DNA from: Phycisphaerae bacterium RAS1
Lineage (GTDB): Bacteria > Planctomycetota > Phycisphaerae > UBA1845 > Fen-1342
Assembly (NCBI GenBank): GCA_007859745.1
Contig: SMLU01000001.1
Location: 2,542,001-2,606,000, forward strand
DNA: 64,000 bases
Direction of reading: 5' to 3'
Shown here piece by piece: positions 1-64,000 of the stretch (position 1 is the first letter of the stretch; the number at the start of each line of letters is the position of its first letter). The notes under the pieces are model-generated. The model was not told the DNA's origin, made no database searches, and saw only the letters and a list, made by a program, of their open reading frames with translations. A program made the translations under genes and the position numbers.

Positions 1-368
1 CCGGGAACGTAGCATCCGGCCCGTCCCCCGTTGCCCCGGCCGGTGGACCGGCCTCGACGCCCCCAAGCCCGTCCGCAACCATCATCATCGGCGGCCGCGA
101 CAAGCTGCTCCGTGCCCTCGACGCGGCCGACGGAAAAACGCGCTGGGAATTCGCCACCCGCGGCCGAATCGACTCCTCGCCGGTAATCTGCGGCGGCCGC
201 GTCTACGTCGGCTCCAACGACGGCAATCTGTACATCGTCGACGTGGCGACCGGCAAGGAACTCGGCCGTTTCGAAGCCGGCGGCGCGATCACCGCCTCCC
301 CCGCCATCGCCGCCGGCCGCGTCGTGATCGGCACCGCGGATGGAGTGCTCTACTGCCTGGGTGGATGA
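1..368 (+). CDS. PQQ-like beta-propeller repeat protein, C-terminal end (partial)
   Basis: The open frame enters from the left edge and stops with TGA at 366-368. After a Pro/Ala/Ser-rich linker the visible about 90 residues contain repeated propeller blades, for example ALDAADGKTRWEF, then SSPVICGGRVYVGSNDGNLY, then IVDVATGKELGRF, then TASPAIAAGRVVIGTADGVL. This LD-x-xTGKxxW plus SSPxxxxGxVYxGxxDGxLY pattern is that of PQQ-binding-like (PF13360/PF13570) outer-membrane or periplasmic beta-propellers. Such proteins often act as scaffolds or as sensor domains of protein kinases. The N-terminal part, and therefore the overall function, lies outside the window. Confidence 0.8.
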   Translation, partial: GNVASGPSPVAPAGGPASTPPSPSATIIIGGRDKLLRALDAADGKTRWEFATRGRIDSSPVICGGRVYVGSNDGNLYIVDVATGKELGRFEAGGAITASPAIAAGRVVIGTADGVLYCLGG

Positions 369-422
369 CGCTGCCTGCCCGACTGGCGTGTGGGGTGCCT
401 AAGTGGAGTCCATCCAAGTTGT

Positions 423-428
423 TATAAT
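423..428 (+). promoter_or_regulatory. Possible -10 box (TATAAT) before the DUF433/DUF5615 module
   Basis: A perfect TATAAT lies in a locally AT-richer stretch 38 bases before the ATG of the DUF433 gene. No convincing -35 box is seen 17 bases upstream, so this is a tentative sigma-70-type promoter. Exact TATAAT is uncommon in such GC-rich DNA, which is the main argument for it. Confidence 0.35.
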
Positions 429-465
429 CTAGCAGGCGTTATGACTCCGAGCTGAGGGTCGTCTG

Positions 466-699
466 ATGGAAAACTCCCGTATCACATTCGATCCAGCTCG
501 CATGCGCGGACAGGCGTGCATTCGCAACCTGCGTATCCCCGTCGCGACCGTCGTGCGCTGCGTCGCGAGCCGCATGACCATGCCCGAAATCCTGGCGGCC
601 TATCCCGAACTCGAGGAAGCCGACATAGATGCCGCCCTGCAGTACGCGGCGACACTGACCGAAGACCGCGTTATTCCACTCGTGCAGACGCCATCGTGA
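466..699 (+). CDS. DUF433 family antitoxin-like protein
   Basis: This 77-residue protein shows the DUF433 pattern throughout: ITFDPARMRGQACIRNLRIPV near the N terminus, then the MTMPEILAAYPEL helix, then EADIDAALQYAA. DUF433 proteins carry a small winged-helix-like fold and are usually the antitoxin half of a pair with a DUF5615 PIN-like protein. That is what follows here, its GTG start overlapping this gene's TGA (GTGA at 696-699), so the two are translationally coupled. A GAGGG ribosome-binding site lies before the ATG. Family assignment is firm; the antitoxin role is inferred from context. Confidence 0.85.
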   Translation: MENSRITFDPARMRGQACIRNLRIPVATVVRCVASRMTMPEILAAYPELEEADIDAALQYAATLTEDRVIPLVQTPS

Positions 700-1082
700 T
701 TCGGCTACTGCTCGACGCTTCCCTATCCCATCTCATTGCCACACCGCTGACGTCGGCCGGATACGACGTAGTCCACATCGGTCAGCTTGGAATGTTGACG
801 GCCGATGACCGAAGCATCATGCAGCGTGCGGCGGCTGACGGACGCGTCGTTCTCGCACAAGAGACGGACTTTGGAACGCTGCTGGCCCAGCAGCGCGCCT
901 TGAGGCCGTCTGTGGTCCTGCTTCGCGTACGGAACGGACGCCCGGCGCATCAAGCGCGTTTGCTCCTCGAAGCGCTCCCGCAGATCAGCAGCGATCTGGA
1001 GCGGGGCGCGATCGCGGTGGTCACGGACGCCGCAATTCGGGTTAGACAACTGCCGGTCGAGCGAGGATCCGCCGAGCCGTAG
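696..1082 (+). CDS. DUF5615 PIN-like toxin-type protein
   Basis: The start chosen is the GTG at 696, which overlaps the stop of the preceding DUF433 gene and gives a 128-residue protein beginning VIRLLLDASLSHLIATPL. The N-terminal LLLDASLS and the central ETDFG correspond to the acidic positions of DUF5615 (Mut7-C/PIN-like) proteins, thought to be nucleases. The AGYDVVHIGQLGM stretch is also typical. One acidic position is conservatively changed (E instead of D in the xxDFG motif). A longer in-frame reading upstream exists but only overlaps the DUF433 gene. Together the two genes form a small toxin-antitoxin-like module. No experimental role is known for this pair. Confidence 0.8.
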   Translation: MIRLLLDASLSHLIATPLTSAGYDVVHIGQLGMLTADDRSIMQRAAADGRVVLAQETDFGTLLAQQRALRPSVVLLRVRNGRPAHQARLLLEALPQISSDLERGAIAVVTDAAIRVRQLPVERGSAEP

Positions 1083-1218
1083 AACGCAGACCAGACCGGC
1101 GTTCATGAGATTACCGCCGTCTTGGGCGATCGCTCAACCGGGAGCAATCAGCCGCACCAGCGCCAGTTTCGCGAACCAAATCACCCCGCCGCGCGTCTAA
1201 TCTCCGAACGAGGACGCG

Positions 1219-1815
1219 ATGACTCGCCCGACCGCAAGCGATGAAGAGCTTCTGGCTTCGTTTCGCAACGGGCAGCGCAGTGCGCTCGACGCGCTCGCGC
1301 GCCGCTACGAGCCGCCCATGCTGGGCCTGGCCCGCGGCCTCCTGAGCGGCCGGACCGACCTTGCCTGCGACGCCGTGCAGGAAACCTGGCTGCGCGTCAT
1401 CCGCTTCCGTGACACGTTCAACGGACGCAGCAGCGTGAAAACCTGGGTCTATCGCATCCTGATCAACCAATGCCACAGCCTGCGGCGGATGACCGGGCCG
1501 GAAGCGTGCGGCGCCGCGACGATGTGGCGAGACGATGAACCTTCCCAAGCCGCGAAGGCCGCCGCACGCGGACCCGCAGCTCCCGCCGAGCCGCATGCCG
1601 CCGCAGAGCGCGCCGAGACGCGCGCCGGCTTGCGCGACGCGCTGGAGCGGCTGCCGTCGGACCGCCGCGGCGTGCTGCTGCTGTGCTACCACGAAGGCCT
1701 GACGCACGAAGCCGTGGCCGAGATCCTCCATATTCCGCTGGGAACTCTGAAATCCCGACTGCACGCCGCCCTCGAAGAGTTGCGCGGCCTGCTCTGTTCG
1801 GAGGACCGAACATGA
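1219..1815 (+). CDS. ECF-type RNA polymerase sigma factor (sigma-70 family)
   Basis: This 198-residue protein has sigma region 2 at about residues 25-95 (DAVQETWLRVIRF, then VKTWVYRILINQCHSLRR) and region 4 at about 135-190 (LPSDRRGVLLLCYHEGLTH, then a helix-turn-helix IPLGTLKSRLHAALEEL). They are joined by an Ala/Pro-rich linker. There is no region 1 or 3, as expected for an ECF factor. The stop codon overlaps the ATG of the DUF4349 membrane protein that follows (ATGA at 1812-1815), so the two are coupled. That arrangement is typical of a sigma factor with a membrane regulator. Confidence 0.92.
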   Translation: MTRPTASDEELLASFRNGQRSALDALARRYEPPMLGLARGLLSGRTDLACDAVQETWLRVIRFRDTFNGRSSVKTWVYRILINQCHSLRRMTGPEACGAATMWRDDEPSQAAKAAARGPAAPAEPHAAAERAETRAGLRDALERLPSDRRGVLLLCYHEGLTHEAVAEILHIPLGTLKSRLHAALEELRGLLCSEDRT

Positions 1816-2969
1816 CTCCGACGCCGCCGGATGAACTCGAGCGCGGCTTGCGCGAATTGACGGCCTGGGTAGAACCGGCGCCTCAGCTCTGGAAGGCAGC
1901 GCTGCGCGCCGCGGACGCGACGCGCGCTCGCTCCGGCAGAATCTGGACGCTGAGGCCCTCCCGTCGTCAGTTCGACGTCGCGCTCGTCGGCGTGGTCGCG
2001 CTCTTGTTTGTCGCCGTGCTCACGTCGCTTCTGACGCCTTCCCTGAGTCGAGCGCGCGAATTCGCGAGCCCCAAGCGGCATCCCGTCGCTACTGAAAACC
2101 TCGGCCTCGCTCAGGAAATGGTTGCACGGCGTCCGTTCATCTCTCCGAGTACCGGCAATGCCGAAGACGCGCGGCGGAACGCTCCCGCCCGCCTCGGAGA
2201 TCGCTGGTTTGCGTCCGCCGACGGCCTTGCGGCAGCGGAACGCTCCGTGGCGAAATCCGACCAGTCGCCCTCGGAAGGCGACAACCGCCAGGTGATCCGC
2301 AAAGCCACCATCGAGCTCGCCGCCGCCGATGTCCGCGCCGCGTATCTCAAAGCCGCGCTGCTCATCAGCGAAGCCCAGGGCGAGTACGTTCAGGACCTCG
2401 CGCTGACCGGCACGGGCCGGCAGACGCAGGCGAATCTCACGCTGCGCGTCGCGGCCGCCCGGCTGCCGCAGGTGCTCGACGCGCTGCGCGGCCTCGGAAC
2501 CGTCCGCGCCGAACAGGCCTCCGGCGAAGACGTGACCGACCAGGTGATCGACCTCGACGCCCGGCTGCGCAACGACCAGCGCGTCGAAACCGAGCTCCTC
2601 AAGCTGCTCGAATCGCGAAAGGACGCCCCGCTCAAGGAAATCCTCGAACTCCGCGACAAGCTCGCCGACGTCCGCCGAACCATCGAACAGCTCACGGCAC
2701 AGCGCGAGCGCATCGGCCGTCTGGTCGCCCTGGCCACCGTCCTGGTGCTGATCCGGGCGGAGGATGCACCTGCGACTGCCCAGCCTGGAATCGGCGCATA
2801 CTTCCTGAGTGCAATCGCCAAGGCCTGGATCGCCGCCCTGCGCGTTCTGGCCGATACGGTCGCCTATTTGCTCACGCTCGCCGTCGGCGGAGCGATCTGG
2901 TGGGCGCTGCTCGCGACGCTGCTCGTCGTGCTTGTTCGGCGGTTGCGAGCGAGTCGCGGCGGCGCCTGA
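1812..2969 (+). CDS. DUF4349 domain membrane protein, possible anti-sigma partner
   Basis: The start is the ATG at 1812 in the ATGA overlap with the sigma factor gene, giving 385 residues. A cytoplasmic N terminus of about 55 residues is followed by a membrane helix (VALVGVVALLFVAVLTSLL) and a long extracytoplasmic part. The DUF4349 core runs from about residue 155 (RQVIRKATIELAAADV) through a coiled coil (ILELRDKLADVRRTIEQL), then a second membrane helix near the C terminus ends in a basic tail. DUF4349 proteins are of unknown function. Coupling to an ECF sigma gene and the short N-terminal cytosolic segment suggest that it may hold or release the sigma factor, but no anti-sigma zinc motif is visible. 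Confidence 0.8.
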   Translation: MTPTPPDELERGLRELTAWVEPAPQLWKAALRAADATRARSGRIWTLRPSRRQFDVALVGVVALLFVAVLTSLLTPSLSRAREFASPKRHPVATENLGLAQEMVARRPFISPSTGNAEDARRNAPARLGDRWFASADGLAAAERSVAKSDQSPSEGDNRQVIRKATIELAAADVRAAYLKAALLISEAQGEYVQDLALTGTGRQTQANLTLRVAAARLPQVLDALRGLGTVRAEQASGEDVTDQVIDLDARLRNDQRVETELLKLLESRKDAPLKEILELRDKLADVRRTIEQLTAQRERIGRLVALATVLVLIRAEDAPATAQPGIGAYFLSAIAKAWIAALRVLADTVAYLLTLAVGGAIWWALLATLLVVLVRRLRASRGGA

Positions 2970-3105
2970 CGACGACGCTTCGAATGTCGGGCATTACCCG
3001 CCATTTCACCAGGTGCCGGTCCGCGCCAATCCTTCACCCGGCGCCAATCCGCCCGGTACAATTCGACCGCCAAGCTGAGACGCGAGACTCGCACGAGGCG
3101 CGGCG

Positions 3106-4974
3106 GTGAACAATCCGGCGAACTCCGTCATCGCACCCTTCCGCCTTCCGCCGGCGGCTCTGTCCGGCATGCCGCGATTTCTCGCGCGCGGGTTGCGGTC
3201 TGTCTGCGAGAAGCTGCTCGCCTTCGATCCCCTGAATGCCGCCTACGCACGCGCCATCGCTCCGCAATCAGCGGCGCCGTTCTGTGAGCGCGGGCTGCGG
3301 GCGCTGGGCGTCTCGATCGACGTCTCGGCCCGCGACATCGCCGGCGTCCCCGCCAGCGGTTCGCTGATCGTCGTCGCCAACCATCCCTTCGGCGGCCTTG
3401 ACGGGATGATCCTCACCGCCCTGCTGCAGCGCGTCCGCCCGGACGTGCGGCTGCTGGCCAACTACCTGCTGGCCGGCATCCCCGACATGCACGAGACGTG
3501 CTTCTTCGTCGACCCATTCGGCGGCCCGGACGCTGCCCGCCGCAACTTGAGCGCCATGAAATCCGCGCTGCGCTGGGTGAAGGGCGGAGGTGTGCTCGGC
3601 GTCTTCCCCGCCGGTGAAGTCTCGCACCTGCGCCTGTCGCACCGCTGCATCACCGATCCGCCCTGGAGCGACTCGGTCGCCCGCTTGGCGCAGGCCGCCG
3701 CCGCCCCCGTGCTGCCGGTCCACTTCAGCGGCGGCAACAGCCGGCTCTTTCAGGTGCTTGGCCTGATTCACCCGCGGCTTCGGACGGCGATGCTGCCGCG
3801 CGAGCTGCTGAACAAGAGCGGCAAGGCCATCCAGGTGCGCATCGGCTCGCTCATTCCCGCCGCACGACTCACGCGAGTCGCCGCGGCGGCCGGCGCGATG
3901 GACCCCGTCATCCGCGACGGCGCGACGCGCGTGACTGAATATCTACGGCTGCGAACGTACATCCTTGCCGGACGCAGCGACGGCAGGGTCAACGCGAGCC
4001 CGGCCGCGCCGCCGCGCACCGCACTCGCTGCTCCGCCCGTGGTTGAACCGTTGCCGCCCGGCGACGTCGCCGCGGAGGTCGCGGCGCTGCCGGCGTCGCA
4101 CTGCTTGGCGCAAACCGGGTCGCTCTCGGTGCATTTCGGCGCCGCGGCCCAGCTCCCGCGCGTCCTGCGCGAAATCGGCCGATTGCGCGAGACAACATTC
4201 CGCCTCGCGGGCGAGGGCACGGGCCGTGAAATCGACCTGGACCGCTTCGACCAGCACTACCGGCATCTGTTCGTTTGGGACGCGGCAACTCGGCGCATCG
4301 TCGGCGCGTACCGCCTCGGCCAGACCGACGAGATACTCCCACGCTTCGGACCGAGTGGGCTCTACACCACCACGCTCTTCACTTTCCACCCGCGTCTCTT
4401 GTCGCAGCTTACCCCCGCGCTAGAGCTGGGCCGCTCGTTCGTCGTGCCCGAGTTCCAGCGCGATTTTGCGCCGCTCATGCTCCTGTGGCGCGGGATTGGC
4501 CGATTCGTCGTGATGCATCCCCGCTACCGCCTCCTCTTCGGCGCCGTCAGCATCAGCGACGAGTATCAGTCCATGACCCGCAACCTTCTCCTGGAGTTTC
4601 TGAGGGAGCATCGCCTCGAGCGCAGTCTCGCCCCGCTTATCCGTGCCAAGCACCCGCCGCGCCCGCAGCGCTTCCGCCACGCCGACGCCGGCGCCGCGTC
4701 ATTCGTCGCCGACGTGAAGGACGTTGAAGAGCTGGTGAGCGAGATCGAAGCCGAGCGCCGCGGCGTACCGGTGCTGCTGAGGCAGTATCTAAAGCTCAAT
4801 GCGCGGCTGCTCGGATTCAATATTGACCCGGACTTTGGGGATGTGCTCGACGGGTTGATTCTCATTGACCTGGCGACGGTCGATCGCCCGATCCTGACCC
4901 GTTACCTGGGGAAAGAGGGTTCCGCCGAGTTCCTGGCGTTTCACGCAGCGCGGACGTTACGCCCGGCGCCGTAG
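3106..4974 (+). CDS. Fused lysophospholipid acyltransferase / GNAT N-acyltransferase (OlsF-like)
   Basis: This 622-residue protein starts at GTG 3106 with GAGG eight bases upstream. Residues about 60-290 are a PlsC-type acyltransferase with the variant motif NHPFGGLDG (H93, D99) and a downstream FPAGEVSHL block. After a Pro/Ala linker, residues about 340-500 form an OlsB/putative-hemolysin type N-acyltransferase (LDRFDQHYRHLFVWD, then RIVGAYRLG, then ELGRSFVVPEFQ). The same fused order occurs in OlsF, which makes ornithine lipid in two acylation steps, the C-terminal part adding the amide-linked chain and the N-terminal part the ester-linked one. The substrate amino acid here (ornithine, glycine or another) cannot be read from sequence. 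The gene overlaps the convergent PEP-CTERM gene by 18 bases. Confidence 0.82.
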   Translation: MNNPANSVIAPFRLPPAALSGMPRFLARGLRSVCEKLLAFDPLNAAYARAIAPQSAAPFCERGLRALGVSIDVSARDIAGVPASGSLIVVANHPFGGLDGMILTALLQRVRPDVRLLANYLLAGIPDMHETCFFVDPFGGPDAARRNLSAMKSALRWVKGGGVLGVFPAGEVSHLRLSHRCITDPPWSDSVARLAQAAAAPVLPVHFSGGNSRLFQVLGLIHPRLRTAMLPRELLNKSGKAIQVRIGSLIPAARLTRVAAAAGAMDPVIRDGATRVTEYLRLRTYILAGRSDGRVNASPAAPPRTALAAPPVVEPLPPGDVAAEVAALPASHCLAQTGSLSVHFGAAAQLPRVLREIGRLRETTFRLAGEGTGREIDLDRFDQHYRHLFVWDAATRRIVGAYRLGQTDEILPRFGPSGLYTTTLFTFHPRLLSQLTPALELGRSFVVPEFQRDFAPLMLLWRGIGRFVVMHPRYRLLFGAVSISDEYQSMTRNLLLEFLREHRLERSLAPLIRAKHPPRPQRFRHADAGAASFVADVKDVEELVSEIEAERRGVPVLLRQYLKLNARLLGFNIDPDFGDVLDGLILIDLATVDRPILTRYLGKEGSAEFLAFHAARTLRPAP

Positions 4975-5787
4975 CAGCGCGAGGCCCATCATTGCCAGCG
5001 GCCAAAGCGCCGTCGGCTCCGGCACCAGTGAGAGCGTCGTGCGCATCCCGCCCACCGCCATCGGCGTGTTGAACGCCCACTGCGTGTCGTTGAATCCCCG
5101 GCCGCCGTCCTGATAGGCGAGCGTCGCGCTCTCGCCCCCGTTGCCAGGGGAGTCGATGTCGTCGTAGAGAAACTGGATCAGCAGGTCCGTCGCCGCGCGC
5201 GCATCAAATATCTGGATTTGAAACGTAATTCCGTCCCACACCGGCGGCCCATCGCGGGCGCCGTCGAGCGGGCGATCTTCCCACTGAATGACAATCCGAT
5301 CCTCGAATTCCTCGTACAGCACCCGGCCGCGGACCGTGTCGCCAATGTCATCCCAGTACGGAAACAGCCCCTGGCCTCCGCCGAACGCGTTCATCGACGG
5401 TATTTCTTCGTTCTCCGCCGGAAGCAGGTCGCTCGGTGGCGTGCCGAATGCGACGCCGCCGTTGTTGGCCACCGCCAGCCGGCCCGCCGGAAACACCTCG
5501 TTCCCGATCGCCGTGTTGATCACCGCCGAGTCGTTGTCGCCCAGCAAGAGGTCCGTGGCGCCAGCCGACATCGCCAGATCGATGAACTGCCCCGGAATGG
5601 TGTCGACAAACCCAAGCAACGGCGGCGGCGCGCCGCCAATCGGAAAATCATCACGCCCCCCTCCACCCAGCGACGGCGGAGGACTCCCTCCAAGTCCCGG
5701 CGGCGGCAGCACCGGCGGATTTGAGCCCGCCGCGGCGCGCGTGCATAGCACAATCATCGCGGCCCACGCCGCGAGAGCCTTTCTCAT
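4957..5787 (-). CDS. PEP-CTERM sorting-signal exported protein
   Basis: The start is set at the ATG at 5787, which has GGAG a few bases upstream and opens a clear signal peptide (MRKALAAWAAMIVLCTRAAAG). A Pro/Gly linker follows, then a globular part of about 190 residues, including FPYWDDIGD and RIVIQWEDRPL, that resembles the beta-rich choice-of-anchor/nidogen-like proteins often bearing this tail. The C terminus is a PEP-CTERM signal: VPEP, a hydrophobic helix (WPLAMMGLALL), then RRR. Such proteins are exported and processed by an exosortase, which is not in this window. No enzymatic motif is seen. Confidence 0.85.
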   Translation of the reverse strand: MRKALAAWAAMIVLCTRAAAGSNPPVLPPPGLGGSPPPSLGGGGRDDFPIGGAPPPLLGFVDTIPGQFIDLAMSAGATDLLLGDNDSAVINTAIGNEVFPAGRLAVANNGGVAFGTPPSDLLPAENEEIPSMNAFGGGQGLFPYWDDIGDTVRGRVLYEEFEDRIVIQWEDRPLDGARDGPPVWDGITFQIQIFDARAATDLLIQFLYDDIDSPGNGGESATLAYQDGGRGFNDTQWAFNTPMAVGGMRTTLSLVPEPTALWPLAMMGLALLRRRA

Positions 5788-5912
5788 CGCTCCATCCGCC
5801 TCCGTGGAACTACGATTCGAGCCCGACTGCATGCCGAAACTAAACACTGAGCGTATCAGCCGGAACGGTCCGGAGCAAGGAATTTCCGAAATGGGCAAAC
5901 CGGGCGAAATGG

Positions 5913-5935
5913 GGGACCGGCCTCTGGCCGGTCCC
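5913..5935. terminator. Perfect hairpin downstream of the permease gene
   Basis: The arms GGGACCGGCC and GGCCGGTCCC enclose a TCT loop, a perfect 10-bp stem starting 22 bases past the stop codon of the minus-strand permease gene. There is no T-run on either side, so it is either a factor-assisted terminator/RNA stabiliser or a member of a palindromic repeat family. Confidence 0.5.
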
Positions 5936-5957
5936 TATCGCAGCCAGACCGGCGTCC

Positions 5958-7685
5958 CTACGGCCGCAAGTCGCGTCGGACACCGCGCCCGCCGATGAAA
6001 AACAGCAACAGGCCGATAACCGTCCCACCCAGCGCCAGCCACGGCGCCGCCCCGGCTGACCGCCAATCCGTGGCCAGCCGCTCAAGCAGAACCAGCGGCA
6101 TCGCATCGTGCGGCAGCGTCAGCATGCCCCACGCCGCCGCCAGGAACGCCATCGCCGACACCAGCAACACCGGAGGCAACATCTTGTCGCGGGCCGCATT
6201 CAGCCGGCTGCGCGTGAACCCATAGCCGGCGTAAACACCGAGGCCGATCATCAGCCACGCCGCAAAGCGCCACCACGACGCCGGCGGCAGATACACAATC
6301 AGCCCGACGCAGGACGCCGCCCCCAGCAACGGAATCAGCCAGGCCCCCAGCGGCACGCGGAACGGCCGCACACGATCCGGATCGCGCAAGCGCAGAATCG
6401 GAATCCCGAGGCACACAAGCACAAAAGCGAACAGCGTTCCGATGTTCGTCAAATCCACCATCTCGTCTATCCGCGCGAACGCCGCAAACGCCGCCACCAG
6501 CACGCCCGTGATAAGAGTCGTGACGTGCGGCGTACGAAAACGCGCGTGCACCCGCGCAAACAGCGGCGGGAGCATGCCGTCGCGGGCCATGGAGAAGAAG
6601 ATCCGCGGCTGGCCAAGCTGAAACACAAGCAGCACCGCCGTCATCGCTACGACCGATCCCAGCGCCACCAGCGTCCGCACCCACGTCAACTGCGGGGCCA
6701 CGTGATCCAGCGCCATCGTCAGCGGCTCGGCCTGCTCGTTTCCCATCCGCTTGATCAGTTCCTCGTACGGAATCAGCCCGGTGAACACCGCGGCGACCAG
6801 GATGTACAGAACCGTGCAGATGCCCAGCGATGCAAAGATGCCGATCGGCATGTCGCGCGCCGGCCGCCGCGTCTCCTCCGCCACGGTCGAGACTGCGTCG
6901 AACCCGATGTACGCAAAGAAGATCACCGCCGCGGCGCTCAGCGTTCCCTTCCATCCGTTCGGCTGAAACGGCTGCCAGTTCTCCGCCATCTTCGCCGGGC
7001 TGACGATGCTGCACGCCGCCGCCACGAAGAACAGCAGGATGAGAATCTTGAAGATCACCATCACGGCGTTGAAGCTCGCCGACTCGCGCACGCCGATCAC
7101 CAGCACTCCGGTAATCGCCAGCACGATCGCCGCCGCCAGCGCGTTGAAGATGATCGGCACCCCGTAAATGTGCGGCGCCGCGTCCCTGATCGTCGCCACG
7201 CCCGCCCCGCTGCGAAAATCGGTCGTCAGCCATTCCGGCAGGTGCACGCCGACGCTTCCGAGCAGCGTGTTGAAGTACCCGGCCCAACTGATGGCCACCG
7301 CCACGTTGCCGACGGCGTATTCGATGATCAGGTCCCAGCCGATGATCCACGCAATCAGCTCGCCAAACGTCGCGTAGGCGTACGTGTACGCCGAACCGGA
7401 AATCGGCACGGTTGACGCGAATTCGGCGTAGCACAGCGCCGTCAGCCCGCAGGCCACGGCCGTGATGACAAACGACAGCATCAGCGACGGCCCGGCCCCC
7501 GGCCGGGCGGAATCGCCGGCCGTGGCCGTGCCGATGGTCGAGAAAATCCCCGCGCCGATGATCGCCCCGACGCCCAGCAGCGTGACATCCCACGCCCCCA
7601 GGCTGCGGCGCAGCGCGTGACCGCCCTCCTCCGGCGCTGCCAGAATCTGGTCGACGCTCTTGCTGCGAAACAAGGCTGCAAGCAT
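5958..7685 (-). CDS. APC-family amino acid permease (cationic amino acid transporter type)
   Basis: The protein is taken from the ATG at 7685 (MLAALFRSKSVDQIL), 575 residues. It is a typical APC transporter with about 12-14 membrane helices. The first helix has the substrate-binding GVGAIIGAGIF motif, and later come CYAEFASTVPISGSAYTYAY, FFAYIGFDAVSTVAEE and QPRIFFSMARDGMLP. These motifs and the length match the CAT/YfnA subgroup. Substrate specificity is not determinable from sequence. An 11-residue longer version starting at 7718 is possible. The neighbouring genes do not point to a pathway. Confidence 0.92.
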   Translation of the reverse strand: MLAALFRSKSVDQILAAPEEGGHALRRSLGAWDVTLLGVGAIIGAGIFSTIGTATAGDSARPGAGPSLMLSFVITAVACGLTALCYAEFASTVPISGSAYTYAYATFGELIAWIIGWDLIIEYAVGNVAVAISWAGYFNTLLGSVGVHLPEWLTTDFRSGAGVATIRDAAPHIYGVPIIFNALAAAIVLAITGVLVIGVRESASFNAVMVIFKILILLFFVAAACSIVSPAKMAENWQPFQPNGWKGTLSAAAVIFFAYIGFDAVSTVAEETRRPARDMPIGIFASLGICTVLYILVAAVFTGLIPYEELIKRMGNEQAEPLTMALDHVAPQLTWVRTLVALGSVVAMTAVLLVFQLGQPRIFFSMARDGMLPPLFARVHARFRTPHVTTLITGVLVAAFAAFARIDEMVDLTNIGTLFAFVLVCLGIPILRLRDPDRVRPFRVPLGAWLIPLLGAASCVGLIVYLPPASWWRFAAWLMIGLGVYAGYGFTRSRLNAARDKMLPPVLLVSAMAFLAAAWGMLTLPHDAMPLVLLERLATDWRSAGAAPWLALGGTVIGLLLFFIGGRGVRRDLRP

Positions 7686-7819
7686 GACGTGGTTTCGCTG
7701 GCTGGACTTGGGCCGCAAGTACGGGCGCCTGCCCGCATCCGCCGCGCCGGAATTGATCGCGAACGATACGCCCCGCGGCAGCGCGTCACAAGCCGATCGC
7801 GAGGCGAATCCTGGTGGTT

Positions 7820-8254
7820 CTAGCGGGGAGCATCGGCGTCCCGCCGGTGCGTGCTACGATTTCGCTGCTGCCAACGTCGCACGCTAACGACTTCCTCTGT
7901 GACTTTCAGCGCCGCTGCGTACTCTTCCTCCGTCACCGCCGCCATGCCCGGATAGCGCGTTCGTACCGCGTAGGCCGTCAACTCGATCGCCGCATCAAGC
8001 GCCGCCGGGACGTGCACGCCGGCCCGTTCGTGAAGCGCCAGCAATTCGGAGATCGAGTGCGTCTTGGGGTAGCCCCGTGTTCGCGCAACGAGCAGTCCTT
8101 TCAGTGCCTTCTCGGCCGCCTGCTGCAAATCAAAACACAAGTCCTCTAGCAGAACGCCCGCGACACCATGCCCCACCTTGGCGCGAATGAGATTGCTGTG
8201 CGCCCGCGCCAACCACGCCTACGGATCAAGTTCGGCGTCTTCAGCCGCGCTCAT
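7820..8254 (-). pseudogene. HEPN-domain (HepT-like) toxin gene with an in-frame amber codon
   Basis: The natural start appears to be the ATG at 8254, which lies inside the last codons of the nucleotidyltransferase gene (14-base overlap, the usual MNT/HEPN arrangement). The frame reads MSAAEDAELDP, then TAG (8221-8219), then AWLARAHSNLIRAKVG. AWLxRAxSNL is the expected HEPN start, so codon 12 looks like a nonsense mutation of a sense codon. Downstream the frame is intact, with the R-x(5)-H motif RGYPKTH of HEPN RNases. Re-initiation at the TTG at 8212 could still yield about 130 residues. The last about ten residues and the stop are encoded by a dispersed repeat (7825-7850). A sequencing error or stop readthrough would restore the gene. 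Confidence 0.65.
7825..7850. repeat. Half copy of the 26-bp GGGGAGCATCGGCG palindrome family
   Basis: These 26 bases (GGGGAGCATCGGCG followed by TCCCGCCGGTGC) match one arm of the 52-bp palindrome at 30073-30124. It sits at the very end of the HEPN gene and encodes its C-terminal tail THRRDADAPR. Confidence 0.75.
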
Positions 8255-8585
8255 AGATGGTCGTCCCCTCTCGAACGGCGTCGCCCACCACGTTGCCCCA
8301 ACTTGCCGCAAGCCGACAGACTCGCGCGGGCGTCTCAACCAGAATGTCGATTCCCGCGACCAGCCCCTTCATCGCCCGATACGCTGCCCGCTCCAGTGGC
8401 AGCGTTCGCTCCGCCGTGTCCTTCACCACCAGCAGGTCATAATCGCTGTCGGCCCGCGCCGTCCCCCGCGCCCGCGAGCCGAAGAGAATAATCCGATCCG
8501 GGTCAATGGCCGCCACGATCCGCCGCACAATCTCGTCCAGCGGCGCCGCGAGCGCGGGCAACCCATTTGGCGATCGTGCGACCAT
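8241..8585 (-). CDS. MNT-type minimal nucleotidyltransferase (MntA-like antitoxin)
   Basis: This 114-residue protein starts at the ATG at 8585. It has the pol-beta superfamily signature GSX10DXD: FGSRARG with G36 and S37, then D48 and D50 in SDYDLLVV. The family length is about 100-140 residues. In characterised MntA/HepT pairs this enzyme adds AMP units to the HEPN RNase toxin and thereby silences it. Here the HEPN partner overlaps the 3' end of this gene but carries an amber codon, so the pair may be decaying while this member still looks intact. Confidence 0.85.
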   Translation of the reverse strand: MVARSPNGLPALAAPLDEIVRRIVAAIDPDRIILFGSRARGTARADSDYDLLVVKDTAERTLPLERAAYRAMKGLVAGIDILVETPARVCRLAASWGNVVGDAVREGTTIYERG

Positions 8586-8653
8586 GACATGATTATACGA
8601 AATCCGCCTCGACTGCGCCGCAACCCGTGGTGCGGTCCGCGACCTGCCCGGCA

Positions 8654-8677
8654 GCGGCCGACTCGGAGGTCGGCCGC
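8654..8677. repeat. 9-bp-stem hairpin with TCGGAG loop
   Basis: The arms GCGGCCGAC and GTCGGCCGC enclose the loop TCGGAG. The hairpin lies 43 bases beyond the stop of the minus-strand PLP-enzyme gene and may act as its terminator. Two more members of the same family are at 15154-15177 (inside a gene) and 16330-16353. Confidence 0.7.
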
Positions 8678-8719
8678 TACATATCCCCGCGTCACTTGTG
8701 ACTTCGGACTTCAGACTTC

Positions 8720-9937
8720 CTACTTCTCCAGCGCCATCCGCACATCCTCCACCAAATCCTCCGTCGTCTCCAATCCCACGTACAGCCGGATCATCCACGC
8801 CGGCATCTGCGAATCCTGGCTCCAGAAATTGCCGCCCAGAACCAGGCTCTCGTGCCCGCCCCAGCTCACGCCGATGCTGAACAGCTTCAGGCGGTCGATG
8901 AACCTGTGCGTCGCCTCGCGCGACTGCTCGTGCAGCTCGAAACTGAACAGCCCGCCGAAGCCGCGCATCTGCCGCAAGGCCAGTGCATGCCCCGCGTCGG
9001 ACTCCAGCCCCGGATGCCGCACGCGGCGCACGCTCGGATGCTGCGCCAGGAATCGCGCCACCGCCAGACCGCTGCGCTGATGCTGCTCCAGCCGCACGCC
9101 CAGCGTCCGCACGCCGCGAATCAGCAGCCACGCGGCGAACGGATCAATCGTCCCGCCCACCAGCTCCACCTCGCGGAACACGCGGCGGCGAAGTTGCTCG
9201 TCGCGCCCGCACACCACGCCCGCCACCACGTCGCTGTGACCGCCGATGTACTTCGTGGCGCTGTGCACCACCAGGTCGCAGCCCAGCTCCAGCGGCGTCT
9301 GGTAGAACGGCGAGGCCCAGGAATTATCGAACGCAACGGGAATTCCGCGGCGGCGGGCCTCGGCCGTGATGGAGCGCACGTCGAGTATCTCCATCGTGCC
9401 GCTGGTCGGGCTTTCGATGTAGATCAGCTTCGTCTCAGGGCGGATGGCGGCGATGTAATCCGCGGGATCGATGCTGTTGACGAACGTGGTCGTCACGCCG
9501 AAACGCGGCAGGTAGTTTCGCAAGTATCGGGCCGTCGGCCAGTAGCACCGCTCGGCACACACGACGTGTGCGCCGGCATGCACGCACGCGTTGATCGCAG
9601 CGCTGATCGCCGCCATGCCCGACGAAAGGCAAAAGCACCACTCCGCCTGTTCGAGCCTGGCAAGCTTGGCCTCCAGAACAGCCGTGGTCGGATTGCCGAC
9701 GCGTGTGTATTCGTAATACGGGCTGCCGGCCGCCTTGCGCTTCTCAAACGCCTCCGCGTCGGGAAAGAGAAACGTGGACGCCTGGTAGATCGGCACCGCC
9801 GCCGGCCCGCCGACAACGTGGCTCGCCTCGCCAAAGTGCGTGCAGATCGTCTCGAAGCCGACCTGCGATGGCAAATCGTCGCTCGGCCGGCGCGGGATGA
9901 ACGGTTCGTTGTCCGGTTCGTGAATGGGAAGGTTCAT
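8720..9937 (-). CDS. Cys/Met metabolism PLP-dependent enzyme (cystathionine gamma-synthase/lyase type)
   Basis: This 405-residue protein matches the Cys_Met_Meta_PP family over its whole length. Visible features are the substrate-site YYEYTRVGNPT near residue 75, the SSGMAA cofactor-phosphate site, the FDNSWASP aspartate, and the PLP-binding lysine in HSATKYIGGHSD. The family includes cystathionine gamma-synthase, cystathionine lyases, O-acylhomoserine sulfhydrylase and methionine gamma-lyase, and the sequence alone does not separate them. An AGGGTGAG ribosome-binding site lies upstream. The S46 peptidase gene ends 27 bases upstream on the same strand, so the two may share a transcript, which would fit amino-acid salvage from peptides. 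Confidence 0.88.
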   Translation of the reverse strand: MNLPIHEPDNEPFIPRRPSDDLPSQVGFETICTHFGEASHVVGGPAAVPIYQASTFLFPDAEAFEKRKAAGSPYYEYTRVGNPTTAVLEAKLARLEQAEWCFCLSSGMAAISAAINACVHAGAHVVCAERCYWPTARYLRNYLPRFGVTTTFVNSIDPADYIAAIRPETKLIYIESPTSGTMEILDVRSITAEARRRGIPVAFDNSWASPFYQTPLELGCDLVVHSATKYIGGHSDVVAGVVCGRDEQLRRRVFREVELVGGTIDPFAAWLLIRGVRTLGVRLEQHQRSGLAVARFLAQHPSVRRVRHPGLESDAGHALALRQMRGFGGLFSFELHEQSREATHRFIDRLKLFSIGVSWGGHESLVLGGNFWSQDSQMPAWMIRLYVGLETTEDLVEDVRMALEK

Positions 9938-9964
9938 GCCAGCTCACCCTGCGCGGCCGCCCGC

Positions 9965-12082
9965 TTAACGCGTCGCGTGCCCGCCCGCCTCGCCCGTTAG
10001 CTCGCGCACCAACCCCTCGGCGTTGTACACGCTGCGGAGCGCCTCGATGATCGCCCGCGAGTCGACCGCGACCGCCCGGCCCTGCACCTGCGTGAACGCG
10101 ACGTCCCACACCAGCCCGTGAATGTTCCCGTCGAACACCAGGCCGATCACCTCACCCGCCTTGTTGAACACCGGGCTGCCCGAGTTGCCGCCGATGATGT
10201 CCGCGGTGCAGACAAAATTGAATGGTGTGTCCAGTTTCACGCTGCGCTCCGGGTTGAGCCAGCGCTCCGGCAGGTCAAACGGCGCGGCGCCCTTGCGCTC
10301 CTTGAAGCGCTCATACAAGCCGGCGAAATCCGTGAACGGGGCGATCTTGCGGTCGCCCTCGCCGTACCCCGTCACTTGGCCGAACGACAGCCGCAGCGTG
10401 AAGGTCGCATCCGGCGCGATGGCGTCGCCCAGCGTGGCGAACTGGGCGGCGGCGATCTTGGCGTAGTTGGCTTTCTCAACGCTCTCCACCTCGTCTTCGT
10501 GCCGCTTGCGCAACGCGCGCGCCTCCTTGTCAATTGACGCCGCGAAGCGGATCATGGGATCGTCGCACTTCGACACCGCTTCCTGCCCGCCGGCGACAAG
10601 CTGCTTGCGCACTGCGACGTCCTTCAGCTTCGTGCCGCTCACGAGCTCGCGCGCCCGCGCGATCGGCGACTTGCCGTCCAGCGCCGCCACGCACAGCGGA
10701 TCATCCCCGCCGAAAGTCTCAACGAAGAACGAAAGCCCGCTGGCCAGCTTGTTCTCCTCCAGCACGTCGTAGATCGGCGCCTCGGTGTACAGGTCCGGCT
10801 CCAGCGTCTTCAGCCCCGCGTCGGTGTACTCGCGCAGCCGCTGCTCATTCGGTTTGGGCTTTTCCTCGGCGATGCGGACGATGTGCCGCGCGAAACCCAG
10901 CAGCGACGATTGCAGCACCGAGCGCCGCCCCTCCAGCGACGAATGCCGCAGGTAGTAGCCGCGGTACGCCTGCTCCGCCTTGGCGATGTTGTCCCATGCA
11001 TCCGCCCACTTCGCCTTGTATTCCGGATTCGCGTCGACCGCCGCCCGCAGCTTCTTTTCCGCGTCGATCTTGGCCTGCATCACCGCCGGGTCCATCAGCC
11101 CCGCCAGCGTGCCGGTGAAGGCCTTGCGGCTGTTGGCGATGCCGCGGATTTCGCCCGAGGCGATGCGGGCGTGCTCCGCGTCGCGCCCCGCGAATGACTG
11201 AAGCTGGCTCTCGCGCCGCCAGTAGCGATTGAGAATCGACGGCAACTCCACGTCGCGCAGGAACTTCAGATGATCCACGGTCAGCAGCCGCCGCGTGCGG
11301 GCCGGATGGCCGGCGATGAAGGTCAGGTCGCCCTCAGCCGCGCCGCCGCTGCTCCATTTCAGGTAGTGCTCCGGCCGCAGCGGCTTCTCATTCTCGTAAA
11401 CGCGAAAGAAACAGCAGTCCAGGTTGAAGCGCGGATACTCGAAGTTGTCGATGTCGCCGCCAAAGAAGGCGATCTTTTCCTCCGGAGCGAAGACCAGCCG
11501 CACGTCGGTGTAGCGCTTGTAGCTGTAGAGGTGGTAGCGGGCCCCCTGGTAGAGCGTCACCATCTCGCAGTGCAGCTTGGTCTTCTCCTCGGCCTCCTGC
11601 TCGACCGCGGTCATCGCGGCCTTGCGCGCGGCCAGCGCCCCGGCCGGCGGCATGCCGGGTTTGGCCGCCGCCTCGATTCGGGCCGTGACGTCCTCGATCG
11701 TCCATAGAACTTCGACGTCGCTGTCCGGGCACTTCAGCTCGTCCTCGTGCCGCGCCGCGTAGAAACCCGTCTCCAGCAGGTTCCGCTCGGCCGTGCTCAG
11801 CTTCTCAACCGCCCGGTAGCCGACGTGGTGATTGGTCATCACCAGGCCGTCCGCTGAAACGAACGAGCCGGACGCCCCGATCCGCACACACGATTTCTGC
11901 ACGTGCTCCAACCACTGAGCTGATGGCTCGAAGCCGTAGCGCTCTTTCAGCGCCGTGGTCGGCGGCTGGTTGAGCAACCACATGCCCTCGTCGGCCCGGA
12001 CAGGGCAGGGCAGGGTGAATGAAAGAAGGCAGATTCCCGCGACAACAGCGCGGCCGATGCGGAGATGCGATCTTCGTGTCAT
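9965..12082 (-). CDS. S46 family dipeptidyl peptidase (DPP7-like)
   Basis: The ATG at 12082 gives 705 residues, close to the family's about 720, with a signal peptide (RAVVAGICLLSFTLPCPVRA). S46 enzymes are periplasmic exopeptidases that remove N-terminal dipeptides. Catalytic positions are seen: the histidine in TNHHVGY (residues 85-86), the acidic residue region GGDIDNFEYPRF, and the serine in GGNSGSPVF (S634). Eighteen residues after that serine is Gly (FDG, G652). In the characterised Porphyromonas enzymes Gly at this place marks DPP7 (hydrophobic P1) and Arg marks DPP11 (acidic P1), so this enzyme should prefer hydrophobic residues. The specificity call is an inference by alignment. Confidence 0.9.
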   Translation of the reverse strand: MTRRSHLRIGRAVVAGICLLSFTLPCPVRADEGMWLLNQPPTTALKERYGFEPSAQWLEHVQKSCVRIGASGSFVSADGLVMTNHHVGYRAVEKLSTAERNLLETGFYAARHEDELKCPDSDVEVLWTIEDVTARIEAAAKPGMPPAGALAARKAAMTAVEQEAEEKTKLHCEMVTLYQGARYHLYSYKRYTDVRLVFAPEEKIAFFGGDIDNFEYPRFNLDCCFFRVYENEKPLRPEHYLKWSSGGAAEGDLTFIAGHPARTRRLLTVDHLKFLRDVELPSILNRYWRRESQLQSFAGRDAEHARIASGEIRGIANSRKAFTGTLAGLMDPAVMQAKIDAEKKLRAAVDANPEYKAKWADAWDNIAKAEQAYRGYYLRHSSLEGRRSVLQSSLLGFARHIVRIAEEKPKPNEQRLREYTDAGLKTLEPDLYTEAPIYDVLEENKLASGLSFFVETFGGDDPLCVAALDGKSPIARARELVSGTKLKDVAVRKQLVAGGQEAVSKCDDPMIRFAASIDKEARALRKRHEDEVESVEKANYAKIAAAQFATLGDAIAPDATFTLRLSFGQVTGYGEGDRKIAPFTDFAGLYERFKERKGAAPFDLPERWLNPERSVKLDTPFNFVCTADIIGGNSGSPVFNKAGEVIGLVFDGNIHGLVWDVAFTQVQGRAVAVDSRAIIEALRSVYNAEGLVRELTGEAGGHATR

Positions 12083-12189
12083 GCGATTCGTCGTTCCTGC
12101 GGCTAGAGGGGTCGCTCGCCTGAGCGGCGCCGCCCATTGTACTGACCGTGCCGTCGGCCAGCCAAGCCGGAGCTGATCCAGCGCTGCCG

Positions 12190-13350
12190 TTAGAGATCGG
12201 CGATCGGCGGTGTGGCTTCGACTGCTTTCAGGATCGGTCGCGCCAGCCAGACCCGCCCCCACTTCGCGCCGGTTGCTTCGCTTAGCATTCCCACGTTTTC
12301 AAGCGCCGCAATGGTCTTCTGAGCCGTCGGCGCGGTGACGCCCAGGCGCTCGCACGCACGCGCGACCGTCGTGTACGGGTTAATGAACAGCTCATCAAGC
12401 AGCGTCAGCGCACGGTGTTGTTTCCCGAGCTTTCCTCGGAAATCGTCGCGGAGCCTCAGGATCGACTGGCTCTGTTCAATCGCGCTGCGGCCGGTGTCGC
12501 GCACCGCTGTCAGGAAGTACTGCAGCCACGCCGGCCAGTCGCCGTGCGTGCGGATGCGCTGGAGCGCCCCGTAGTATGCGGCCTTCGTTTGCTCGATGTA
12601 GCTCGACAGATACAGCAGCGGCTTGCTCAGCCGCCCGCGCTCGATCAGGAAGAGCGTAATGAGCAATCGGCCGATGCGCCCGTTCCCGTCCAGAAACGGG
12701 TGAATCGCCTCGAAGTGCTCGTGGATCAGAGCGCACTGCACCAGCTCGGGCATCGTGCCGCGCTGGTTGACGAATACCTCCCAGTGCTTGAGGCATTCAT
12801 GCATCTCCGGGTCGGGTGGAGGCGGCACGTACGTCGCCGTCGTTAACGTCGAGCCTGGCGGCCCGATCCAGTTCGGGCTGCGCCGGAATTCGCCCGGCGT
12901 GCGCTCCTGGCCGCGCACGCCTTGCATCAGCACCTTGTGCAGATCGCGCACCAACCGCCCCGCCAGCGGCAGCTTGTCGAGCTGCCGCAATCCCCTGTTC
13001 AGCGCGGCAACGTAATTGCGCACCTCCAGCACGTCGCTGCCAGCCGGCGTGCGCTTCGGCTCGATTTCGTCCATCAGCAAGTCCGAAAGATCGGCCTGCG
13101 TCCCTTCGATGCGGCTTGACGCGACCGCCTCGCGCTTCACATACGGCGCGATCAGTAAGTCGGGATTCGGCAGGTAGCGCCCCAGTCCCGAAAGCTCGCT
13201 CAGCGCCGCATCCGCCTGCGAGAGAAGCAGCGTCAGTCGCGGGGTGTATTCGACTTCCGGCGGCAGACGACGGGGCACGAAGGTCCAGTAACCTGTCGCC
13301 GTCTTCCGCACGTCGCCGGCTCGGTCGGTCACAAAGCTTCTTGGATCCAC
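12190..13350 (-). CDS. Fic family protein (probable AMP-transferase) with internal inhibitory motif
   Basis: This 386-residue protein starts at a GTG at 13350 with GGAG ten bases upstream. It carries the Fic core motif HPFLDGNGRIGR (H217) and, in the N-terminal part, SSRIEGTQ. The latter fits the (S/T)xxxE(G/N) inhibitory helix of class II Fic proteins (S78, E82, G83), so activity should be self-restrained. A C-terminal winged-helix region (TTVARACERLGVTAPTAQKTIAALE, shown here only as a position near residues 330-360) suggests DNA binding and autoregulation, as in many Fic proteins of this layout. No separate antitoxin gene is adjacent. Fic enzymes transfer AMP or other groups onto target proteins; the target is unknown. 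Confidence 0.9.
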   Translation of the reverse strand: MDPRSFVTDRAGDVRKTATGYWTFVPRRLPPEVEYTPRLTLLLSQADAALSELSGLGRYLPNPDLLIAPYVKREAVASSRIEGTQADLSDLLMDEIEPKRTPAGSDVLEVRNYVAALNRGLRQLDKLPLAGRLVRDLHKVLMQGVRGQERTPGEFRRSPNWIGPPGSTLTTATYVPPPPDPEMHECLKHWEVFVNQRGTMPELVQCALIHEHFEAIHPFLDGNGRIGRLLITLFLIERGRLSKPLLYLSSYIEQTKAAYYGALQRIRTHGDWPAWLQYFLTAVRDTGRSAIEQSQSILRLRDDFRGKLGKQHRALTLLDELFINPYTTVARACERLGVTAPTAQKTIAALENVGMLSEATGAKWGRVWLARPILKAVEATPPIADL

Positions 13351-13390
13351 GCTTTAGCCGCTCCGAAAGGAGTTTACAGAGCGCCGATCG

Positions 13391-13440
13391 CTTTGTAAAT
13401 ATATGCCGCATATTTTAAAAGTACGGCCGCCTTTGAAAAC
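13391..13440 (-). promoter_or_regulatory. AT-rich promoter/operator region of the Fic gene
   Basis: This is the most AT-rich stretch of the neighbourhood, just upstream of the Fic start. It contains the inverted repeat ATATGC-C-GCATAT at 13401-13413 and runs of A and T on both sides. With the winged-helix domain in the Fic protein itself, this palindrome is a candidate operator for autoregulation. No sharp -35/-10 pair can be assigned. Confidence 0.45.
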
Positions 13441-13509
13441 GCCTATTAATCCGATCGCCGACCAGGAAGGCGACGCATCCGCGCCACAGGCAGTGAACCG
13501 AATACCCCC

Positions 13510-15681
13510 TCAGCGACGGCGCATCTCAATCTGCGTTTCAAGTTCACGTAGTTCGGCATCCTGCGGATTCGCGCTGCGCATCCGGCGCACTTCGGCCAGC
13601 GCCTCCGCGACGCGCTGCTGCTGCAATAGCGCGTCAATCAGGTTGCGGCCGGCGGCCCGGTGTGACGGGTCTGCCGCCAGCGCCGCCCGAAAACGTTCCG
13701 TCGCAAGGTCCATCCGCCCGCGCTGCGCGTCCGCGACGCCGCGGCTGCTCAGGGCGTCCGCGTACGTCGGCAGCAGCCGGATGGCCTCGTCCAGCGCCGC
13801 GACGGCGTCGTCGAGCCGGCCGGCGACCAGGTGGGCGTTCCCGAGGTTAAGCCACGCTTCTGCAAACGTCGGCCGGTCTTTCACCAGGCCCGCCAGGATT
13901 TCAACCGCTTCGTCCACCCGGCCCTGCGACGCGACCGCCGCCGCCAGGCCGTTACGGCCGCGGGGATCGTCGGGATCCAGCTCGGCGGCCCGGCGGAACG
14001 CTCGCTCGGATTCGGCGAACTCGCCCAGACGCAAGTGGGCGTCGCCCAATCCGCGCCAGGCGATGGCGAACGTCGGGTCGCGCTGCGCCGCAAAGCCGTA
14101 ATCGGCGACCGCCCTTTCGTATTCGCCCAGGTCGAACCACGCGCTGCCGCGGTTCCAATGGGCGTCGACGTTGTTTGGATCGAGGGCCAGCGCCGCGTCG
14201 AATTCGCGCAACGCCTCCGGAAATCGCTTCAGGTTGGCCAGCGCAACGGCGTGATTCGTGTGGGCAAAGGGCATCGCGCGGCGCGGCCGCTGCCACCAGC
14301 CATTGGCGATCAGCGCCGCCGGCAGCAGCACAACCGCGGCGACCGCCACGCGCCGCCACTCTCGCCGCCGCACGGCCTCAACCAGCGCGACCCCCGCCGC
14401 CGCCGCGAATACCGCCAGCGCCGGCAGAAGCGGTGAGCGATAGCGGGCAAAGACGACGAAGAGCGCGATGGCGAGAACGTTGACCACGAGCCATGCGTGC
14501 AGCGGCCATATCTGCCGCCACTGCCGGCGCGTCAGCCAGACGCCGGCGGCCGCCAGCGGCAGCAGCACGCCGAAGTGCCACGCGCGATCCATCCAGCGCG
14601 CCGCCGGAACATGCTCCAGGTACAGGTAATAGTCCTCCGTGTCAGGCCATTCATACGCCCCGAGCACGCCGCCGAATTTCCACGCCATCAGTCGCAGCCA
14701 CTCGCCGGGCTGCTCCCCGATCCGCTGAAGCGCGCGCTGCAGGTAGTGATCGGAAATCTCGCGCGGCGACGCCGGCCGGCCGAGCGCGCGGCTCACGTCT
14801 CGCTCCCAGGCCGCCTGCTCCAGGTCGCCGGTGCCGCGGCCGCGCGTCATCGTCTCGTAGGTGCCGCTGCTGCCGGGGCGATTGCCCATGGCGAAGTTCT
14901 GGCCCAGATTGGGCGTCGTAAGGACGAACTCGCCGAGCACAATGCGGTTGCGAACCGCCCATGGACCGATCGGTACCAGCACCCCGAGCAGGAGCAGCAC
15001 GACGCACACGGCGCGTGACCGCGCGCGTTTCAGGCGCGTGTTCTGGGTTCGACCAGTCAGCGCCGCCGCCAGCGATACCGGCACGAGTGCGAGCGCGTTC
15101 TGCCGCGTCAGAATGAGCAACCCGAGACACAGCCCGTGCCACAGCCACCCGTAGCGTCCGACCTCCGAGTCGGACGCCGTCGGCGGCGGAGGGCCGACGC
15201 AACGCTGGAGCGTCCACAGACACAGGGCGCTCAGGAAGACTTCGAGAGCGGTCTTCTGAATCAGCCCGTCAAAGAAAATCACCGGCGGATAGAGCGCCAG
15301 CAACACGCCCGCGGCAAGCCCCGCCGTCGCGCCGAACAAACACCGCCCGAGCAGCATCGTCAGCGCGCAGCCGGCCGCCCCGACGAGAATCTGGAATAGG
15401 CGAGGTCCGATCAGGCCGTCGCCGGTCAGCGCGCGGATCGCCGCCAGAACATAGGCATAGAGCGGCGCGTGAAAAAACTCGCGCGGCGCAAGCCACTCGC
15501 CTCCCGCAATTTCACGGGCCGCATCGACGTAAACACGCGCATCCGAAAGCGGAAACTCAATAAAACCGAGCGGGCGGATTTGGTAGAGATAGGCCGCGCG
15601 GACGCCCAGCGCCAGGAAAAAAACCGCCAGCACGCCGCGCCAGCCGGACGCTGCGACGGACTGCCCGCGGCGTTGCGTCAT
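13510..15681 (-). CDS. GT39-like membrane glycosyltransferase with C-terminal TPR repeats
   Basis: The 723-residue protein has about 10 membrane helices in residues 15-470, with the first-loop acidic motif typical of GT-C/PMT-type enzymes (FPLSDARVYVDAAREI) that use lipid-linked sugars. From about residue 480 to the end come at least five TPR units (for example AVALANLKRFPEALREFDAA, then DPNNVDAHWNRGSAWFDLGE), presumably periplasmic. Around residues 163-178 the sequence PPPTASDSEVGRYG is a translated palindromic repeat (DNA 15154-15177) sitting in frame in a loop. The start overlaps the stop of the upstream lipoprotein gene (ATGA at 15678-15681). The donor and acceptor are unknown. Confidence 0.85.
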   Translation of the reverse strand: MTQRRGQSVAASGWRGVLAVFFLALGVRAAYLYQIRPLGFIEFPLSDARVYVDAAREIAGGEWLAPREFFHAPLYAYVLAAIRALTGDGLIGPRLFQILVGAAGCALTMLLGRCLFGATAGLAAGVLLALYPPVIFFDGLIQKTALEVFLSALCLWTLQRCVGPPPPTASDSEVGRYGWLWHGLCLGLLILTRQNALALVPVSLAAALTGRTQNTRLKRARSRAVCVVLLLLGVLVPIGPWAVRNRIVLGEFVLTTPNLGQNFAMGNRPGSSGTYETMTRGRGTGDLEQAAWERDVSRALGRPASPREISDHYLQRALQRIGEQPGEWLRLMAWKFGGVLGAYEWPDTEDYYLYLEHVPAARWMDRAWHFGVLLPLAAAGVWLTRRQWRQIWPLHAWLVVNVLAIALFVVFARYRSPLLPALAVFAAAAGVALVEAVRRREWRRVAVAAVVLLPAALIANGWWQRPRRAMPFAHTNHAVALANLKRFPEALREFDAALALDPNNVDAHWNRGSAWFDLGEYERAVADYGFAAQRDPTFAIAWRGLGDAHLRLGEFAESERAFRRAAELDPDDPRGRNGLAAAVASQGRVDEAVEILAGLVKDRPTFAEAWLNLGNAHLVAGRLDDAVAALDEAIRLLPTYADALSSRGVADAQRGRMDLATERFRAALAADPSHRAAGRNLIDALLQQQRVAEALAEVRRMRSANPQDAELRELETQIEMRRR
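15154..15177. repeat. TCGGAG-loop palindrome inside the glycosyltransferase gene
   Basis: A 9-bp stem (GCGTCCGAC and GTCGGACGC) encloses the loop CTCCGA, the reverse complement of the loop in the copies at 8654-8677 and 16330-16353. It lies in frame in a coding region without breaking it. Confidence 0.75.
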
Positions 15682-16163
15682 TTCTCGCTGAGCAGCGCCC
15701 GCAGCTCGGCGCGCTGCCGATCCAGCCGCTGCACGACGCGGGCCGCCTCCGACGAGAGCAGCTTGAGAAACGCGTCCCTGTCGCGCGACTGGTCCAGCGT
15801 GTACAGCACCGCGTCCAGCCGCTCGATCAGCCGCCGCGCGACCTCGCGGCTGCGCGCCGGTTCATCCTTTTGCACCAGTTCAAGAAACGTCGGCAGGTAG
15901 AGATCGGCCCATTTTTGCGGCTCAAAGCGCTGACCGGCGTACATCTCGGCGAATGTCGTGAGGTAGGCGTCTGGGCGTTGATGCAGGCGTTCGAGCGTCT
16001 GCCGATGGAGGTCGGGACCGACGCCGTCGGGCGTGAAGTTGCCGCCGACGATGGTCTGAATGTCGAGAGCGGTCTCGCTGGGGCGGGATTCCTGCGTGCA
16101 GGCCAGACTGAGGGCCAGCGCCGCCGCGCCGACCGACAGTGTGATGGTTCGAATCATGCTCAT
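15678..16163 (-). CDS. Small lipoprotein, paralogue of the neighbouring 148-residue protein
   Basis: This 161-residue protein begins MSMIRTITLSVGAAALALSL and has a lipobox (LSLAC), so it is probably a lipid-anchored envelope protein. Its body aligns from end to end with the protein at 16353-16799: IVGGNFTPDGVGPDLH here against IVGGNFMPDCIGPDKH there, then LYLPTFLELVQ against LYLPSFLEMVK, then a shared C-terminal helix. I do not recognise the family. It is coupled to the glycosyltransferase gene downstream by a 4-base overlap. Start codons at 16163 and 16157 are both possible. Confidence 0.7.
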   Translation of the reverse strand: MSMIRTITLSVGAAALALSLACTQESRPSETALDIQTIVGGNFTPDGVGPDLHRQTLERLHQRPDAYLTTFAEMYAGQRFEPQKWADLYLPTFLELVQKDEPARSREVARRLIERLDAVLYTLDQSRDRDAFLKLLSSEAARVVQRLDRQRAELRALLSEK

Positions 16164-16208
16164 CGTCCAAACCGCGCCATCCGAGCCGCGACTTCCGAGC
16201 CGTGACTT

Positions 16209-16291
16209 CCGAGCCGCGACCGTGAGGGAGCGGTGCTGTGTTGCCTCACCTTGCTCCGCGCCCGACCCACTCCCTCACGGTCGCGGCTCGG
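16209..16291. repeat. Inverted pair of a 25-bp GC-rich repeat
   Basis: CCGAGCCGCGACCGTGAGGG plus AGCGG at 16209-16233 is repeated in inverse orientation (nearly complete) at 16269-16291, with about 35 bases between. Partial copies of the CCGAGCC head lie just upstream (16190-16208). A third full copy is at 59069-59093. The block fills the gap between the two small paralogous genes. Confidence 0.75.
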
Positions 16292-16329
16292 ACCGAACCC
16301 GCCGTCGGCCGCAGAGGGCCGACGCTACG

Positions 16330-16353
16330 GCGTCCGACTCGGAGGTCGGACGC
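16330..16353. repeat. TCGGAG-loop palindrome at a gene end
   Basis: A 9-bp stem (GCGTCCGAC and GTCGGACGC) encloses the loop TCGGAG. The adjoining TAC of the repeat supplies the TAG stop codon of the minus-strand gene that ends at 16353. It may double as a terminator. Confidence 0.75.
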
Positions 16354-16799
16354 TACGCGCCCGCGGGCAGCGACTTCACGATCGCATCCAGCTCGATCCG
16401 CTTCACCCGCACGCGCTCCACCAGCCGCTGCGGCTCGTCGGGCAGCAGCTCCATGAACTTCTGCTTATCCCGGGCGGCGTCATACGAAATCAGCGCCGCA
16501 TCGTAGCGCGTCCGCAGCGCGTCCGCCGACCAGCGTACGTGCCGCGGCTCGCGGTTTTTTACCATCTCGAGAAACGACGGCAAGTAGAGTGAGGAAACCT
16601 GCGTCGCGTCGTACCGCTCGGCCAGGAACACGGAATCGAAAACCTGCAGGTAGTCGTCCGGCGCGGCCTGCACGCGGCCGCACACCTCGGCGTGCTTGTC
16701 GGGCCCGATGCAATCCGGCATGAAATTGCCGCCGACAATCAGCAGCAGGTCGGACTTTATCGCGTCGAAGTTCTTGATCTGGCTGATTGATGTGTTCAT
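16353..16799 (-). CDS. Small protein of unknown family, paired with the 1050-residue protein
   Basis: This 148-residue protein has no signal peptide and begins MNTSISQIKNFDAIKSDLLL. It is clearly homologous to the lipoprotein encoded next to it (shared IVGGNF-PD-GPD-H, LYLPxFLE and a C-terminal helical region). Its start lies 12 bases after the stop of the large LysM/OmpA/protease-like gene, so the two are probably co-transcribed. A role as adaptor, chaperone or immunity protein for the large product is possible but purely inferred from position. The family was not recognised. Confidence 0.65.
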   Translation of the reverse strand: MNTSISQIKNFDAIKSDLLLIVGGNFMPDCIGPDKHAEVCGRVQAAPDDYLQVFDSVFLAERYDATQVSSLYLPSFLEMVKNREPRHVRWSADALRTRYDAALISYDAARDKQKFMELLPDEPQRLVERVRVKRIELDAIVKSLPAGA

Positions 16800-16811
16800 C
16801 CCAAGGCTCCG

Positions 16812-19800
16812 TCAAAACGCGGTCGTAAACCGGTTTCCCGTCGTCGTGTCAGGCGCCGCGATCCCGCCGGGGATCGGGAAACGCGTCGTCCGCGTGCGCC
16901 GCTGCCAGTTCAACACGTTGTTGTTCGTCGCATCGTTGTCCGGGTCGGCCGCGTGCTGATTCTGAATCCGCCGGTAAACCCGCACACTTGGCAGTGCGAT
17001 GCCGAAGGCCGTCGGCGGATTCGTGTTGAACGTGTAGAAGCGTTGGTCGACCGCGGTGTCGAAGCGGTTGAAGAGCACGTGGTGCAGCTCGTGCGCCAGC
17101 GTCTCGTTGTTCAGATCCAGGCCCGAGTTGAGGTAGATGAAATATCGATCGTCCATCGTCAGATTGGTGCCGTCCGGCTGCGGGATCGGGTTGCGCTGTC
17201 CGATCGTCGAGTAGGCGTTCGCCCCGGTCATGTTGACGAATACGACCGTCAGCGTGTTGTCCGGCGTCACTGGAATGAGGTCGCTCAGCGCCGCCTGCTC
17301 CTCGGCGTTGTTGGCGCTGCCGGCGTAGAGATTCGCGGCGTTCAGCGCGGCCGCGGGGCACGCCCGCGCCACCGTCGCATCGCGCTCGACCTTCAGCCCG
17401 ACCTGGTTCCAGCGATCGTTGGCGTGCTGGAGCTGGGCGTCGATGTAGGCTTCGTTCACGCTGGCGACGCCGCCGATCGAGTAGTTAATCACGCGCAAAC
17501 GCAACTTACGCCGCTCGTCCGGGTTGCGATTGAATACCGGCAATGTGACGTCGACGGCCGCGCCGCCGCCGGAGGGGGTATACGTTCCCTTGACCGACCC
17601 TTCCATCGACGCTTTGCGCGTGCGGTGATTGCTCTGGCCGGCGTTGCGCACGCCGGCGTCCGGGTTGCCGGCGGGCAGACCGCTGTGCGTCGGCTGATCG
17701 CGGTCAACCGTGTCCGTTACCAGGGATACCGCCTTCGACACGAACACCTTCGAGCCCGCCGCCGTCTCGGTCAGAGTCAGCGTCTGCGTCGCCGGGGCGT
17801 CGTCGTCGGTGTTGTCGGCCTTCAGCGTCTTCCAGTTGAGGTTGACGGTGCTTGCGGCCGCCGCCGGGTCGCGCACGCGGAAGAAGAAACGCCGCTTGTC
17901 TGAGCCGACGAAGTTGTTCGCCTCGGCTTCGTCGTTTTTTACATTTCCGGTGCCATCGTATCCCTGGTCCCAGATGCCGATGCGCACGAACGTCGCCGCG
18001 GGGGCGGCGGCCGTCGCCGTGGCGACAATGTCGATCGTCGCCTGCTGCACCGGTGGAGGTGGCGGCGGCGGCGGGGGAGGAGGCGGGGGCGGTGGGGGCG
18101 GCGGCGGAACATCCGCGCCTTCGCAGTGACACTCCTTCGCAATCCCATCGTAAAACGCGCACGGAAACGGCGGATTCGCCCCGCGCGTCGCCCGCGGCCC
18201 GCCGATCGCAATCTGCTGGTTGCACGGCTGGATCGCGTGAAGCTGGCACGGAATCGACGACGGCGGCCGCTCGAAGAGATAGAGCACGACGCGGCGGTTT
18301 GGCTCGTTGCCGGGGGAGCGGTTGGCCAGCTCCGCCGCGTTCGGCGCCAGAAACGGATTGAACTCGCCGCAGCCCATGAACTTCGGGCCGAAGAACTGGT
18401 CCTGCGTCACGCGCACGTTGTGCTTGCCGGTCATGTAGGCGGTGAACAGCTCGCGGCGGAACGCGGCGTCGTTGGCGACGGTCACGTTCGGATCGCTGAT
18501 GCCCTTAAACGAGCGCATCGCCCGCTGCGTGTTCGGCCCCATCACGCCGTCGATCGTCCCCGGATCGTGCCCCAGGTCCAGCAGGATCGTCTGAACGACT
18601 TTCAATCCCCAGTTCTCTTCGTTGTACAGCCCTTCCCAGACATCCGGCTGATCGGTGATGAACGCGAACGTGCTCTTCGCCCGGCGGTCGGACAAATCCT
18701 TGTTGTATTGCGTGTTTCCGACTCGGTCCGTATGACCGAAGATGATGAGTTTGGCGTCCGGATGGGCCGTCAGCGCCTCGTCCACCTTCTTCAGGTGATC
18801 GACGACGGTCGGCCGGACGAACGACTTGTCAAACTCGAACGTCACGCCCGGAATACATACGCACTCGAGCATCGCCGGCGCCGTGCGCGGGAATCCCAGC
18901 GACTGCACGCGAACCACGTGCTCCTGCTCCGTCGCCAGCCCCTCCTGATTCCATGCCTTCGGAATGAAGATGATGCCCGGATCGTCCGAGTCATCAAACA
19001 TGTAGTTCGCGCCGTCGGCGGTGCGCTTCGTGCAGCCGACATCGTCCTTCAGATGCCGGTTGATCGTGTCCGGAATGACCGTGTTGAAATTGAACAGCGC
19101 GAGCTGCTGCCAGGTCATGCCCGCGCCCTGCGCCAGGCTCTCCAGCGTCTCGCCGGTCTTGACCTTGTGCGCCTCGATTTCCGCGATGCGCGTGGCGCGG
19201 ATCGGCGAAATGGTGACGTCAGGCTGAGCGTCCGCCCCGGCGGCATCCGTCCCCGCCGCCGCATCCCCATTGCCGCCCGCCGCGCCGCCGCCCGCTGCCG
19301 CCTCGTCTCCGGCGCTTTCGGGCGAGCCGATCGTCTCCGTCCCGATGCCGACAAAATCGACCGTATCGGTGATCAGCGCGTTGGTCAGGTCGCAGGTGAC
19401 GTTGCACGCGCCCTGATCGATCTCGTGAACTTCGACCGCCCCATCGGCGCGCGTCGTGAAATCAAACGTCTTGCCGTTCGGCTGCGTCACCTTCAGGACG
19501 ATGCCCGACATGCCCTGACCGGTCTGGTCATCCACCACCTTGATCTTGATCCACGCCCGCTCCTCGTCGGGCGGCGGCGTGTCGGGCGGCGTCTCCGGGG
19601 TAGGCGGAGTCCGGCGGCCGCGTCCCGGCGTGTGCGTCGGAACGGCCGGACTCGGCTCGAGCAGCACCAGTCGACCATCCCGCAGCAGTTGGAGAATCTG
19701 CCGCGCGTCGCCGCCGGTTGTTCGAAGTGAAAAGAGGCTCTGGGCGCGAGCCGTAATGTGCGCCGCGCCTGAGGTGATGACCGCGCGTATGGAGTCGGGA

Positions 19801-19964
19801 TGGGTTTCGGGACCGACAGCGTTCGCACAGCCGGCCGGAACCTCGTCACGGACCGCCAGCACGAACCGCGCCGGGAGATTGCAAACGGCGGCGGGGCACC
19901 AAGGCACCGGGCAGCCGCTGCCCCCGCTCGGGCTCGGCGTCTCGGGTGTGTCGCGATCGGCCAT
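16812..19964 (-). CDS. Large multidomain protein: LysM, OmpA-like, peptidoglycan-binding, polyproline, metalloprotease-like
   Basis: The 1050-residue protein lacks a signal peptide. In order it has: a Cys-containing N-terminal domain (about 18-105); an Ig-like segment (about 137-205); a Gly/Ala-rich linker; a LysM (HKVKTGETLESLAQGAG, about 266-336); an OmpA-C fold beginning VTFEFDKSFVRP (about 374) with GHTDRVGNTQYN and LSDRRAK; an inserted peptidoglycan-binding segment (VVQTILLDLGHDPGTIDGVMG, about 456-490); then the OmpA closing part FMGCGEFNPF and NEPNRRVVLYLF (about 529-564); 19 consecutive prolines (620-638); and a C-terminal half with a zinc-type HELHH (958-962). The combination recalls cargo or structural proteins of contractile-injection or other signal-peptide-independent export systems. 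The function is not known. Confidence 0.72.
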   Translation of the reverse strand: MADRDTPETPSPSGGSGCPVPWCPAAVCNLPARFVLAVRDEVPAGCANAVGPETHPDSIRAVITSGAAHITARAQSLFSLRTTGGDARQILQLLRDGRLVLLEPSPAVPTHTPGRGRRTPPTPETPPDTPPPDEERAWIKIKVVDDQTGQGMSGIVLKVTQPNGKTFDFTTRADGAVEVHEIDQGACNVTCDLTNALITDTVDFVGIGTETIGSPESAGDEAAAGGGAAGGNGDAAAGTDAAGADAQPDVTISPIRATRIAEIEAHKVKTGETLESLAQGAGMTWQQLALFNFNTVIPDTINRHLKDDVGCTKRTADGANYMFDDSDDPGIIFIPKAWNQEGLATEQEHVVRVQSLGFPRTAPAMLECVCIPGVTFEFDKSFVRPTVVDHLKKVDEALTAHPDAKLIIFGHTDRVGNTQYNKDLSDRRAKSTFAFITDQPDVWEGLYNEENWGLKVVQTILLDLGHDPGTIDGVMGPNTQRAMRSFKGISDPNVTVANDAAFRRELFTAYMTGKHNVRVTQDQFFGPKFMGCGEFNPFLAPNAAELANRSPGNEPNRRVVLYLFERPPSSIPCQLHAIQPCNQQIAIGGPRATRGANPPFPCAFYDGIAKECHCEGADVPPPPPPPPPPPPPPPPPPPVQQATIDIVATATAAAPAATFVRIGIWDQGYDGTGNVKNDEAEANNFVGSDKRRFFFRVRDPAAAASTVNLNWKTLKADNTDDDAPATQTLTLTETAAGSKVFVSKAVSLVTDTVDRDQPTHSGLPAGNPDAGVRNAGQSNHRTRKASMEGSVKGTYTPSGGGAAVDVTLPVFNRNPDERRKLRLRVINYSIGGVASVNEAYIDAQLQHANDRWNQVGLKVERDATVARACPAAALNAANLYAGSANNAEEQAALSDLIPVTPDNTLTVVFVNMTGANAYSTIGQRNPIPQPDGTNLTMDDRYFIYLNSGLDLNNETLAHELHHVLFNRFDTAVDQRFYTFNTNPPTAFGIALPSVRVYRRIQNQHAADPDNDATNNNVLNWQRRTRTTRFPIPGGIAAPDTTTGNRFTTAF

Positions 19965-20398
19965 CGTCGATCCTTCGCGCGGCGGTGAAGCCGAAAGTGA
20001 GACGAATGCGCCGGCGGGGAGCCCGTTCCCATCGGCACGCGCGAACGGAGCGTAATCGCGCCGTCAACTCTGGTCAACAAAATGGTAGTGGGTCAGTTTG
20101 GGAGGCGATGGGGAGGCGGCTTGGGAGGCCGGGATTTCCTGCAGGTGCGGCGGACGTTTCAGACCGAACCCGCCGCGCCAAGCGGCGGGGTGACGTCCGA
20201 GCGCGTCCGCGGCGGCGCGTCGTAGATGGCGCCGCGCGCCGCGCGCACCTCAACCCGCCGCTTGGCGCGGCGGGTTCGGAAAGAAAAGCCGCCCGGAGAA
20301 TGGGCACCCCCCTCGCGGCGAGGCGGTGCGAAGCCGCTCCCGCCCGCGCGCATTTCCGGCTAAGCTGCCGGCGGATTCGCGTGCAGGAGATGTCGGCC
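19965..20398. other. 434-base intergenic region between divergent genes, mostly repeat
   Basis: The divergent starts of the large multidomain gene (minus) and the zinc-binding protein gene (plus) flank this stretch. Positions 20164-20279 are a paired palindromic repeat described separately. The rest is GC-rich and shows no further open frame that looks real. The AGGAG at 20385-20389 serves the plus-strand gene. No clear promoter boxes were found. Confidence 0.5.
20164..20279. repeat. Paired palindromic repeat (CCGAACCCGCCGCGCC family)
   Basis: The left arm CCGAACCCGCCGCGCCAAGC plus GGCGGG is itself a hairpin, and its inverse at 20252-20279 forms the right arm. About 60 bases lie between, starting GTGACGTCCG. 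Related units are at 56209-56306 and 61474-61570, with single arms at 39155-39180 and 62103-62128. Confidence 0.85.
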
Positions 20399-20938
20399 AT
20401 GGCCACCGATTGGCAAATGCCCCGTGCAGCCCAAACGTGCGGCGCGTGCGGGAGGAGCTTTCAGCCAGGGGAGCGCTTCCGTGCCTGCCTGTTTGAGCAG
20501 GACGCGGGCTACGTGCGGTGTGATTACTGTGAAACCTGCTTGCCTCAAGGCATCCTGCCGCCGATCGGATCGTGGTGCGCACACGTGGCTGAGGAGGGCG
20601 CGAAGAAGGCGCCGGCCTTCGACCGCGAGGCGATCTACAACTTCTTCTGCCGCCTCGAAGACGCCGAAGAACCGGACAAGCGCCAGTTCCGCTTCGTGCT
20701 GGCCTTGCTGCTCTGGCGAAAGAAGGCGCTCAAGTTTGAGCGGACCACCGACGCCGCCGACGGTGAGGCGTGGGAGTTTTCTTCCGACGCCGGCGCCGCG
20801 CGCCATCGCGTCCCGCGCCCGCCGATCGACGAAGCGCAAATCGAGCAGCTCAGTAGGCAACTTGAATCGCTCCTCGCCGGCGGCGGTGAGATTGACTCAC
20901 GCGCTTCGGCAAACATCCCGGCCCCCAATGCCAGCTAG
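20399..20938 (+). CDS. Conserved hypothetical protein with two zinc-ribbon-like CxxC knuckles
   Basis: The start is placed at the ATG at 20399, nine bases after an AGGAG; an ATG nine bases earlier is in frame but lies right on that ribosome-binding site. The 179-residue product has CGACGRSF near residue 15 and CDYCETC near residue 40, so four to five cysteines could bind zinc. A helical segment FRFVLALLLWRKKALKFER follows. No catalytic motif is seen and no function is assigned. It is the first of three genes in a row (6 bases to the next start). Confidence 0.7.
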   Translation: MATDWQMPRAAQTCGACGRSFQPGERFRACLFEQDAGYVRCDYCETCLPQGILPPIGSWCAHVAEEGAKKAPAFDREAIYNFFCRLEDAEEPDKRQFRFVLALLLWRKKALKFERTTDAADGEAWEFSSDAGAARHRVPRPPIDEAQIEQLSRQLESLLAGGGEIDSRASANIPAPNAS

Positions 20939-20944
20939 GAACGG

Positions 20945-21922
20945 ATGAAAACGCGCATGGCCGAGGGAAACTGGCGAAGTGCACGCCGGCAGGGCAGCCC
21001 CCGCGAACCGGGTGAACTGGCCGCCGGCGCGTCTCCAACGCGCGTCAGCCGGCCGGCCTTCAGCCTCGCTGTCGCTATTGCCGCCTGTCTGGCCGGCTGC
21101 CGAACGCCCATGCCGCCGCCCCAGAACGTGGCGGAGGCCCTGGAACGGATTAACGGCAACCTGGCAGGATTGACGGCGCCTCTCTACTGCAAGGCGCTGG
21201 TCAGCACGCGGTTCCGTGACGAAGCCGGCGCCGACCACCGCTTTCTCGGATACGAAGCGCGCCTCATCTTCGCCCGGCCCCGCACGCTGCAATTTGATGT
21301 GCAGTCGCTCGCCGGCACGGTCGCGCAATTCGGCTCCGACGGCGATCGATACTGGATATGGATCGAGCCGGAAGTGAACAAGCTCTGGTGGGGAGCGTGG
21401 GACCGTCTCGACCCCTGCGGAACGCCGCGAATCGACGTCCCCCCCGACCGGCTGCTGGATGCGCTCATGCTCCGTCCGCTCGCCGGCGCCGAGGCAGACC
21501 CCGCCCGCCCCCTGCTGCGGCTGGAGCGCGACGACTATCGCCTGATCTACATCCGCACCACTGATGCCGGCGACCCATGCGGCATCCGCGAAATCCGCCT
21601 GGACGCCTACAAGCCCGGCCTGCCCGTCGAAATCGTCGATCGTGACCCGGACGGCCGCGTATTGATGCGAGCCGCGCTCGGCAACTACGCCGCTGTCGAG
21701 CAGTCCTCCGCGCTGACGCCGCGCGAATACGTCGTCGTCTGGCCCGCCAGCGGGGCCGAGCTGCGCCTGAGCGTGACCCGCGCCCTGCTGCGACCGGAGC
21801 TTCCGCCGAATTTCTGCATGTTCCCGGCCCGGTGGGGCGGGCAGGTCGAGTCCCTTGATGAATCGACCAGCGGCGCCGACCGCGGCGACGCGCTACCTGC
21901 CGTAAGAGAGCTTCCGCAGTGA
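20945..21922 (+). CDS. Predicted outer-membrane lipoprotein (LolA/DUF4292-like fold)
   Basis: The 325-residue product has an unusually long N terminus before a lipoprotein signal ending in AIAACLAGC (LAGC lipobox at about residue 52). The ATG at 20957 would shorten it slightly. The mature part reads like the beta-rich LolA/LppX-type fold: repeated short strands such as LIFARPRTLQFDVQSLAGTV and RYWIWIEPEVNKLWWG, then IREIRLDAYKPGLPVEIVDR. Such proteins bind lipids or lipoproteins in the periplasm. The stop overlaps the GTG start of the RDD gene by four bases, so the two are coupled and may act together at the envelope. Confidence 0.7.
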   Translation: MKTRMAEGNWRSARRQGSPREPGELAAGASPTRVSRPAFSLAVAIAACLAGCRTPMPPPQNVAEALERINGNLAGLTAPLYCKALVSTRFRDEAGADHRFLGYEARLIFARPRTLQFDVQSLAGTVAQFGSDGDRYWIWIEPEVNKLWWGAWDRLDPCGTPRIDVPPDRLLDALMLRPLAGAEADPARPLLRLERDDYRLIYIRTTDAGDPCGIREIRLDAYKPGLPVEIVDRDPDGRVLMRAALGNYAAVEQSSALTPREYVVVWPASGAELRLSVTRALLRPELPPNFCMFPARWGGQVESLDESTSGADRGDALPAVRELPQ

Positions 21923-23559
21923 AACCGGCAGCCGGCGCACGCCCCATTTCCCGGTTGGCCGGCCGCGCACTGGTTGTCGCGCTTCTGGCAGCAAGCGCGC
22001 CGGCTCAGACGCCGCCGGCGGAACCGTCGCGCACCGCGGAATCGATCGAAATCGGCGCAAGCGAGACGACGGTGTGGCTGGCCATCTCGGATGGCGAGCA
22101 GTCGCGCCTCCTGCGGCGCACCGCGACGACCCCGTTTGCCCTGGCCGGGTCCTCGCATGGCCGTGCGGCGCAGGCCATCCCGGACCGCGACGACCTTTTC
22201 GTTTTCTTTGCCGACGGCGCCTTCTCTCGCTTCTCAGGCAGCGAATGGCAGCGCGAGCTGGACCTGCCTGGGCAGCACCGGCCGATCGACGCTGTCGCCG
22301 ACGCGGGCGCAGTGTTCGCCGTCGTTCCTGCGGCATCCGCAGCCGCGATGCCTGCCTACGACCTCGACGCCCAGGCGGCCTCATCCCAGCCGTTCGATCC
22401 GGGGTCGGCTCGCCTCTGCCTCGCACGATACGACGGTCGCGCCTGGGCCGGACTGCACACGCTGCCGATCGCCATTCACGACTCCAATCTCGACGCGCGA
22501 CGGCAACCGCGGCTGCTGCTGGCCGGCTCGCAGCGCTGGCTCGCCGTGGCCGCCCGCCAGCCGGATCAACTTCAGCTCGTTCGCCTCGACGCCCGCGGCC
22601 AGGCGCAAGGTGACACGTCGACGCTCGGCATTCCCGGGCTGCGCGGATTCTGGATCACCAGCGTCAACCAGACGCCCGCCCTGCTCGCCGCAGTATCCCG
22701 GGGCGAGGCAGAGCAGCTCGTGGCATACCGCCTGCTGGAGCAGCCCGACCGCCCGCCGCTCTGGCGAATCACCGAACTGGAGCTTTCGATCGACGCCGCT
22801 CGCATTCGCCGCATCGAAGCGGCCCACGGTTTCAACCAGCAAGCCGTGATTCTGCTGGCGGACGCGGCGGGCGAGGCGCGCCTGGAATTCGGACGCTTCG
22901 GCGGCCCGCCGGCCGAGAGCGGCGTCGCGGTGCGCGACGTGGTGCGTTCGCTCAGCGCCGCGACGAACAGCGCCTACTTGCTGCGCAGCGCCCTCATGCT
23001 TGTGATGTTGGCGACCATGGGCACGACCTTCGTGCTGCGCCGCGGCAGCATGTTCCAAAGCCCGGCCCTGCCGCGCGACCGCGAGATCGCGTTTACCTTT
23101 CAGCGCAGCCTGGGCTTCCTGATCGATTTCGTGCCGCTCGCCCTGCTCTGGGCCGGCCTGCTGCACGTCGAGCCATCCGCCGCAATTCGAGACCTCGGGA
23201 CCTGGGCCACCGGCGGAACCAGCGCGGCGGTCCTCCCCGATCCGCGCGTGCTGGCGTGGTGGGGCGTCACGATCGCGTCACATTCTGTTTACTGCCTGAT
23301 GGCGGAGCTGATATTCGGGCGCACCCTGGGCAAGTGGGCGCTGCGGGTCGAACTGCTGTCCGAAAACGGACGGCCGCCCACCGCCGGCCAGGTCGCCCTG
23401 CGAAATCTCATGCGACTGGTCGAATTGCTCCCGATGGTCTGGGCGCTCGGATTACTCGTCATTCTCTCGCGCAATCGGCAGCGCGTGGGTGATCTGCTTT
23501 CGTGGACGATCGTCGTGCGAAAGATCCAGGTTCCGCAGCAGGGCCAGGACCAACCCTAG
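21919..23559 (+). CDS. Membrane protein with exported N-terminal domain and C-terminal RDD domain
   Basis: The GTG start at 21919 overlaps the stop of the lipoprotein gene. The 546-residue protein has a signal peptide (LVVALLAASAPAQT), a beta-propeller-like exported domain to about residue 340, and a membrane helix (LLRSALMLVMLATMGTTFVL). It ends in an RDD domain from about residue 390 (FQRSLGFLIDFVPLALLW, then RTLGKWALRVELL, then GDLLSWTIVVRK). RDD proteins are membrane proteins, some involved in ion or substrate transport. The exported N-terminal propeller fused to RDD is uncommon. Its stop codon abuts the stop of the convergent kinase-like gene with no base between them (TAGCTA at 23557-23562). 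Confidence 0.82.
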   Translation: MKPAAGARPISRLAGRALVVALLAASAPAQTPPAEPSRTAESIEIGASETTVWLAISDGEQSRLLRRTATTPFALAGSSHGRAAQAIPDRDDLFVFFADGAFSRFSGSEWQRELDLPGQHRPIDAVADAGAVFAVVPAASAAAMPAYDLDAQAASSQPFDPGSARLCLARYDGRAWAGLHTLPIAIHDSNLDARRQPRLLLAGSQRWLAVAARQPDQLQLVRLDARGQAQGDTSTLGIPGLRGFWITSVNQTPALLAAVSRGEAEQLVAYRLLEQPDRPPLWRITELELSIDAARIRRIEAAHGFNQQAVILLADAAGEARLEFGRFGGPPAESGVAVRDVVRSLSAATNSAYLLRSALMLVMLATMGTTFVLRRGSMFQSPALPRDREIAFTFQRSLGFLIDFVPLALLWAGLLHVEPSAAIRDLGTWATGGTSAAVLPDPRVLAWWGVTIASHSVYCLMAELIFGRTLGKWALRVELLSENGRPPTAGQVALRNLMRLVELLPMVWALGLLVILSRNRQRVGDLLSWTIVVRKIQVPQQGQDQP

Positions 23560-24330
23560 CTACGTCGCGCGCATTTCCTCGGCCAGCTCGTTCAGGTAAT
23601 GCCCCGTCAACCCCTGATCGCGCGCCAGGTCGGCATACGGAAGCGTCGGCTTCCGCAGGCAGCCGTTCAGCAGCGGACCGACGATCTTCCGCACCAGCCG
23701 CTGCTGTTCGGTGATCGGCAGCGTCGCATCGACCACCTGCAACCCGAACTCCGGCACCATCCGCTCGTACTCGTCCAGAATCCGCCGCTGAAACAGCCTG
23801 AAGCTTTCGATCGGATCGTCGGACAGGCCCAGGTCCATGCCCGCCTCGTAGTGCTTCAGCTCCGGCCGCCCGGCCAGAATCCGGTTCAACGCCTCGTCCA
23901 GCGGAACGCGGAAATAAAACGCCGCCGACGGCCGCGGCGCGAAGCGGTACACACGGCGAACGTAGTCGGGATTGACGCGGCGGGCGGCGTCGCGGGCGAA
24001 GGCCGTGAAAATGTAGCGGTCGGTGAGCACGACCGCGCCCGCCCGCAACGGCGGCAGAATCGTCCGATCCAATCGGTCGGCAAAGTCCGCCGCGTGAATC
24101 AGTGAGAACGTCATCGGGCTGAGCAGGTGCTGGTCCTTGCCCATCTTGGTGATCGAGCGCACCACCGGCGAGGAGTTCCACTCGCTGAAGTAGGCGCAAT
24201 ACCCCTGCGAGACGATCCACTTGCGAAGCAGGTCGAGCTGCGTGCTCTTGCCCGACCCGTCGATGCCCTCGACGATCACCAGCTTTCCTGGCAGTTCGCC
24301 GAAATTCCCGTAGAACGACGGCTCGCTCAT
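23560..24330 (-). CDS. Thymidylate kinase-like P-loop kinase (first copy)
   Basis: The 256-residue protein has a standard Walker A (VEGIDGSGKSTQ, K28), the DRY motif (VVLTDRYIFTAFARDAAR) and a Pro-rich FAPRPSAAFYFRVPLDEAL segment, as in dTMP kinases. It is about 50 residues longer than a typical Tmk, with an extra C-terminal part. It is the last gene of a three-gene operon and its start overlaps the stop of the CHAD-Ppx fusion gene by four bases. Polyphosphate-binding CHAD and polyphosphate-cleaving Ppx domains next door raise the possibility that the substrate is not only dTMP: PPK2 polyphosphate kinases share this fold. Confidence 0.85.
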   Translation of the reverse strand: MSEPSFYGNFGELPGKLVIVEGIDGSGKSTQLDLLRKWIVSQGYCAYFSEWNSSPVVRSITKMGKDQHLLSPMTFSLIHAADFADRLDRTILPPLRAGAVVLTDRYIFTAFARDAARRVNPDYVRRVYRFAPRPSAAFYFRVPLDEALNRILAGRPELKHYEAGMDLGLSDDPIESFRLFQRRILDEYERMVPEFGLQVVDATLPITEQQRLVRKIVGPLLNGCLRKPTLPYADLARDQGLTGHYLNELAEEMRAT

Positions 24331-27041
24331 TTCTCGTTCCGCACCAGTTCCCGGCCCGCCGTCGTCGCCGGGCTCCAGCCCAGCACGACCGGCGTGTGAA
24401 ACGCGCTCTCAAACACGTCCGCCTTGCGCCGCGCGATGCGCAGGTTGACGTCCGGACGATCCGAAGCGCCGGCCAAAATCGTGACGCGCTCCGCGTCCAC
24501 GCTCACCGTCGCGTCGGTCACGTCCTGAAGATGCTCGCGATCCAGGCCGTCGGCGATCCTCAAGATGCCGGCCAGGTGCCACACCAGCCGCTGATCATCT
24601 TCGTTCAGATTCCGCAGATGCGGATCTTTGAGTCGAGGACCGCGTCCGCGGTGATACCGCGCGATATTCGCGATGATCTCCAGCTCCCGCCGCGAATACA
24701 CGTCCAGGTCGGCGTGCAGGATCATATCGTAACTGTGCTTCTCGTGGTCGCGCTCGGCGATCAGCCAGCCTACGTCATGCAGGAGCGCGGCCGCGTGCAG
24801 CAGGTCCCGCGCCTCGCGCCCGGCCCAGACGCCGCCGGCGTCCGGAAAGGCCTCGGAAAGCTGGTCAAACAGCCGCTGCGCCAAGCGGGCCACGTGTTCG
24901 CTGTGCGGCTTGTCGTAACGGCAGCGGCGCGCATAGGCCCGCACCGCCGCCAGCGCCGAACGCGAGAAATGCGGCGGGCGGACGGCGACGGCCCCCAACT
25001 CGTCGATCATTCTCGAAAGCAGCCCGTCGCGGATGCCGCCGTCATGCACGCGCAGCCGGTGGACCCGCAGCCGCTTCATCAGCCGCTCGATGATGCACAG
25101 CCCGGCGACGATGATCTCGGCCCGCTGCGCATTGATTCCCGGCACGCGCCGCCGTTCCTCGAGCGTCATCCGCCGCAGCCAGTTCACACTCTCCAGCAGC
25201 TCACGATGCGTCAGCTCCAGGCCGCGCACGGCGAATGGAAACCGCCCGTCGCCCGCCGCTGTGCCGCGCAGCAGCACCGCCCGCGCCAGGCTCGTAAACG
25301 TGCCGCCCGTGCCGATGATCATCTCCAGCGGGTAGGGCGCCTCTCCCACGATTTCGCGGATTTTGTCGTCCACGCTTCGCCGCATCTTCGCGAAGTAGTA
25401 TTTTCCGCCGCCGCCGCGCCGGCTGAATTGCTCCGTCAGCCGAACGCCGCCCAGCGGCAGCTTGTGAATCGCGTCGATTACGCCGCCGGCGCTGAACACC
25501 AGCTCCGTGCTGCCGCCGCCGATGTCGGCGACGGCGATGCGGCGCTCATCGAGGTCAAAGCTGCTCGCCACGCTGACGAACGCCAGCCGGGCCTCTTCGT
25601 CCGCGTCGATCGGCTCGATCTCGATCCCCGCCTGCTTGCGCGCCAGCTCGACAAACTCGCCGCCGTTCGAGGCTTCGCGGACGGCGGACGTGCCCACGGC
25701 GCGGATGCGGTCCACATGGTAGTCGACCGCGATCTGCCGCATGCGCCGCAAGGCGGCGATGGAACGCTCGACGGCCCCCGCATCCAGTCGCCCGGAGACA
25801 TACAGCCCCGCTCCCAACCGCGTGGTTTCCTTGACGTCCTCGATCACGCGAAAGCGAACCGTCGGGTCGCTTTCCGCGACCACCAGGCGGATGCTGTTGG
25901 TCCCCACGTCGATCGCCGCCACCCGGTGATGCTGTGGAATCGTCGGCGGCGGCCCGGCGTCCGGGTCGAAACCCATTCCGTCCCCCTCCAGCAGCGAACG
26001 GTGCAGCGGGCGGCGCAGCATCCGCCGCGGCGCGCAGCACAGCCGGATCATCGCGTCCAGCCGCTTGAACAGCGCGATCGTCTCCGGGGCCGCCCAGTAC
26101 TGAACGAATTCGGCGTGCAGCCGGTCGCGCTCGGCAACGTAGCGGCCGCACACGCGCGCAATGTCCGCCGAGCGAATTGCCCCGGCCTCCCCGTTCTTCT
26201 GGCGCCCGCGACGGACGTCGAGCCGCAGCAGCAGCGCCTCGGCCCGCTGCACCAGCTCGACGCGATCATTGATGTCTCCGAGCTTCGTCTGCATCTCCGC
26301 GATGCGCGGGTAGATTTCGTCGCGAAAACGAGACGGAAAGCAGCCGGCGAAAACCTCCAGCCCGTACCGCAGCCGTTTGCCGCGCAGCCGCAGCGCGTGC
26401 AGCGCCGGCAGCTCGCGCAGCGCCGCCGGCGGCGAATTCCGAACGGCCGCCAGCTCTTCCGGCAGCATCTTGCCCGCCAGCTCCGACAGCGTGTATGCCG
26501 GCAACCCCGCCGCCGCCGTCACGTCCAGCAGCACGGCCGAATCACACGCCTCGGGCGCGCGCATCGGGCGAAGAAGCTTGCGGCGAAGCGCGTTCAGCCG
26601 CCGCCGGCCGGGAAGCCCCAGCACACGCACGCGGCGGTCCTCACGCCGCACATCCTGAAGCAGCGCCGCGTACGCATCGCGCAGCGCGGGCTCGGCCCTT
26701 GCCGCGTCCGCCGCGATGATCTCGGCGTGCACGTCCCGGCGCCGCGCGGCGGCGACGCTGCTGCGAACGCTCCTCAGCCGTCGCCGCAGCTTGCGATGAA
26801 CACGCGCGTCGCAGTAACGCTTGAAGTTGCGAAGCACGGCGGCGGCGCGGCGCGTGGCGACGCGCAGTTGGTGAACCGCCTCCACCGCCCGCGGATCGCC
26901 GACGATTCCCGGCGCGGCCTCCGGCAGCAAACGCGACACGGCGCACAGCCGCAGGCGCAGCAGCACCCGGGCGGCGACGGCGCAGGGCGTGTCGCCGTGC
27001 AGCCCTTCGACCCACTTGTCGCGCCACGCCGGCCGGTTCAT
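24327..27041 (-). CDS. CHAD - Ppx/GppA - HD-domain fusion (polyphosphate/ppGpp phosphatase-like)
   Basis: The 904-residue protein joins three domains. Residues about 15-335 are a CHAD domain (VHQLRVATRRAAAVLRNFKR, then LRLRGKRLRYGLEVFAG), a basic helical module that binds polyphosphate. Residues about 373-685 are a Ppx/GppA phosphatase (VAAIDVGTNSIRLVVAE, then AVADIGGGSTELVFS, then GTGGTFTSLA). Residues about 715-870 are an HD-type domain (HSEHVARLAQRLFDQL, then LLHDVGWL). Exopolyphosphatases often end in an HD-like domain; the CHAD fusion at the front is the unusual part. Both gene ends overlap thymidylate kinase-like genes by four bases. The likely role is sensing or trimming polyphosphate or (p)ppGpp in the cytosol. 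Confidence 0.9.
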   Translation of the reverse strand: MNRPAWRDKWVEGLHGDTPCAVAARVLLRLRLCAVSRLLPEAAPGIVGDPRAVEAVHQLRVATRRAAAVLRNFKRYCDARVHRKLRRRLRSVRSSVAAARRRDVHAEIIAADAARAEPALRDAYAALLQDVRREDRRVRVLGLPGRRRLNALRRKLLRPMRAPEACDSAVLLDVTAAAGLPAYTLSELAGKMLPEELAAVRNSPPAALRELPALHALRLRGKRLRYGLEVFAGCFPSRFRDEIYPRIAEMQTKLGDINDRVELVQRAEALLLRLDVRRGRQKNGEAGAIRSADIARVCGRYVAERDRLHAEFVQYWAAPETIALFKRLDAMIRLCCAPRRMLRRPLHRSLLEGDGMGFDPDAGPPPTIPQHHRVAAIDVGTNSIRLVVAESDPTVRFRVIEDVKETTRLGAGLYVSGRLDAGAVERSIAALRRMRQIAVDYHVDRIRAVGTSAVREASNGGEFVELARKQAGIEIEPIDADEEARLAFVSVASSFDLDERRIAVADIGGGSTELVFSAGGVIDAIHKLPLGGVRLTEQFSRRGGGGKYYFAKMRRSVDDKIREIVGEAPYPLEMIIGTGGTFTSLARAVLLRGTAAGDGRFPFAVRGLELTHRELLESVNWLRRMTLEERRRVPGINAQRAEIIVAGLCIIERLMKRLRVHRLRVHDGGIRDGLLSRMIDELGAVAVRPPHFSRSALAAVRAYARRCRYDKPHSEHVARLAQRLFDQLSEAFPDAGGVWAGREARDLLHAAALLHDVGWLIAERDHEKHSYDMILHADLDVYSRRELEIIANIARYHRGRGPRLKDPHLRNLNEDDQRLVWHLAGILRIADGLDREHLQDVTDATVSVDAERVTILAGASDRPDVNLRIARRKADVFESAFHTPVVLGWSPATTAGRELVRNEK

Positions 27042-27808
27042 GTCGTCTCGCTCTTCATTCCGGCGACCAGCTCCATCACGCCGTCCTTGATGTCGCGAAA
27101 CACGTCCGAGACGTTCCGGCCGGCGTCGATCACCTTGAACTGATACTCCGCCGCCAGGTCATCGAACACGCCCAGCAGACGCTGCTGGTATCGCACGAAT
27201 GAGCTGAACAGGTCGGACTCTTCCTGGAAATCCATGCCCGATTCCCAGTAGTCAAACACGCCCCGCGCCACGACGCGCGGCAGCAGCTCCGGAACATGCA
27301 CCTTCAGATAGAGCACGCCGTGCGGACGCGGCGCGAAGCGGTACAGATCGCGCAGCCAGCCTCGGTCAATGCCGCGGACGATCGACCGCGCAATGATCGA
27401 ATAAAAATATCGGTCGGTCAGCACCACGAATCCCGCCCGCAGCGCCGGCAGCATGGCGTTTTCGAGCCGGTCGGCGAAATCGGTCGCGTACAGCAGGTCC
27501 AGCGTGCGCTGGCTGGCGGTCGTTCCCAGCTTGGCGCGCCGCAGACCGTCGCCCGCCAGCCGGCTGCGCGATAGCCCGGTGTGCAACACGCCAAAGCCGC
27601 GCGTTTCCAGGTACTCGCGCAAAAGCGCGATGTGCGTCGAGCGGCCGACGCCGTCGGTGCCCTCGACCGCGATCAGCCGGCCGGGAAATTCTGAAATATC
27701 AAATGCCGCGGCGCCCGCGAGGCGAAAGGCGTCGAGCTGCCCCGGCGGCGGGCGATAGGACGGCTCGGACCCCGGTTGCTGAAATGAGTCTTCCGTCGTC
27801 GCGGCCAA
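27038..27808 (-). CDS. Thymidylate kinase-like protein with altered Walker A (second copy)
   Basis: This 256-residue protein is a distant paralogue of the product of 23560-24330, with the same DRY motif (VVLTDRYFYSIIARSIVRG) and the FAPRPHGVLYLKVHVPELL segment. Its P-loop reads VEGTDGVGRSTH: the invariant Walker A lysine is arginine (R56, CGC codon). It also has an about 40-residue Pro/Gln-rich N-terminal extension. It heads the three-gene operon and its stop overlaps the start of the CHAD-Ppx-HD gene. The lysine change may weaken ATP use or mark a subfamily with a different phosphate donor. Confidence 0.82.
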   Translation of the reverse strand: MAATTEDSFQQPGSEPSYRPPPGQLDAFRLAGAAAFDISEFPGRLIAVEGTDGVGRSTHIALLREYLETRGFGVLHTGLSRSRLAGDGLRRAKLGTTASQRTLDLLYATDFADRLENAMLPALRAGFVVLTDRYFYSIIARSIVRGIDRGWLRDLYRFAPRPHGVLYLKVHVPELLPRVVARGVFDYWESGMDFQEESDLFSSFVRYQQRLLGVFDDLAAEYQFKVIDAGRNVSDVFRDIKDGVMELVAGMKSETT

Positions 27809-28217
27809 GGGTAACCCTCTTCACGCGCCCGTCGTCGCCGAGTCTGTTACACGCCGCCAACAGTATAATCCGCCCCTGCGAATTCGCCGAACGGGTAGGG
27901 TCCGCAGTCGCATAGGGTCCGCTGTGCGGACCGAATTCGTCGGGTAGTCGGGTAGGGTCCGCTGTGCGGACCTAATTTGCTGGACGGTAACCGGGCGGTC
28001 CGCACAGCGGACGCTCCGTGCTGCCCGTCGTTGGTCCGCACAGCGGACCCTACACGTTCCCCCACAGCAAAAACGCCGTCCGCATCAGGCAATACGCCAG
28101 AATCAGCAGGATCAGTCGGGTAGGGTCCGCTGTGCGGACCGAATTTGCTGGACGGTAACCGGGCGGTCCGCACAGCGGACGCTCCGTGCTGCCCGTCGTT
28201 GGTCCGCACAGCGGACC
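27809..28217. other. 409-base intergenic region built from palindromes and a tandem duplication
   Basis: The start of the minus-strand kinase-like gene at 27808 and the stop of the minus-strand Ser/Thr kinase at 28218 flank this stretch. From 27909 on it consists of repeated 17-bp palindromes and one full copy plus most of a second copy of a 168-bp unit. The first about 90 bases (27809-27900) form the upstream region of the kinase-like gene and show no clear promoter. Confidence 0.6.
27916..28049. repeat. Cluster of 17-bp palindromes (GGTCCGCTGTGCGGACC)
   Basis: GGTCCGC and GCGGACC arms around TGT (or ACA on the other strand) occur at 27916-27932, 27956-27972 and 28033-28049, with a partial copy near 27994. 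They recur at plus 168 bases because of the tandem duplication. Often the palindrome is preceded by TAG or followed by CTA. Confidence 0.85.
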
Positions 28218-28283
28218 CTACACGTTCCCCCACAGCAAAAACGCCGTCCGCATCAGGCAATACGCCAGAATCAGCAGGATCAG
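27948..28283. repeat. 168-bp tandem duplication covering the 3' end of the kinase gene
   Basis: Positions 27948-28115 and 28116-28283 are two direct copies of a 168-bp unit, differing by eye at one base (T against G after GCGGACC). The right-hand copy contains the last about 22 codons and the stop of the protein kinase gene. The left-hand copy is a silent duplicate of that gene end. Confidence 0.9.
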
Positions 28284-29309
28284 CGCCCGATGCCGCCGCG
28301 CGACGCGCACGCCGCGCTCCAGCGGCCCCTCGCGATACGCCACCACTGGCTGACCACCGAGAAAGCAATCAACGTCCCGCGCCAGCGCAGTGGCCGTCTG
28401 GTAACGATCCTGCGGCTGCTCCGCCAGAGCCTTGCGACAAATCGCCTCTAGCGGCCGTGGAACGCGCAACCCGCCGCGGCGAGGCAGACTCCACGCCCGC
28501 GCCGACGGCTTCGCGTTCGGGGGACGGCCGCTGAGCAGAAAGTGGAGGATCGCCCCCAGCGCGTAAACGTCGCTCGCCGGACCAACCGCGTCCACCTCCC
28601 CGCGCGCCTGCTCCGGCGACATGTAAAGCGGCGTACCAATAACCGCGCCGGACGCGGTGTGCCGCGTCGCCGTCGCTTCTTCATCGCCCGAGTAGGGGGG
28701 CTGCGCGTCCTCTCGGTCCTCGGTTCCGACGATTCTGACGTTGTCAGCCTCCGCCGCAGAATCTCCTTGCTCGGCGTCGCGCGCGCCCTTCGACGGGCGC
28801 AGCAGCTTGGCCACTCCCCAATCCAGCACCAACACCTCTCCGAACGGTCCGACCATGATGTTCTGCGGCTTCAGGTCGCGATGGACGACGCCGTGGGCGT
28901 GGGCGAACGCCGCGGTCTCGCAGATGCGCCCGAAGATGCGCAACCGCTCCGCCCGCGGCATGTCGTCGGCGACGCATTCGTCCAGCCGCCGGCCGCGGAC
29001 GAGCTTCATGACGTAATACGTGCGGCCGTCGGGCAGCCGTCCGAGATCGTGCACCGGAACGATGCCCGGATGTTCGAGCCGGGCGATGACGCGCGCCTCG
29101 CGCAGCATGCGCTCGACCGCGTCTGCATCAAACGCCGGGTCACGCAATACCTTGAGCGCCACCGGTCGCTGAAGGACCGTGTCTTCGGTCAGAAACACGG
29201 CGCCCATGCCGCCCTCGCCGATACGCTCCATGAGGCGATAGCGCGTGCCGCCCAGGTCGGGCCAGCTCACGGCCTGGCGCAGGCGATCCACCGCGGCGTC
29301 CGAGATCAT
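28218..29309 (-). CDS. Serine/threonine protein kinase with C-terminal membrane helix
   Basis: The 363-residue protein has the Hanks-type landmarks in order: glycine loop GEGGMGAVF, VALKVL lysine, HRDLKPQN catalytic loop, DWG in place of DFG (VLDWGVAK, common in planctomycete kinases), then GTPLYMSPEQARGEV. An acidic insert of about 45 residues precedes GTPLY. One membrane helix (ALILLILAYCLMRTAFLLW) ends the protein with only two residues beyond it, so there is no external sensor domain. Its start overlaps the stop of the sigma factor gene by four bases (ATGA), making a coupled sigma/kinase pair. Confidence 0.93.
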   Translation of the reverse strand: MISDAAVDRLRQAVSWPDLGGTRYRLMERIGEGGMGAVFLTEDTVLQRPVALKVLRDPAFDADAVERMLREARVIARLEHPGIVPVHDLGRLPDGRTYYVMKLVRGRRLDECVADDMPRAERLRIFGRICETAAFAHAHGVVHRDLKPQNIMVGPFGEVLVLDWGVAKLLRPSKGARDAEQGDSAAEADNVRIVGTEDREDAQPPYSGDEEATATRHTASGAVIGTPLYMSPEQARGEVDAVGPASDVYALGAILHFLLSGRPPNAKPSARAWSLPRRGGLRVPRPLEAICRKALAEQPQDRYQTATALARDVDCFLGGQPVVAYREGPLERGVRVARRHRALILLILAYCLMRTAFLLWGNV

Positions 29310-30061
29310 TCCGGATCGACTCCAAGCAGTCGGCGCGCCTCGCTGCGGAATTCCACGTCGTCACCCGACATGTCGTACAACTTCTCCAGCACGATCCTTC
29401 GAAATTCCCGCCGCGCCCAGGAGAGGTAATTCGTCACCTGCGTCACGGGCAGGTCGAACTCCTCGGCAAGCTGAGCGTAGGACGGCGCGGCCGGTGCGTC
29501 CGCCGCCAGTACGTCATAGCGCTCAAAAAGCGAGAACTGCACCGACTTGCCCAGCGATTCACAATGCCGCCGCAGCTCGGCCAACCCGACCTCGAACAGC
29601 CCACGCACCCACTCCTGCTCGAAATAGGCTGTCACGTCGCCATCCCGCGCCGCTGGGTGATGCTGGTATTCGCGTTCCGCGTCGGCGAAGTCCAGGCTGA
29701 CGAGCTGCACGTCGCCGCCGCGCTTCAACCGCCGCGCCGCCTTGCGCTCGTTCGAGACGAAGGCGTCGATGCACGCCATCAGGAACGTGCGCAGCGCCGC
29801 CTTGCCGGCGTCATAGCGCCCGAAAATCTCCTTTTCCACCGCGTGTGCGAAAAAGCCCTGCGTCAGGTCTTTGGCTTCCTCGTTGCCGGCGTGCCACTTG
29901 AAGCGGATGTACTTGTAGACCGGTTTCCAGTAGCCCGCGATCAGCACGTCGATTGCCCGCCGCCGCGCCTCCGGGTCGCCGCCGGCCGCGGCGCGCACCG
30001 CCGACGCCCGCGTGGCCGGGAAGCGGCCTGCCGGGCCGCCGATGTCCGTATCGTGATCCAT
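29306..30061 (-). CDS. ECF-like sigma factor coupled to the protein kinase
   Basis: The start chosen is the ATG at 30061 (MDHDTDIGGPAGRFPATRAS), 251 residues; the longer frame upstream only translates a palindromic repeat. Region 2 is seen in YWKPVYKYIRFKWHAGNEEA, DLTQGFFAHAVEKEIFGRYD and LRTFLMACIDAFVSNERKAA. A region 4-like helix-turn-helix lies near the end (YAQLAEEFDLPVTQVTNYLS). This is the planctomycete-type sigma group that is regularly paired with a Ser/Thr kinase gene, as here. Phosphorylation of the sigma factor by the partner kinase is a plausible inference. A 52-bp palindrome lies right upstream of the start. Confidence 0.85.
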   Translation of the reverse strand: MDHDTDIGGPAGRFPATRASAVRAAAGGDPEARRRAIDVLIAGYWKPVYKYIRFKWHAGNEEAKDLTQGFFAHAVEKEIFGRYDAGKAALRTFLMACIDAFVSNERKAARRLKRGGDVQLVSLDFADAEREYQHHPAARDGDVTAYFEQEWVRGLFEVGLAELRRHCESLGKSVQFSLFERYDVLAADAPAAPSYAQLAEEFDLPVTQVTNYLSWARREFRRIVLEKLYDMSGDDVEFRSEARRLLGVDPE

Positions 30062-30072
30062 AGCGCGTTTTC

Positions 30073-30124
30073 GGGGAGCATCGGCGTCTCGCCGGTGCGC
30101 ACCGGCGGGACGCCGATGCTCCCC
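30073..30124. repeat. 52-bp near-perfect palindrome before the sigma factor gene
   Basis: Two 26-base arms, the left starting GGGGAGCATCGGCGTC and the right ending GACGCCGATGCTCCCC, meet at the centre with no loop and differ at one base pair. It ends 12 bases before the sigma gene start on the minus strand. A single arm recurs at 7825-7850. Confidence 0.9.
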
Positions 30125-30151
30125 ATGCAAGTGCGAGAGCGCAATAAGCGA

Positions 30152-30604
30152 CTAGTCGACCACCACGCCGTTGACCGAAACCACGACGCCGAAGGTGTCG
30201 CCTTCGCCGATGAACATGAACTCGATCGTGTCGCCGCAGGAAAAGTCATTGTCGCGTTCGAGCACGCGGGATTCGTCCGCCGTGACCAGCACGCCGCCGA
30301 CGTCCTGCTCCGAGTCGTTGCTGAAGATCGAGCCGAGCTGCTCGCAGTCGATCAGGCGATTGAAACGCTCTGCGGGCAGGAGCGTCCCCGTGGTCAGGCG
30401 CTCGCTGGGGAACAGGCCGGCCAGGAAGCTGGTGTCGTTGTCGAATCGAATGTCGGGCAGCACGTTCAAGGCCGAGCTGTTTACGATGATGACGCGCACG
30501 ACGTTTCCGATCGGCAGAAAAATGCCGCCATCCGGGCACCCGGCCGGGAGGGCAACGAGCGCAATCAGACCCAAAGCGGCGGCGGCAGTTGAACGGTTCT
30601 TCAC
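30152..30604 (-). CDS. Small lipoprotein of unknown function
   Basis: A GTG at 30604 is taken as the start because AGGAG (30616-30612) lies seven bases upstream and the frame then opens with a lipoprotein signal (AAAALGLIALVALPAGC, lipobox LPAGC). The 150-residue product continues with a beta-rich domain (VVRVIIVNSSALNVLPDIRF, then DTIEFMFIGEGDTFGVVVSV). I do not recognise the family. It is probably an envelope protein. It stands alone between the sigma/kinase pair and the divergent phosphohexomutase gene. Confidence 0.65.
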   Translation of the reverse strand: MKNRSTAAAALGLIALVALPAGCPDGGIFLPIGNVVRVIIVNSSALNVLPDIRFDNDTSFLAGLFPSERLTTGTLLPAERFNRLIDCEQLGSIFSNDSEQDVGGVLVTADESRVLERDNDFSCGDTIEFMFIGEGDTFGVVVSVNGVVVD

Positions 30605-30611
30605 AACAAGA

Positions 30612-30616
30612 CTCCT
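30612..30616 (-). promoter_or_regulatory. AGGAG ribosome-binding site that decides a GTG start
   Basis: This AGGAG on the minus strand lies seven bases before the GTG at 30604 and supports that start over longer upstream readings of the same frame. Confidence 0.7.
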
Positions 30617-30752
30617 TTCATGACCTTGGACGCGGCGCGGCTCGTGCGGCATACTCCCGCTTGACGGGCGCCTGCCGATCGTCGGACGCCATGCCAGCTC
30701 GAAGGCCATCGGCATGGCGCGGCGCAGTGATTGTATCGTCCGAGGTTTTCGA

Positions 30753-32087
30753 ATGGCGTTGATGGTCGGAGTTTCGGGCGTGCGCGGCCTGGTCGGAAGC
30801 ACGCTGACGCCTTCGCTGGTGCTGGAGTTCGCCCAGGCGTATGGCACGCTGCTGGGCGGCGGGCGCGTCGTGCTGGCGCGCGACTCGCGACCCAGCGGAG
30901 AGATGTTCGCCGCCGCCGCCGCCGCCGGGCTGGCGGCGGCCGGTTGTCACGTGACCCATCTCGGCATCGTCATGACGCCTGCGGTCGGCTTCGCCATCCG
31001 CGAGGGGAAATTTGCCGGCGGCGTCAGCATCACGGCCAGTCACAATCCGGCGGAGTGGAACGGCGTCAAGTTCCTGGACGAGCTGGGCGTCGCGCCAGAC
31101 GCGGTGCGGGCCCGCGAGATCGCCGCGATTCGCAGTCAGGGCCGCCTGCGGAGCGTCGCGGAAAACTTCGGTGCGCTGACCAGCGACCCGAACGCCGGAG
31201 CGCGGCACGCCTCTGCCGTCCTCGCGCAGGTCGAGGTGAACACGGCGCCGTTGAAAGGCCTCAAGGTCGTCCTCGACAGCATCAACGGCGCCGGCTGCCT
31301 GCACACGCCAGCGTTTCTGAAAACGCTCGGCTGCGACGTCATTCACCTCAACGCTGCGCCCGACGGCCGCTTTTCGCATCCACCCGAGCCGATCCGCGAG
31401 AACCTGGGGCAGCTCTGCGCCGCGGTCCGCCGGCATCGCGCCGCCGCGGGCTTCGCCCAGGATCCGGACGCCGACCGGCTGGCGATCGTGGATGAGAATG
31501 GAACGTACATCGGCGAGGAATACACGCTGGCGCTGGCGGTCGAGTCGGTGCTGTCGCGAAGGCGCGGCCCGGTGGCCGCCAATTTCAGCACATCCCGCAT
31601 GATCGACGACATCGCCCGCCGATATGAAGTGAACGTGTTTCGCACGCCCACCGGCGAATCGCACGTCGCCCGCGCCATGCTCGCCGCGGGCTGCGTCATC
31701 GGCGGCGAAGGCAACGGCGGCGTGATCGACCCACGCGTCTGCCTGGTGCGCGATTCGCTCTCCGCCATGAGCCTGGTGTTGCAGCGGATGGCCGCGACCG
31801 GAAAATCGCTGAGCGGACTGGCGGCCGACATCCCGGCATACGCGGTCGTGAAGCAGAAATTCGAGTGTCCGCCGGAGCGGATACAGGCGGCCGTGGCGGC
31901 CGTCGGCGCCGCGTTCGCGGGCGAGAAGCTGGACGCAACGGACGGCGTACGCGTTGACTTTCCGTCTGCATGGGTGCAGATTCGCGGATCAAACACCGAG
32001 CCGATCCTCCGCATCATCGCCGAGGCGCCGTGCGAGGCGGACGCGCAGGAGTTGATTCGCAAGACCCGCGCCGCGGCTGGATTCTGA
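30753..32087 (+). CDS. glmM: Phosphohexomutase (GlmM / phosphomannomutase family, archaeal-like type)
   Basis: From the ATG at 30753 the protein has 444 residues and all four active-site loops of the alpha-D-phosphohexomutase family: phosphoserine loop SITASHNPAEWNG, metal loop DPDADRLAIV, sugar loop GGEGNGGVI, and phosphate loop RGSNTEPILRI. The GEGNGG form of the sugar loop and the short length are as in the archaeal GlmM/PMM group rather than the bacterial GlmM (GEQSGH). It probably interconverts hexose or hexosamine 1- and 6-phosphates for cell-surface sugars. An alpha-glucan phosphorylase gene follows 46 bases later, so glucose-1-phosphate to glucose-6-phosphate conversion is an alternative role; the symbol is tentative. 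Confidence 0.85.
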   Translation: MALMVGVSGVRGLVGSTLTPSLVLEFAQAYGTLLGGGRVVLARDSRPSGEMFAAAAAAGLAAAGCHVTHLGIVMTPAVGFAIREGKFAGGVSITASHNPAEWNGVKFLDELGVAPDAVRAREIAAIRSQGRLRSVAENFGALTSDPNAGARHASAVLAQVEVNTAPLKGLKVVLDSINGAGCLHTPAFLKTLGCDVIHLNAAPDGRFSHPPEPIRENLGQLCAAVRRHRAAAGFAQDPDADRLAIVDENGTYIGEEYTLALAVESVLSRRRGPVAANFSTSRMIDDIARRYEVNVFRTPTGESHVARAMLAAGCVIGGEGNGGVIDPRVCLVRDSLSAMSLVLQRMAATGKSLSGLAADIPAYAVVKQKFECPPERIQAAVAAVGAAFAGEKLDATDGVRVDFPSAWVQIRGSNTEPILRIIAEAPCEADAQELIRKTRAAAGF

Positions 32088-32133
32088 AACAGTTGAGCCG
32101 GTCCTCTGCGGCCGACGCTACGGATAGGTCACT

Positions 32134-34692
32134 ATGCACCGAAATATTCGCACGTTCGTCGTCATCCCTTCGCTGCCCGAGCCGCTCGAGCCCTTGCGGC
32201 AACTGGCCTACAACCTCTGGTGGTCGTGGACGCCGCCCGCCGCCGACCTGTTCCGCCGGCTCGATCTCGAGCTGTGGCGGAAGGTGAACCACAACCCGGT
32301 CGCCTTGCTGCAGCAGATTGACCAGTCGCGGCTCGAGGCCGCTTCGCGCGACGACGCGTACATGGCGCAGCTCCTGCGCGTGGTGGACGCTTTTTACATC
32401 TACATGAACGGGCGAACCTGGTTCGATGAGCACTACCCACAGGAGAAAGGCAGCATCATCGCCTACTTCTCACTCGAGTTCGGCCTGCACGAGAGCATCC
32501 CGATCTACTCCGGAGGCCTCGGCATTCTGGCGGGCGATCATCTGAAGTCGGCGTCCGATCTGGGCATCCCGCTCGCCGCCGTTGGTCTGATGTACCGCCA
32601 GGGGTACTTCCAGCAACAGCTCACCGAGGACGGCTGGCAGCTCGAGAGCTATCCGCCCCATGACTTTCACGGCTGGCCGGTCCAGCCGGCGCTGGACGAC
32701 AAGAAGCAGCCGGTTCGCATTACGGTCATGCTGGGCCATTACCGCCTGACGGCCCAGGTCTGGCGCGTGCAGGTCGGACGCGTGACGCTCCACCTGCTCG
32801 ACGCCGACATCCCCGAGAACAGCCCGGAGCTGCGGGCCGTCACCGGCAAGCTCTACGGCGGCGACCAGCTCATGCGCATTCGCCAGGAGATCCTCCTGGG
32901 AATCGGCGGCTATCGCGCCCTGCGGGCCGTCGGCATCACCCCCTCCGTGTGCCACATGAACGAGGGCCACGCGGCTTTCCTGGCGATCGAGCGCGTGCGG
33001 CAACTGATGCACGAGCACCAGTTGAGCTTCCGCGACGCGCGCGAGGCGGTCGCCGGCGGAAACCTCTTCACCACCCACACGCCCGTGCCGGCCGGCATCG
33101 ACCGCTTCGACCCGCGCCTGGTCGAAGATCAGCTCGGCTGGATGGCGGGCGAGCTGGGGCTGGACCTGCGCGGCCTGCTGGCGATGGGCCGCGAAGACCC
33201 CGGCCACGCACAGGAAACCTTCTGCATGCCGATCCTCGCGCTGCGCATGTCGTATCGCAGCAACGGCGTGAGCAAGCTGCACGGCGAGGTCGCCCGCGGC
33301 ATGTGGCAGAGCTACTGGCCGCAGGTGCCGCGCGAGGAAGTGCCGCTGATTCACGTCACCAACGGCATCCACACGCGCAGTTGGACCAGCGCCCAGATGA
33401 ACGAGCTGCTGGAGCAGTATCTCGGGCCGAATTGGGCCGAGTCCCCGCCGGACGACGCGCTCTGGCAGCGGATCGACAGCATCCCGGACGCCGAGCTGTG
33501 GCGCGTCCACGTACGCTGCCGCGAGCGCATGATCGCCGACGTGCGCAATCGCGTGCGCGACCAGCTCAAGCGCCGCGGCGCCCCGCCGGCCGAAGTCCGC
33601 GCCGCTGACGAAATTCTCGATCCCGAAACGCTGACCATCGGCTTCGCGCGGCGCTTCGCGCCCTACAAGCGCGCCACGCTGCTCTTCCGCAATCCACAGC
33701 GGCTGGCGGCGCTGCTGTCCGACGATCAGTATCCGGTGCAGTTCATCTTCGCCGGCAAGGCGCATCCGGCCGACGGCGCCGGCAAGGAACTCATCAAGCA
33801 GATCAGCGCCATGTGCATGCGGCCCGAGTTCCGCCGCCGCATCGTCTTCCTCGAAAACTACGAAATGTCCATGGCCCGCGAGCTGGTGCAGGGCGTGGAT
33901 ATGTGGCTCAACAACCCGCTCCGCCTGCACGAGGCCAGCGGAACCAGCGGCATGAAAGTGCCGCCCAACGGCGGCCTGAATCTATCGTGTCTCGACGGGT
34001 GGTGGCCCGAGGCCTTCAACGGCGAGAACGGCTGGGTCATCGGCGACGGGCGCATCTATGACGACCTGGGATACCAGGATCACGTCGAGGCCGAGTCGCT
34101 CTATAACCTGCTCGAACGCGAAATCATCCCGATGTTCTATCGCCGCACGAAGGAAAACGTGCCGCGCGCCTGGCTGGGGCGGATGAAGGCGTCGATGAAG
34201 ACCATCGTGCCCGCCTACAGCACCAACCGCATGCTGCGCGACTACACCACGCGCATGTACCTGCCGGCTCTGCGGCGGACGCGGCGCTTCGCCGAGCAGG
34301 AATTCAGCTCGGCCAAGACGCTGGCGACGTGGAAGGAGTCCCTGCGCGCCCAGTGGCACCAGGTCCGCGTGACCGAAGTCGTGGCCGCGGACAAGGACGT
34401 CGTGAAGGTCGGCGATCAGCTCGAGGTCCGCGCCCGCGTGCACCTCGGCTCCGTCAAACCGGAAGACGTCGCCGTCGAAGCCTATTTCGGCCCGATCGGC
34501 CCCGGCGGCGAATTCACCGAAGGCCGGGCCGTGCCGCTCAAATACGCCAACGGCGACGCCGGCGCCGAGCACTGGTTCGCCGGCACCGTCCCGTGCAGCA
34601 GCAGCGGGCAGCAGGGCTACGCCATCCGCGTGGTGCCCAACAACGAGGATCTCGCGGATCGCTACGATCAGGGGCTGGTCGTGTGGGCCTGA
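32134..34692 (+). CDS. glgP: Alpha-glucan (glycogen) phosphorylase, GT35
   Basis: The 852-residue protein is of the divergent alpha-glucan phosphorylase type that has an N-terminal DUF3417-like segment (PEPLEPLRQLAYNLWWSWTP). Further signatures are FSLEFGLHESIPIYSGGLG, CHMNEGHAAFLAIERVR, GFARRFAPYKRATLLF and the PLP-lysine motif EASGTSGMKVPPNGG. The reaction is phosphorolysis of alpha-1,4-glucan to glucose-1-phosphate in the cytosol. The phosphohexomutase gene just upstream could move that product into central metabolism. About 100 C-terminal residues form an extra beta-rich domain (VVKVGDQLEVRARVHLGSVK) seen in this subfamily. Confidence 0.92.
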   Translation: MHRNIRTFVVIPSLPEPLEPLRQLAYNLWWSWTPPAADLFRRLDLELWRKVNHNPVALLQQIDQSRLEAASRDDAYMAQLLRVVDAFYIYMNGRTWFDEHYPQEKGSIIAYFSLEFGLHESIPIYSGGLGILAGDHLKSASDLGIPLAAVGLMYRQGYFQQQLTEDGWQLESYPPHDFHGWPVQPALDDKKQPVRITVMLGHYRLTAQVWRVQVGRVTLHLLDADIPENSPELRAVTGKLYGGDQLMRIRQEILLGIGGYRALRAVGITPSVCHMNEGHAAFLAIERVRQLMHEHQLSFRDAREAVAGGNLFTTHTPVPAGIDRFDPRLVEDQLGWMAGELGLDLRGLLAMGREDPGHAQETFCMPILALRMSYRSNGVSKLHGEVARGMWQSYWPQVPREEVPLIHVTNGIHTRSWTSAQMNELLEQYLGPNWAESPPDDALWQRIDSIPDAELWRVHVRCRERMIADVRNRVRDQLKRRGAPPAEVRAADEILDPETLTIGFARRFAPYKRATLLFRNPQRLAALLSDDQYPVQFIFAGKAHPADGAGKELIKQISAMCMRPEFRRRIVFLENYEMSMARELVQGVDMWLNNPLRLHEASGTSGMKVPPNGGLNLSCLDGWWPEAFNGENGWVIGDGRIYDDLGYQDHVEAESLYNLLEREIIPMFYRRTKENVPRAWLGRMKASMKTIVPAYSTNRMLRDYTTRMYLPALRRTRRFAEQEFSSAKTLATWKESLRAQWHQVRVTEVVAADKDVVKVGDQLEVRARVHLGSVKPEDVAVEAYFGPIGPGGEFTEGRAVPLKYANGDAGAEHWFAGTVPCSSSGQQGYAIRVVPNNEDLADRYDQGLVVWA

Positions 34693-34702
34693 CGATGCGG
34701 CG

Positions 34703-36421
34703 TCATGGCCCGAGCCGCTCCAGTTCCTGCATCACCGCCTCGATCAGCGGGCGCAGCGTCTTCTCCGAGAAATCAAACCGGCAGCCGGCCGCCGCGAACA
34801 GCTCCGGAACCGGGCGCGACCCGCCCAGCGCCAGCCCGTTGCGATAGAAGCTGACCGCCTGCTCAAAATCACGCCGCGAATTGAGCCAGACCTGCAGCGC
34901 TCCGAGCTGCGCGATCCCGTACTCCACGTAGTAGAACGGCACCTCGTAGAGGTGCAGCTTGCGCTGCCATGAGAGCCGGTCGAAGCGCTCCAGCCCGCTC
35001 CAGTCGACGTCGCCGCCGAAGCGCCGCGTCAGTTGCTGCCAGTGGCCGCTCCACTCTTCGGGCCCTTCGCCGATGTGCGTGTAAACGTGATGTTGAAACG
35101 CGTCGATGCGGGCCATGAACGGGAAGAACCGCACGATCTTCTCGAAGAATTGCCGCGTCGCCCGTCGCCGGTCATCGTCGCTGTAGAACACGTGCATGTA
35201 CGGCAGCGCCAAACACTCCATTCCCATCGACGCCACTTCCGAGAATTCGATCGGGGCGTGGCGATACGCCAGCAACGGCTCGCTGCGGCACGCCCAGGTA
35301 TGAAACGCGTGCCCGCCCTCGTGCAGCAGCGTGCGCACGTCGTCGTCCGTGCCGACCGCGTTCATGAAAATAAACGGCAGCCGCCGCTCGTGATACGTCG
35401 CCTGGTAGCCGCCCGGCGCTTTGCCCTTGCGGTTGCCGAGGTCCAGCGAGCTGGCGTCACGCAGCGCGTCGAAGACCTTGCCCAGCTCGACATGCACACG
35501 GCGGAAGATGCTGCCGCAGTTGTCGATCAGTTGCTGCTCGCTGTCGAACGGACGCAGGGGCGGCAGGTTGTCCGGATCGACCGACAGGTCCCACGGCCGC
35601 AGCGCCGCCAGCCCCAGCTTCTTGCGGCGCTGCTCGGAAAGCTGCCGGGCCGCGGGCACGACGACGCGCTCGATCGCGTCGTGAAAGGCCAGGCAGTCGT
35701 CGGGCGTGTAGTCGAAGCGCTCGTAGTGCTTGAACTGGTACTCGCGGAAATCGCGGCAATGCGCGTTCGTCGCGATGCGGTCGCGCAGTCCCACCATCTT
35801 GCGATACAGCTCGGTCAGCGCAGCGCCATCCGCGAGATAACGCTCGCCCGCCAGCCGCCAGGTCGCCTCCCGCGCCGCCCGATCCGGCTCCTCCAGGTAG
35901 CGGCCGATCTGGGCGATCGTCTGCTCGCGCCCGTCGTACTGCACCGTCATCGCCCCGGTGATTTTCTGGTAATCCGCCTGCAGCAGCTCGTCCTCAGTCT
36001 GCAAGGCGACGTTCTCATCGCGATACAGCTCGATCGCGTTGCGCACGCTGCGCAGCAGCACCTCGTAACGCTTCGCCGGCAACTCAAACCGGCCGGCCAG
36101 CTCCGCCAGCCGCCGCCGCAGACGGTCATGCCACGGCTCGCGGTGCGGCTTCACCTCTTCGATGAACTGCCGGAAACGCTCCTGGCGCTGGGCGTCGTCG
36201 GTCTGGCAGGTCATGGCGATGTAGCGGCCGGTGCCCTCCTCGTCGAAGCAGGCGTCCAGCTCGCTCCAGTCGCGCAGCCAGCGTTCGAGCTGATCCTGCG
36301 AAGCGACCGGGCGCTCGCTCAACTCGCGATAGTAGTTCTCGGCGACGCTCCAGCGGCCGAAATCGGCCTCGGCCGCGACAAACGTGCGCGGAAACTCGCG
36401 CGGGGAGGGCTGGGTTTGCAT
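34703..36421 (-). CDS. M3 family oligoendopeptidase (PepF-like)
   Basis: The 572-residue protein has the zinc site of family M3 (LLHEGGHAFHTWACRSEPLL, H367-E368-G-G-H371) and the downstream acidic residue region EFSEVASMGMECLALP. It has no signal peptide, so it should be cytosolic, cleaving short peptides. The length matches oligoendopeptidase F enzymes. Typical end motifs are present (YVEYGIAQLGALQVW). The gene converges on the phosphorylase gene with ten bases between the stops. It starts with ATG at 36421 and is monocistronic as far as can be seen. Confidence 0.93.
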   Translation of the reverse strand: MQTQPSPREFPRTFVAAEADFGRWSVAENYYRELSERPVASQDQLERWLRDWSELDACFDEEGTGRYIAMTCQTDDAQRQERFRQFIEEVKPHREPWHDRLRRRLAELAGRFELPAKRYEVLLRSVRNAIELYRDENVALQTEDELLQADYQKITGAMTVQYDGREQTIAQIGRYLEEPDRAAREATWRLAGERYLADGAALTELYRKMVGLRDRIATNAHCRDFREYQFKHYERFDYTPDDCLAFHDAIERVVVPAARQLSEQRRKKLGLAALRPWDLSVDPDNLPPLRPFDSEQQLIDNCGSIFRRVHVELGKVFDALRDASSLDLGNRKGKAPGGYQATYHERRLPFIFMNAVGTDDDVRTLLHEGGHAFHTWACRSEPLLAYRHAPIEFSEVASMGMECLALPYMHVFYSDDDRRRATRQFFEKIVRFFPFMARIDAFQHHVYTHIGEGPEEWSGHWQQLTRRFGGDVDWSGLERFDRLSWQRKLHLYEVPFYYVEYGIAQLGALQVWLNSRRDFEQAVSFYRNGLALGGSRPVPELFAAAGCRFDFSEKTLRPLIEAVMQELERLGP

Positions 36422-36732
36422 CGATTGATGTTATCTTGAGCCGCGCATTCCCGCGACGGCTCAGTGCTGGCCGAGGGTACGTGATTGGAAGCGACCCCAG
36501 CCCGTCGGGTGTGTTGGCGTCGCGGGGCGAGCCCTCGCCCGGAGGGCGCACGGTCGTTGCCAGGGGCGTTCAGCCCCTGGTTAGCACCCCTCTATTGCAT
36601 CGCCCGGAGGGCGAACGAGCCGACGAGATTCATCCGCCCTCCGGGCGGAAAAACGAGGGGGCCAACTACCAGGGACTGAAGTCCCTGGCAACACACGCGC
36701 GCCCTCCGGGCGAAAAGATGAAGCGCCAGTCG
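36422..36732. other. 311-base intergenic region, mostly a 221-bp repeat element
   Basis: It separates the M3 peptidase start from the end of the zinc-ribbon gene, both on the minus strand. Positions 36536 onwards are repeat element copy A. The stretch 36422-36535 is the upstream region of the peptidase gene and shows no clear promoter boxes. Confidence 0.5.
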
Positions 36733-36756
36733 CTAACCGCTGACTGCCGCCGGTAC
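36536..36756. repeat. 221-bp nested-palindrome element, copy A
   Basis: The element is the same length as copy B (38894-39114) and by eye about nine-tenths identical. It contains CGCCCGGAGGGCG twice and its inverse CGCCCTCCGGGCG twice, plus the hairpins CCAGGGGC-GCCCCTGG and CCAGGGA-TCCCTGG. Its right end overlaps the 3' end of the zinc-ribbon gene and supplies its last codons and stop (36733-36735). Confidence 0.88.
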
Positions 36757-37353
36757 CGGCGACAATGCCGCCGTCCCGCACTCCGGACAGCGCTCCGGCG
36801 TCGCCCGCAGGTCGTAGCCGCACATGCGGCAGCAGCCTCGGAACGCGCGCCGCCGGGCGCGGATGACTGACACGAGCGGAAATGTCGGGATAAGTGCGCC
36901 GACCGCCGTGGGAAACCAGAGTGGGAACGAGACGCCGGCTGTTCCGGCGGGACATGGGTGTGCGCCGGTGAACTGCGGGGGGGCGATGGGTTCCCGCCAG
37001 GAACGCCACTTCGTGCAATTGCGTCGCATCCGATCGAGCGCGTCTGGCGATCCGGCTAGCGCCACAGCAAACAAGTCGCGCCAGCGAGACATGTAGAGGC
37101 CGGATCGCTCGCCCTCAACGGTCGAGTATTGACAGCCGGCGACGTGGTTTGTTCTATTCCATTGAAGTTGAAACCCGCCCAGATGGGCACGCACGTACAA
37201 CCAATGTTGCGATGCCGAATCCCGCGGCGACAACGCAGAGTATCCGCCGATCGCCCAGATTTCGCTCGCCCCCCAAAGCGCCGCCGAAAGCAGCAACGGC
37301 ATGAACGCCGCCACGAAGAGCACCCGTCGCAGCCAACGTCGGCGCGTCTTCAC
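36733..37353 (-). CDS. Membrane protein with C-terminal zinc ribbon ([19 protein letters not shown]), paralogue 1
   Basis: The GTG start at 37353 overlaps the stop of an upstream zinc-ribbon remnant (GTGA at 37350-37353), giving 206 residues. An N-terminal membrane helix ([20 protein letters not shown]) and a second hydrophobic segment before the ribbon ([17 protein letters not shown]) bracket an external domain of about 110 residues with several tryptophans. The C terminus has [19 protein letters not shown], a rubredoxin-like zinc knuckle seen many times per genome in planctomycetes. Its function is unknown. The last eight residues (PVPAAVSG) come from the adjacent repeat element. Confidence 0.75.
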
Positions 37354-37505
37354 TGCGATTCACTCCCGATTCCACCGTCGCCGGCGACGCGCGCCGCTTC
37401 GGGCGCGGGTTGTGGCACGCTCGTCCCGCACTCCGGACACCGCTCCGGCGTCGTCCGCAGGTCGTAGCCACACGTGCGGCAGGCGCCGATTCGCCGCGCC
37501 GCGAA
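37350..37505 (-). pseudogene. Orphan C-terminal remnant of a zinc-ribbon paralogue
   Basis: Directly after the stop of the antitoxin gene the minus strand reads [20 protein letters not shown], then [17 protein letters not shown], and ends SESQ with a TGA that overlaps the start of paralogue 1. This is the C-terminal zinc ribbon of a third family member with no upstream part left: the expected membrane domain has been replaced by the PIN toxin-antitoxin module. It therefore looks like a gene truncated by insertion or recombination. Confidence 0.75.
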
Positions 37506-37730
37506 CTACTTGTCGAGATCAGATTGCTCGCGCGCTTCAATCTCGCGCAAGAGTTCGTTAACGGTGAGTCCGGCAAGCGCCGCTTGCCGCTGGCGCGTGT
37601 AGTCGCCCTCTCCGGAATCGTACTGATGCAGGAAGCGGATCGCGTCCGCGGCGCCGAGCCGCTCGACCAGCGCGCGAAACCCCTCGCGCCGAATCTCGAC
37701 CGGGCTACGCGGTTTCGCCGCCATGCTCAT
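37506..37730 (-). CDS. Putative antitoxin downstream of a PIN toxin gene
   Basis: This 74-residue, charged, helical protein (VEIRREGFRALVERLGAADA, then YTRQRQAALAGLTVNELLRE) lies directly after a PIN toxin gene and overlaps it by 26 bases. It is of the small helical type that accompanies planctomycete PIN toxins. The order toxin-first is the reverse of classical VapBC. ATGs at 37730 and 37724 are both possible starts. The antitoxin role is inferred from position and size only. Confidence 0.7.
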   Translation of the reverse strand: MSMAAKPRSPVEIRREGFRALVERLGAADAIRFLHQYDSGEGDYTRQRQAALAGLTVNELLREIEAREQSDLDK

Positions 37731-38163
37731 GCTCCAGAATCCACGGCGCCGGGTTCACAACCCGAACCGGCGACGGGGGCGACAGCCGGGCCGCACGCCG
37801 GACGAACGCGTCGTCCACCGTGAAGAGTATATCGCACGGAACCGACTCGGCGTACGCGAGATGCAGCGCATCGAGCGGATCCAACTTCCCTTGTTCCAGC
37901 GCAAGCGCTCGTCTTCCAATATCGGACGAAAGGGGAATGTGCCGGCAGGCGCGGCCTGCAAGCTCACGCACGGCCTCGCGGCGATCAAAATCTGCGACCC
38001 GGATCAGTTCGGAATCTGCCGCCCCGCTTGTGAGAAGCTGAAACTCGCCGCGTTCCACTCGTTCCAGAATTGCCTGAACGGCGTCGCTCTCCAGCCGAAT
38101 CCGCTGCCGCGACTGATCGTCAAACGGCCGGTTCAGGCAGCAAACGTCCAGGTAGATTTGCAT
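37705..38163 (-). CDS. PIN-domain toxin (VapC-like RNase)
   Basis: The 152-residue protein opens MQIYLDVCCLNRPFDDQSRQ, a well-known PIN subgroup start with the first catalytic aspartate (D6). Further acidic sites are in ESDAVQAILERVE, in LDPLDALHLAYAE (D-x-x-D-x-x-H helix) and in CDILFTVDDAFVRRA. PIN toxins are Mg-dependent RNases that cut tRNA, rRNA or mRNA. With the overlapping small gene downstream it forms a toxin-antitoxin module, inserted in an array of zinc-ribbon genes. Confidence 0.87.
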   Translation of the reverse strand: MQIYLDVCCLNRPFDDQSRQRIRLESDAVQAILERVERGEFQLLTSGAADSELIRVADFDRREAVRELAGRACRHIPLSSDIGRRALALEQGKLDPLDALHLAYAESVPCDILFTVDDAFVRRAARLSPPSPVRVVNPAPWILEHEHGGETA

Positions 38164-38187
38164 GGTGGCAGCATAAGCCCGGCCTAG

Positions 38188-38760
38188 CTAGGCAACGCTG
38201 TCGCAGTCGCAGCCACCGCGGGACGGATGCGCCACCGTCCCGCACTCCGGACAGCGCTCCGGCGTCGCCTGCAGGTCGTAGCCGCACGCGCGGCAGCAGC
38301 CGATCCGCCGGCGGAGGCGATTTCGCCGCCAGAAAAACGCCGGAACCAGGACGCCCGGGGAGAGGAGGGACATGAGGAACCAGTGCGGAACGCTCAGAAA
38401 GAACTCATACGGTCTTTGGTTTGACTTCGGGAATACATCGAACCTCGGCGTGTATCTCCACCGAAACACCGGACTGATCGGGTCATTTGGTGCGATCTTG
38501 AACGTCCATCGATGCCAGTACGGCGGCGGGTTCCGTGCCGTTCCGTCCGGATTTGTGCAGCCGTGCTTCCGCGGTGCTCGAAATACTCGGATCGCTCCGC
38601 CCACCGATGCCACGGACCAGGTTAAGTGCATATCGCCGTGCTGGCTGAATCTCTGGATTCCGTCAATGAACCACGTGCTTCGCACCCAGAAGACGGCGAG
38701 GGCGCTTTCAGCAAGCAGGCTGACGCAGAAAAGGGTGATGCCGAGACCGCGTAACATCAT
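38188..38760 (-). CDS. Membrane protein with C-terminal zinc ribbon, paralogue 2
   Basis: From the ATG at 38760 the product has 190 residues: an N-terminal signal/membrane helix (GLGITLFCVSLLAESALAVF), an external domain rich in aromatic residues, a second hydrophobic segment (FLMSLLSPGVLVPAFFW) and the zinc ribbon [19 protein letters not shown]. It ends with extra cysteines (GGCDCDSVA). It is clearly related to the protein at 36733-37353, with the same architecture and spacing. Its function is unknown. A longer in-frame reading upstream only translates the 221-bp repeat element and is not used. Confidence 0.75.
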   Translation of the reverse strand: MMLRGLGITLFCVSLLAESALAVFWVRSTWFIDGIQRFSQHGDMHLTWSVASVGGAIRVFRAPRKHGCTNPDGTARNPPPYWHRWTFKIAPNDPISPVFRWRYTPRFDVFPKSNQRPYEFFLSVPHWFLMSLLSPGVLVPAFFWRRNRLRRRIGCCRACGYDLQATPERCPECGTVAHPSRGGCDCDSVA

Positions 38761-38893
38761 CGTCTCGAGAATCGTGCCGCATATTCTACGCTGGCGAGGG
38801 GCCCGGGATGCGAACAAGGTGCGTTGGCGTCGCGGCGACCGGTATGAACGCGACGGCCAGCGGCCGACGCAGCAGCGGAGGGCGAGCCAGATT

Positions 38894-39114
38894 CGCCCGG
38901 AGGGCGCACGATCGTTGCCAGGGGCATTCAGCCCCTGGTTGGCCCACCTCGATGAAGTCGCCCGGAGGGCGAACGAGCCGCCGAGATTCATTCGCCCTCC
39001 GGGCGGAAAAACGAGTGAGCCGACCACCAGGGACTGAAGTCCATGGCAACGCACGCGCGCCCTCCGGGCGAAAAGATCAAGCGCCAATCGCTAACCGCTG
39101 ACTGCCGCCGGTAC
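38894..39114. repeat. 221-bp nested-palindrome element, copy B
   Basis: The element is the same length as copy A (36536-36756), in the same orientation and with the same internal palindromes. It is not joined to a gene end here but lies in the promoter region of the MoxR operon. Confidence 0.88.
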
Positions 39115-39154
39115 GGGCGACCGCCGATCCGAGTTCACCAACGAGGGACGTCGA

Positions 39155-39180
39155 CCCGCCGCTCGGCGCGGCGGGTTCGG
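39155..39180. repeat. Single arm of the CCGAACCCGCCGCGCC repeat family
   Basis: A 26-base hairpin-forming arm (CCCGCCGCTCGGCGCGGCGG then GTTCGG) without its inverse partner, about 120 bases before the MoxR start. Confidence 0.7.
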
Positions 39181-39299
39181 AAAGAGGGAGCCCCACTACC
39201 GACAACAGCAGACTACCAAGCTGCCAGGCACGCCTTGTCCGTGTCACGCTTCGCAGCTACGCTCTGGGCGGCAAGAACGCGAATTCAGTCAGGAGCCGC

Positions 39300-40460
39300 A
39301 TGGCCGAACAGCCAGCCCATGAACCGACGTTCGATCCGGCTGAATCAGCGGCGTCCGCGTCGTCCGCCGCCGCACCGGTGCTGCCGGCGATGGACGACGT
39401 TCAGGCGGTCGCCCGGCTGCGCGAGGCGTACGCGGTCATTCGCGAGGAGCTCTCGCGCGTGATCGTCGGGCAGCAGGAGGTCATCGATCAACTTCTGATT
39501 GCGCTCTTCGCCCGCGGGCATGTCATTCTGGAGGGCGTGCCGGGGCTGGCCAAGACGCTGCTGATCAGCTCGCTGGCGCGCTGCCTGGGACTCGAGTTTC
39601 GCCGCATTCAGTTCACACCCGACCTGATGCCGTCGGACATCACCGGCACGGAGGTGATCCAGGAAGATCGCCGCACCGGGCAGCGCTCCTTCCGATTTCT
39701 GCCGGGGCCGATTTTCGCGAACGTGCTGCTGGCGGACGAAATCAACCGCACGCCGCCCAAGACGCAGGCGGCGCTCCTGGAAGCGATGCAGGAGCGGCAG
39801 GTGACGGTGGGCGGCGTGAACCACGCGATTGCGCCGCCGTTCTTCGTGCTGGCGACCCAGAACCCGATTGAGCAGGAAGGGACGTATCCGCTGCCCGAGG
39901 CGCAGCAGGATCGTTTCATGTTCAAGGTGCTGGTCGACTATCCCAGCTACGACGACGAGTACCTCATCGCGCAGCGCACCACCGGCGAAGGCCTGCCCGA
40001 GCCGCGCATCATTCTCTCGCGCGAGGAAATCCTGCTGTTGCAGATGGTCGTCCGCCGCGTGCCGACGGCGGCGAGCATCATCCATCACGCGCTCGATCTC
40101 GTGCGGCGGACGCGGCCGGCGGACTCGCATCACGCCGGAGACGGCCGCGCCAAGCCGGGAGGCGGCGGGCACGACGTGGTGAAACAGATGGTGACGTTCG
40201 GGGCCGGGCCGCGCGCGGTGCAGTTCATCCTGCTGGGCGCGAAGGCCCGCGCGGTGATGCTCGGCCGCAATCACGTCAGCCTGGAGGATGTCCGCGCCAT
40301 GGCGCATCCGGTGCTGCGGCATCGCATCATCACCAATTACGCGGCCGAGGCCGAGGGCTTCTCGCCTGACCGGATCATCGACGAAGTGCTGGCGAGCGTG
40401 CCTGCGCGCGAAGGGAGCGAAGCCGCGCATGCCGGCGTCGCGGAAGTACTTAAAGCCTGA
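39300..40460 (+). CDS. MoxR-family AAA+ ATPase
   Basis: The 386-residue protein has the MoxR landmarks: [20 protein letters not shown], Walker A variant [12 protein letters not shown], the [12 protein letters not shown] block, Walker [21 protein letters not shown], and the sensor [18 protein letters not shown]. MoxR ATPases act as chaperones for VWA proteins. The next gene encodes a DUF58 VWA protein and overlaps this one by 32 bases, so the partner is obvious. It heads an eleven-gene, about 17 kb block. CAGGAG precedes the ATG. Confidence 0.95.
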
Positions 40461-41364
40461 AGTCGTCGCACGCCTGCGCGGCCTGGAGCTGCGCAGCCGC
40501 CGGGCCGTCACCGGCGTGCTGTCGGGCATGCACCGCAGCGTGTACCACGGCTACAGCGTGGAGTTTGCCGAGCACCGCCCCTACGTCGCCGGCGACGACC
40601 TGCGGCACATCGACTGGCGGCTCTTCGGCCGCAAGGACCGCTTCTTCATCAAGCAGTACGAAGAAGAGACCAACCTGCGCTGCAATTTCCTGCTCGATAC
40701 GTCGAGCTCGATGGCCTTCGGCGGCGGCGGGGTGAGCAAGTTCGAGTACGCGGCGGCCCTGGCGGCGTCGATGGCGTATCTGGTCAGCGAGCAGCACGAC
40801 GCGATCGGACTCATCACATTCGACAGCCGGGTGCGTACGAATCTTCCCGAGACGACCGGGCATCAGCAGCTCCTCAACTTTCTGGCCCTGCTGGATGACG
40901 CCGCGCCCGAGGGGCAGACGGACGTCAAGATGCTCTTTCACCGGCTGGCCGAGCAGCTCCGGCGGCGCTCGGTGGTGGTGCTGATCTCCGATCTGCTGGC
41001 CGACATCGACGCGGTGGCGGACGGGCTGGAGCACTTGTGCCACACCGGCCACGAGCTGATCGTCTTTCACACGCTCGATCCCAGCGAGTGGGATTTCCCG
41101 TTCGTTGAGAACGTGATGTTTGAAGGGCTGGAAGACGAGCTGCGGCTTTTGGCCGATCCGCAGGCGCTGCGAGCCAGCTACATGGCCGCGGTCGAGCGCT
41201 TCTGCACGCGCGTCAAGACGGTCTGTCTCAAGCACCGCGCCGACTACGTCGCGGTCAACACGCGCGATCCGGTGGAGGTCGTGCTCTCCGGCTATCTCAG
41301 CCGCCGCGCGGGGGCTGCGGCCCCGCCGGCGCGCGGCACTGCGGGCGGAGGCGGCCGGTCGTGA
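40429..41364 (+). CDS. DUF58 / VWA-like protein, MoxR partner
   Basis: The start is placed at the ATG at 40429 ([20 protein letters not shown]), inside the end of the MoxR gene; 311 residues. The DUF58 signature is [20 protein letters not shown], followed by a VWA fold with a metal site of DxSxS type ([10 protein letters not shown]) and [16 protein letters not shown]. The protein is cytosolic, without membrane helices. Proteins of this kind sit next to MoxR in many bacteria and link it to membrane VWA proteins. The last codons overlap the GTG start of the BatA-like gene. Confidence 0.93.
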
Positions 41365-43718
41365 GCGGGGCGATCCTGGCGCTGGGCGTCATCAACGCCG
41401 GCCTGCTGGCGGGGCTGGGTCTGGCGCTCGTCCCGGTCATCATTCACTTCCTCTCGCGCCGCCGTTATCGCCGCATGCCCTGGGCGGCGACGGTTTTTCT
41501 GCTCGAAGCGGAGAAAGAGAACCGTCGGCGGGTGCGCTTTGAGCAGTGGCTGCTCCTGGCGCTGCGCTGCCTGGCGATGGCGCTCCTGGCGTTGCTGGTG
41601 GCCCGGCCGTTCGCGCGCGCCGGGATCGTCGGTTCGCTGCTCGGCAGCGGGGCTGCGGCCCAGCGGATCATCGTCCTCGACGACTCCGCCAGCAGCGGTT
41701 ACCGCGCCACCACCCGCAGCGATCTGGAACGCATCTGCGAGGCGGCCACACGCCTGCTGGCCTGGCTGCGCGAAGAATCGCCCCAGGACGCCGTGAGCGT
41801 GTGGCTCACGTCGCGCGACGCGGAGCCGCTCGTTTCTCGCACGCCGCTGGAATCGATCAGCGTCGAGTCGGTTCGCGCGAAGCTGGGCGAGCTCCGCCCG
41901 GCGGCGCTGCGCGCCCGGCCGGCCCGCGTCCTGAAATCCATCTTCGCCCGGACGGCGCTGGGCAGCGTGGCGGAGATGTACCTGCTTTCCGATTTTCAGC
42001 GCAGCGACTGGCTCGAGGGTCCGGACGCCGCGTCGGTCGCGCTGGATTCATTGCGCGGCGCGGCGGGCAAGGATGCTCCGTCGATCGTGCTGGCGCCCGT
42101 CGGCGAGGCGGTGCGTCCGAATCTCGCGATCCTCGAAATCGCTCCGACTCGGCCGCAGACGATCGCCGGGCTGCCGGCGCTGATCGAGGCGGTCGTCGCG
42201 AACCTGACGACGCGGCCGCTCAAGGACGCCGCGCTGGCCGTCGCGCTGGATCGCGCCGCTGTGCCGGCGGCGCCGATCGAGCCGATTGAACCCGGCGGTC
42301 GCGGCCGCGTGCTGCTTGAAGTGACATTTCCGGATGAGGGGTTTCATGAGCTGTCCGTCTCGCTGACGGCCAATGACACGCTGTCGGTGGATGACCTGCG
42401 CCGCGCGAGCTTCTGGGTGCGCCCGGCGATCTCGGTGCTGCTCATCAATGGCCAGCCGGCCGCCGACCCGGCCACGGACGAAGTCGCGCTCCTGCGCTAC
42501 GCGCTGGCGCCGCCCGGACCCTTCTCGTCGGGTGTCAACGTCGAAGTCATCACGGCGGACGAGCTGGAGACATCCGACCTGGGCCGTTTCGAAGCGGTGC
42601 TGGCGTGCAACATCGCCGCGCCGACCGAGGGCGCCGCGGCGGCGCTGGTGCGCTACGTGCAGGCCGGCGGCGGGGTGGTCTTTTTTCTGGGTGAAAACAC
42701 GGGCGATCCGGATGGGTTCAACCGGGCGCTGTTCGACGAAGGCCGCGGCGTGCTGCCGGCGCCGCTCGTGTCGCGCGCGGCGGTGGGAGGCGACGGAGTC
42801 GGGCTGGTGCGGGTCGGCGCGCATCCGATCACCGCGATGTTCCCTGCCGGCGCCGAGTCAATCTCCGAGTACGTCCATTTTCGCGAGTTCTATCGCTGCG
42901 CCGAGCCGGGCGGCGCGGATGCCGGAAAGGCCGGCGCCGACGGACGCGAGGCGCCGCGCGATTCCACTGGAGCGGCGGCCGCGCCGGCTTCGGCGCCGGC
43001 CTCCAGCGCGGCGAGCGTCGTGGCGCGCTACCTGGATGCCGAGAACTCCGCCGCCTGGGTGGAGCGCGTCATCGGCCGCGGCCGCGCGATGCTGTTCACG
43101 TCGACGATCGACCAGGATTGGAACGACTGGGCCCGCGCGCCGGACGGCAGCTACGTGGTCACGCTGCTGGAGCTGGTGCAGCATGTCGCCCGCCGCAGTC
43201 CGCACGCAATGTCCTATGACGCCGGCGAGGCGCTGGAGCTGGCCGTGTCGCCGGAAGCGTACGATCCGACCGCGGTCTTCAAATCGCCTGCATTTCCTGA
43301 GGTGCCCTCGACGCCGGCGCGCGTGCGTGAATCGGAGTTGCTGCCCGGACAACTGATGACGCTCGTCGGCCCGCCGGCCGATGCGATCGGCGCCTGGCAG
43401 ATCGAGCTGCGGACGCGCGACGGACGCGAGGAAGTCCGGCCGTTGTGCGTGAATCTCGATCCGCGTGAATCCGACCTGACCCCGGCTTCCAGCGCTGAAC
43501 TGGAAGCGCTCTTTCGCGGGCTGCCGCTGCGCATCGCCTCCGTCGACCAGTTCCTGACCGGGCGCGAGCGCGGCCGCTACGAAATCTGGCCCACCGTCCT
43601 GCTCGTGCTGGTCGGCGTGCTCCTGATGGAGCAGACGCTGGCCTGGTGGTTCGGCCGCGCGCCCGCGGGCGGTCTGCCGGCGGGACCCTCGCGCTTCGCG
43701 CGCCGGGGGCGGCGGTGA
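41361..43718 (+). CDS. BatA-like membrane protein with VWA-type domain
   Basis: The GTG start overlaps the previous stop (GTGA). The 785-residue protein begins with the BatA N-terminal region: a membrane helix (LALVPVIIHFLSRRRYRRMP), WAATVFLLEAEKENRRRVRF and a second helix. A VWA-like metal site (IIVLDDSASSGYRA) follows, then a large beta-rich periplasmic part, and a final membrane helix (IWPTVLLVLVGVLLMEQTLAW). Related proteins form membrane complexes with MoxR partners. The C-terminal membrane anchor makes most of the chain extracytoplasmic. The stop shares a base with the next start (TGATG). Confidence 0.87.
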   Translation: MSGAILALGVINAGLLAGLGLALVPVIIHFLSRRRYRRMPWAATVFLLEAEKENRRRVRFEQWLLLALRCLAMALLALLVARPFARAGIVGSLLGSGAAAQRIIVLDDSASSGYRATTRSDLERICEAATRLLAWLREESPQDAVSVWLTSRDAEPLVSRTPLESISVESVRAKLGELRPAALRARPARVLKSIFARTALGSVAEMYLLSDFQRSDWLEGPDAASVALDSLRGAAGKDAPSIVLAPVGEAVRPNLAILEIAPTRPQTIAGLPALIEAVVANLTTRPLKDAALAVALDRAAVPAAPIEPIEPGGRGRVLLEVTFPDEGFHELSVSLTANDTLSVDDLRRASFWVRPAISVLLINGQPAADPATDEVALLRYALAPPGPFSSGVNVEVITADELETSDLGRFEAVLACNIAAPTEGAAAALVRYVQAGGGVVFFLGENTGDPDGFNRALFDEGRGVLPAPLVSRAAVGGDGVGLVRVGAHPITAMFPAGAESISEYVHFREFYRCAEPGGADAGKAGADGREAPRDSTGAAAAPASAPASSAASVVARYLDAENSAAWVERVIGRGRAMLFTSTIDQDWNDWARAPDGSYVVTLLELVQHVARRSPHAMSYDAGEALELAVSPEAYDPTAVFKSPAFPEVPSTPARVRESELLPGQLMTLVGPPADAIGAWQIELRTRDGREEVRPLCVNLDPRESDLTPASSAELEALFRGLPLRIASVDQFLTGRERGRYEIWPTVLLVLVGVLLMEQTLAWWFGRAPAGGLPAGPSRFARRGRR

Positions 43719-46102
43719 TGATCCTGGCTCAGAACGACGAGAGCGTTCGCCGCGCGTTCGAATGGGATAACGCGCCCGAGGGCTGGCCGGCTCTGCTGGC
43801 GCTCTTGGCTCTGCTGGCGATCGGCTACGCCGTGATCTGGCTGTATCGCCGAGAGGGGCGCGAGGGCGCCGGGCCGGCGCTGCGGCTGGTGCTGGCGGGG
43901 CTGCGCTGCGCGGTGGTGGGCGCCCTGGCAGTGATCTGGCTGGACCCGGTGATCGCGACGTACAACGTCCGCACGATTCACGCCCGGGTCGCGGTCGTCA
44001 CCGACGTATCCACAAGCATGAGCGTGTCCGACCCTCTCCAGAGCGCCGCCGGCGGCACGCGGTTGGAGCGCGTGGAGGAGCTGTACTCGGCGGGCAATCA
44101 TGCCTGGCTGCGGCGCCTGGCTGAAAACAACCAGCTTGCGCTGTACGCCTTCGGGGAAGAAACCGCGGCGCTGGCGGCGCCGTGGGAATCGGGCGCCGGC
44201 GGGCTGGCCGCGGCGCCGGTCGGACGCGGCCGCAGCGACGCGGCCCTGGCCGTCGCACACGCCTTCGAGGACCGCAGCGAGCAGCCCATGGCGGCGGTCA
44301 TCCTGGTGTCCGACGGCCAGTTCAACAAAGGCGCCGCGGCCGAGGACATCGCCGCCCACGCGCGGCGCTTCAAGAGTCCCATTTACGCCATCGGCGTCGG
44401 CGCCGCCGTCGAGCCGCCGAACCTGCGCGTGGTTGAGATCGCCGCCCCGCCGACGGCGCCGACCGGCGACCCTTTCCAGATCCGCGTGCAGGCGGCCGCG
44501 AGCGGCATCGACAGCGCCAGCGCCGAAATTGAGCTGACGGTCCAGGCGGCGCAAGAGGCCGCCGCTGCCGGCGAGCCGCCGGCCGTCGTTGCGCGGCGCA
44601 GCGTGACGCTCACGCCCGACGCGCCGCAGACGGTGGATTTCGAGGTGACGCCCGGCCCCCCGGGTTCCTACGTGTATCGCGTCCGGATCGAGCCGCTGGC
44701 GGACGAGCCGGTGCTGCTCGACAACGCGCGCGACGCGGGCGTCGAGGTGCTCGACCAGCGGCTGCGCGTGCTGCTGGTGACCGGCGGACCCTCGTATGAG
44801 TATCGCTACCTGACGCGGATGCTCGAGCGCGACCGCAGCGTGGATGTGAGCTGCTGGCTGCAATCGGCCGACGTGCAGGCGGTGCGCGACGGCGACGTCG
44901 TGATCCGCGAGTTGCCGCGCCGGCCCGAAGAGGTGTTCGGATATGACGCGATCATTCTGCTCGACCCGAACCCGGAGGAATTCGACCAGGCCCTGGCGCT
45001 GACGTTGCGGCGGTTCGTGGATGAGTTCGGTGGCGGGCTGCTCGTGCAGGCCGGCCCGCATCATTCGGCGCGATTCATGCGCGACGCGCGCCTGGCCGAC
45101 CTGGTTGCGATCCTGCCCATCACGCCGGACCCCGAAGCCGACGTGCGGTTGACCGAGCAGGGGACGTTTCGCACGCGCGCCGTGGCGATCGAACCCGCCG
45201 AGCAGAATCGGACGCACCCGCTCGTGTCGCTGGCCTCCGACGCGGCCGGCAATCGCGAGGTGTGGCGCGCCCTGCCGGGCGTCTCCTGGCACCTGCCTGT
45301 GCTCAAGCCCAAGCCGATCGCCACGGTCCTGCTGGAGACTCCCGGCGGCGGCGGCGAGCCGGAGTGCCTGATGGCCGTTCAACCGGTGGGCGCCGGACGA
45401 ACCGCGTTTCTGGGCTTCAATACGACGTGGCGCTGGCGCGGCACGGCGGAGCGCTGTTTCAATCAGTTCTGGGTGCAGGTTGTGCGTTACCTGTCGCAGG
45501 CGCGGCGCGAGGCCGTCAGCAAGCGCGGCACGATTTCGCTGGACCGGGCCACGATTTTCGTGGGCGACTACGTGACGGTCGAGGCGCGCGTGCTCGATCC
45601 GCAGTACAACCCGTGGCACGAACCGCAGGTGGAGGCGACCCTCAAGTCCGGCGACGCCGCCGAGCGGGCGACGCTGCTCTCAGCCATTCCCGGGCGCGAG
45701 GGCTGGTTTGCCGGCCGCGTGCTCTTTGACCACGAGGGATCGACGCTCATTCGCGTGAAGCTGCCGGGAGGCGAGGGCCGGCCGGAAAACTCCGCAGACG
45801 AAAGGCCGGAGGCCGGTCCCGCGGCGCTGACGAAACGCGTCCTGGTGCAGCAGCCGGACTACGAACTGCGCGCGCTGCGGATGCGCGAGGATGTATTGCG
45901 CGAACTGGCGCTTCAGACCGGCGGAGAGTTCTTCACGCTTGACGACGCCGGCGGTCTGCCGAGTCTCATTAAGAAAGCGTCGCAGACGCTGCGGACGCCC
46001 GGTCCGAAGCTGGCTCAGTGGGATCGCGGCTGGGTGCTGGCGGTGCTGGCCGGGCTGCTGGCCGTGGAGTGGTGGGTGAGACGGAGGAACCATCTGTTGT
46101 GA
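43718..46102 (+). CDS. Large membrane-anchored VWA protein
   Basis: The ATG at 43718 gives 794 residues. Two membrane helices near the N terminus (WPALLALLALLAIGYAVIWL and RLVLAGLRCAVVGALAVIWL) are followed by a VWA domain with DxSxS metal site (VVTDVSTSMSVSD) and ILVSDGQFNKGAA. Next comes a region resembling the glutamine-amidotransferase-like fold often fused to such VWA proteins (RVLLVTGGPSYEYRYLTRML). A single helix and basic tail end the chain. It is the third VWA-type protein in a row. Stop and next start overlap (GTGA at 46099-46102). Confidence 0.87.
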   Translation: MILAQNDESVRRAFEWDNAPEGWPALLALLALLAIGYAVIWLYRREGREGAGPALRLVLAGLRCAVVGALAVIWLDPVIATYNVRTIHARVAVVTDVSTSMSVSDPLQSAAGGTRLERVEELYSAGNHAWLRRLAENNQLALYAFGEETAALAAPWESGAGGLAAAPVGRGRSDAALAVAHAFEDRSEQPMAAVILVSDGQFNKGAAAEDIAAHARRFKSPIYAIGVGAAVEPPNLRVVEIAAPPTAPTGDPFQIRVQAAASGIDSASAEIELTVQAAQEAAAAGEPPAVVARRSVTLTPDAPQTVDFEVTPGPPGSYVYRVRIEPLADEPVLLDNARDAGVEVLDQRLRVLLVTGGPSYEYRYLTRMLERDRSVDVSCWLQSADVQAVRDGDVVIRELPRRPEEVFGYDAIILLDPNPEEFDQALALTLRRFVDEFGGGLLVQAGPHHSARFMRDARLADLVAILPITPDPEADVRLTEQGTFRTRAVAIEPAEQNRTHPLVSLASDAAGNREVWRALPGVSWHLPVLKPKPIATVLLETPGGGGEPECLMAVQPVGAGRTAFLGFNTTWRWRGTAERCFNQFWVQVVRYLSQARREAVSKRGTISLDRATIFVGDYVTVEARVLDPQYNPWHEPQVEATLKSGDAAERATLLSAIPGREGWFAGRVLFDHEGSTLIRVKLPGGEGRPENSADERPEAGPAALTKRVLVQQPDYELRALRMREDVLRELALQTGGEFFTLDDAGGLPSLIKKASQTLRTPGPKLAQWDRGWVLAVLAGLLAVEWWVRRRNHLL

Positions 46103-48282
46103 GCACGCGCCCGCTGGACGAGCTGGATCTCCTGATCGCGCAGCGCGTCTACGCGCCGCTGGATCGCCTGCGCACGCGCTGCAGGCTCTATCTGGCGCTT
46201 CGCGGCGCCGTGCGGCTGGGGCTGACGGTCGGCGGCGCGTGCCTGGTACAGTTGCTGCTCGACTACTTCCTGCGGTTCTCAATCGACCAGCGCGGCGCGC
46301 TGAATGCCGCGATTACCGTGCTTTGGAGCTACGTCTTCTACCGAACGATCGCCATGCCGTTGCTGCGGCCGCTGGCCGACGCCGACCTGGCGGCCTGGGT
46401 GGACCGAGTGAATCCGGCGCTGCACAACCACCTGGCGACGGCCGTGCAACTGGCCGCGCGTCGGCGGGCCGGCCGCGTCTCGATTGACGCTGAATCGCCG
46501 CAACTGATCGAGTTGGTGTTGAAACAGGCCTGCGAGCTGGCCGACCGGCACCCCTTCACCGATGCACTCGATCACGGCCGCGCCCGGCGCCGGGCGATCG
46601 ACCTCGCCGTGCTTGCGGCGCTGTCCGCCGCGGCGCCGCTGCTCATGCCGGATGCCATCGGCACGTGGTTCTCGCGAAACTGGTTGCTCCAGGACCGCGC
46701 CTGGCCGCAGCGGACGCGCATTACGCCTGACGGCTTCGACGAGGCCGGCCGACGCCGCCTGCCGCGCGGCGAGGAACTCGAGATTATCGCCGACGTCCAA
46801 GGCGATATGCCCGCGTCGGCGACGCTGTACTGGCAGACTGCGAGCGGCCGCGGCGGGCGCGAGACCATGAACCTGCTGGGCGACACGCGGCTGCTGGCCG
46901 CGCTGGGGCCGCTGGCCGAGGACGTGCGTTTTTCGATCCGCGGCGGCGACGAGCGGACGCGCGAGTACATAGTCGAGGCGGTCGATCGACCGACGGTCAC
47001 CAATTCCGTGGCGCGCATCATTCCGCCGGCCTACACCCGGCTCGATGTGGTCGAGCTGGAGCATGAGACCGTGATTGAGATATTGAAAGGCGGAGCGCTC
47101 GAAATCGACGCGCGGGTCAACAAGCCGCTGCAATCGGCGCGCCTGGTCGGACTGAGCCAGCCGGCCGAGGGCGCGGAGGTGCAGCTCGACGCCGACCCGC
47201 GCGGCCAGCCGATGGTGAAGCTGCGCTGGGACGCTCCGCTATCGGGCGCCTACCGCTTCGATCTGCTCGACCAGGACGGTCTTTCCAACCGCAACCCCGT
47301 CCGCTACACGCTCAAAATCGTCGCGGATCAGCCGCCGGCCGTGAAGCTGGAGCTGCGCGGCGTGGGTGAGATCATCACGCCGCAGGCGGTTTTTCCGGCG
47401 GTGAGCGAATCCCGCGACGTCTACGGATTGAGCGGCGCGAAGTTGCTCATTCAGCGTGCGGACGCGGCGCCGCTGCACGTGCCGGCGCCCGGCTTCGAAG
47501 CCGGGATGCGCGAATTGCAGTCCGAAGTGGCGGTGGACGCCGCCGCGCTGGGCGTAAAGCCGGCCGAGCGGTTGCGGATCTGGGCGGAAGCGACCGATTT
47601 TGACCCGGCCGGACCAAACATCGGGCGCTCGCCGGCGCTCGAGCTGCGCGTCGTCAGCCGCGATGAATTCGGCGTTGAAATGGCGCGACGGGAGATCGAA
47701 CTTCGCCGGGAGATGGAGACGCTGGCCAGCGGCCAGCGTAGCGTGCGCGAGACCGTGGTGCGGCTGCTGGGCGACCTGGGCGATGGGCAGGTCCCCGGGT
47801 CGGCTGAATCGCAGCGGCTCTTGGGCCTGATTCGCCGACAGGCGACGCACGCGGGCCGGATCCGGTCGATCGCGCAACGCTTCGAGCAGATTCTGGCTGA
47901 GATGCAGACCAGCCGAACCGCCCGTCCGGCTGACGAGCGGCGTATGGTGGATCGCCTCGCCCGGCCGCTGCGGGCCATTGCCGACACGGACCTGCCGGCG
48001 GCGTCGGACGCCCTGGCGGCGCTGCGCATGCAGACGGATGCCCAGACCCGAAAGTCGGCGTTGCAGCAGCAGGAGCAGGTGCTGGCCCGGCTCAGCGCGG
48101 TGCTGGCCAACATGCTGGAGTGGGAAGGCTTTCAGGAAGCCGTATCGTTGCTGGAAGACCTGATCACCGAGCAGTCGGATGTTCACTCGGCGACGCTGGA
48201 GGCCATGCGGCGGCGGCTGCGCAACATCCTGGAACTGGATGATTCTGAAGAAGTTGCGCCGGCCACGCAACCGAAACCATAG
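46099..48282 (+). CDS. Membrane protein with long coiled-coil tail (DUF4175-like position in the operon)
   Basis: The GTG start at 46099 overlaps the previous stop; 727 residues. The N-terminal 190 residues carry three membrane helices (VRLGLTVGGACLVQLLLDYF, then NAAITVLWSYVFYRTIAM, then IDLAVLAALSAAAPLLMP). A beta-rich middle follows, and a helical C-terminal part of about 200 residues rich in R, E, Q and L (RREIELRREMETLASGQRSV) is likely a coiled coil. The layout resembles DUF4175-type proteins found in comparable clusters, but I would not insist on the family name. A gap of 42 bases precedes the next gene, the first non-overlap in the block. Confidence 0.75.
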   Translation: MSTRPLDELDLLIAQRVYAPLDRLRTRCRLYLALRGAVRLGLTVGGACLVQLLLDYFLRFSIDQRGALNAAITVLWSYVFYRTIAMPLLRPLADADLAAWVDRVNPALHNHLATAVQLAARRRAGRVSIDAESPQLIELVLKQACELADRHPFTDALDHGRARRRAIDLAVLAALSAAAPLLMPDAIGTWFSRNWLLQDRAWPQRTRITPDGFDEAGRRRLPRGEELEIIADVQGDMPASATLYWQTASGRGGRETMNLLGDTRLLAALGPLAEDVRFSIRGGDERTREYIVEAVDRPTVTNSVARIIPPAYTRLDVVELEHETVIEILKGGALEIDARVNKPLQSARLVGLSQPAEGAEVQLDADPRGQPMVKLRWDAPLSGAYRFDLLDQDGLSNRNPVRYTLKIVADQPPAVKLELRGVGEIITPQAVFPAVSESRDVYGLSGAKLLIQRADAAPLHVPAPGFEAGMRELQSEVAVDAAALGVKPAERLRIWAEATDFDPAGPNIGRSPALELRVVSRDEFGVEMARREIELRREMETLASGQRSVRETVVRLLGDLGDGQVPGSAESQRLLGLIRRQATHAGRIRSIAQRFEQILAEMQTSRTARPADERRMVDRLARPLRAIADTDLPAASDALAALRMQTDAQTRKSALQQQEQVLARLSAVLANMLEWEGFQEAVSLLEDLITEQSDVHSATLEAMRRRLRNILELDDSEEVAPATQPKP

Positions 48283-48324
48283 AATATCCGTGTGGCGCGG
48301 CCGCCGCGCCGAAGGTCGTGAAGC

Positions 48325-50100
48325 ATGCGGACGATGGTCGCATATCTCGTCGCGTTTGCCGCCTGCGCGAGTGCGGGACTGGCTCAATCTGCGCCCGCCG
48401 TCGATTCGCCCGCCGGCGACGCCGAACTTCCGGCGCGACAGCAGGTGGTGCGTGCGCGGCTGGAGCGGTTGGAGGGTCGCATCGTTCAGCTAGCCCGGCT
48501 GCTCAATGAGTCGGAGCCGGAAAAGGCCGAGCGTCTGCGCGACGCGCTCAAACGCGTCGGTGAGCAGCAGGTTGACCGCCGGATCGAGAAGCTAAGCGAG
48601 CTCCTGCAGTCGATGCAGCTTGGCGAGGCCGCCGGAAAGCAGAAGGAGCTGTTGACCGATCTGGCAGGAATCCTGACCGACCTGACCGATGCGCTGAGCG
48701 ACGTCGAGCACAAGCGCAAAGAGCGCGAGCGGATCGAGTCGTTCAAGCGGTCGGTTGAGGCGGCGCTGAAACGGCAGCTCGACGCCCTCTACCAGACGCA
48801 CCAGGCCTCTCTCCAGCGAAAACTCGCGGACGAGCTCCGCGCCGCAGCCGAAAAACTGGCCGAGCTGGCCGATCGGCAGGCGGAACTTCGCGAGAAGCCG
48901 TCGGAGTCGGCTCCGCAGCGCGCCCGGCTGCAGCAGGAGTTGGAGAACGCGGCCCGTGCGCAGGCCGCGGACCTCCAGGCCAAGACTGTCGACTCCCCCG
49001 AGGCGGCGCGTGAGCCGCTGGCCGAGTCCGCCGAAGACGTGGCCGAAGCGGCGCGGGCCATGGACGCGGCGCAGGACAATCTGCGTGGCGGCAACGCGCC
49101 TGCCGCCCGTGAGAGGCAGCAGGCCGCCGAAGAGCGGCTGCGGCGGGCGGTGCAGCGCCTGCGCGAGCAGGCGCAGGCGGCGGACGCGCGCGAGTCACTG
49201 CGGCAGGTGGAGCGTTTGCAGCGCGAGGCGGAGCAGGCGGCGGCCGAACTGGCCCAGCAGATGCTCCCTCAGAAGGGCGGAAAGCCGGCGGCGCCCGGGC
49301 GGCAATCGGTCGAGAACGCCCGGGAGCAGATGCAGAAGGCCGCCGACCGGCTTGGCGAGGACCAGCCCGAACCGGCCGAGAGCGCCGAACGCGAGGCGCT
49401 GGAGCAGCTTGAGAAAGCGCGCGACGAGTTGAGCGACGCGTTGCGGCAGGTGCGCCAGGATGAAGTGGAGGAGATGTTGACGGCGCTGGAGCAGCGCTTC
49501 CGGCGGCTGCTCGCGGAACAAGAGCAGCTTCGCACGGACGTGATCCTGCTCAGCGAAAAGAAGAAAGGCACGTGGACGCGGGACGATGATCAGGACCTGG
49601 CCAAGGCGGCTGCGGCGCAGCAGGCGCTCACGGAAGAGTGCCGCGGCGTGCAGCGCGTGCTGTCCGACGACGGCACAACCGTGGTCTTGCCGGAGCTGGT
49701 CGGGCGGTTGACGCGGGAGATGGCCGAGGTGTCCAGACGCCTGGGGGCGGGCCAGACCGGCGCGGACGTGATCCCCCGCATGGACGACATCCTCGCGTCG
49801 CTGCGCGAGATCCTCGATTCCATCGAGGCCCAGAAATCGGAGATCGAGCAGGATCGCGGCCGCAACGGCGGTGGCCCGTCGGGCGGCCGCGACGGCCCGC
49901 GCCCGCTGATTCCCGGCTCGGCAGAACTGAAGCTGCTCAGAAATCAACAGCAACGGATCAACAAGCGAACCAGCGATCTCGCGCAGCGCAACGCGGATTC
50001 GGCGGCGCCGGCCGCCGCGCATCAAGCAGAACTCGACGACCTGGCCCGCTGGCAGTCGCAGCTCGTGCAGCTCGCAAGGACGATGAATGAACGCCAGTAG
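48325..50100 (+). CDS. Exported, almost entirely coiled-coil protein
   Basis: The 591-residue protein has a signal peptide (VAYLVAFAACASAGLAQS). After about residue 35 nearly the whole chain is Ala/Glu/Gln/Arg-rich heptad sequence (for example VERLQREAEQAAAELAQQML and LEQLEKARDELSDALRQVRQ), with one Gly-rich break near residue 520. There is no membrane helix after the signal. It is likely a long rod in the periplasm, perhaps a spacer between the membrane VWA proteins and the proteases of this block. The next gene starts inside its last codons (14-base overlap). Confidence 0.78.
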   Translation: MRTMVAYLVAFAACASAGLAQSAPAVDSPAGDAELPARQQVVRARLERLEGRIVQLARLLNESEPEKAERLRDALKRVGEQQVDRRIEKLSELLQSMQLGEAAGKQKELLTDLAGILTDLTDALSDVEHKRKERERIESFKRSVEAALKRQLDALYQTHQASLQRKLADELRAAAEKLAELADRQAELREKPSESAPQRARLQQELENAARAQAADLQAKTVDSPEAAREPLAESAEDVAEAARAMDAAQDNLRGGNAPAARERQQAAEERLRRAVQRLREQAQAADARESLRQVERLQREAEQAAAELAQQMLPQKGGKPAAPGRQSVENAREQMQKAADRLGEDQPEPAESAEREALEQLEKARDELSDALRQVRQDEVEEMLTALEQRFRRLLAEQEQLRTDVILLSEKKKGTWTRDDDQDLAKAAAAQQALTEECRGVQRVLSDDGTTVVLPELVGRLTREMAEVSRRLGAGQTGADVIPRMDDILASLREILDSIEAQKSEIEQDRGRNGGGPSGGRDGPRPLIPGSAELKLLRNQQQRINKRTSDLAQRNADSAAPAAAHQAELDDLARWQSQLVQLARTMNERQ

Positions 50101-51163
50101 CCGCTTGCCTGCGATAATGTGCAAGGCGCGAAGCGGCGCCGCGGCGCCGTCGCCGCTTCGAACCTGCGTGATCGCCGCGGTGTGTCTCGCCGGAATCCGA
50201 ACCGGGATTGCGGATGCGGATGACCGGATCGAGCGGCTCAACGCCTCGTTTGTTCAGCACGTCGCCGGATTGGGCGCGGAGCACGCCGTCGCGGCTGCGG
50301 TGATTCGCCGCGAGGCTGAGGGGGGCGCGGCGAGCGACGCGGATTTCGTGCCGCAGGGGCTGGCGCTTCTGTTTCCGCGTTTTCGCGAGGCACTGGAGGC
50401 GTTCGACGCGGGGAATCTCGCGCAGGCGCAGGCCGGCTTTGAAGACGCGACGCGCCAGAGCGATCCCTACCTCTCTGCGGTCGCCGCCTACTTCGCCGCG
50501 CGTACGCATGTGCATTCCGGCCGGTTCGAAGAAGTGTTGCCGCTGCTCGAAGACCTGACTTCACGGCCCGACCTCGGCGAGCGCCTGTCGTTTGCGCCGC
50601 ACAGTTTGCACCTGCTCGCGGCGGCGCAGTCGGCCACGCTGCGCTTCGACCAGGCGCTGGCGACGCTCGAGCATCTGCGCGCCGACTACCCCGACGCGCC
50701 CGAGCTGGTGCGCGTCGCCGCCAGAGAATTGCAGCTCGAAGTCGAACGACGCGAGCGCGGCAATCTCGACGAAGTGTCCGTCTACATGGACTACTCCGCC
50801 TCAAGACTGAAAGCCGCCGACAGCGGCGAGCGCGTCCAGGAGCGCCAGCAGCAGGTCATCGACATGCTCGACAACCTGATTGAGCAGGCCCAGCAGCAGG
50901 AAAGCCAGCAGCGCCAACAACAGCAGTCGTCGCCCGGCCACACGCCCGGCAACCAGCCGGCGGAGCAATCCACCGCTCCGCCGTCGGGCAGCGCGGATCC
51001 CGGCGAGCAGCACAAGGCCGCCAAGGCGGACCCCGGGCAAATGTGGGGCAGGCTGCCGCCCGCCGAGCGCGAGCGCGTCCTGCAGTCGCTGCGGGCGCGC
51101 TTCCCGTCACGCTACCGGCAGATTGTCGAGCAGTATTATCGTTCCACCGCGGAGCAGAAGTGA
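50087..51163 (+). CDS. Exported TPR-like protein with conserved WGxLP...FPxRYR tail
   Basis: The 358-residue protein has a hydrophobic segment at about residues 25-42 that may be a signal peptide. Helical repeats resembling TPRs follow (FREALEAFDAGNLAQAQAGF, then DQALATLEHLRADYP), then a Gln-rich helix (QQQVIDMLDNLIEQAQQQE) and a Pro/Ser linker. The C terminus MWGRLPPAERERVLQSLRAR then FPSRYRQIVEQYYRS is a motif that recurs in TPR (BatC-like) members of MoxR/VWA clusters. It probably acts as an adaptor. The stop overlaps the GTG start of the next gene. Confidence 0.75.
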   Translation: MNASSRLPAIMCKARSGAAAPSPLRTCVIAAVCLAGIRTGIADADDRIERLNASFVQHVAGLGAEHAVAAAVIRREAEGGAASDADFVPQGLALLFPRFREALEAFDAGNLAQAQAGFEDATRQSDPYLSAVAAYFAARTHVHSGRFEEVLPLLEDLTSRPDLGERLSFAPHSLHLLAAAQSATLRFDQALATLEHLRADYPDAPELVRVAARELQLEVERRERGNLDEVSVYMDYSASRLKAADSGERVQERQQQVIDMLDNLIEQAQQQESQQRQQQQSSPGHTPGNQPAEQSTAPPSGSADPGEQHKAAKADPGQMWGRLPPAERERVLQSLRARFPSRYRQIVEQYYRSTAEQK

Positions 51164-52413
51164 TCCCGATCCAGCCTCCGGGCCTTGCGCGTTGCGTTCG
51201 AACCGGCGCCTGCGGGGCGTTTGCGCTCGGGCTTCTCGCAGCGGCCATCGCCCGCGGCGGCTGGCCGACCGTCCAACTCACGCTTCTCGACGGGCGTCAA
51301 GTTGCAGGCACACTCTCGGCCGTGGCGCCACGGCTGGAGCTTGGCACCTCCAGTGGCGACATTTCGTTCGCGTGGGAACAGGTTCTGGCGCTTCAAAACC
51401 AGCAGCCGGACTCGTCCGCCGCGGTCGGGTCCGACGACGGGCTGGTGTTTGAGCTGTCCGACGGCTCCGTCTTTCGCGGCAGGATCATCAGCACGACCGA
51501 CAACGGCGTCGTCGTCGAGTTCGGCCGCGGGGCGACCTGTCGCCTTGATCCGACCATGTGCCGCGCGGTTCGCAACGACCGGGCGGCCGACGCGGCCCGT
51601 GCCAAGCTGGCCGACCTGCTGCGCGAGCGCCGCGAGCCGCAACCGGCCGAGGAGGCGCCTTCACCCGCGGAGGATGTGGCGGTCGTCGCCCGCAGGAGCG
51701 ACGTGTTGGTGCTTCACGGCGGCGTGCGACGACTCGAGCAGGACGGGATCCGTTTCACGTGGGAGGGTCAGGAAGTTCACCTGCCCTGGGGACGCGTGGC
51801 GGGGCTGCTGCTGGGGCGACCGTCGCCGCGCAGCGGGGCTTCGCTCGTCACGTTGCGCACGGCGGACCGCTTCGCCGGGCGTCCCGTCGGCGGCGACGAA
51901 GACGGCCTGACGCTCCAATCACCGATTTTCGAGCGCCTGACGCTGGCGTGGGCGGATATCGAGCGCATCGAATGCCGCAGCGAGCGGCTGGTGTACCTGT
52001 CCGATCTGGCGCCGCGGCGCTACGACTTTGAGCCGCTCTTCGGCAAGGTCTGGCCGATCGGCGTCGATCGCTCGCTTTTCGGCGGACCGCTGTCGCTCGG
52101 CGGCAAGCCCCATTTGAAGGGAATAGCACTGCACAGCCGCTGCGAAGTCGCGTATCTCCTGGGCGGAAAATTCGATCAGTTCGCGGCGACGGTCGGCATC
52201 TGCGACGACGCCGGCCGACGCGGGGCGGCGCGGCTCATTTTCGTCGGCGACGGTCGCGTGCTATGGGAAGGCGACGTCGGCGGCGGTCAGCCCCCGCGGG
52301 AGATCACGGTGGACCTGCTGGACGTGCGCGAGCTGATGATTCGCGTTGACTACGGCGCTGATCTGGACCTGGCCGATCACGTGTGCATGGCACAGGCGCG
52401 GCTGATTCGATGA
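51160..52413 (+). CDS. Exported protein with C-terminal NPCBM carbohydrate-binding domain
   Basis: The GTG start at 51160 overlaps the previous stop; 417 residues. An N-terminal hydrophobic stretch (GACGAFALGLLAAAIARGG) should direct export. Two or three short beta modules of similar type follow (VQLTLLDGRQVAGTLSAVAP, then DGSVFRGRIISTTDNGVVVE). From about residue 310 comes an NPCBM/NEW2-type domain (LKGIALHSRCEVAYLLGGKF, then FAATVGICDDAGRRGAARLI). NPCBM domains bind glycans and usually accompany glycosidases; here the neighbours are proteases. The ATGA overlap links it to the first HtrA-like gene. Confidence 0.8.
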   Translation: MIPIQPPGLARCVRTGACGAFALGLLAAAIARGGWPTVQLTLLDGRQVAGTLSAVAPRLELGTSSGDISFAWEQVLALQNQQPDSSAAVGSDDGLVFELSDGSVFRGRIISTTDNGVVVEFGRGATCRLDPTMCRAVRNDRAADAARAKLADLLRERREPQPAEEAPSPAEDVAVVARRSDVLVLHGGVRRLEQDGIRFTWEGQEVHLPWGRVAGLLLGRPSPRSGASLVTLRTADRFAGRPVGGDEDGLTLQSPIFERLTLAWADIERIECRSERLVYLSDLAPRRYDFEPLFGKVWPIGVDRSLFGGPLSLGGKPHLKGIALHSRCEVAYLLGGKFDQFAATVGICDDAGRRGAARLIFVGDGRVLWEGDVGGGQPPREITVDLLDVRELMIRVDYGADLDLADHVCMAQARLIR

Positions 52414-53999
52414 TGGTGCGGCTACCAGTCCTGGGCACGATCGCCGGCCGGCTTGCAGTGATGCTGGCGACGCCGCTCCTGCCATCAATGGCCGCGGCCG
52501 ACGACGTTCCGCTTTCCGATATCCGCGCCGCCGAGCAGCGGCGCGTCGACGTGCTGCAAACCGCCTCGCGATCCGTCGTCTGCATCTTCGCGGATAAGAG
52601 TCGTCGCGGCGGCGGCAGCGGCGTCATCATCGACCCCGCCGGTTTCGGCCTGACGAATTTCCACGTCGTTTCCGAGATGCTCGAAACCCGCCGCGGCTTC
52701 GGCGGGTTGGACGACGGGAACCTCTATCCGCTGCGCGTGCTGGGCGTCGACCCCGGCGGCGACGTGGCGATGTTCAAGCTCGACGGACGCGAGCGCTTCG
52801 ACGCCGCGCCGCTCGCGGACGCCGATGCGCTCGTGCTGGGCCAGTGGGTGGCCGCTATTGGCAATCCGTTTCTGCTGGCCGAGGACTACTCGCCGACGAT
52901 CACGCTGGGCATCGTCAGCGGCCTGCATCGCTACCAGGAGGGGGAAAACAACCTGCTGGAATACGCCGACTGCATTCAGGTGTCGACCTCGATCAACCCG
53001 GGCAACTCGGGCGGGCCGCTGTTCGACATGCAGGGTCGCGTGGTCGGGATCAACGGCCGCGGGTCGTTCGAGGAGCGCGGCCGCGTCAACGTCGGCCTGG
53101 GCTACGCCATCACGATCAACCAGATTCGCCGCTTTATTCCGGGATTGCGGGCCGGGCTGCTCGTCGAGCACGGGACGCTGGGCGCGACCGTGCGGCGGGC
53201 CGGCAGCGAGCTGATCTTTGACGCGGTGCAGCAACTTTCACCCGCGGACAAGGCCGGGGTCGAGCTGGGCGACCTGCTGCTGGCGGTGAACGACCGCCCG
53301 ATGCGCACCGCGAACGACTTCAATAACGCGATCGCGGTGCTGCCGGCGAATTGGCCGGTTCGGCTGAAGGTGCGGCGCGAGCAGCGCGAGATCGAGGTGG
53401 CGGCGCGGCTGGAGCGCCTGCCGGCATCGCTGGGCGCACCATTTGTGCCTGATCGGAGTCTGGCGCTCGCGGAAATTCGGCGGTACATGCCGCCGTGCAA
53501 GGGGTTCGAACCGAACGCGGAGATCGAAATCGAAATCGAGACGGCGAACGAGCTTGCGCGATCCTCGCAGACCGTCGTGCTGCCGCCGCCCAGCGCAACG
53601 CAGCCGGCGGCGCTGACGGCTGAATCGGAGTACCTGGTGGAATGGCAGGCGGTGATCGGGCCGCTCGTCCGGGCGACCCCGCTGGACACCGCGTGGAATC
53701 TCATTGGCGCCGATGAGTTGGAGGGGTTCGTCGTCGTCGTGATCGAGCAGACCACGCCGAGCGGCCGGGCAGTTCGCTGGCATTTCGAGGCGGACAGCGG
53801 CCGCCTGCGGAGCGTAACCGTCGGCGGCGCCGTCATTCCCGGCGAGCGAACCTGGTCGACGGCCCATGACGCGCCGGATGCAGCTGCCTGCCTCCCGTCG
53901 AACTGGGTCCGCGAAGGCGACGGCTCGACGCGGAGCGTAAGCATCAAGCGAATCGGCCCGCGTCAGGCGGCGTCGCAACCGGCGGAGGTCGATCGATGA
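52410..53999 (+). CDS. HtrA/DegP-like serine protease with PDZ domain (catalytic triad intact)
   Basis: The ATG at 52410 overlaps the previous stop; 529 residues with a signal peptide (LAVMLATPLLPSMAAA). The trypsin-like domain has H85 (LTNFHVVSEM), D118 (DPGGDVAMFKL) and S200 (INPGNSGGPLFD), a complete triad. A PDZ-like domain follows (LSPADKAGVELGDLLLAVND, about 275-345). A further beta-rich C-terminal region of about 170 residues matches no domain I recognise. The likely role is periplasmic protein quality control. It is coupled by a 4-base overlap to a paralogue that has lost the triad. Confidence 0.92.
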   Translation: MMVRLPVLGTIAGRLAVMLATPLLPSMAAADDVPLSDIRAAEQRRVDVLQTASRSVVCIFADKSRRGGGSGVIIDPAGFGLTNFHVVSEMLETRRGFGGLDDGNLYPLRVLGVDPGGDVAMFKLDGRERFDAAPLADADALVLGQWVAAIGNPFLLAEDYSPTITLGIVSGLHRYQEGENNLLEYADCIQVSTSINPGNSGGPLFDMQGRVVGINGRGSFEERGRVNVGLGYAITINQIRRFIPGLRAGLLVEHGTLGATVRRAGSELIFDAVQQLSPADKAGVELGDLLLAVNDRPMRTANDFNNAIAVLPANWPVRLKVRREQREIEVAARLERLPASLGAPFVPDRSLALAEIRRYMPPCKGFEPNAEIEIEIETANELARSSQTVVLPPPSATQPAALTAESEYLVEWQAVIGPLVRATPLDTAWNLIGADELEGFVVVVIEQTTPSGRAVRWHFEADSGRLRSVTVGGAVIPGERTWSTAHDAPDAAACLPSNWVREGDGSTRSVSIKRIGPRQAASQPAEVDR

Positions 54000-54988
54000 T
54001 CGCGCTGGCGGTGATGCTCTTGCTGGGCGCGGCGGCGGCGTGCGCGGATCAACCCGCTTCCCCGTTTGCCGGCGCCATCGACGCCGCGCAAGCTCGCGTC
54101 GTCAAACTCTACGGTGGCGCGATCGGCCGCGAACAGGGCTACGGCTCGGGCGTGCTGGTTTCGGCGGACGGGAAGATCGTGACGGCGCTTTCATCGCTGC
54201 TCGAAGGCCGCAGCATCCGGGCGGTGCTGGCTGACGGCCGAGTGCTGACGGCCCGCGTCACGGCCCGCGACGAGCATCGCCAGCTCGCCATTCTCCAGGT
54301 GGAATCGGCGAACCTGCCCTATTTTGAGCTGGGATCGAGCGAGCATCTCGAGCCGGGGGATTGGGTCCTGAGCGCCGCGAACGCCTTCAAGGTGGCTGAC
54401 GGGCCGGAAGCTGTGTCGGTCTCGGTCGGCGTCCTGGCGGGGCGGGCACGGCTCGAGGCGCGGCGCCGCGCACAGGATTTCCCATACGACGGCCTGGTTC
54501 TGCTGACGGATGTCATAATCGCCACGCCCGGCAGCGCGGGCGGCGCGCTGGTGGACGCCGAGGGCCGGCTTGTCGGCGTGATCGGCAAGTCCGTCACCAG
54601 CAAGCTCACGAACACGTTCGCGAATTTCGCCATTCCGGTGGAAGAGGTCGCGGCCTTCGTCGCGCAGCCGGACGCGAAGCCGCAGGACGGAAGTGCGTCG
54701 CCTTCTCAGGCCGAATTTTCTGCGCTTCGGCTCGGACTGCGGCTCTTCAACGTCGGCTCGCGCCGCCCGCCGCCGTTCATCGAACGCGTGCGCCCCGGCT
54801 CGCCGGCCCAGGCTGCCGGCCTGCGCGCCGGCGACCTGGTGTTGTCTGTGAATGGCCGGACGACGGAGGCGTGCGCGGATGTTGAGGAGCTTTTGCGAAC
54901 CGCCCTGGCGGACAAACCGCTGACCATCGTCGTGAAGCGCGGCGAAAGCGTCCTGCCATTCGAATTGAAGCCGGCGGAGCGCCCGTAA
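53996..54988 (+). CDS. HtrA-like pseudoprotease with PDZ domain (triad lost), first copy
   Basis: The 330-residue protein keeps the HtrA fold: signal peptide, GYGSGVLVSADGKIVT, LPYFELGSSEHLEPGDWVLS, and a C-terminal PDZ (VRPGSPAQAAGLRAGDLVLS). At the catalytic places it has S66 (VTALSSLL where TNxHVV is expected), Q96 (RDEHRQLAIL where D is expected) and A181 (TPGSAGGALV where NPGNSGGPL is expected). All three triad residues are therefore replaced. It should bind but not cut substrates. It overlaps the active protease gene by four bases, which suggests a shared complex. The two genes on its sides encode an active and another inactive relative. Confidence 0.9.
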   Translation: MIALAVMLLLGAAAACADQPASPFAGAIDAAQARVVKLYGGAIGREQGYGSGVLVSADGKIVTALSSLLEGRSIRAVLADGRVLTARVTARDEHRQLAILQVESANLPYFELGSSEHLEPGDWVLSAANAFKVADGPEAVSVSVGVLAGRARLEARRRAQDFPYDGLVLLTDVIIATPGSAGGALVDAEGRLVGVIGKSVTSKLTNTFANFAIPVEEVAAFVAQPDAKPQDGSASPSQAEFSALRLGLRLFNVGSRRPPPFIERVRPGSPAQAAGLRAGDLVLSVNGRTTEACADVEELLRTALADKPLTIVVKRGESVLPFELKPAERP

Positions 54989-55009
54989 CGCCGGCGCTTC
55001 ATCGTTGAC

Positions 55010-55014
55010 GGAGG
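55010..55014 (+). promoter_or_regulatory. GGAGG ribosome-binding site for a TTG start
   Basis: GGAGG lies six bases before the TTG at 55021 and supports this rare start for the third HtrA-like gene; the signal peptide begins right after it. Confidence 0.75.
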
Positions 55015-55020
55015 ACCCGG

Positions 55021-56151
55021 TTGACACGATTCACACGCCGCCTGCCCGCCTTGATCGCGGCGGCGCTTCTGAGCGCGCTGCCGGCGGGCGCCCGCGCAGC
55101 GGCCGACGAAGCACTCGCCTTCCGCCACGCGCTGCAGTCGATGGCGCCGTCGATCGTCCGCATCGACACCGTCGGCGGCGCGCTGCCGGTCGCGTCCGAC
55201 GGCGGCGACCACGCGCCATCCGCCCCGGCGTTTCGCGTCGGCGACGGCCCCACCACGGGCGTGATCTGGTCGGAAGACGGCCTGATCATCACCAGCAGTT
55301 TCAATTTTCAGCGCGACCCGGCCGTGATTACGGTCACGCTCGCCGACGGGCGCCGCTACGTCGCCAAGCTGCTGGCGCGCGACAGCGTGGCGCGGCTCGC
55401 CCTTCTCCGCATCGACGCGAGCAACCTGGCGCCCGCCCGCCGCCGTGCGATCGCCGACGTCCGCCCGGCGCAGTGGATTCTCACCGCAGGCTTCGGCTAC
55501 GGCAGTTCGCAGCCGGCGATCTCCGTGGGCGTGGTCAGCGCTCTCAACCGGCTGAGCGGTCTGGCGGTTCAGCTCGACGCCAAGACTTCGCCCGCCAATT
55601 ACGGCGGGCCGGCGTTTGATATCGACGGTCAGTTGATCGGCATCTGCGTCCCGTCGGCGGGTCGCGACGAGGCCCAGAGCGCCGGAGTCGAGTGGTACGA
55701 CTCGGGCATCGGCTTCGCGGTCACCAACGATTACATCGAACAGCGCATCCCGCGGCTGGCGGGGGGCGCGGACATTCGCCGCGGCATGCTGGGCATCTCG
55801 TTTGAGGCGGATGATCCGGTCGTCGGCCAGGCGGCGGCGAGCGGTCCGGCGCGGCTTGCCGCCGGTTTGAAAATGGTCAGCATCGAGGGCGCCGCGGCAC
55901 AGGCGGCCGGTCTTCAGGAGGGCGACGTGCTGACCCATCTGGACGGCCAGCCCATCGCCCGCCTGCTGCAGTTGCGGCGAACCCTCGCGCGGAAGGCCGC
56001 CGGCGACGAAGTAACGCTGACGTTTCTTCGCGACGAAAGTTCACAGTCCGTCCGCGTTCGGCTGATGACGCCCGAAGAACTTCAGCCGCCGGAATCGCAG
56101 CCCGCCACCGCCGCCGCGTCGCAGCCCGCCGATGCCGACGGTCGTCCCTGA
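55021..56151 (+). CDS. HtrA-like pseudoprotease with PDZ domain (triad lost), second copy
   Basis: The TTG start at 55021 follows GGAGG at the right distance; 376 residues with a signal peptide (LIAAALLSALPAGARAA). The trypsin-like fold is recognisable (GVIWSEDGLIITSSF, then AISVGVVSALNRLSG, then GIGFAVTNDYIEQRIPRL), followed by a PDZ (IEGAAAQAAGLQEGDVLTHL). The triad is replaced by F94 (TSSFNF for TNxHV), R125 (DSVARLALL for DxxxDLALL) and Y194 (SPANYGGPAF for NPGNSGGPL). The replacements differ from those in the first pseudoprotease, so the two were inactivated separately or diverged long ago. It ends in a Gln/Pro/Ala tail and is the last gene of the block. Confidence 0.9.
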   Translation: MTRFTRRLPALIAAALLSALPAGARAAADEALAFRHALQSMAPSIVRIDTVGGALPVASDGGDHAPSAPAFRVGDGPTTGVIWSEDGLIITSSFNFQRDPAVITVTLADGRRYVAKLLARDSVARLALLRIDASNLAPARRRAIADVRPAQWILTAGFGYGSSQPAISVGVVSALNRLSGLAVQLDAKTSPANYGGPAFDIDGQLIGICVPSAGRDEAQSAGVEWYDSGIGFAVTNDYIEQRIPRLAGGADIRRGMLGISFEADDPVVGQAAASGPARLAAGLKMVSIEGAAAQAAGLQEGDVLTHLDGQPIARLLQLRRTLARKAAGDEVTLTFLRDESSQSVRVRLMTPEELQPPESQPATAAASQPADADGRP

Positions 56152-56208
56152 GCGCCGGTCGAACGCACGCGGGTGCATCCGATAGAGGTCGCGGTTGGCT
56201 GCGTCTTT

Positions 56209-56306
56209 CCGAACCCGCCGCGCCAAAGCGGCGGGTCGACGATCGCTGGCGATCGGCGCCCCACAGGCCGCGGACGTCACCCCGCCGCTTGGCGCGGCGG
56301 GTTCGG
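56209..56306. repeat. Paired palindromic repeat (CCGAACCCGCCGCGCC family)
   Basis: A left arm and an inverted right arm of about 25 bases enclose about 45 bases that also match, in reverse orientation, the unit at 61474-61570 (shared GTGACGTCCGCGG and GGCGCCGATCGC). The following ACGGATCGCCACC is shared with that unit's flank too. It lies after the end of the HtrA block and may serve as transcription end or RNA-stability element. Confidence 0.85.
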
Positions 56307-56397
56307 ACGGATCGCCACCTGAGACCGGACGCACCCATTGCACGCGGCCGCTCGCGCAAGCAAGGCCACGCCCGATCCCGCCCGGTATACTTCCTGC

Positions 56398-56943
56398 ATG
56401 CAGACGCCGCGCAGCGAGGACGCACCGGCCGGCGAGCCGACGAACGGCGGCGGCTCGGCCGGACGAGATGCCGCGGGTCCGCCGCGGGACTCTGCGGCGG
56501 CGGCGGTGGGCGGCGGCCTGTTCTGGGGCGCGCTGCACGTGGCGCGCGCCATCGGGCGCAGCGTCCTGCGGGCGGCGGCCGGCGGCGAGGATGAGCCGTC
56601 CGCTGCGCCGCCGCGCGAGTCGCCGACGGACGTCGCGGCGCCGCCGGCGGCGGCGCAGCGCGTCTCGCTGCTTCAGAACGTGACCGATCGGCTTCGCGGG
56701 GCGGCCGATTCCTACCTCGCGGCGAAGATGGATGAGATCGAGGCGCGCGTCGACGCCAAGCTGGACGAGATCGAGAGCCGCATCGATCGCAAGATCGCCG
56801 AGCTGCACGAGCAACTGGTCGAGATGCGCGACCGCGAGCTGCGCCATCGCCTGCGGTTGCTGAAGCTGACGCTCGCATTCACCGCGCTTGTAGCGCTTCT
56901 GTCGCTGGGGTATAAGTGGATTTTGAAGTACTGGATTTCCTGA
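56398..56943 (+). CDS. Small membrane protein with coiled coil and C-terminal helix
   Basis: From the ATG at 56398 the product has 181 residues. A Gly/Ala/Pro-rich first half has a hydrophobic stretch (AVGGGLFWGALHVARAIG). A charged heptad region (KMDEIEARVDAKLDEIESRI, then ELHEQLVEMRDRELRHRLRL) leads to one membrane helix (LTLAFTALVALLSLGYKWIL) close to the C terminus. The topology is like that of small tail-anchored scaffolds. The family is not recognised. The next gene begins 36 bases downstream on the same strand. The ribosome-binding site is weak. Confidence 0.65.
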   Translation: MQTPRSEDAPAGEPTNGGGSAGRDAAGPPRDSAAAAVGGGLFWGALHVARAIGRSVLRAAAGGEDEPSAAPPRESPTDVAAPPAAAQRVSLLQNVTDRLRGAADSYLAAKMDEIEARVDAKLDEIESRIDRKIAELHEQLVEMRDRELRHRLRLLKLTLAFTALVALLSLGYKWILKYWIS

Positions 56944-56979
56944 GCTCCCTTTCGCCGGGGCTTTCGACGGATCAAGACC

Positions 56980-57429
56980 ATGCAGCGCCCGCACCTGGAC
57001 GGCGACGCCAAGACCATTGTGAAGCTCGCCGATGAAATCGCCCGCGAGTATGAGCTGGATTACGTCGGCACCGAACACGTGCTCTTGGCGATTCTGCGGC
57101 ACGGCAGCGGGCTGGGCGCGCGGGTTTTGGCGCAGTTCAAGATCGACGAAGCCGGCGCCCGCCAGGAAGTGGACGAGCTGCTGAAGCGTTCGCTCGACGA
57201 CACCTGGGTCTTCGGCCGCCTCCCGGGCTCGCCGCACTTCCGCAACGTCATCGAGCGCGCCATCGACGAGTCGGCCCAGTTGGAAAGCAGCGAGATTCGC
57301 AGCGAGCATCTGCTGCTGGCGCTGCTCCGCGAGAAAGACAGCACCGCCCAGCTCGTGCTCGAAAAGCTGGGGGTCACGCTGAAGAAAGCCCGCGAGGAAG
57401 TGCTGCGGCAGCTTGGGGCGAAGAGGTAG
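56980..57429 (+). CDS. Stand-alone Clp N-terminal (ClpC-N) domain protein
   Basis: The 149-residue protein consists of two Clp N repeats: AREYELDYVGTEHVLLAILR, then SSEIRSEHLLLALLREKDST. The Clp N domain of ClpC/ClpA normally precedes two AAA+ modules and binds substrates or adaptors such as MecA. Here it stands alone, without the ATPase. It may therefore serve as a soluble adaptor or competitor for an AAA+ unfoldase encoded elsewhere. The start is the ATG after GACC at 56980; no strong ribosome-binding site is visible. Confidence 0.87.
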   Translation: MQRPHLDGDAKTIVKLADEIAREYELDYVGTEHVLLAILRHGSGLGARVLAQFKIDEAGARQEVDELLKRSLDDTWVFGRLPGSPHFRNVIERAIDESAQLESSEIRSEHLLLALLREKDSTAQLVLEKLGVTLKKAREEVLRQLGAKR

Positions 57430-57686
57430 CGTCGCGGTAGCGGGTCGCAAATGGGCGCCGCAAGTCTGAACCGGGCCGCGACCGTGGTGAGGGCGCGGTT
57501 CTGGGCGGTCGAGGGCGCGGTGTGGGGATGCCCCGATAGAAACGCCGTTTGGATGGTAGGCCGCCGCGTCAAATCCGAGCCCCAAGCGCAAGCGCGCGGG
57601 GGTTTGGACCGGACCGGGGCTGGATTTCAGAGGTACCGACGACGCGCGTCGTCTCCGCGGTGGAAGACCGGCCGGGGGCGGCCGGG

Positions 57687-58982
57687 CTACATCCTTGCTC
57701 CACCTGCCAGCAGCGCGATGAACGGGTTGATGTCCAGCACATCGATATTGCAGTCCCGGTTCACGTCCGCGTTCTGGATGTTGCACGACGGATAGGCCGC
57801 CATGTATCCCGAGGGGTCGCTCAGGGCGAACACGAACGCGTTAATGTCGAGAATGTCAATCGAGCCGTCGCAGTTCGCGTCGCCGTCGCGCCGCAGCGGC
57901 AGCCGGGCGAGCTGCCTTGCCGCCGCAAGCTGAGCCGAGCCGTTATCCGCGTACGTCGCCCGTTCGCCGGCGCCGAAGAATGTCCCATCCGAATCCAGGT
58001 CGAGCAGCACGACCACGATGTTGCCGCTGTTGTCGGTGATCAGGACGCGACCGTCGTCGAGGCTGACGACATCGACCGCGGTGAAGCTCGCCTCGGCGGT
58101 CGAGTAGGCCAGCACGACTTCGCCCGCGTCTTGCGCGTCGCCGTCGCCGTTGACGTCCGTCGCCCGCAGCAACTGGTCCACGCCGGTCGGGACGATCTGC
58201 AGCGTGTAATACGCGCGCGGCCGCACGGCGTCCGGCTCCAGAGCGAACCCCGGCGCCACCGTCACGCCCGATGCGTTCGTCGTGTTCACAAACACGGTGA
58301 ATTCGCCCGGATCATCGGCGCGGCCGTTGCTGTTGAGATCGATGAAGCGGTAGATGCCGGCCAATGACGTAGCCGAGTCGCGGAGATATCCGAATCCGGC
58401 GGCGTCGAAGACCAGCTCCTGCGGGCTGGCCGCGCCGTTGGGCGCGCCGAACGCGCCGACGCCAACGATCTCTGCGATCTCTCCTGGATCCTGGAAGTCG
58501 CCGTCGGCGGTCAGGTCGGTGAGGCGATAGACCGCGTCGTTTCCGGACGCGTTTCCGGAATTCACGATGTAGAGCCGGCCGGTCGCGTCAACCGCCGCCC
58601 CCGTGGGGAACGCGAAGTTCACGCCGGACGCGTTGCCGGCCTGCGCGGCGACCAGGCTCTCGCCCAGGTCGAGCGCGTCGCCGTCGCCGTTGTTGTCGAT
58701 GAGCGTGTAGACCGCCTGATTCAGTTGATCGCCCATGAGCACCAGGCCGTCGCAGCGGCTGGCCAGGCAGGTGGGGTTCATCGGCCCGAGCGTGCCGGCG
58801 GCGTTGCCGGCGTCGAAGAACGGGGCAATCTCGGCCGGATCGTCAATCAGTCCGTTGCCATCGACGTCGTACAGAATCCAGAGCCGGTCATTCGTCCGGT
58901 CATTCAGCACGAAGCGGTTTTGAGCAAGTGCGTCGAGCGCTGCAGCGCAGACGAGACAGAGAAACAGGATGCGCGGCGACAT
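57687..58982 (-). CDS. Exported repeat protein with C-terminal dockerin-like EF-hand motifs
   Basis: The 431-residue protein has a signal peptide (ILFLCLVCAAALDALAQ). The body alternates propeller-like strands with Asp-rich loops (YDVDGNGLIDDPAEIA, then IDNNGDGDALDLGES, then DLNSNGRADDPGEFT, then DVNGDGDAQDAGEVV), likely calcium-binding. The end carries two dockerin-type motifs (GDANCDGSIDILDINAFVFA and ADVNRDCNIDVLDINPFIAL) joined by a segment with SGYMAAYPSCNIQN. This tail is very common on secreted proteins of Phycisphaerae-like planctomycetes. Whether it binds a cohesin is unknown. The gene is isolated on the minus strand. Confidence 0.83.
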   Translation of the reverse strand: MSPRILFLCLVCAAALDALAQNRFVLNDRTNDRLWILYDVDGNGLIDDPAEIAPFFDAGNAAGTLGPMNPTCLASRCDGLVLMGDQLNQAVYTLIDNNGDGDALDLGESLVAAQAGNASGVNFAFPTGAAVDATGRLYIVNSGNASGNDAVYRLTDLTADGDFQDPGEIAEIVGVGAFGAPNGAASPQELVFDAAGFGYLRDSATSLAGIYRFIDLNSNGRADDPGEFTVFVNTTNASGVTVAPGFALEPDAVRPRAYYTLQIVPTGVDQLLRATDVNGDGDAQDAGEVVLAYSTAEASFTAVDVVSLDDGRVLITDNSGNIVVVLLDLDSDGTFFGAGERATYADNGSAQLAAARQLARLPLRRDGDANCDGSIDILDINAFVFALSDPSGYMAAYPSCNIQNADVNRDCNIDVLDINPFIALLAGGARM

Positions 58983-59068
58983 GGCAATCTCCGTTGCGAG
59001 TCCAGGATGCGCCCCGTAACCGTCGTTTCGATCCGAGCCGCGCGCGTCAGCAAGCGGTTCTTATGTCT

Positions 59069-59093
59069 CCGCTCCCTCACGGTCGCGGCTCGG
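59069..59093. repeat. Third copy of the 25-bp CCGAGCC...AGCGG repeat
   Basis: It matches, in inverse orientation, the repeat at 16209-16233. Partial CCGAGCC units flank it (59033 and 59104 regions). It lies in the gap between the dockerin-like gene and the YprB-type gene. Confidence 0.75.
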
Positions 59094-59131
59094 AAACACG
59101 TCACGGCTCGGAAAGAACTCCGGGTTAGCTT

Positions 59132-59962
59132 CTAGAATAGCACACCCTTCTCAGCGGCCGCAGGAAATTCCGGCCTTGGCGGCGGGCCGGCTGCGGGTTC
59201 TTGCGCCAGTCGGGTCAGCAGGTCTGCGGTGGTCACCAGGTCGGCGCGGTTGTGCTCCAGCACGCTTCGAAGCGGCGAGGCGTTGCCGGAGCGGAAGAAG
59301 GCGTGAAACAGCAGCGGGATGTCGGAACTGGGCACGTCGGCGGGGCGGCTGCGCCGCAAGACGCTCTCCTCCAGCGTCTTCAGGCGGCAGTCGGGCAATT
59401 CACCGCGCCAGCGGCGACGGGCGGCGTGCAGGACATCGACGCGGCTGGCGGGCGGCGGCAGCTCGATCCGCCAGGCGGTGGCTCGGTCGCGAAGGAACGG
59501 CTCGTCGAAGCTCTTGCCGTTGAAGGTGACCCAGGTGGAGCGGCCCGCGATAACGGCTGCGAGGCCGCGAAGAATCGCCGGCTCTTCCGGGTAATCTCGC
59601 GCCAGGAGCTGCACGATCAGCGGCCCGGTGGCGTCGAACAGTAGCACGCCGATGAGGAACACGGGCGTCCCCGAGAACCCGCCGGTCTCGATGTCGATGA
59701 TGCAGGCGCCAGGTGGGTTGATCTCGATCCGCGGGCCGTCGCGATCGGCGATCGAGATGGTCGAGGAAACCGGCTCGGCAAGACTGGGCGACGTCTCGAC
59801 GCGCCAGCATCGTCCGAACGCGCCGACCCACTCCCGTCCGCCGAGGATGTCCTCGATCGAGCGCGGCGGAGCCAGTGCGGCAATCGGCAAGACGTCGGCG
59901 GTTGCTGGCGCGGTGCACCGCGCGACGATGAGCGACTCAAGCTTCTGGTTCAACGAGTTCAC
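59132..59962 (-). CDS. YprB-type ribonuclease H-like exonuclease
   Basis: The 276-residue protein has the DEDD-type motifs of the RNase_H_2 (YprB) family: motif I CIIDIETGGFSGTPVFLIG, motif II VTFNGKSFDEPFLRDR, and motif III HNRADLVTTADLL. An N-terminal region of about 80 residues precedes them. Family members are predicted 3'-5' exonucleases on RNA or DNA; the substrate is unknown. The heme A synthase gene ends 20 bases upstream on the same strand, so co-transcription is likely but suggests no shared function. Confidence 0.88.
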   Translation of the reverse strand: MNSLNQKLESLIVARCTAPATADVLPIAALAPPRSIEDILGGREWVGAFGRCWRVETSPSLAEPVSSTISIADRDGPRIEINPPGACIIDIETGGFSGTPVFLIGVLLFDATGPLIVQLLARDYPEEPAILRGLAAVIAGRSTWVTFNGKSFDEPFLRDRATAWRIELPPPASRVDVLHAARRRWRGELPDCRLKTLEESVLRRSRPADVPSSDIPLLFHAFFRSGNASPLRSVLEHNRADLVTTADLLTRLAQEPAAGPPPRPEFPAAAEKGVLF

Positions 59963-59982
59963 GCTGCACCCCGGCCGCGGCG

Positions 59983-61359
59983 TTACGACGCCAACTGTGC
60001 CCCGGCCTCAACCTCCGCGGCGCGCCGCTCCGCGCGACCGGCGAAGCACATAGTCCACAGCATCACGGCGACCGCGCTGGCCAAGAGCAGCGCCCCGGTC
60101 GTCTGGTGGGCGGTCGTTACCAGCACGTGCCACGCGTGCGGATTGACTTTTCCATCGAGCGCGACCGCCATTAGCGCGAACATTCCCAGCGCAAGCTGTA
60201 CGCCGAACAGCACCAGCATCGTCCCCGCGGCGCGCGACAGCGTGGCGATCGCCTCGTGCCCGGCCCAGATGCGCATTCCGACATACAAACCCAGCAGGAT
60301 CACGCCCACTGCCATGCCGATGTGCCAGTAGAGGTACGTCGCCGCCGCGGAATGGCGATAAAGCGCGCCCAGCGTCAACTGCGCCACCAGCGCCACGACG
60401 AGCACGATCGCCAGCGGGCGCTCGGCCGCCAGCGCTGCGGGGGCGCGCACGCGGTCGCTCCGCCACTCCGCCGCGAGACTGACACGCAGCCCCACCAGCA
60501 GGCAGAAGAAGACCTGAGCGAAGACGCCGTGACCGATCGCGAGAACCAGATTGGGGGTCGTTTCATCGGCTGACGTGCTGAGCGTGAATTTGCCGGTGAC
60601 GCGCAGGCCGCCCATGACGCCCTGCACGATGACCGCGGCGAGCGCCAGCTTGGAAACCAGCCGCGGCCCGCGTGCCGCTTCGAAGCGGTGCAGGTAGACC
60701 GTCAGCACCAGCGTCGTCAGGCCGACCAGCGAGCCGAACAGCCTGTGGCTGTGCTCGAAGTAGATCGGCCCGGTCATCTTGGCCAGCGGGTAAAGGAACA
60801 TGTTGTAGCCGAACGAATTCGGCCAATCGACCACCGCCAGGCCGGCCTTGAACCCCGTCACGACGCCGCCGACCGCCAGAAGCAGCAGCGTGCCGACGAT
60901 TGCCACACCGACCAGCGCCGCGCGCCAGTTCACCGCGCCGGCCGCCGGTTTCGCGCCGCCCGGGCCGAACCAGCCTGCGGCGCGCTGGCCGACCAGCGCC
61001 GCGGCGATGCTGATCAGCAGGCTGGCCGGAATCCACAGCACGGCGGCCTTGGCCAGGCCGGTCGGCGTGTCTTTGCTGATGACGCTGCCCAGAATCAGCA
61101 GATTCACCATCGCGGCGAGAAGCCCCACCCAAAGGGCGCCGCGCCAACCGCGGTCGGTGAGGCGGCCGACACACACGCCGCCGCCGATGAGGCAGGCCAG
61201 GAGTGCAAAAAACAGCGCGGCGCTGGGAAGCGTGATGCCCGGCAGGCGAAAGACGTATCCCGCCCCCCACATCGCCACGACCGTGCCAAAGCCGATCGTC
61301 AGCAGGTCCGCCGGATCGCGGCGTGTGGCGTCGGTTTCAAGGCGGTTTTCGGCGGACAC
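59983..61359 (-). CDS. ctaA: Heme A synthase (COX15/CtaA family) with N-terminal membrane extension
   Basis: The C-terminal about 320 of 458 residues match COX15/CtaA: WPNSFGYNMFLYPLAKMTGP, the heme-ligand motif FEHSHRLFGSLVGL, GLRVTGKFTLST, HIGMAVGVILLGLYVG, and the second histidine block TTAHQTTGALLLASAV. The enzyme oxidises the C8 methyl group of heme O to make heme A for cytochrome oxidase in the inner membrane. The first about 140 residues add about four extra membrane helices (TIGFGTVVAMWGAGYVF, then ALWVGLLAAMVNLLILGS, then LWIPASLLISIAAALVG). That makes the protein longer than the usual about 310-350 residues. Confidence 0.9.
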   Translation of the reverse strand: MSAENRLETDATRRDPADLLTIGFGTVVAMWGAGYVFRLPGITLPSAALFFALLACLIGGGVCVGRLTDRGWRGALWVGLLAAMVNLLILGSVISKDTPTGLAKAAVLWIPASLLISIAAALVGQRAAGWFGPGGAKPAAGAVNWRAALVGVAIVGTLLLLAVGGVVTGFKAGLAVVDWPNSFGYNMFLYPLAKMTGPIYFEHSHRLFGSLVGLTTLVLTVYLHRFEAARGPRLVSKLALAAVIVQGVMGGLRVTGKFTLSTSADETTPNLVLAIGHGVFAQVFFCLLVGLRVSLAAEWRSDRVRAPAALAAERPLAIVLVVALVAQLTLGALYRHSAAATYLYWHIGMAVGVILLGLYVGMRIWAGHEAIATLSRAAGTMLVLFGVQLALGMFALMAVALDGKVNPHAWHVLVTTAHQTTGALLLASAVAVMLWTMCFAGRAERRAAEVEAGAQLAS

Positions 61360-61393
61360 TTCGTGATTGCCCTTTCCCGGTCCATCCGGTTAC

Positions 61394-61478
61394 AGGTGGC
61401 GATCCGTCCGGTTTCAGTTGGCGATCCGTCCGGTTTCGGGTGGCGATCCGTCCGGTTTCGGGTGGCGATCCGTCCGAA
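61394..61478. repeat. Four tandem copies of a 22-bp unit
   Basis: GGTGGCGATCCGTCCGGTTT (plus two bases) repeats with exact 22-bp spacing (GATCC at 61401, 61423, 61445, 61467). The last copy runs directly into the palindromic repeat at 61474. The same GGTGGCGATCCGTCC flank adjoins the related palindrome at 56209-56306, in inverse orientation. Confidence 0.88.
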
Positions 61479-61570
61479 CCCGCCGCGCCAAGCGGCGGGG
61501 TGACGTCCGCGGCGCGTGGGGCGCCGATCGCTAACGATCTTTAACCCGCCGCTTGGCGCGGCGGGTTCGG
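61474..61570. repeat. Paired palindromic repeat (CCGAACCCGCCGCGCC family)
   Basis: A 97-bp unit with arms CCGAACCCGCCGCGCCAAGC plus GGCGGG and their inverse. The inner sequence is shared in reverse orientation with 56209-56306. Confidence 0.87.
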
Positions 61571-61713
61571 ACAGACGCCGCGGATCGCAACCTCTATCGG
61601 GATGCGCCCGCCCGTGCCGCCGAGGCCGGCAGCCAATTGTAATCAGCGCGGCGGGGAAGGCGCGTCGCGTTCGATCAGAAATGCCCCCCGAGCGCGGGCC
61701 GGGAACTACGCCG

Positions 61714-62052
61714 TTACCTCGCGTCGTCCATCGGTTTCTGGCGGTGCGAAGTGTAGCGCGGCGAGACGCCGATGTATGACCGGCCCATGAGGCGCTTCAG
61801 CAGAATGATCTCGCCCATGTCGTTGCCCTCGTACGCGTGTCCCGCCCATTGCAGCAGATAGCCCAGCCCGAGCAGCCCCGCCGGACGCCACCACAGGTCC
61901 CAGCGCCACAGGTGCAATTGCCAGGCTGCCAGCGGAACGGCGAGCACCGTCAGCGGAATCCCGACGACGTGCAGCCAGAACGAGACGCGGCTCTGGTGGC
62001 GCTCCAGCCAGTTGCGAAGCCACGCCGGTCGTGATGCATCCATGCCGAGCAT
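61714..62052 (-). CDS. Mpo1-like (DUF962) membrane protein
   Basis: The product is 112 residues from the ATG at 62052, or 109 from the ATG at 62043. The DUF962 pattern is RVSFWLHVVGIPLTVLAVPL, then GYLLQWAGHAYEGND, with conserved histidines in both, and two to three membrane helices. Yeast Mpo1 of this family is an Fe-dependent dioxygenase in the alpha-oxidation of 2-hydroxy fatty acids. Bacterial members are mostly uncharacterised, so only the family is asserted. It is divergent from the DUF4920 lipoprotein gene. Confidence 0.85.
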   Translation of the reverse strand: MLGMDASRPAWLRNWLERHQSRVSFWLHVVGIPLTVLAVPLAAWQLHLWRWDLWWRPAGLLGLGYLLQWAGHAYEGNDMGEIILLKRLMGRSYIGVSPRYTSHRQKPMDDAR

Positions 62053-62102
62053 CTTAGCGGCTGCGATTCGTGGCCGCGGGTGCGCGCCGCGGGCCACTCT
62101 GT

Positions 62103-62128
62103 CCGAACCCGCCGCGCCAAGCGGCGGG
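62103..62128. repeat. Single arm of the CCGAACCCGCCGCGCC repeat family
   Basis: CCGAACCCGCCGCGCCAAGC plus GGCGGG without an inverse partner, in the divergent region between the Mpo1-like and DUF4920 genes. Confidence 0.75.
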
Positions 62129-62275
62129 TCGACGTCGCCGGCTGTTTGCGCACCCCGCCCTCGATCCGCGGCGACTGGCAAACGATTCCCCACGGGTGTA
62201 CAACTACCCTGGGTCGGAAGGCGGCGCGGCCCGCCATCCGGCAGGATCGGGGAACCAACAGAAGGGAGCATCGCC

Positions 62276-62815
62276 ATGATCCGCAAACTCGGAACTCTCG
62301 CTTTCGCAGCGCTGATCAGCATCGGAATGACCGGTTGCGCTTCGCAGAAAAAGGTCGCCTATTTCGGCGAAGAGATGAAGCACGCTGACGCCAAGAAGGT
62401 CTCGGTCGACAAAGTGCTCAGCAAGCCGCAGGAGTACGAAGGCAAGGTGATCCGCGTCTCCGGGACGGTCACCGAGGTCTGCCAGAGCAAGGGCTGCTGG
62501 ATGACCATCGCCGACAACAAGGGTGAGGAAGGCCTGTTCGTGAAGTTCACCTGCCCGGTCGAGGGCGTTCTGATTCCGCCGGACGCCGTCGGCCACAAGG
62601 CCACCGTGGAGGGGCAACTGGTCATCAAGGAAGTGTCGGAAGGCGACGCGCGACACCAGGCCGAGGAAGCCGGCAAGTCGGTCGAGGAGATCAAGAAGAT
62701 CGTCGGCCCGCAGAAACGCGTGACGATGGCGTCGCCCGCGGCGATGGTCGAGGGCATCGAGAAGCCCGGCGCCAAGATGCCGACCGACAAGCCCGCCGAG
62801 GAGAAGAAGGGCTGA
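62276..62815 (+). CDS. DUF4920 domain lipoprotein
   Basis: The ATG at 62276 follows AAGGGAG at good spacing; 179 residues. A lipoprotein signal ends in ISIGMTGCAS (lipobox MTGC, slightly unusual). The DUF4920 core is VLSKPQEYEGKVIRVSGTVT, then EVCQSKGCWMTIADNKGEEG, then GLFVKFT. The paired cysteines in VCxxKGCWM are the family hallmark and could bind a metal. The C terminus is Lys/Glu/Pro-rich. The function is unknown; it is a probable envelope protein. Confidence 0.85.
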   Translation: MIRKLGTLAFAALISIGMTGCASQKKVAYFGEEMKHADAKKVSVDKVLSKPQEYEGKVIRVSGTVTEVCQSKGCWMTIADNKGEEGLFVKFTCPVEGVLIPPDAVGHKATVEGQLVIKEVSEGDARHQAEEAGKSVEEIKKIVGPQKRVTMASPAAMVEGIEKPGAKMPTDKPAEEKKG

Positions 62816-62874
62816 ACACGCGGAGAATTCCGCACGGCTGACGCGAAGGGAGGCGGGCGCTGCTTCATTCTGCC

Positions 62875-64000
62875 ATGCTGGCGCTCTTCGCGATCACCGC
62901 GTTGGGATTGGCCGTCGGCATGCTCCGCCTGGGGGGCGTCGCCCTCGGCTCGGCGGGGGTGTTCTTCGTCGCGCTGGGCTTCGGCCACTTCGGCGTCGCT
63001 TTGCCGCGCGAGATCACCGAACTGGGTCTGGTCCTGTTCGTCTACTCGGTCGGGCTGGAGGCCGGGTCGCGGTTCTTTAGTCTGCTGCACGGCCGCGGAC
63101 TGGCGCTGCTGGCGGTGGGGACCGGCGCGACCGCCGCCGGAGCGCTGGGCGCGGCGCTGATCGCGCTCGCGCTGGGACTCTCGGCCCCCATGGCGGCCGG
63201 CGTTTTCTGCGGCGCGACGACCTGCACGCCGGCGCTCGCCTCCGCCCTCGACGCCATTCGAAGCGCCGCGCCGGACGTCGCCTACCTGGCTTCCGTTGCG
63301 TACGGCGCCACGTACCCGTTCAGCGTCGCGTCGGTCGTGCTGACGGCGCAGCTTCTGCCGCGCTGGCTACGCACTACGCCCGACGCCGCGGCTGACGAGT
63401 ACCACCTGGAAGAGGCCGCCCGCACGCCGCCGCTCGAACAGTGCGTTTTCCGCGTTGAGAATCCGAACTGTGTCGGCCGCACGATCGAAGACCTCGTCTC
63501 GCTGGACATGTTTCGCGCCGTCCTTTGTCGCGTCAAGCGCGGCTCGCGGGTTGAGCCGGCCCGCCCTGGGCTGATTCTCGAACTGGGCGATGCGGTTCTG
63601 GCCGTCGGTCCGCCGCAGGAACTCGCAAAGCTGGAAGCACTGATCGGCGGCGTCGTGGTCGAGGTGATGCACGACGCGAACGGCCGCGTGACCAGCGACG
63701 AGGTCGTCGTCTCGCGCGGCAGCGCCATCGGCCGCACGCTCGGCGAGCTTTGCCTGTGGGAACGATTCAGCGTGGTCGTGTCGCGCGCCCGGCGCGACGG
63801 AATCGAAATCAGCCCGGACGGCCACTTCCGGCTCGAGCCCGGCGACCTGTTGCGACTCGTTGGGCCGCCGGATGCGGTCGCCAGCGTTACGACGCTTCTG
63901 GGCCGCGAAGAGGCGCGGCTCAATGAAACCAGCCTTCTTCCTTTTGCCGCCGGGATCGCGCTCGGGGCCGCGCTGGGCGCGATCGCGATCCCGCTGCCCG
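62875..64000 (+). CDS. AspT/YidE-family transporter with two RCK_C domains (partial)
   Basis: The frame opens at the ATG at 62875 and runs off the right edge with no stop (375 residues visible). The N-terminal half has about five membrane helices (LALFAITALGLAVGMLRLGG, then LGLVLFVYSVGLEAG, which is a family signature, then GVFCGATTCTPALASALDA). Two RCK_C/TrkA-C-like domains follow (PNCVGRTIEDLVSLDM with LELGDAVLAVGP, then RGSAIGRTLGELCLW with LEPGDLLRLVGP), then the next membrane block begins. This is the architecture of the AspT/YidE/YbjL aspartate:alanine-exchanger family. The ligand is unknown. A GGGAGG lies 23 bases upstream, so a non-ATG start slightly further upstream is possible. Confidence 0.88.
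   Translation, partial: MLALFAITALGLAVGMLRLGGVALGSAGVFFVALGFGHFGVALPREITELGLVLFVYSVGLEAGSRFFSLLHGRGLALLAVGTGATAAGALGAALIALALGLSAPMAAGVFCGATTCTPALASALDAIRSAAPDVAYLASVAYGATYPFSVASVVLTAQLLPRWLRTTPDAAADEYHLEEAARTPPLEQCVFRVENPNCVGRTIEDLVSLDMFRAVLCRVKRGSRVEPARPGLILELGDAVLAVGPPQELAKLEALIGGVVVEVMHDANGRVTSDEVVVSRGSAIGRTLGELCLWERFSVVVSRARRDGIEISPDGHFRLEPGDLLRLVGPPDAVASVTTLLGREEARLNETSLLPFAAGIALGAALGAIAIPLP

What the first reader, a model, noticed from the sequence alone, without database searches (positions are those of the whole stretch)
52410..56151. One active HtrA-like protease followed by two independently inactivated pseudoproteases
The first gene has H85, D118 and S200. The second has S66, Q96 and A181 at the same places, the third F94, R125 and Y194. 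Signal peptides, strand patterns and PDZ domains are retained in all three, and the first two genes overlap by four bases. Keeping two dead copies next to a live one suggests that they regulate it, deliver substrates to it, or build a mixed oligomer. I know of no named system with this trio.
Basis: partly seen in the sequence, partly recalled or inferred. Interest (0 to 1): 0.78.

Follow-up and report, generated by a model that had tools for sequence, protein, structure and literature searches.

The report
Ancient protease with two dead partners
Across the bacterial phylum Planctomycetota, one secreted quality-control protease (HtrA/Deg type) is kept together with two sister proteins that have the same shape but destroyed active sites, which suggests that the dead copies are working partners of the live enzyme and not wreckage.

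Summary
Gene 1 (52410-53999, "P1") has an intact His85-Asp118-Ser200 triad. P2 (53996-54988) has Ser66/Gln96/Ala181 and P3 (55021-56151) has Phe94/Arg125/Tyr194 at the same positions. Both keep the HtrA fold (protease plus PDZ). The trio forms the 3' end of an 11-gene operon (MoxR-DUF58-BatA-VWA-membrane-coiled coil-TPR-NPCBM-P1-P2-P3) that is collinear across Planctomycetota. In 143-146 distinct sequences of each member, P1 never loses a triad residue; P2 and P3 never have a usable triad; P3 always has Tyr or Phe (137/6) in place of the nucleophile and never the oxyanion-hole glycine. P1, P2 and P3 each form one clade and co-occur almost perfectly, even in complete genomes where the genes lie far apart. 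P1 and P2 are fused into one polypeptide in 16 genomes; P2 and P3 in one. Most likely P2 and P3 are obligate non-catalytic partners or regulators of P1, as MamO is for MamE; a mixed HtrA oligomer is the leading form. No direct evidence of contact or activity exists. "Independently inactivated" is not shown: P2 and P3 may be sister clades. I found no published description of this trio. Verdict: real, new variant of a known kind.

The parts
52410..53999 (+). P1: HtrA/Deg-type serine protease with intact triad H85/D118/S200, Trypsin_2 + one PDZ, plus a ~190-aa C-terminal extension without a Pfam match; hydrophobic N-terminus
   Evidence: Pfam/NCBIfam, PDB HMMER alignment; H 117/117, D 132/132, S 143/143 in orthologues that cover the position
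53996..54988 (+). P2: HtrA-like pseudoprotease, S66/Q96/A181 at the triad positions, Trypsin_2 + PDZ; ATGA overlap with P1
   Evidence: no orthologue of 146 has two or more canonical triad residues
55021..56151 (+). P3: HtrA-like pseudoprotease, F94/R125/Y194 at the triad positions, oxyanion-hole glycine replaced (A192), Trypsin_2 + PDZ; TTG start
   Evidence: Tyr 137 / Phe 6 of 143 at the nucleophile position and Gly 0/143 two residues before it
51043..52413 (+). NPCBM/NEW2-domain protein immediately upstream; its stop codon overlaps the P1 start (ATGA)
   Evidence: Pfam PF08305, E 1e-23; collinear in relatives
50087..51163 (+). TPR protein of the operon
   Evidence: Pfam TPR_19, collinear in relatives
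48325..50100 (+). coiled-coil-rich protein, weak DUF4175 similarity
   Evidence: (DUF4175 E 1.8e-4, below cut-off)
46018..48282 (+). membrane protein of the operon (ORF extent; no Pfam match)
43646..46102 (+). VWA-containing protein (weak VWA match)
41361..43718 (+). BatA-type protein (BatA N-terminal double-TM domain)
   Evidence: PF07584 and TIGR02226 over cut-off
40288..41364 (+). DUF58/VWA protein (longest ORF; the true start is probably downstream, near the end of MoxR)
   Evidence: PF01882, E 1.6e-47
39300..40460 (+). MoxR-type AAA+ ATPase, first gene of the operon
   Evidence: PF07726 match at G000:C1:2581519-2581923, inside this ORF; collinear in relatives

Best explanation
P1 is the only catalytic subunit of an exported HtrA/Deg system. 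P2 and P3 are dedicated non-catalytic partners that arose by duplication and lost catalysis before the sampled planctomycete lineages diverged, and have since been kept to control P1. The most likely form is a mixed HtrA oligomer or an allosteric-partner complex, in which P2 and P3 supply PDZ domains and loops that recognise signals or substrates and set P1's activity, while their own active sites cannot cleave. In P2 the nucleophile and the general base are gone. In P3 bulky residues (nearly always aromatic) replace both His and Ser, and the oxyanion glycine is gone. Together they serve envelope quality control or regulated proteolysis linked to the MoxR/BatA/VWA machinery encoded upstream. 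Shown: P2 and P3 lack the triad, the HtrA fold is kept (predicted), the residues replacing the triad are conserved in kind, and the three genes co-occur, share an operon and fuse. Inferred: export to the periplasm, physical contact, direction of control (activation or restraint), and the link to the MoxR/Bat proteins' function.
For: Triads: P1 H/D/S invariant, P2 and P3 never canonical, P3 Tyr/Phe invariant. Each member is monophyletic across the phylum (SH-aLRT/UFBoot 100/100, 99.9/100, 100/100). P1, P2 and P3 occur in exactly the same 15 of 27 family genomes. In 391 phylum genomes, 86 have both P2 and P3, 2 only P2 and 5 only P3 by threshold, and divergent P2 genes sit beside P3 in 4 of those 5. 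The whole operon is collinear across families. In single-contig genomes G205 and G494 the three genes lie at three distant loci, yet all are kept. P1::P2 is one ORF in 16 genomes of at least 8 families, and P2::P3 in one. P2 and P3 keep the full protease + PDZ fold. Precedent: the pseudoprotease MamO activates the HtrA protease MamE (PMC4794232).
Against: No direct evidence of contact, oligomeric state or activity. No complex could be modelled here. In the MamO/MamE precedent no physical interaction was detected (PMC4794232). P2 and P3 diverge faster than P1 (mean pairwise identity 37% and 43% versus 52%), so they are less constrained. About half the family genomes and most phylum genomes sampled lack the trio, so it is not universally required.
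Confidence: 0.6

Rival explanations
1. P2 and P3 have been repurposed as independent adaptor, scaffold or ligand/metal-binding proteins of the same pathway. They do not touch or regulate P1 and are kept because they serve the MoxR/BatA envelope machinery.
For: MamO also has a metal-binding role separate from activating MamE (PMC4794232). Trio members can be unlinked from each other and from the operon.
Against: Repeated P1::P2 fusion and one P2::P3 fusion, and co-retention with P1 after dispersal.
Confidence: 0.22
2. P2 and P3 are inhibitors or substrate decoys: they bind the same unfolded clients through their protease clefts and PDZ domains without cleaving, so they act as holdases or protect clients from P1.
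For: HtrA proteins are known to have chaperone activity apart from cleavage (family knowledge). The fold and PDZ are kept. P2 keeps the oxyanion-hole glycine position in 146/146.
Against: Nothing here distinguishes holdase from regulator. In P3, bulky residues fill both catalytic positions and the oxyanion glycine is lost, which argues against cleft binding of substrate by P3.
Confidence: 0.13
3. P2 and P3 are decaying duplicates (pseudogenes) or retain catalysis through other residues, for example a Tyr nucleophile in P3.
For: Faster divergence of P2 (37% mean identity).
Against: Open reading frames, fold and triad replacements are conserved across the phylum. P3 also lacks the oxyanion-hole glycine in 143/143, and no tyrosine-nucleophile member of this fold is known to me.
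Confidence: 0.04

Closest known systems
MamE/MamO of magnetotactic bacteria (HtrA protease plus HtrA-like pseudoprotease; PMC4794232)
   Same: Active and inactive HtrA-type proteins kept together in one gene cluster. The pseudoprotease has a degenerate triad and, like P3, a non-glycine at the oxyanion-hole position 193. The pseudoprotease is needed for proteolysis by its active partner.
   Different: Here there are two pseudoproteases of separate clades, and no magnetosome genes. Neither carries a TauE-type transporter domain in the Pfam scan, and MamE/MamO NCBIfam cut-offs are far from met. The trio spans a phylum and sits in a MoxR/BatA operon.
DegP/DegQ/DegS and other HtrA proteases (MEROPS S1C)
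   Same: P1 has the HtrA fold, triad and PDZ; P2 and P3 have the fold and PDZ.
   Different: DegP/Q/S are known as homo-oligomers of active subunits; P2 and P3 lack the triad.
Plant Deg5/Deg8 (PMC3640471)
   Same: HtrA paralogues in one compartment; no protease activity was detected for Deg5.
   Different: Both Deg5 and Deg8 keep complete triads; they are not known to be operon-linked or fused.
MoxR-DUF58-BatA/VWA ('Bat') operons
   Same: MoxR, DUF58, BatA, VWA and TPR components in the same order upstream.
   Different: The HtrA trio and the NPCBM protein as conserved 3' members are, to my knowledge, not part of the described Bat operons.
MoxR-vWA ternary conflict systems with trypsin-like domains, many inactive (eLife 52696, PMC7159879)
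   Same: MoxR + vWA genomic association and catalytically inactive trypsin-like domains.
   Different: Those are hypervariable effector systems with VMAP, STAND, FtsH or beta-propeller parts. Here the operon is stable and the proteases are HtrA+PDZ-type, with no such part recognised.

Membership tests
HtrA/Deg serine proteases (S1C) - P1 | Trypsin-like domain with His-Asp-Ser triad | tested here: met
HtrA/Deg serine proteases (S1C) - P1 | C-terminal PDZ domain | tested here: met
   PF13180 and PF17820 over cut-off
HtrA/Deg serine proteases (S1C) - P1 | Trimer-based oligomer and proteolytic activity | not testable with these tools
   needs biochemistry
HtrA/Deg serine proteases as active enzymes - P2 and P3 | Complete catalytic triad | tested here: not met
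   no member has two or more canonical residues
HtrA-like pseudoproteases - P2 and P3 | HtrA fold (trypsin-like + PDZ) without triad, kept under selection | tested here: met
MamE/MamO | Active and inactive HtrA-type proteins encoded together | tested here: met
MamE/MamO | MamE or MamO family models (NCBIfam NF040960, NF040961) at their cut-offs | tested here: not met
   at most 100.3 and 43.4 bits against cut-offs of 800
MamE/MamO | TauE-type transporter domain on the pseudoprotease | tested here: not met
   no such Pfam match in P2 or P3
MamE/MamO | Pseudoprotease required for proteolysis by the active partner | not testable with these tools
   needs mutants or purified proteins
MoxR/Bat operon | MoxR, DUF58, BatA-type and VWA genes in order | tested here: met
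MoxR-vWA ternary conflict systems | VMAP, iSTAND, FtsH or beta-propeller third component | tested here: inconclusive
   none recognised by Pfam or PADLOC in the proteins scanned; dedicated models were not available

The most novel reading that the evidence does not exclude
P1, P2 and P3 assemble as an obligate 1:1:1 HtrA heterotrimer with a single working active site, the two dead subunits acting as built-in allosteric sensors. It would be a prokaryotic HtrA machine whose three subunits are each specialised, conserved across a whole phylum.
Probability: 0.28. Interest if true: 0.85.

Novelty: new variant of a known kind. Interest (0 to 1): 0.72.

Why it matters
HtrA proteases are trimers regulated by talk between neighbouring subunits, but each copy is normally active. 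A natural system with one live and two specialised dead subunits, old enough to span a phylum, would let each subunit's regulatory role be separated genetically. It also gives a second, deeper instance of the active/inactive HtrA pairing known from magnetosomes. And it attaches a proteolytic arm to the MoxR/BatA operons, whose function is poorly understood.

Tried and rejected
(1) Misalignment hiding an intact triad: rejected by profile alignments to solved HtrA chains and by phylum-wide columns. (2) Local pseudogenisation: rejected by retention and conserved replacements across the phylum. (3) Retention by hitch-hiking in an operon: rejected, because in G205 and G494 (single-contig genomes) and in G109 the three genes are dispersed and all kept. 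(4) 'P3 without P2' genomes as counter-examples: in G480, G242, G253 and G303 a divergent P2 lies beside P3; for G231 the contig was too short to tell. (5) Operon without trio in G021: its contig ends before the trio position, uninformative; G013 was judged fragmentary from the search table only. (6) Defence system: the only PADLOC hits were generic trypsin-domain similarity of P1 and P2 to an RT-protease model. (7) Correlated P1-P2-P3 divergence (r 0.66-0.84) was not used as evidence, since shared species history gives the same. (8) A mixed-trimer structure prediction was not possible: single chains only, two jobs. (9) Literature searches found no description of the trio; the held library lacks most subscription journals. 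(10) My first script mis-indexed the P1 histidine by one; corrected.

Full report
What is there. Three adjacent + strand genes encode HtrA/Deg-type proteins: P1 52410-53999, P2 53996-54988, P3 55021-56151. P1's start overlaps the stop of the upstream NPCBM gene and P2's start overlaps P1's stop (ATGA in both cases); P3 follows 32 bases after P2 with its own GGAGG and a TTG start. Each has a Trypsin_2 domain and a PDZ domain above Pfam's cut-offs. HMMER alignments to solved DegP/DegQ/HtrA chains put P1's H85/D118/S200 on the catalytic triad, and P2's S66/Q96/A181 and P3's F94/R125/Y194 on the same positions. The genome has 8 Trypsin_2 domains above the cut-off, three of them here.

Fold. AlphaFold2 models of P2 (mean pLDDT 89.7, pTM 0.70) and P3 (87.3, pTM 0.84) were built from alignments of relatives. 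Both match HtrA chains over nearly the whole protein: P3 to plant Deg1 at Z 27.4, rmsd 4.4, over 291 residues; P2 to Legionella DegQ at Z 27.9, rmsd 12.8, over 278 residues (Foldseek E 1e-25 for P3). The high rmsd of the P2 full-length alignments probably reflects the placement of the PDZ domain, since protease-domain-only rows have rmsd 2-3. So the dead proteins keep the fold, as far as prediction can say.

Distribution. P2 orthologues in the family (50-62% identity, clearly separated from other HtrA paralogues, nearly all at about 25-35%) are in 15 of 27 genomes. At E 1e-30 they are in 80 of 114 genomes of the order, and at E 1e-28 in 88 of 391 sampled across the phylum, there mostly at 28-46% identity. 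P1 and P3 are in exactly the same 15 family genomes as P2. In the phylum sample, 86 genomes have both P2 and P3, 2 only P2 and 5 only P3 by threshold; in four of the five a divergent P2 lies next to P3. A scan of named genomes found 509 relatives of P3; the best 80 come almost entirely from records titled as Planctomycetota lineages, including Thalassoglobus neptunius and Gimesia. The exceptions are L148 (titled 'Proteobacteria', a metagenome bin) and L208 ('bacterium'). Whether the trio exists outside the phylum was not settled, because only the best 80 were returned.

Operon. In the window the genes upstream are MoxR, DUF58, BatA-type, VWA, a membrane protein, a coiled-coil protein, TPR and NPCBM. 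The same order, ending P1-P2-P3, recurs in many families across the phylum. Some genomes have the trio away from the operon (L033, L094, L114), one has MoxR-DUF58 moved next to P1 (L102), and in L216 and L218 the order is P2-P3-P1.

Triads across the phylum. Among 146, 146 and 143 distinct sequences, P1 has His in 117/117, Asp in 132/132 and Ser in 143/143 that cover the position. P2 has Ser at the His position in 101, then Gly 22, Asn 12 and others; Ala 78, Pro 33, Gly 17 and others at the nucleophile; no sequence has two or more canonical residues (Ser at the nucleophile occurs in 2, as G/Q/S). P3 has Phe 131/Tyr 7 at the His position and Tyr 137/Phe 6 at the nucleophile; no sequence has two or more canonical residues. 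The glycine two residues before the nucleophile (chymotrypsin 193, oxyanion hole) is kept in all P1 and P2 that cover it but is never present in P3. A non-glycine at 193 was reported for MamO too (PMC4794232). These replacements are conserved in kind, which is not what decay looks like.

Evolution. On a 99-sequence tree with the triad columns removed, P1, P2 and P3 are each one clade with full or nearly full support; P2+P3 group together with moderate support (76.9/82). Hence each pseudoprotease was probably dead before the sampled planctomycetes diverged, and one loss of catalysis before the P2/P3 duplication is as compatible as two. Mean pairwise identity over protease+PDZ is 52% for P1, 37% for P2 and 43% for P3: the dead partners are freer than the enzyme but still constrained.

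Functional linkage beyond adjacency. In the single-contig genomes G205 and G494, P1, P2 and P3 lie at three distant places, and in G109 on three contigs, yet all are kept. P1 and P2 are one continuous ORF in 16 distinct genomes (L044/L133, L048/L092, L061/L098, L094, L096, L113, L117, L119, L121, L123, L139, L145, L146, L154, L162, L170); those with family labels fall in eight families. Some fusions join P2 directly after P1's PDZ and others after P1's C-terminal extension, so several events are likely. P2 and P3 are fused in L206. Fusion of the live and a dead member is the best indirect evidence that they act together.

Mechanism, with status of each step. Shown: P2 and P3 lack the triad; fold kept (predicted); co-retention; operon; fusions. 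From family knowledge: HtrA proteins work as trimers in which loops and PDZ domains of neighbouring subunits switch the active site. Inferred: P2 and P3 are non-catalytic partners of P1 in the envelope, probably in a mixed oligomer, and the output is regulated proteolysis or quality control tied to the MoxR/BatA machinery. The direction of control is unknown. The nearest studied case is MamO, which activates MamE non-catalytically, without a detected physical interaction (PMC4794232).

Novelty. An active/inactive HtrA pair is known (MamE/MamO). Two separate pseudoprotease lineages, phylum-wide conservation, attachment to a MoxR/BatA operon and repeated P1::P2 fusion are, as far as the held library shows, undescribed. 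Hence: new variant of a known kind. A library without most subscription journals cannot prove absence.

Noticed in passing
window 39300-52413: Eight-gene MoxR-DUF58-BatA-VWA-membrane-coiled coil-TPR-NPCBM operon, collinear across Planctomycetota upstream of the trio; an NPCBM/NEW2 protein as a fixed member is unusual for Bat-type operons.
   Followed up: partly
window 53430-53996 (P1 residues ~341-529): P1's C-terminal extension has no Pfam match and is missing in some P1::P2 fusions (L048, L094, L139, L145, L146, L162), where P2 follows the PDZ directly.
   Followed up: partly
L094, L139, L140, L145, L146, L162: The six P3 sequences with Phe instead of Tyr at the nucleophile position; five of the six come from genomes in which P1 and P2 are fused.
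   Followed up: no
window 20147-20284, 39148-39185, 56274-56311, 61457-61575, 62086-62136: Dispersed repeat with a GC-rich inverted core (CCCGCCGC..GCGGCGGG), one copy just after the trio; tandem 22-base repeats at 61378-61487 next to one copy.
   Followed up: no
window 27946-28281: A 168-base unit duplicated in tandem at 99% identity, next to a shorter copy of its start (27905).
   Followed up: no
window 9965-12262 (- strand): A 765-aa ORF that resembles an S46-type peptidase (motifs TNHHVGY and GGNSGSPVFN), the source of the partial Trypsin_2 hit at 10139-10216.
   Followed up: no
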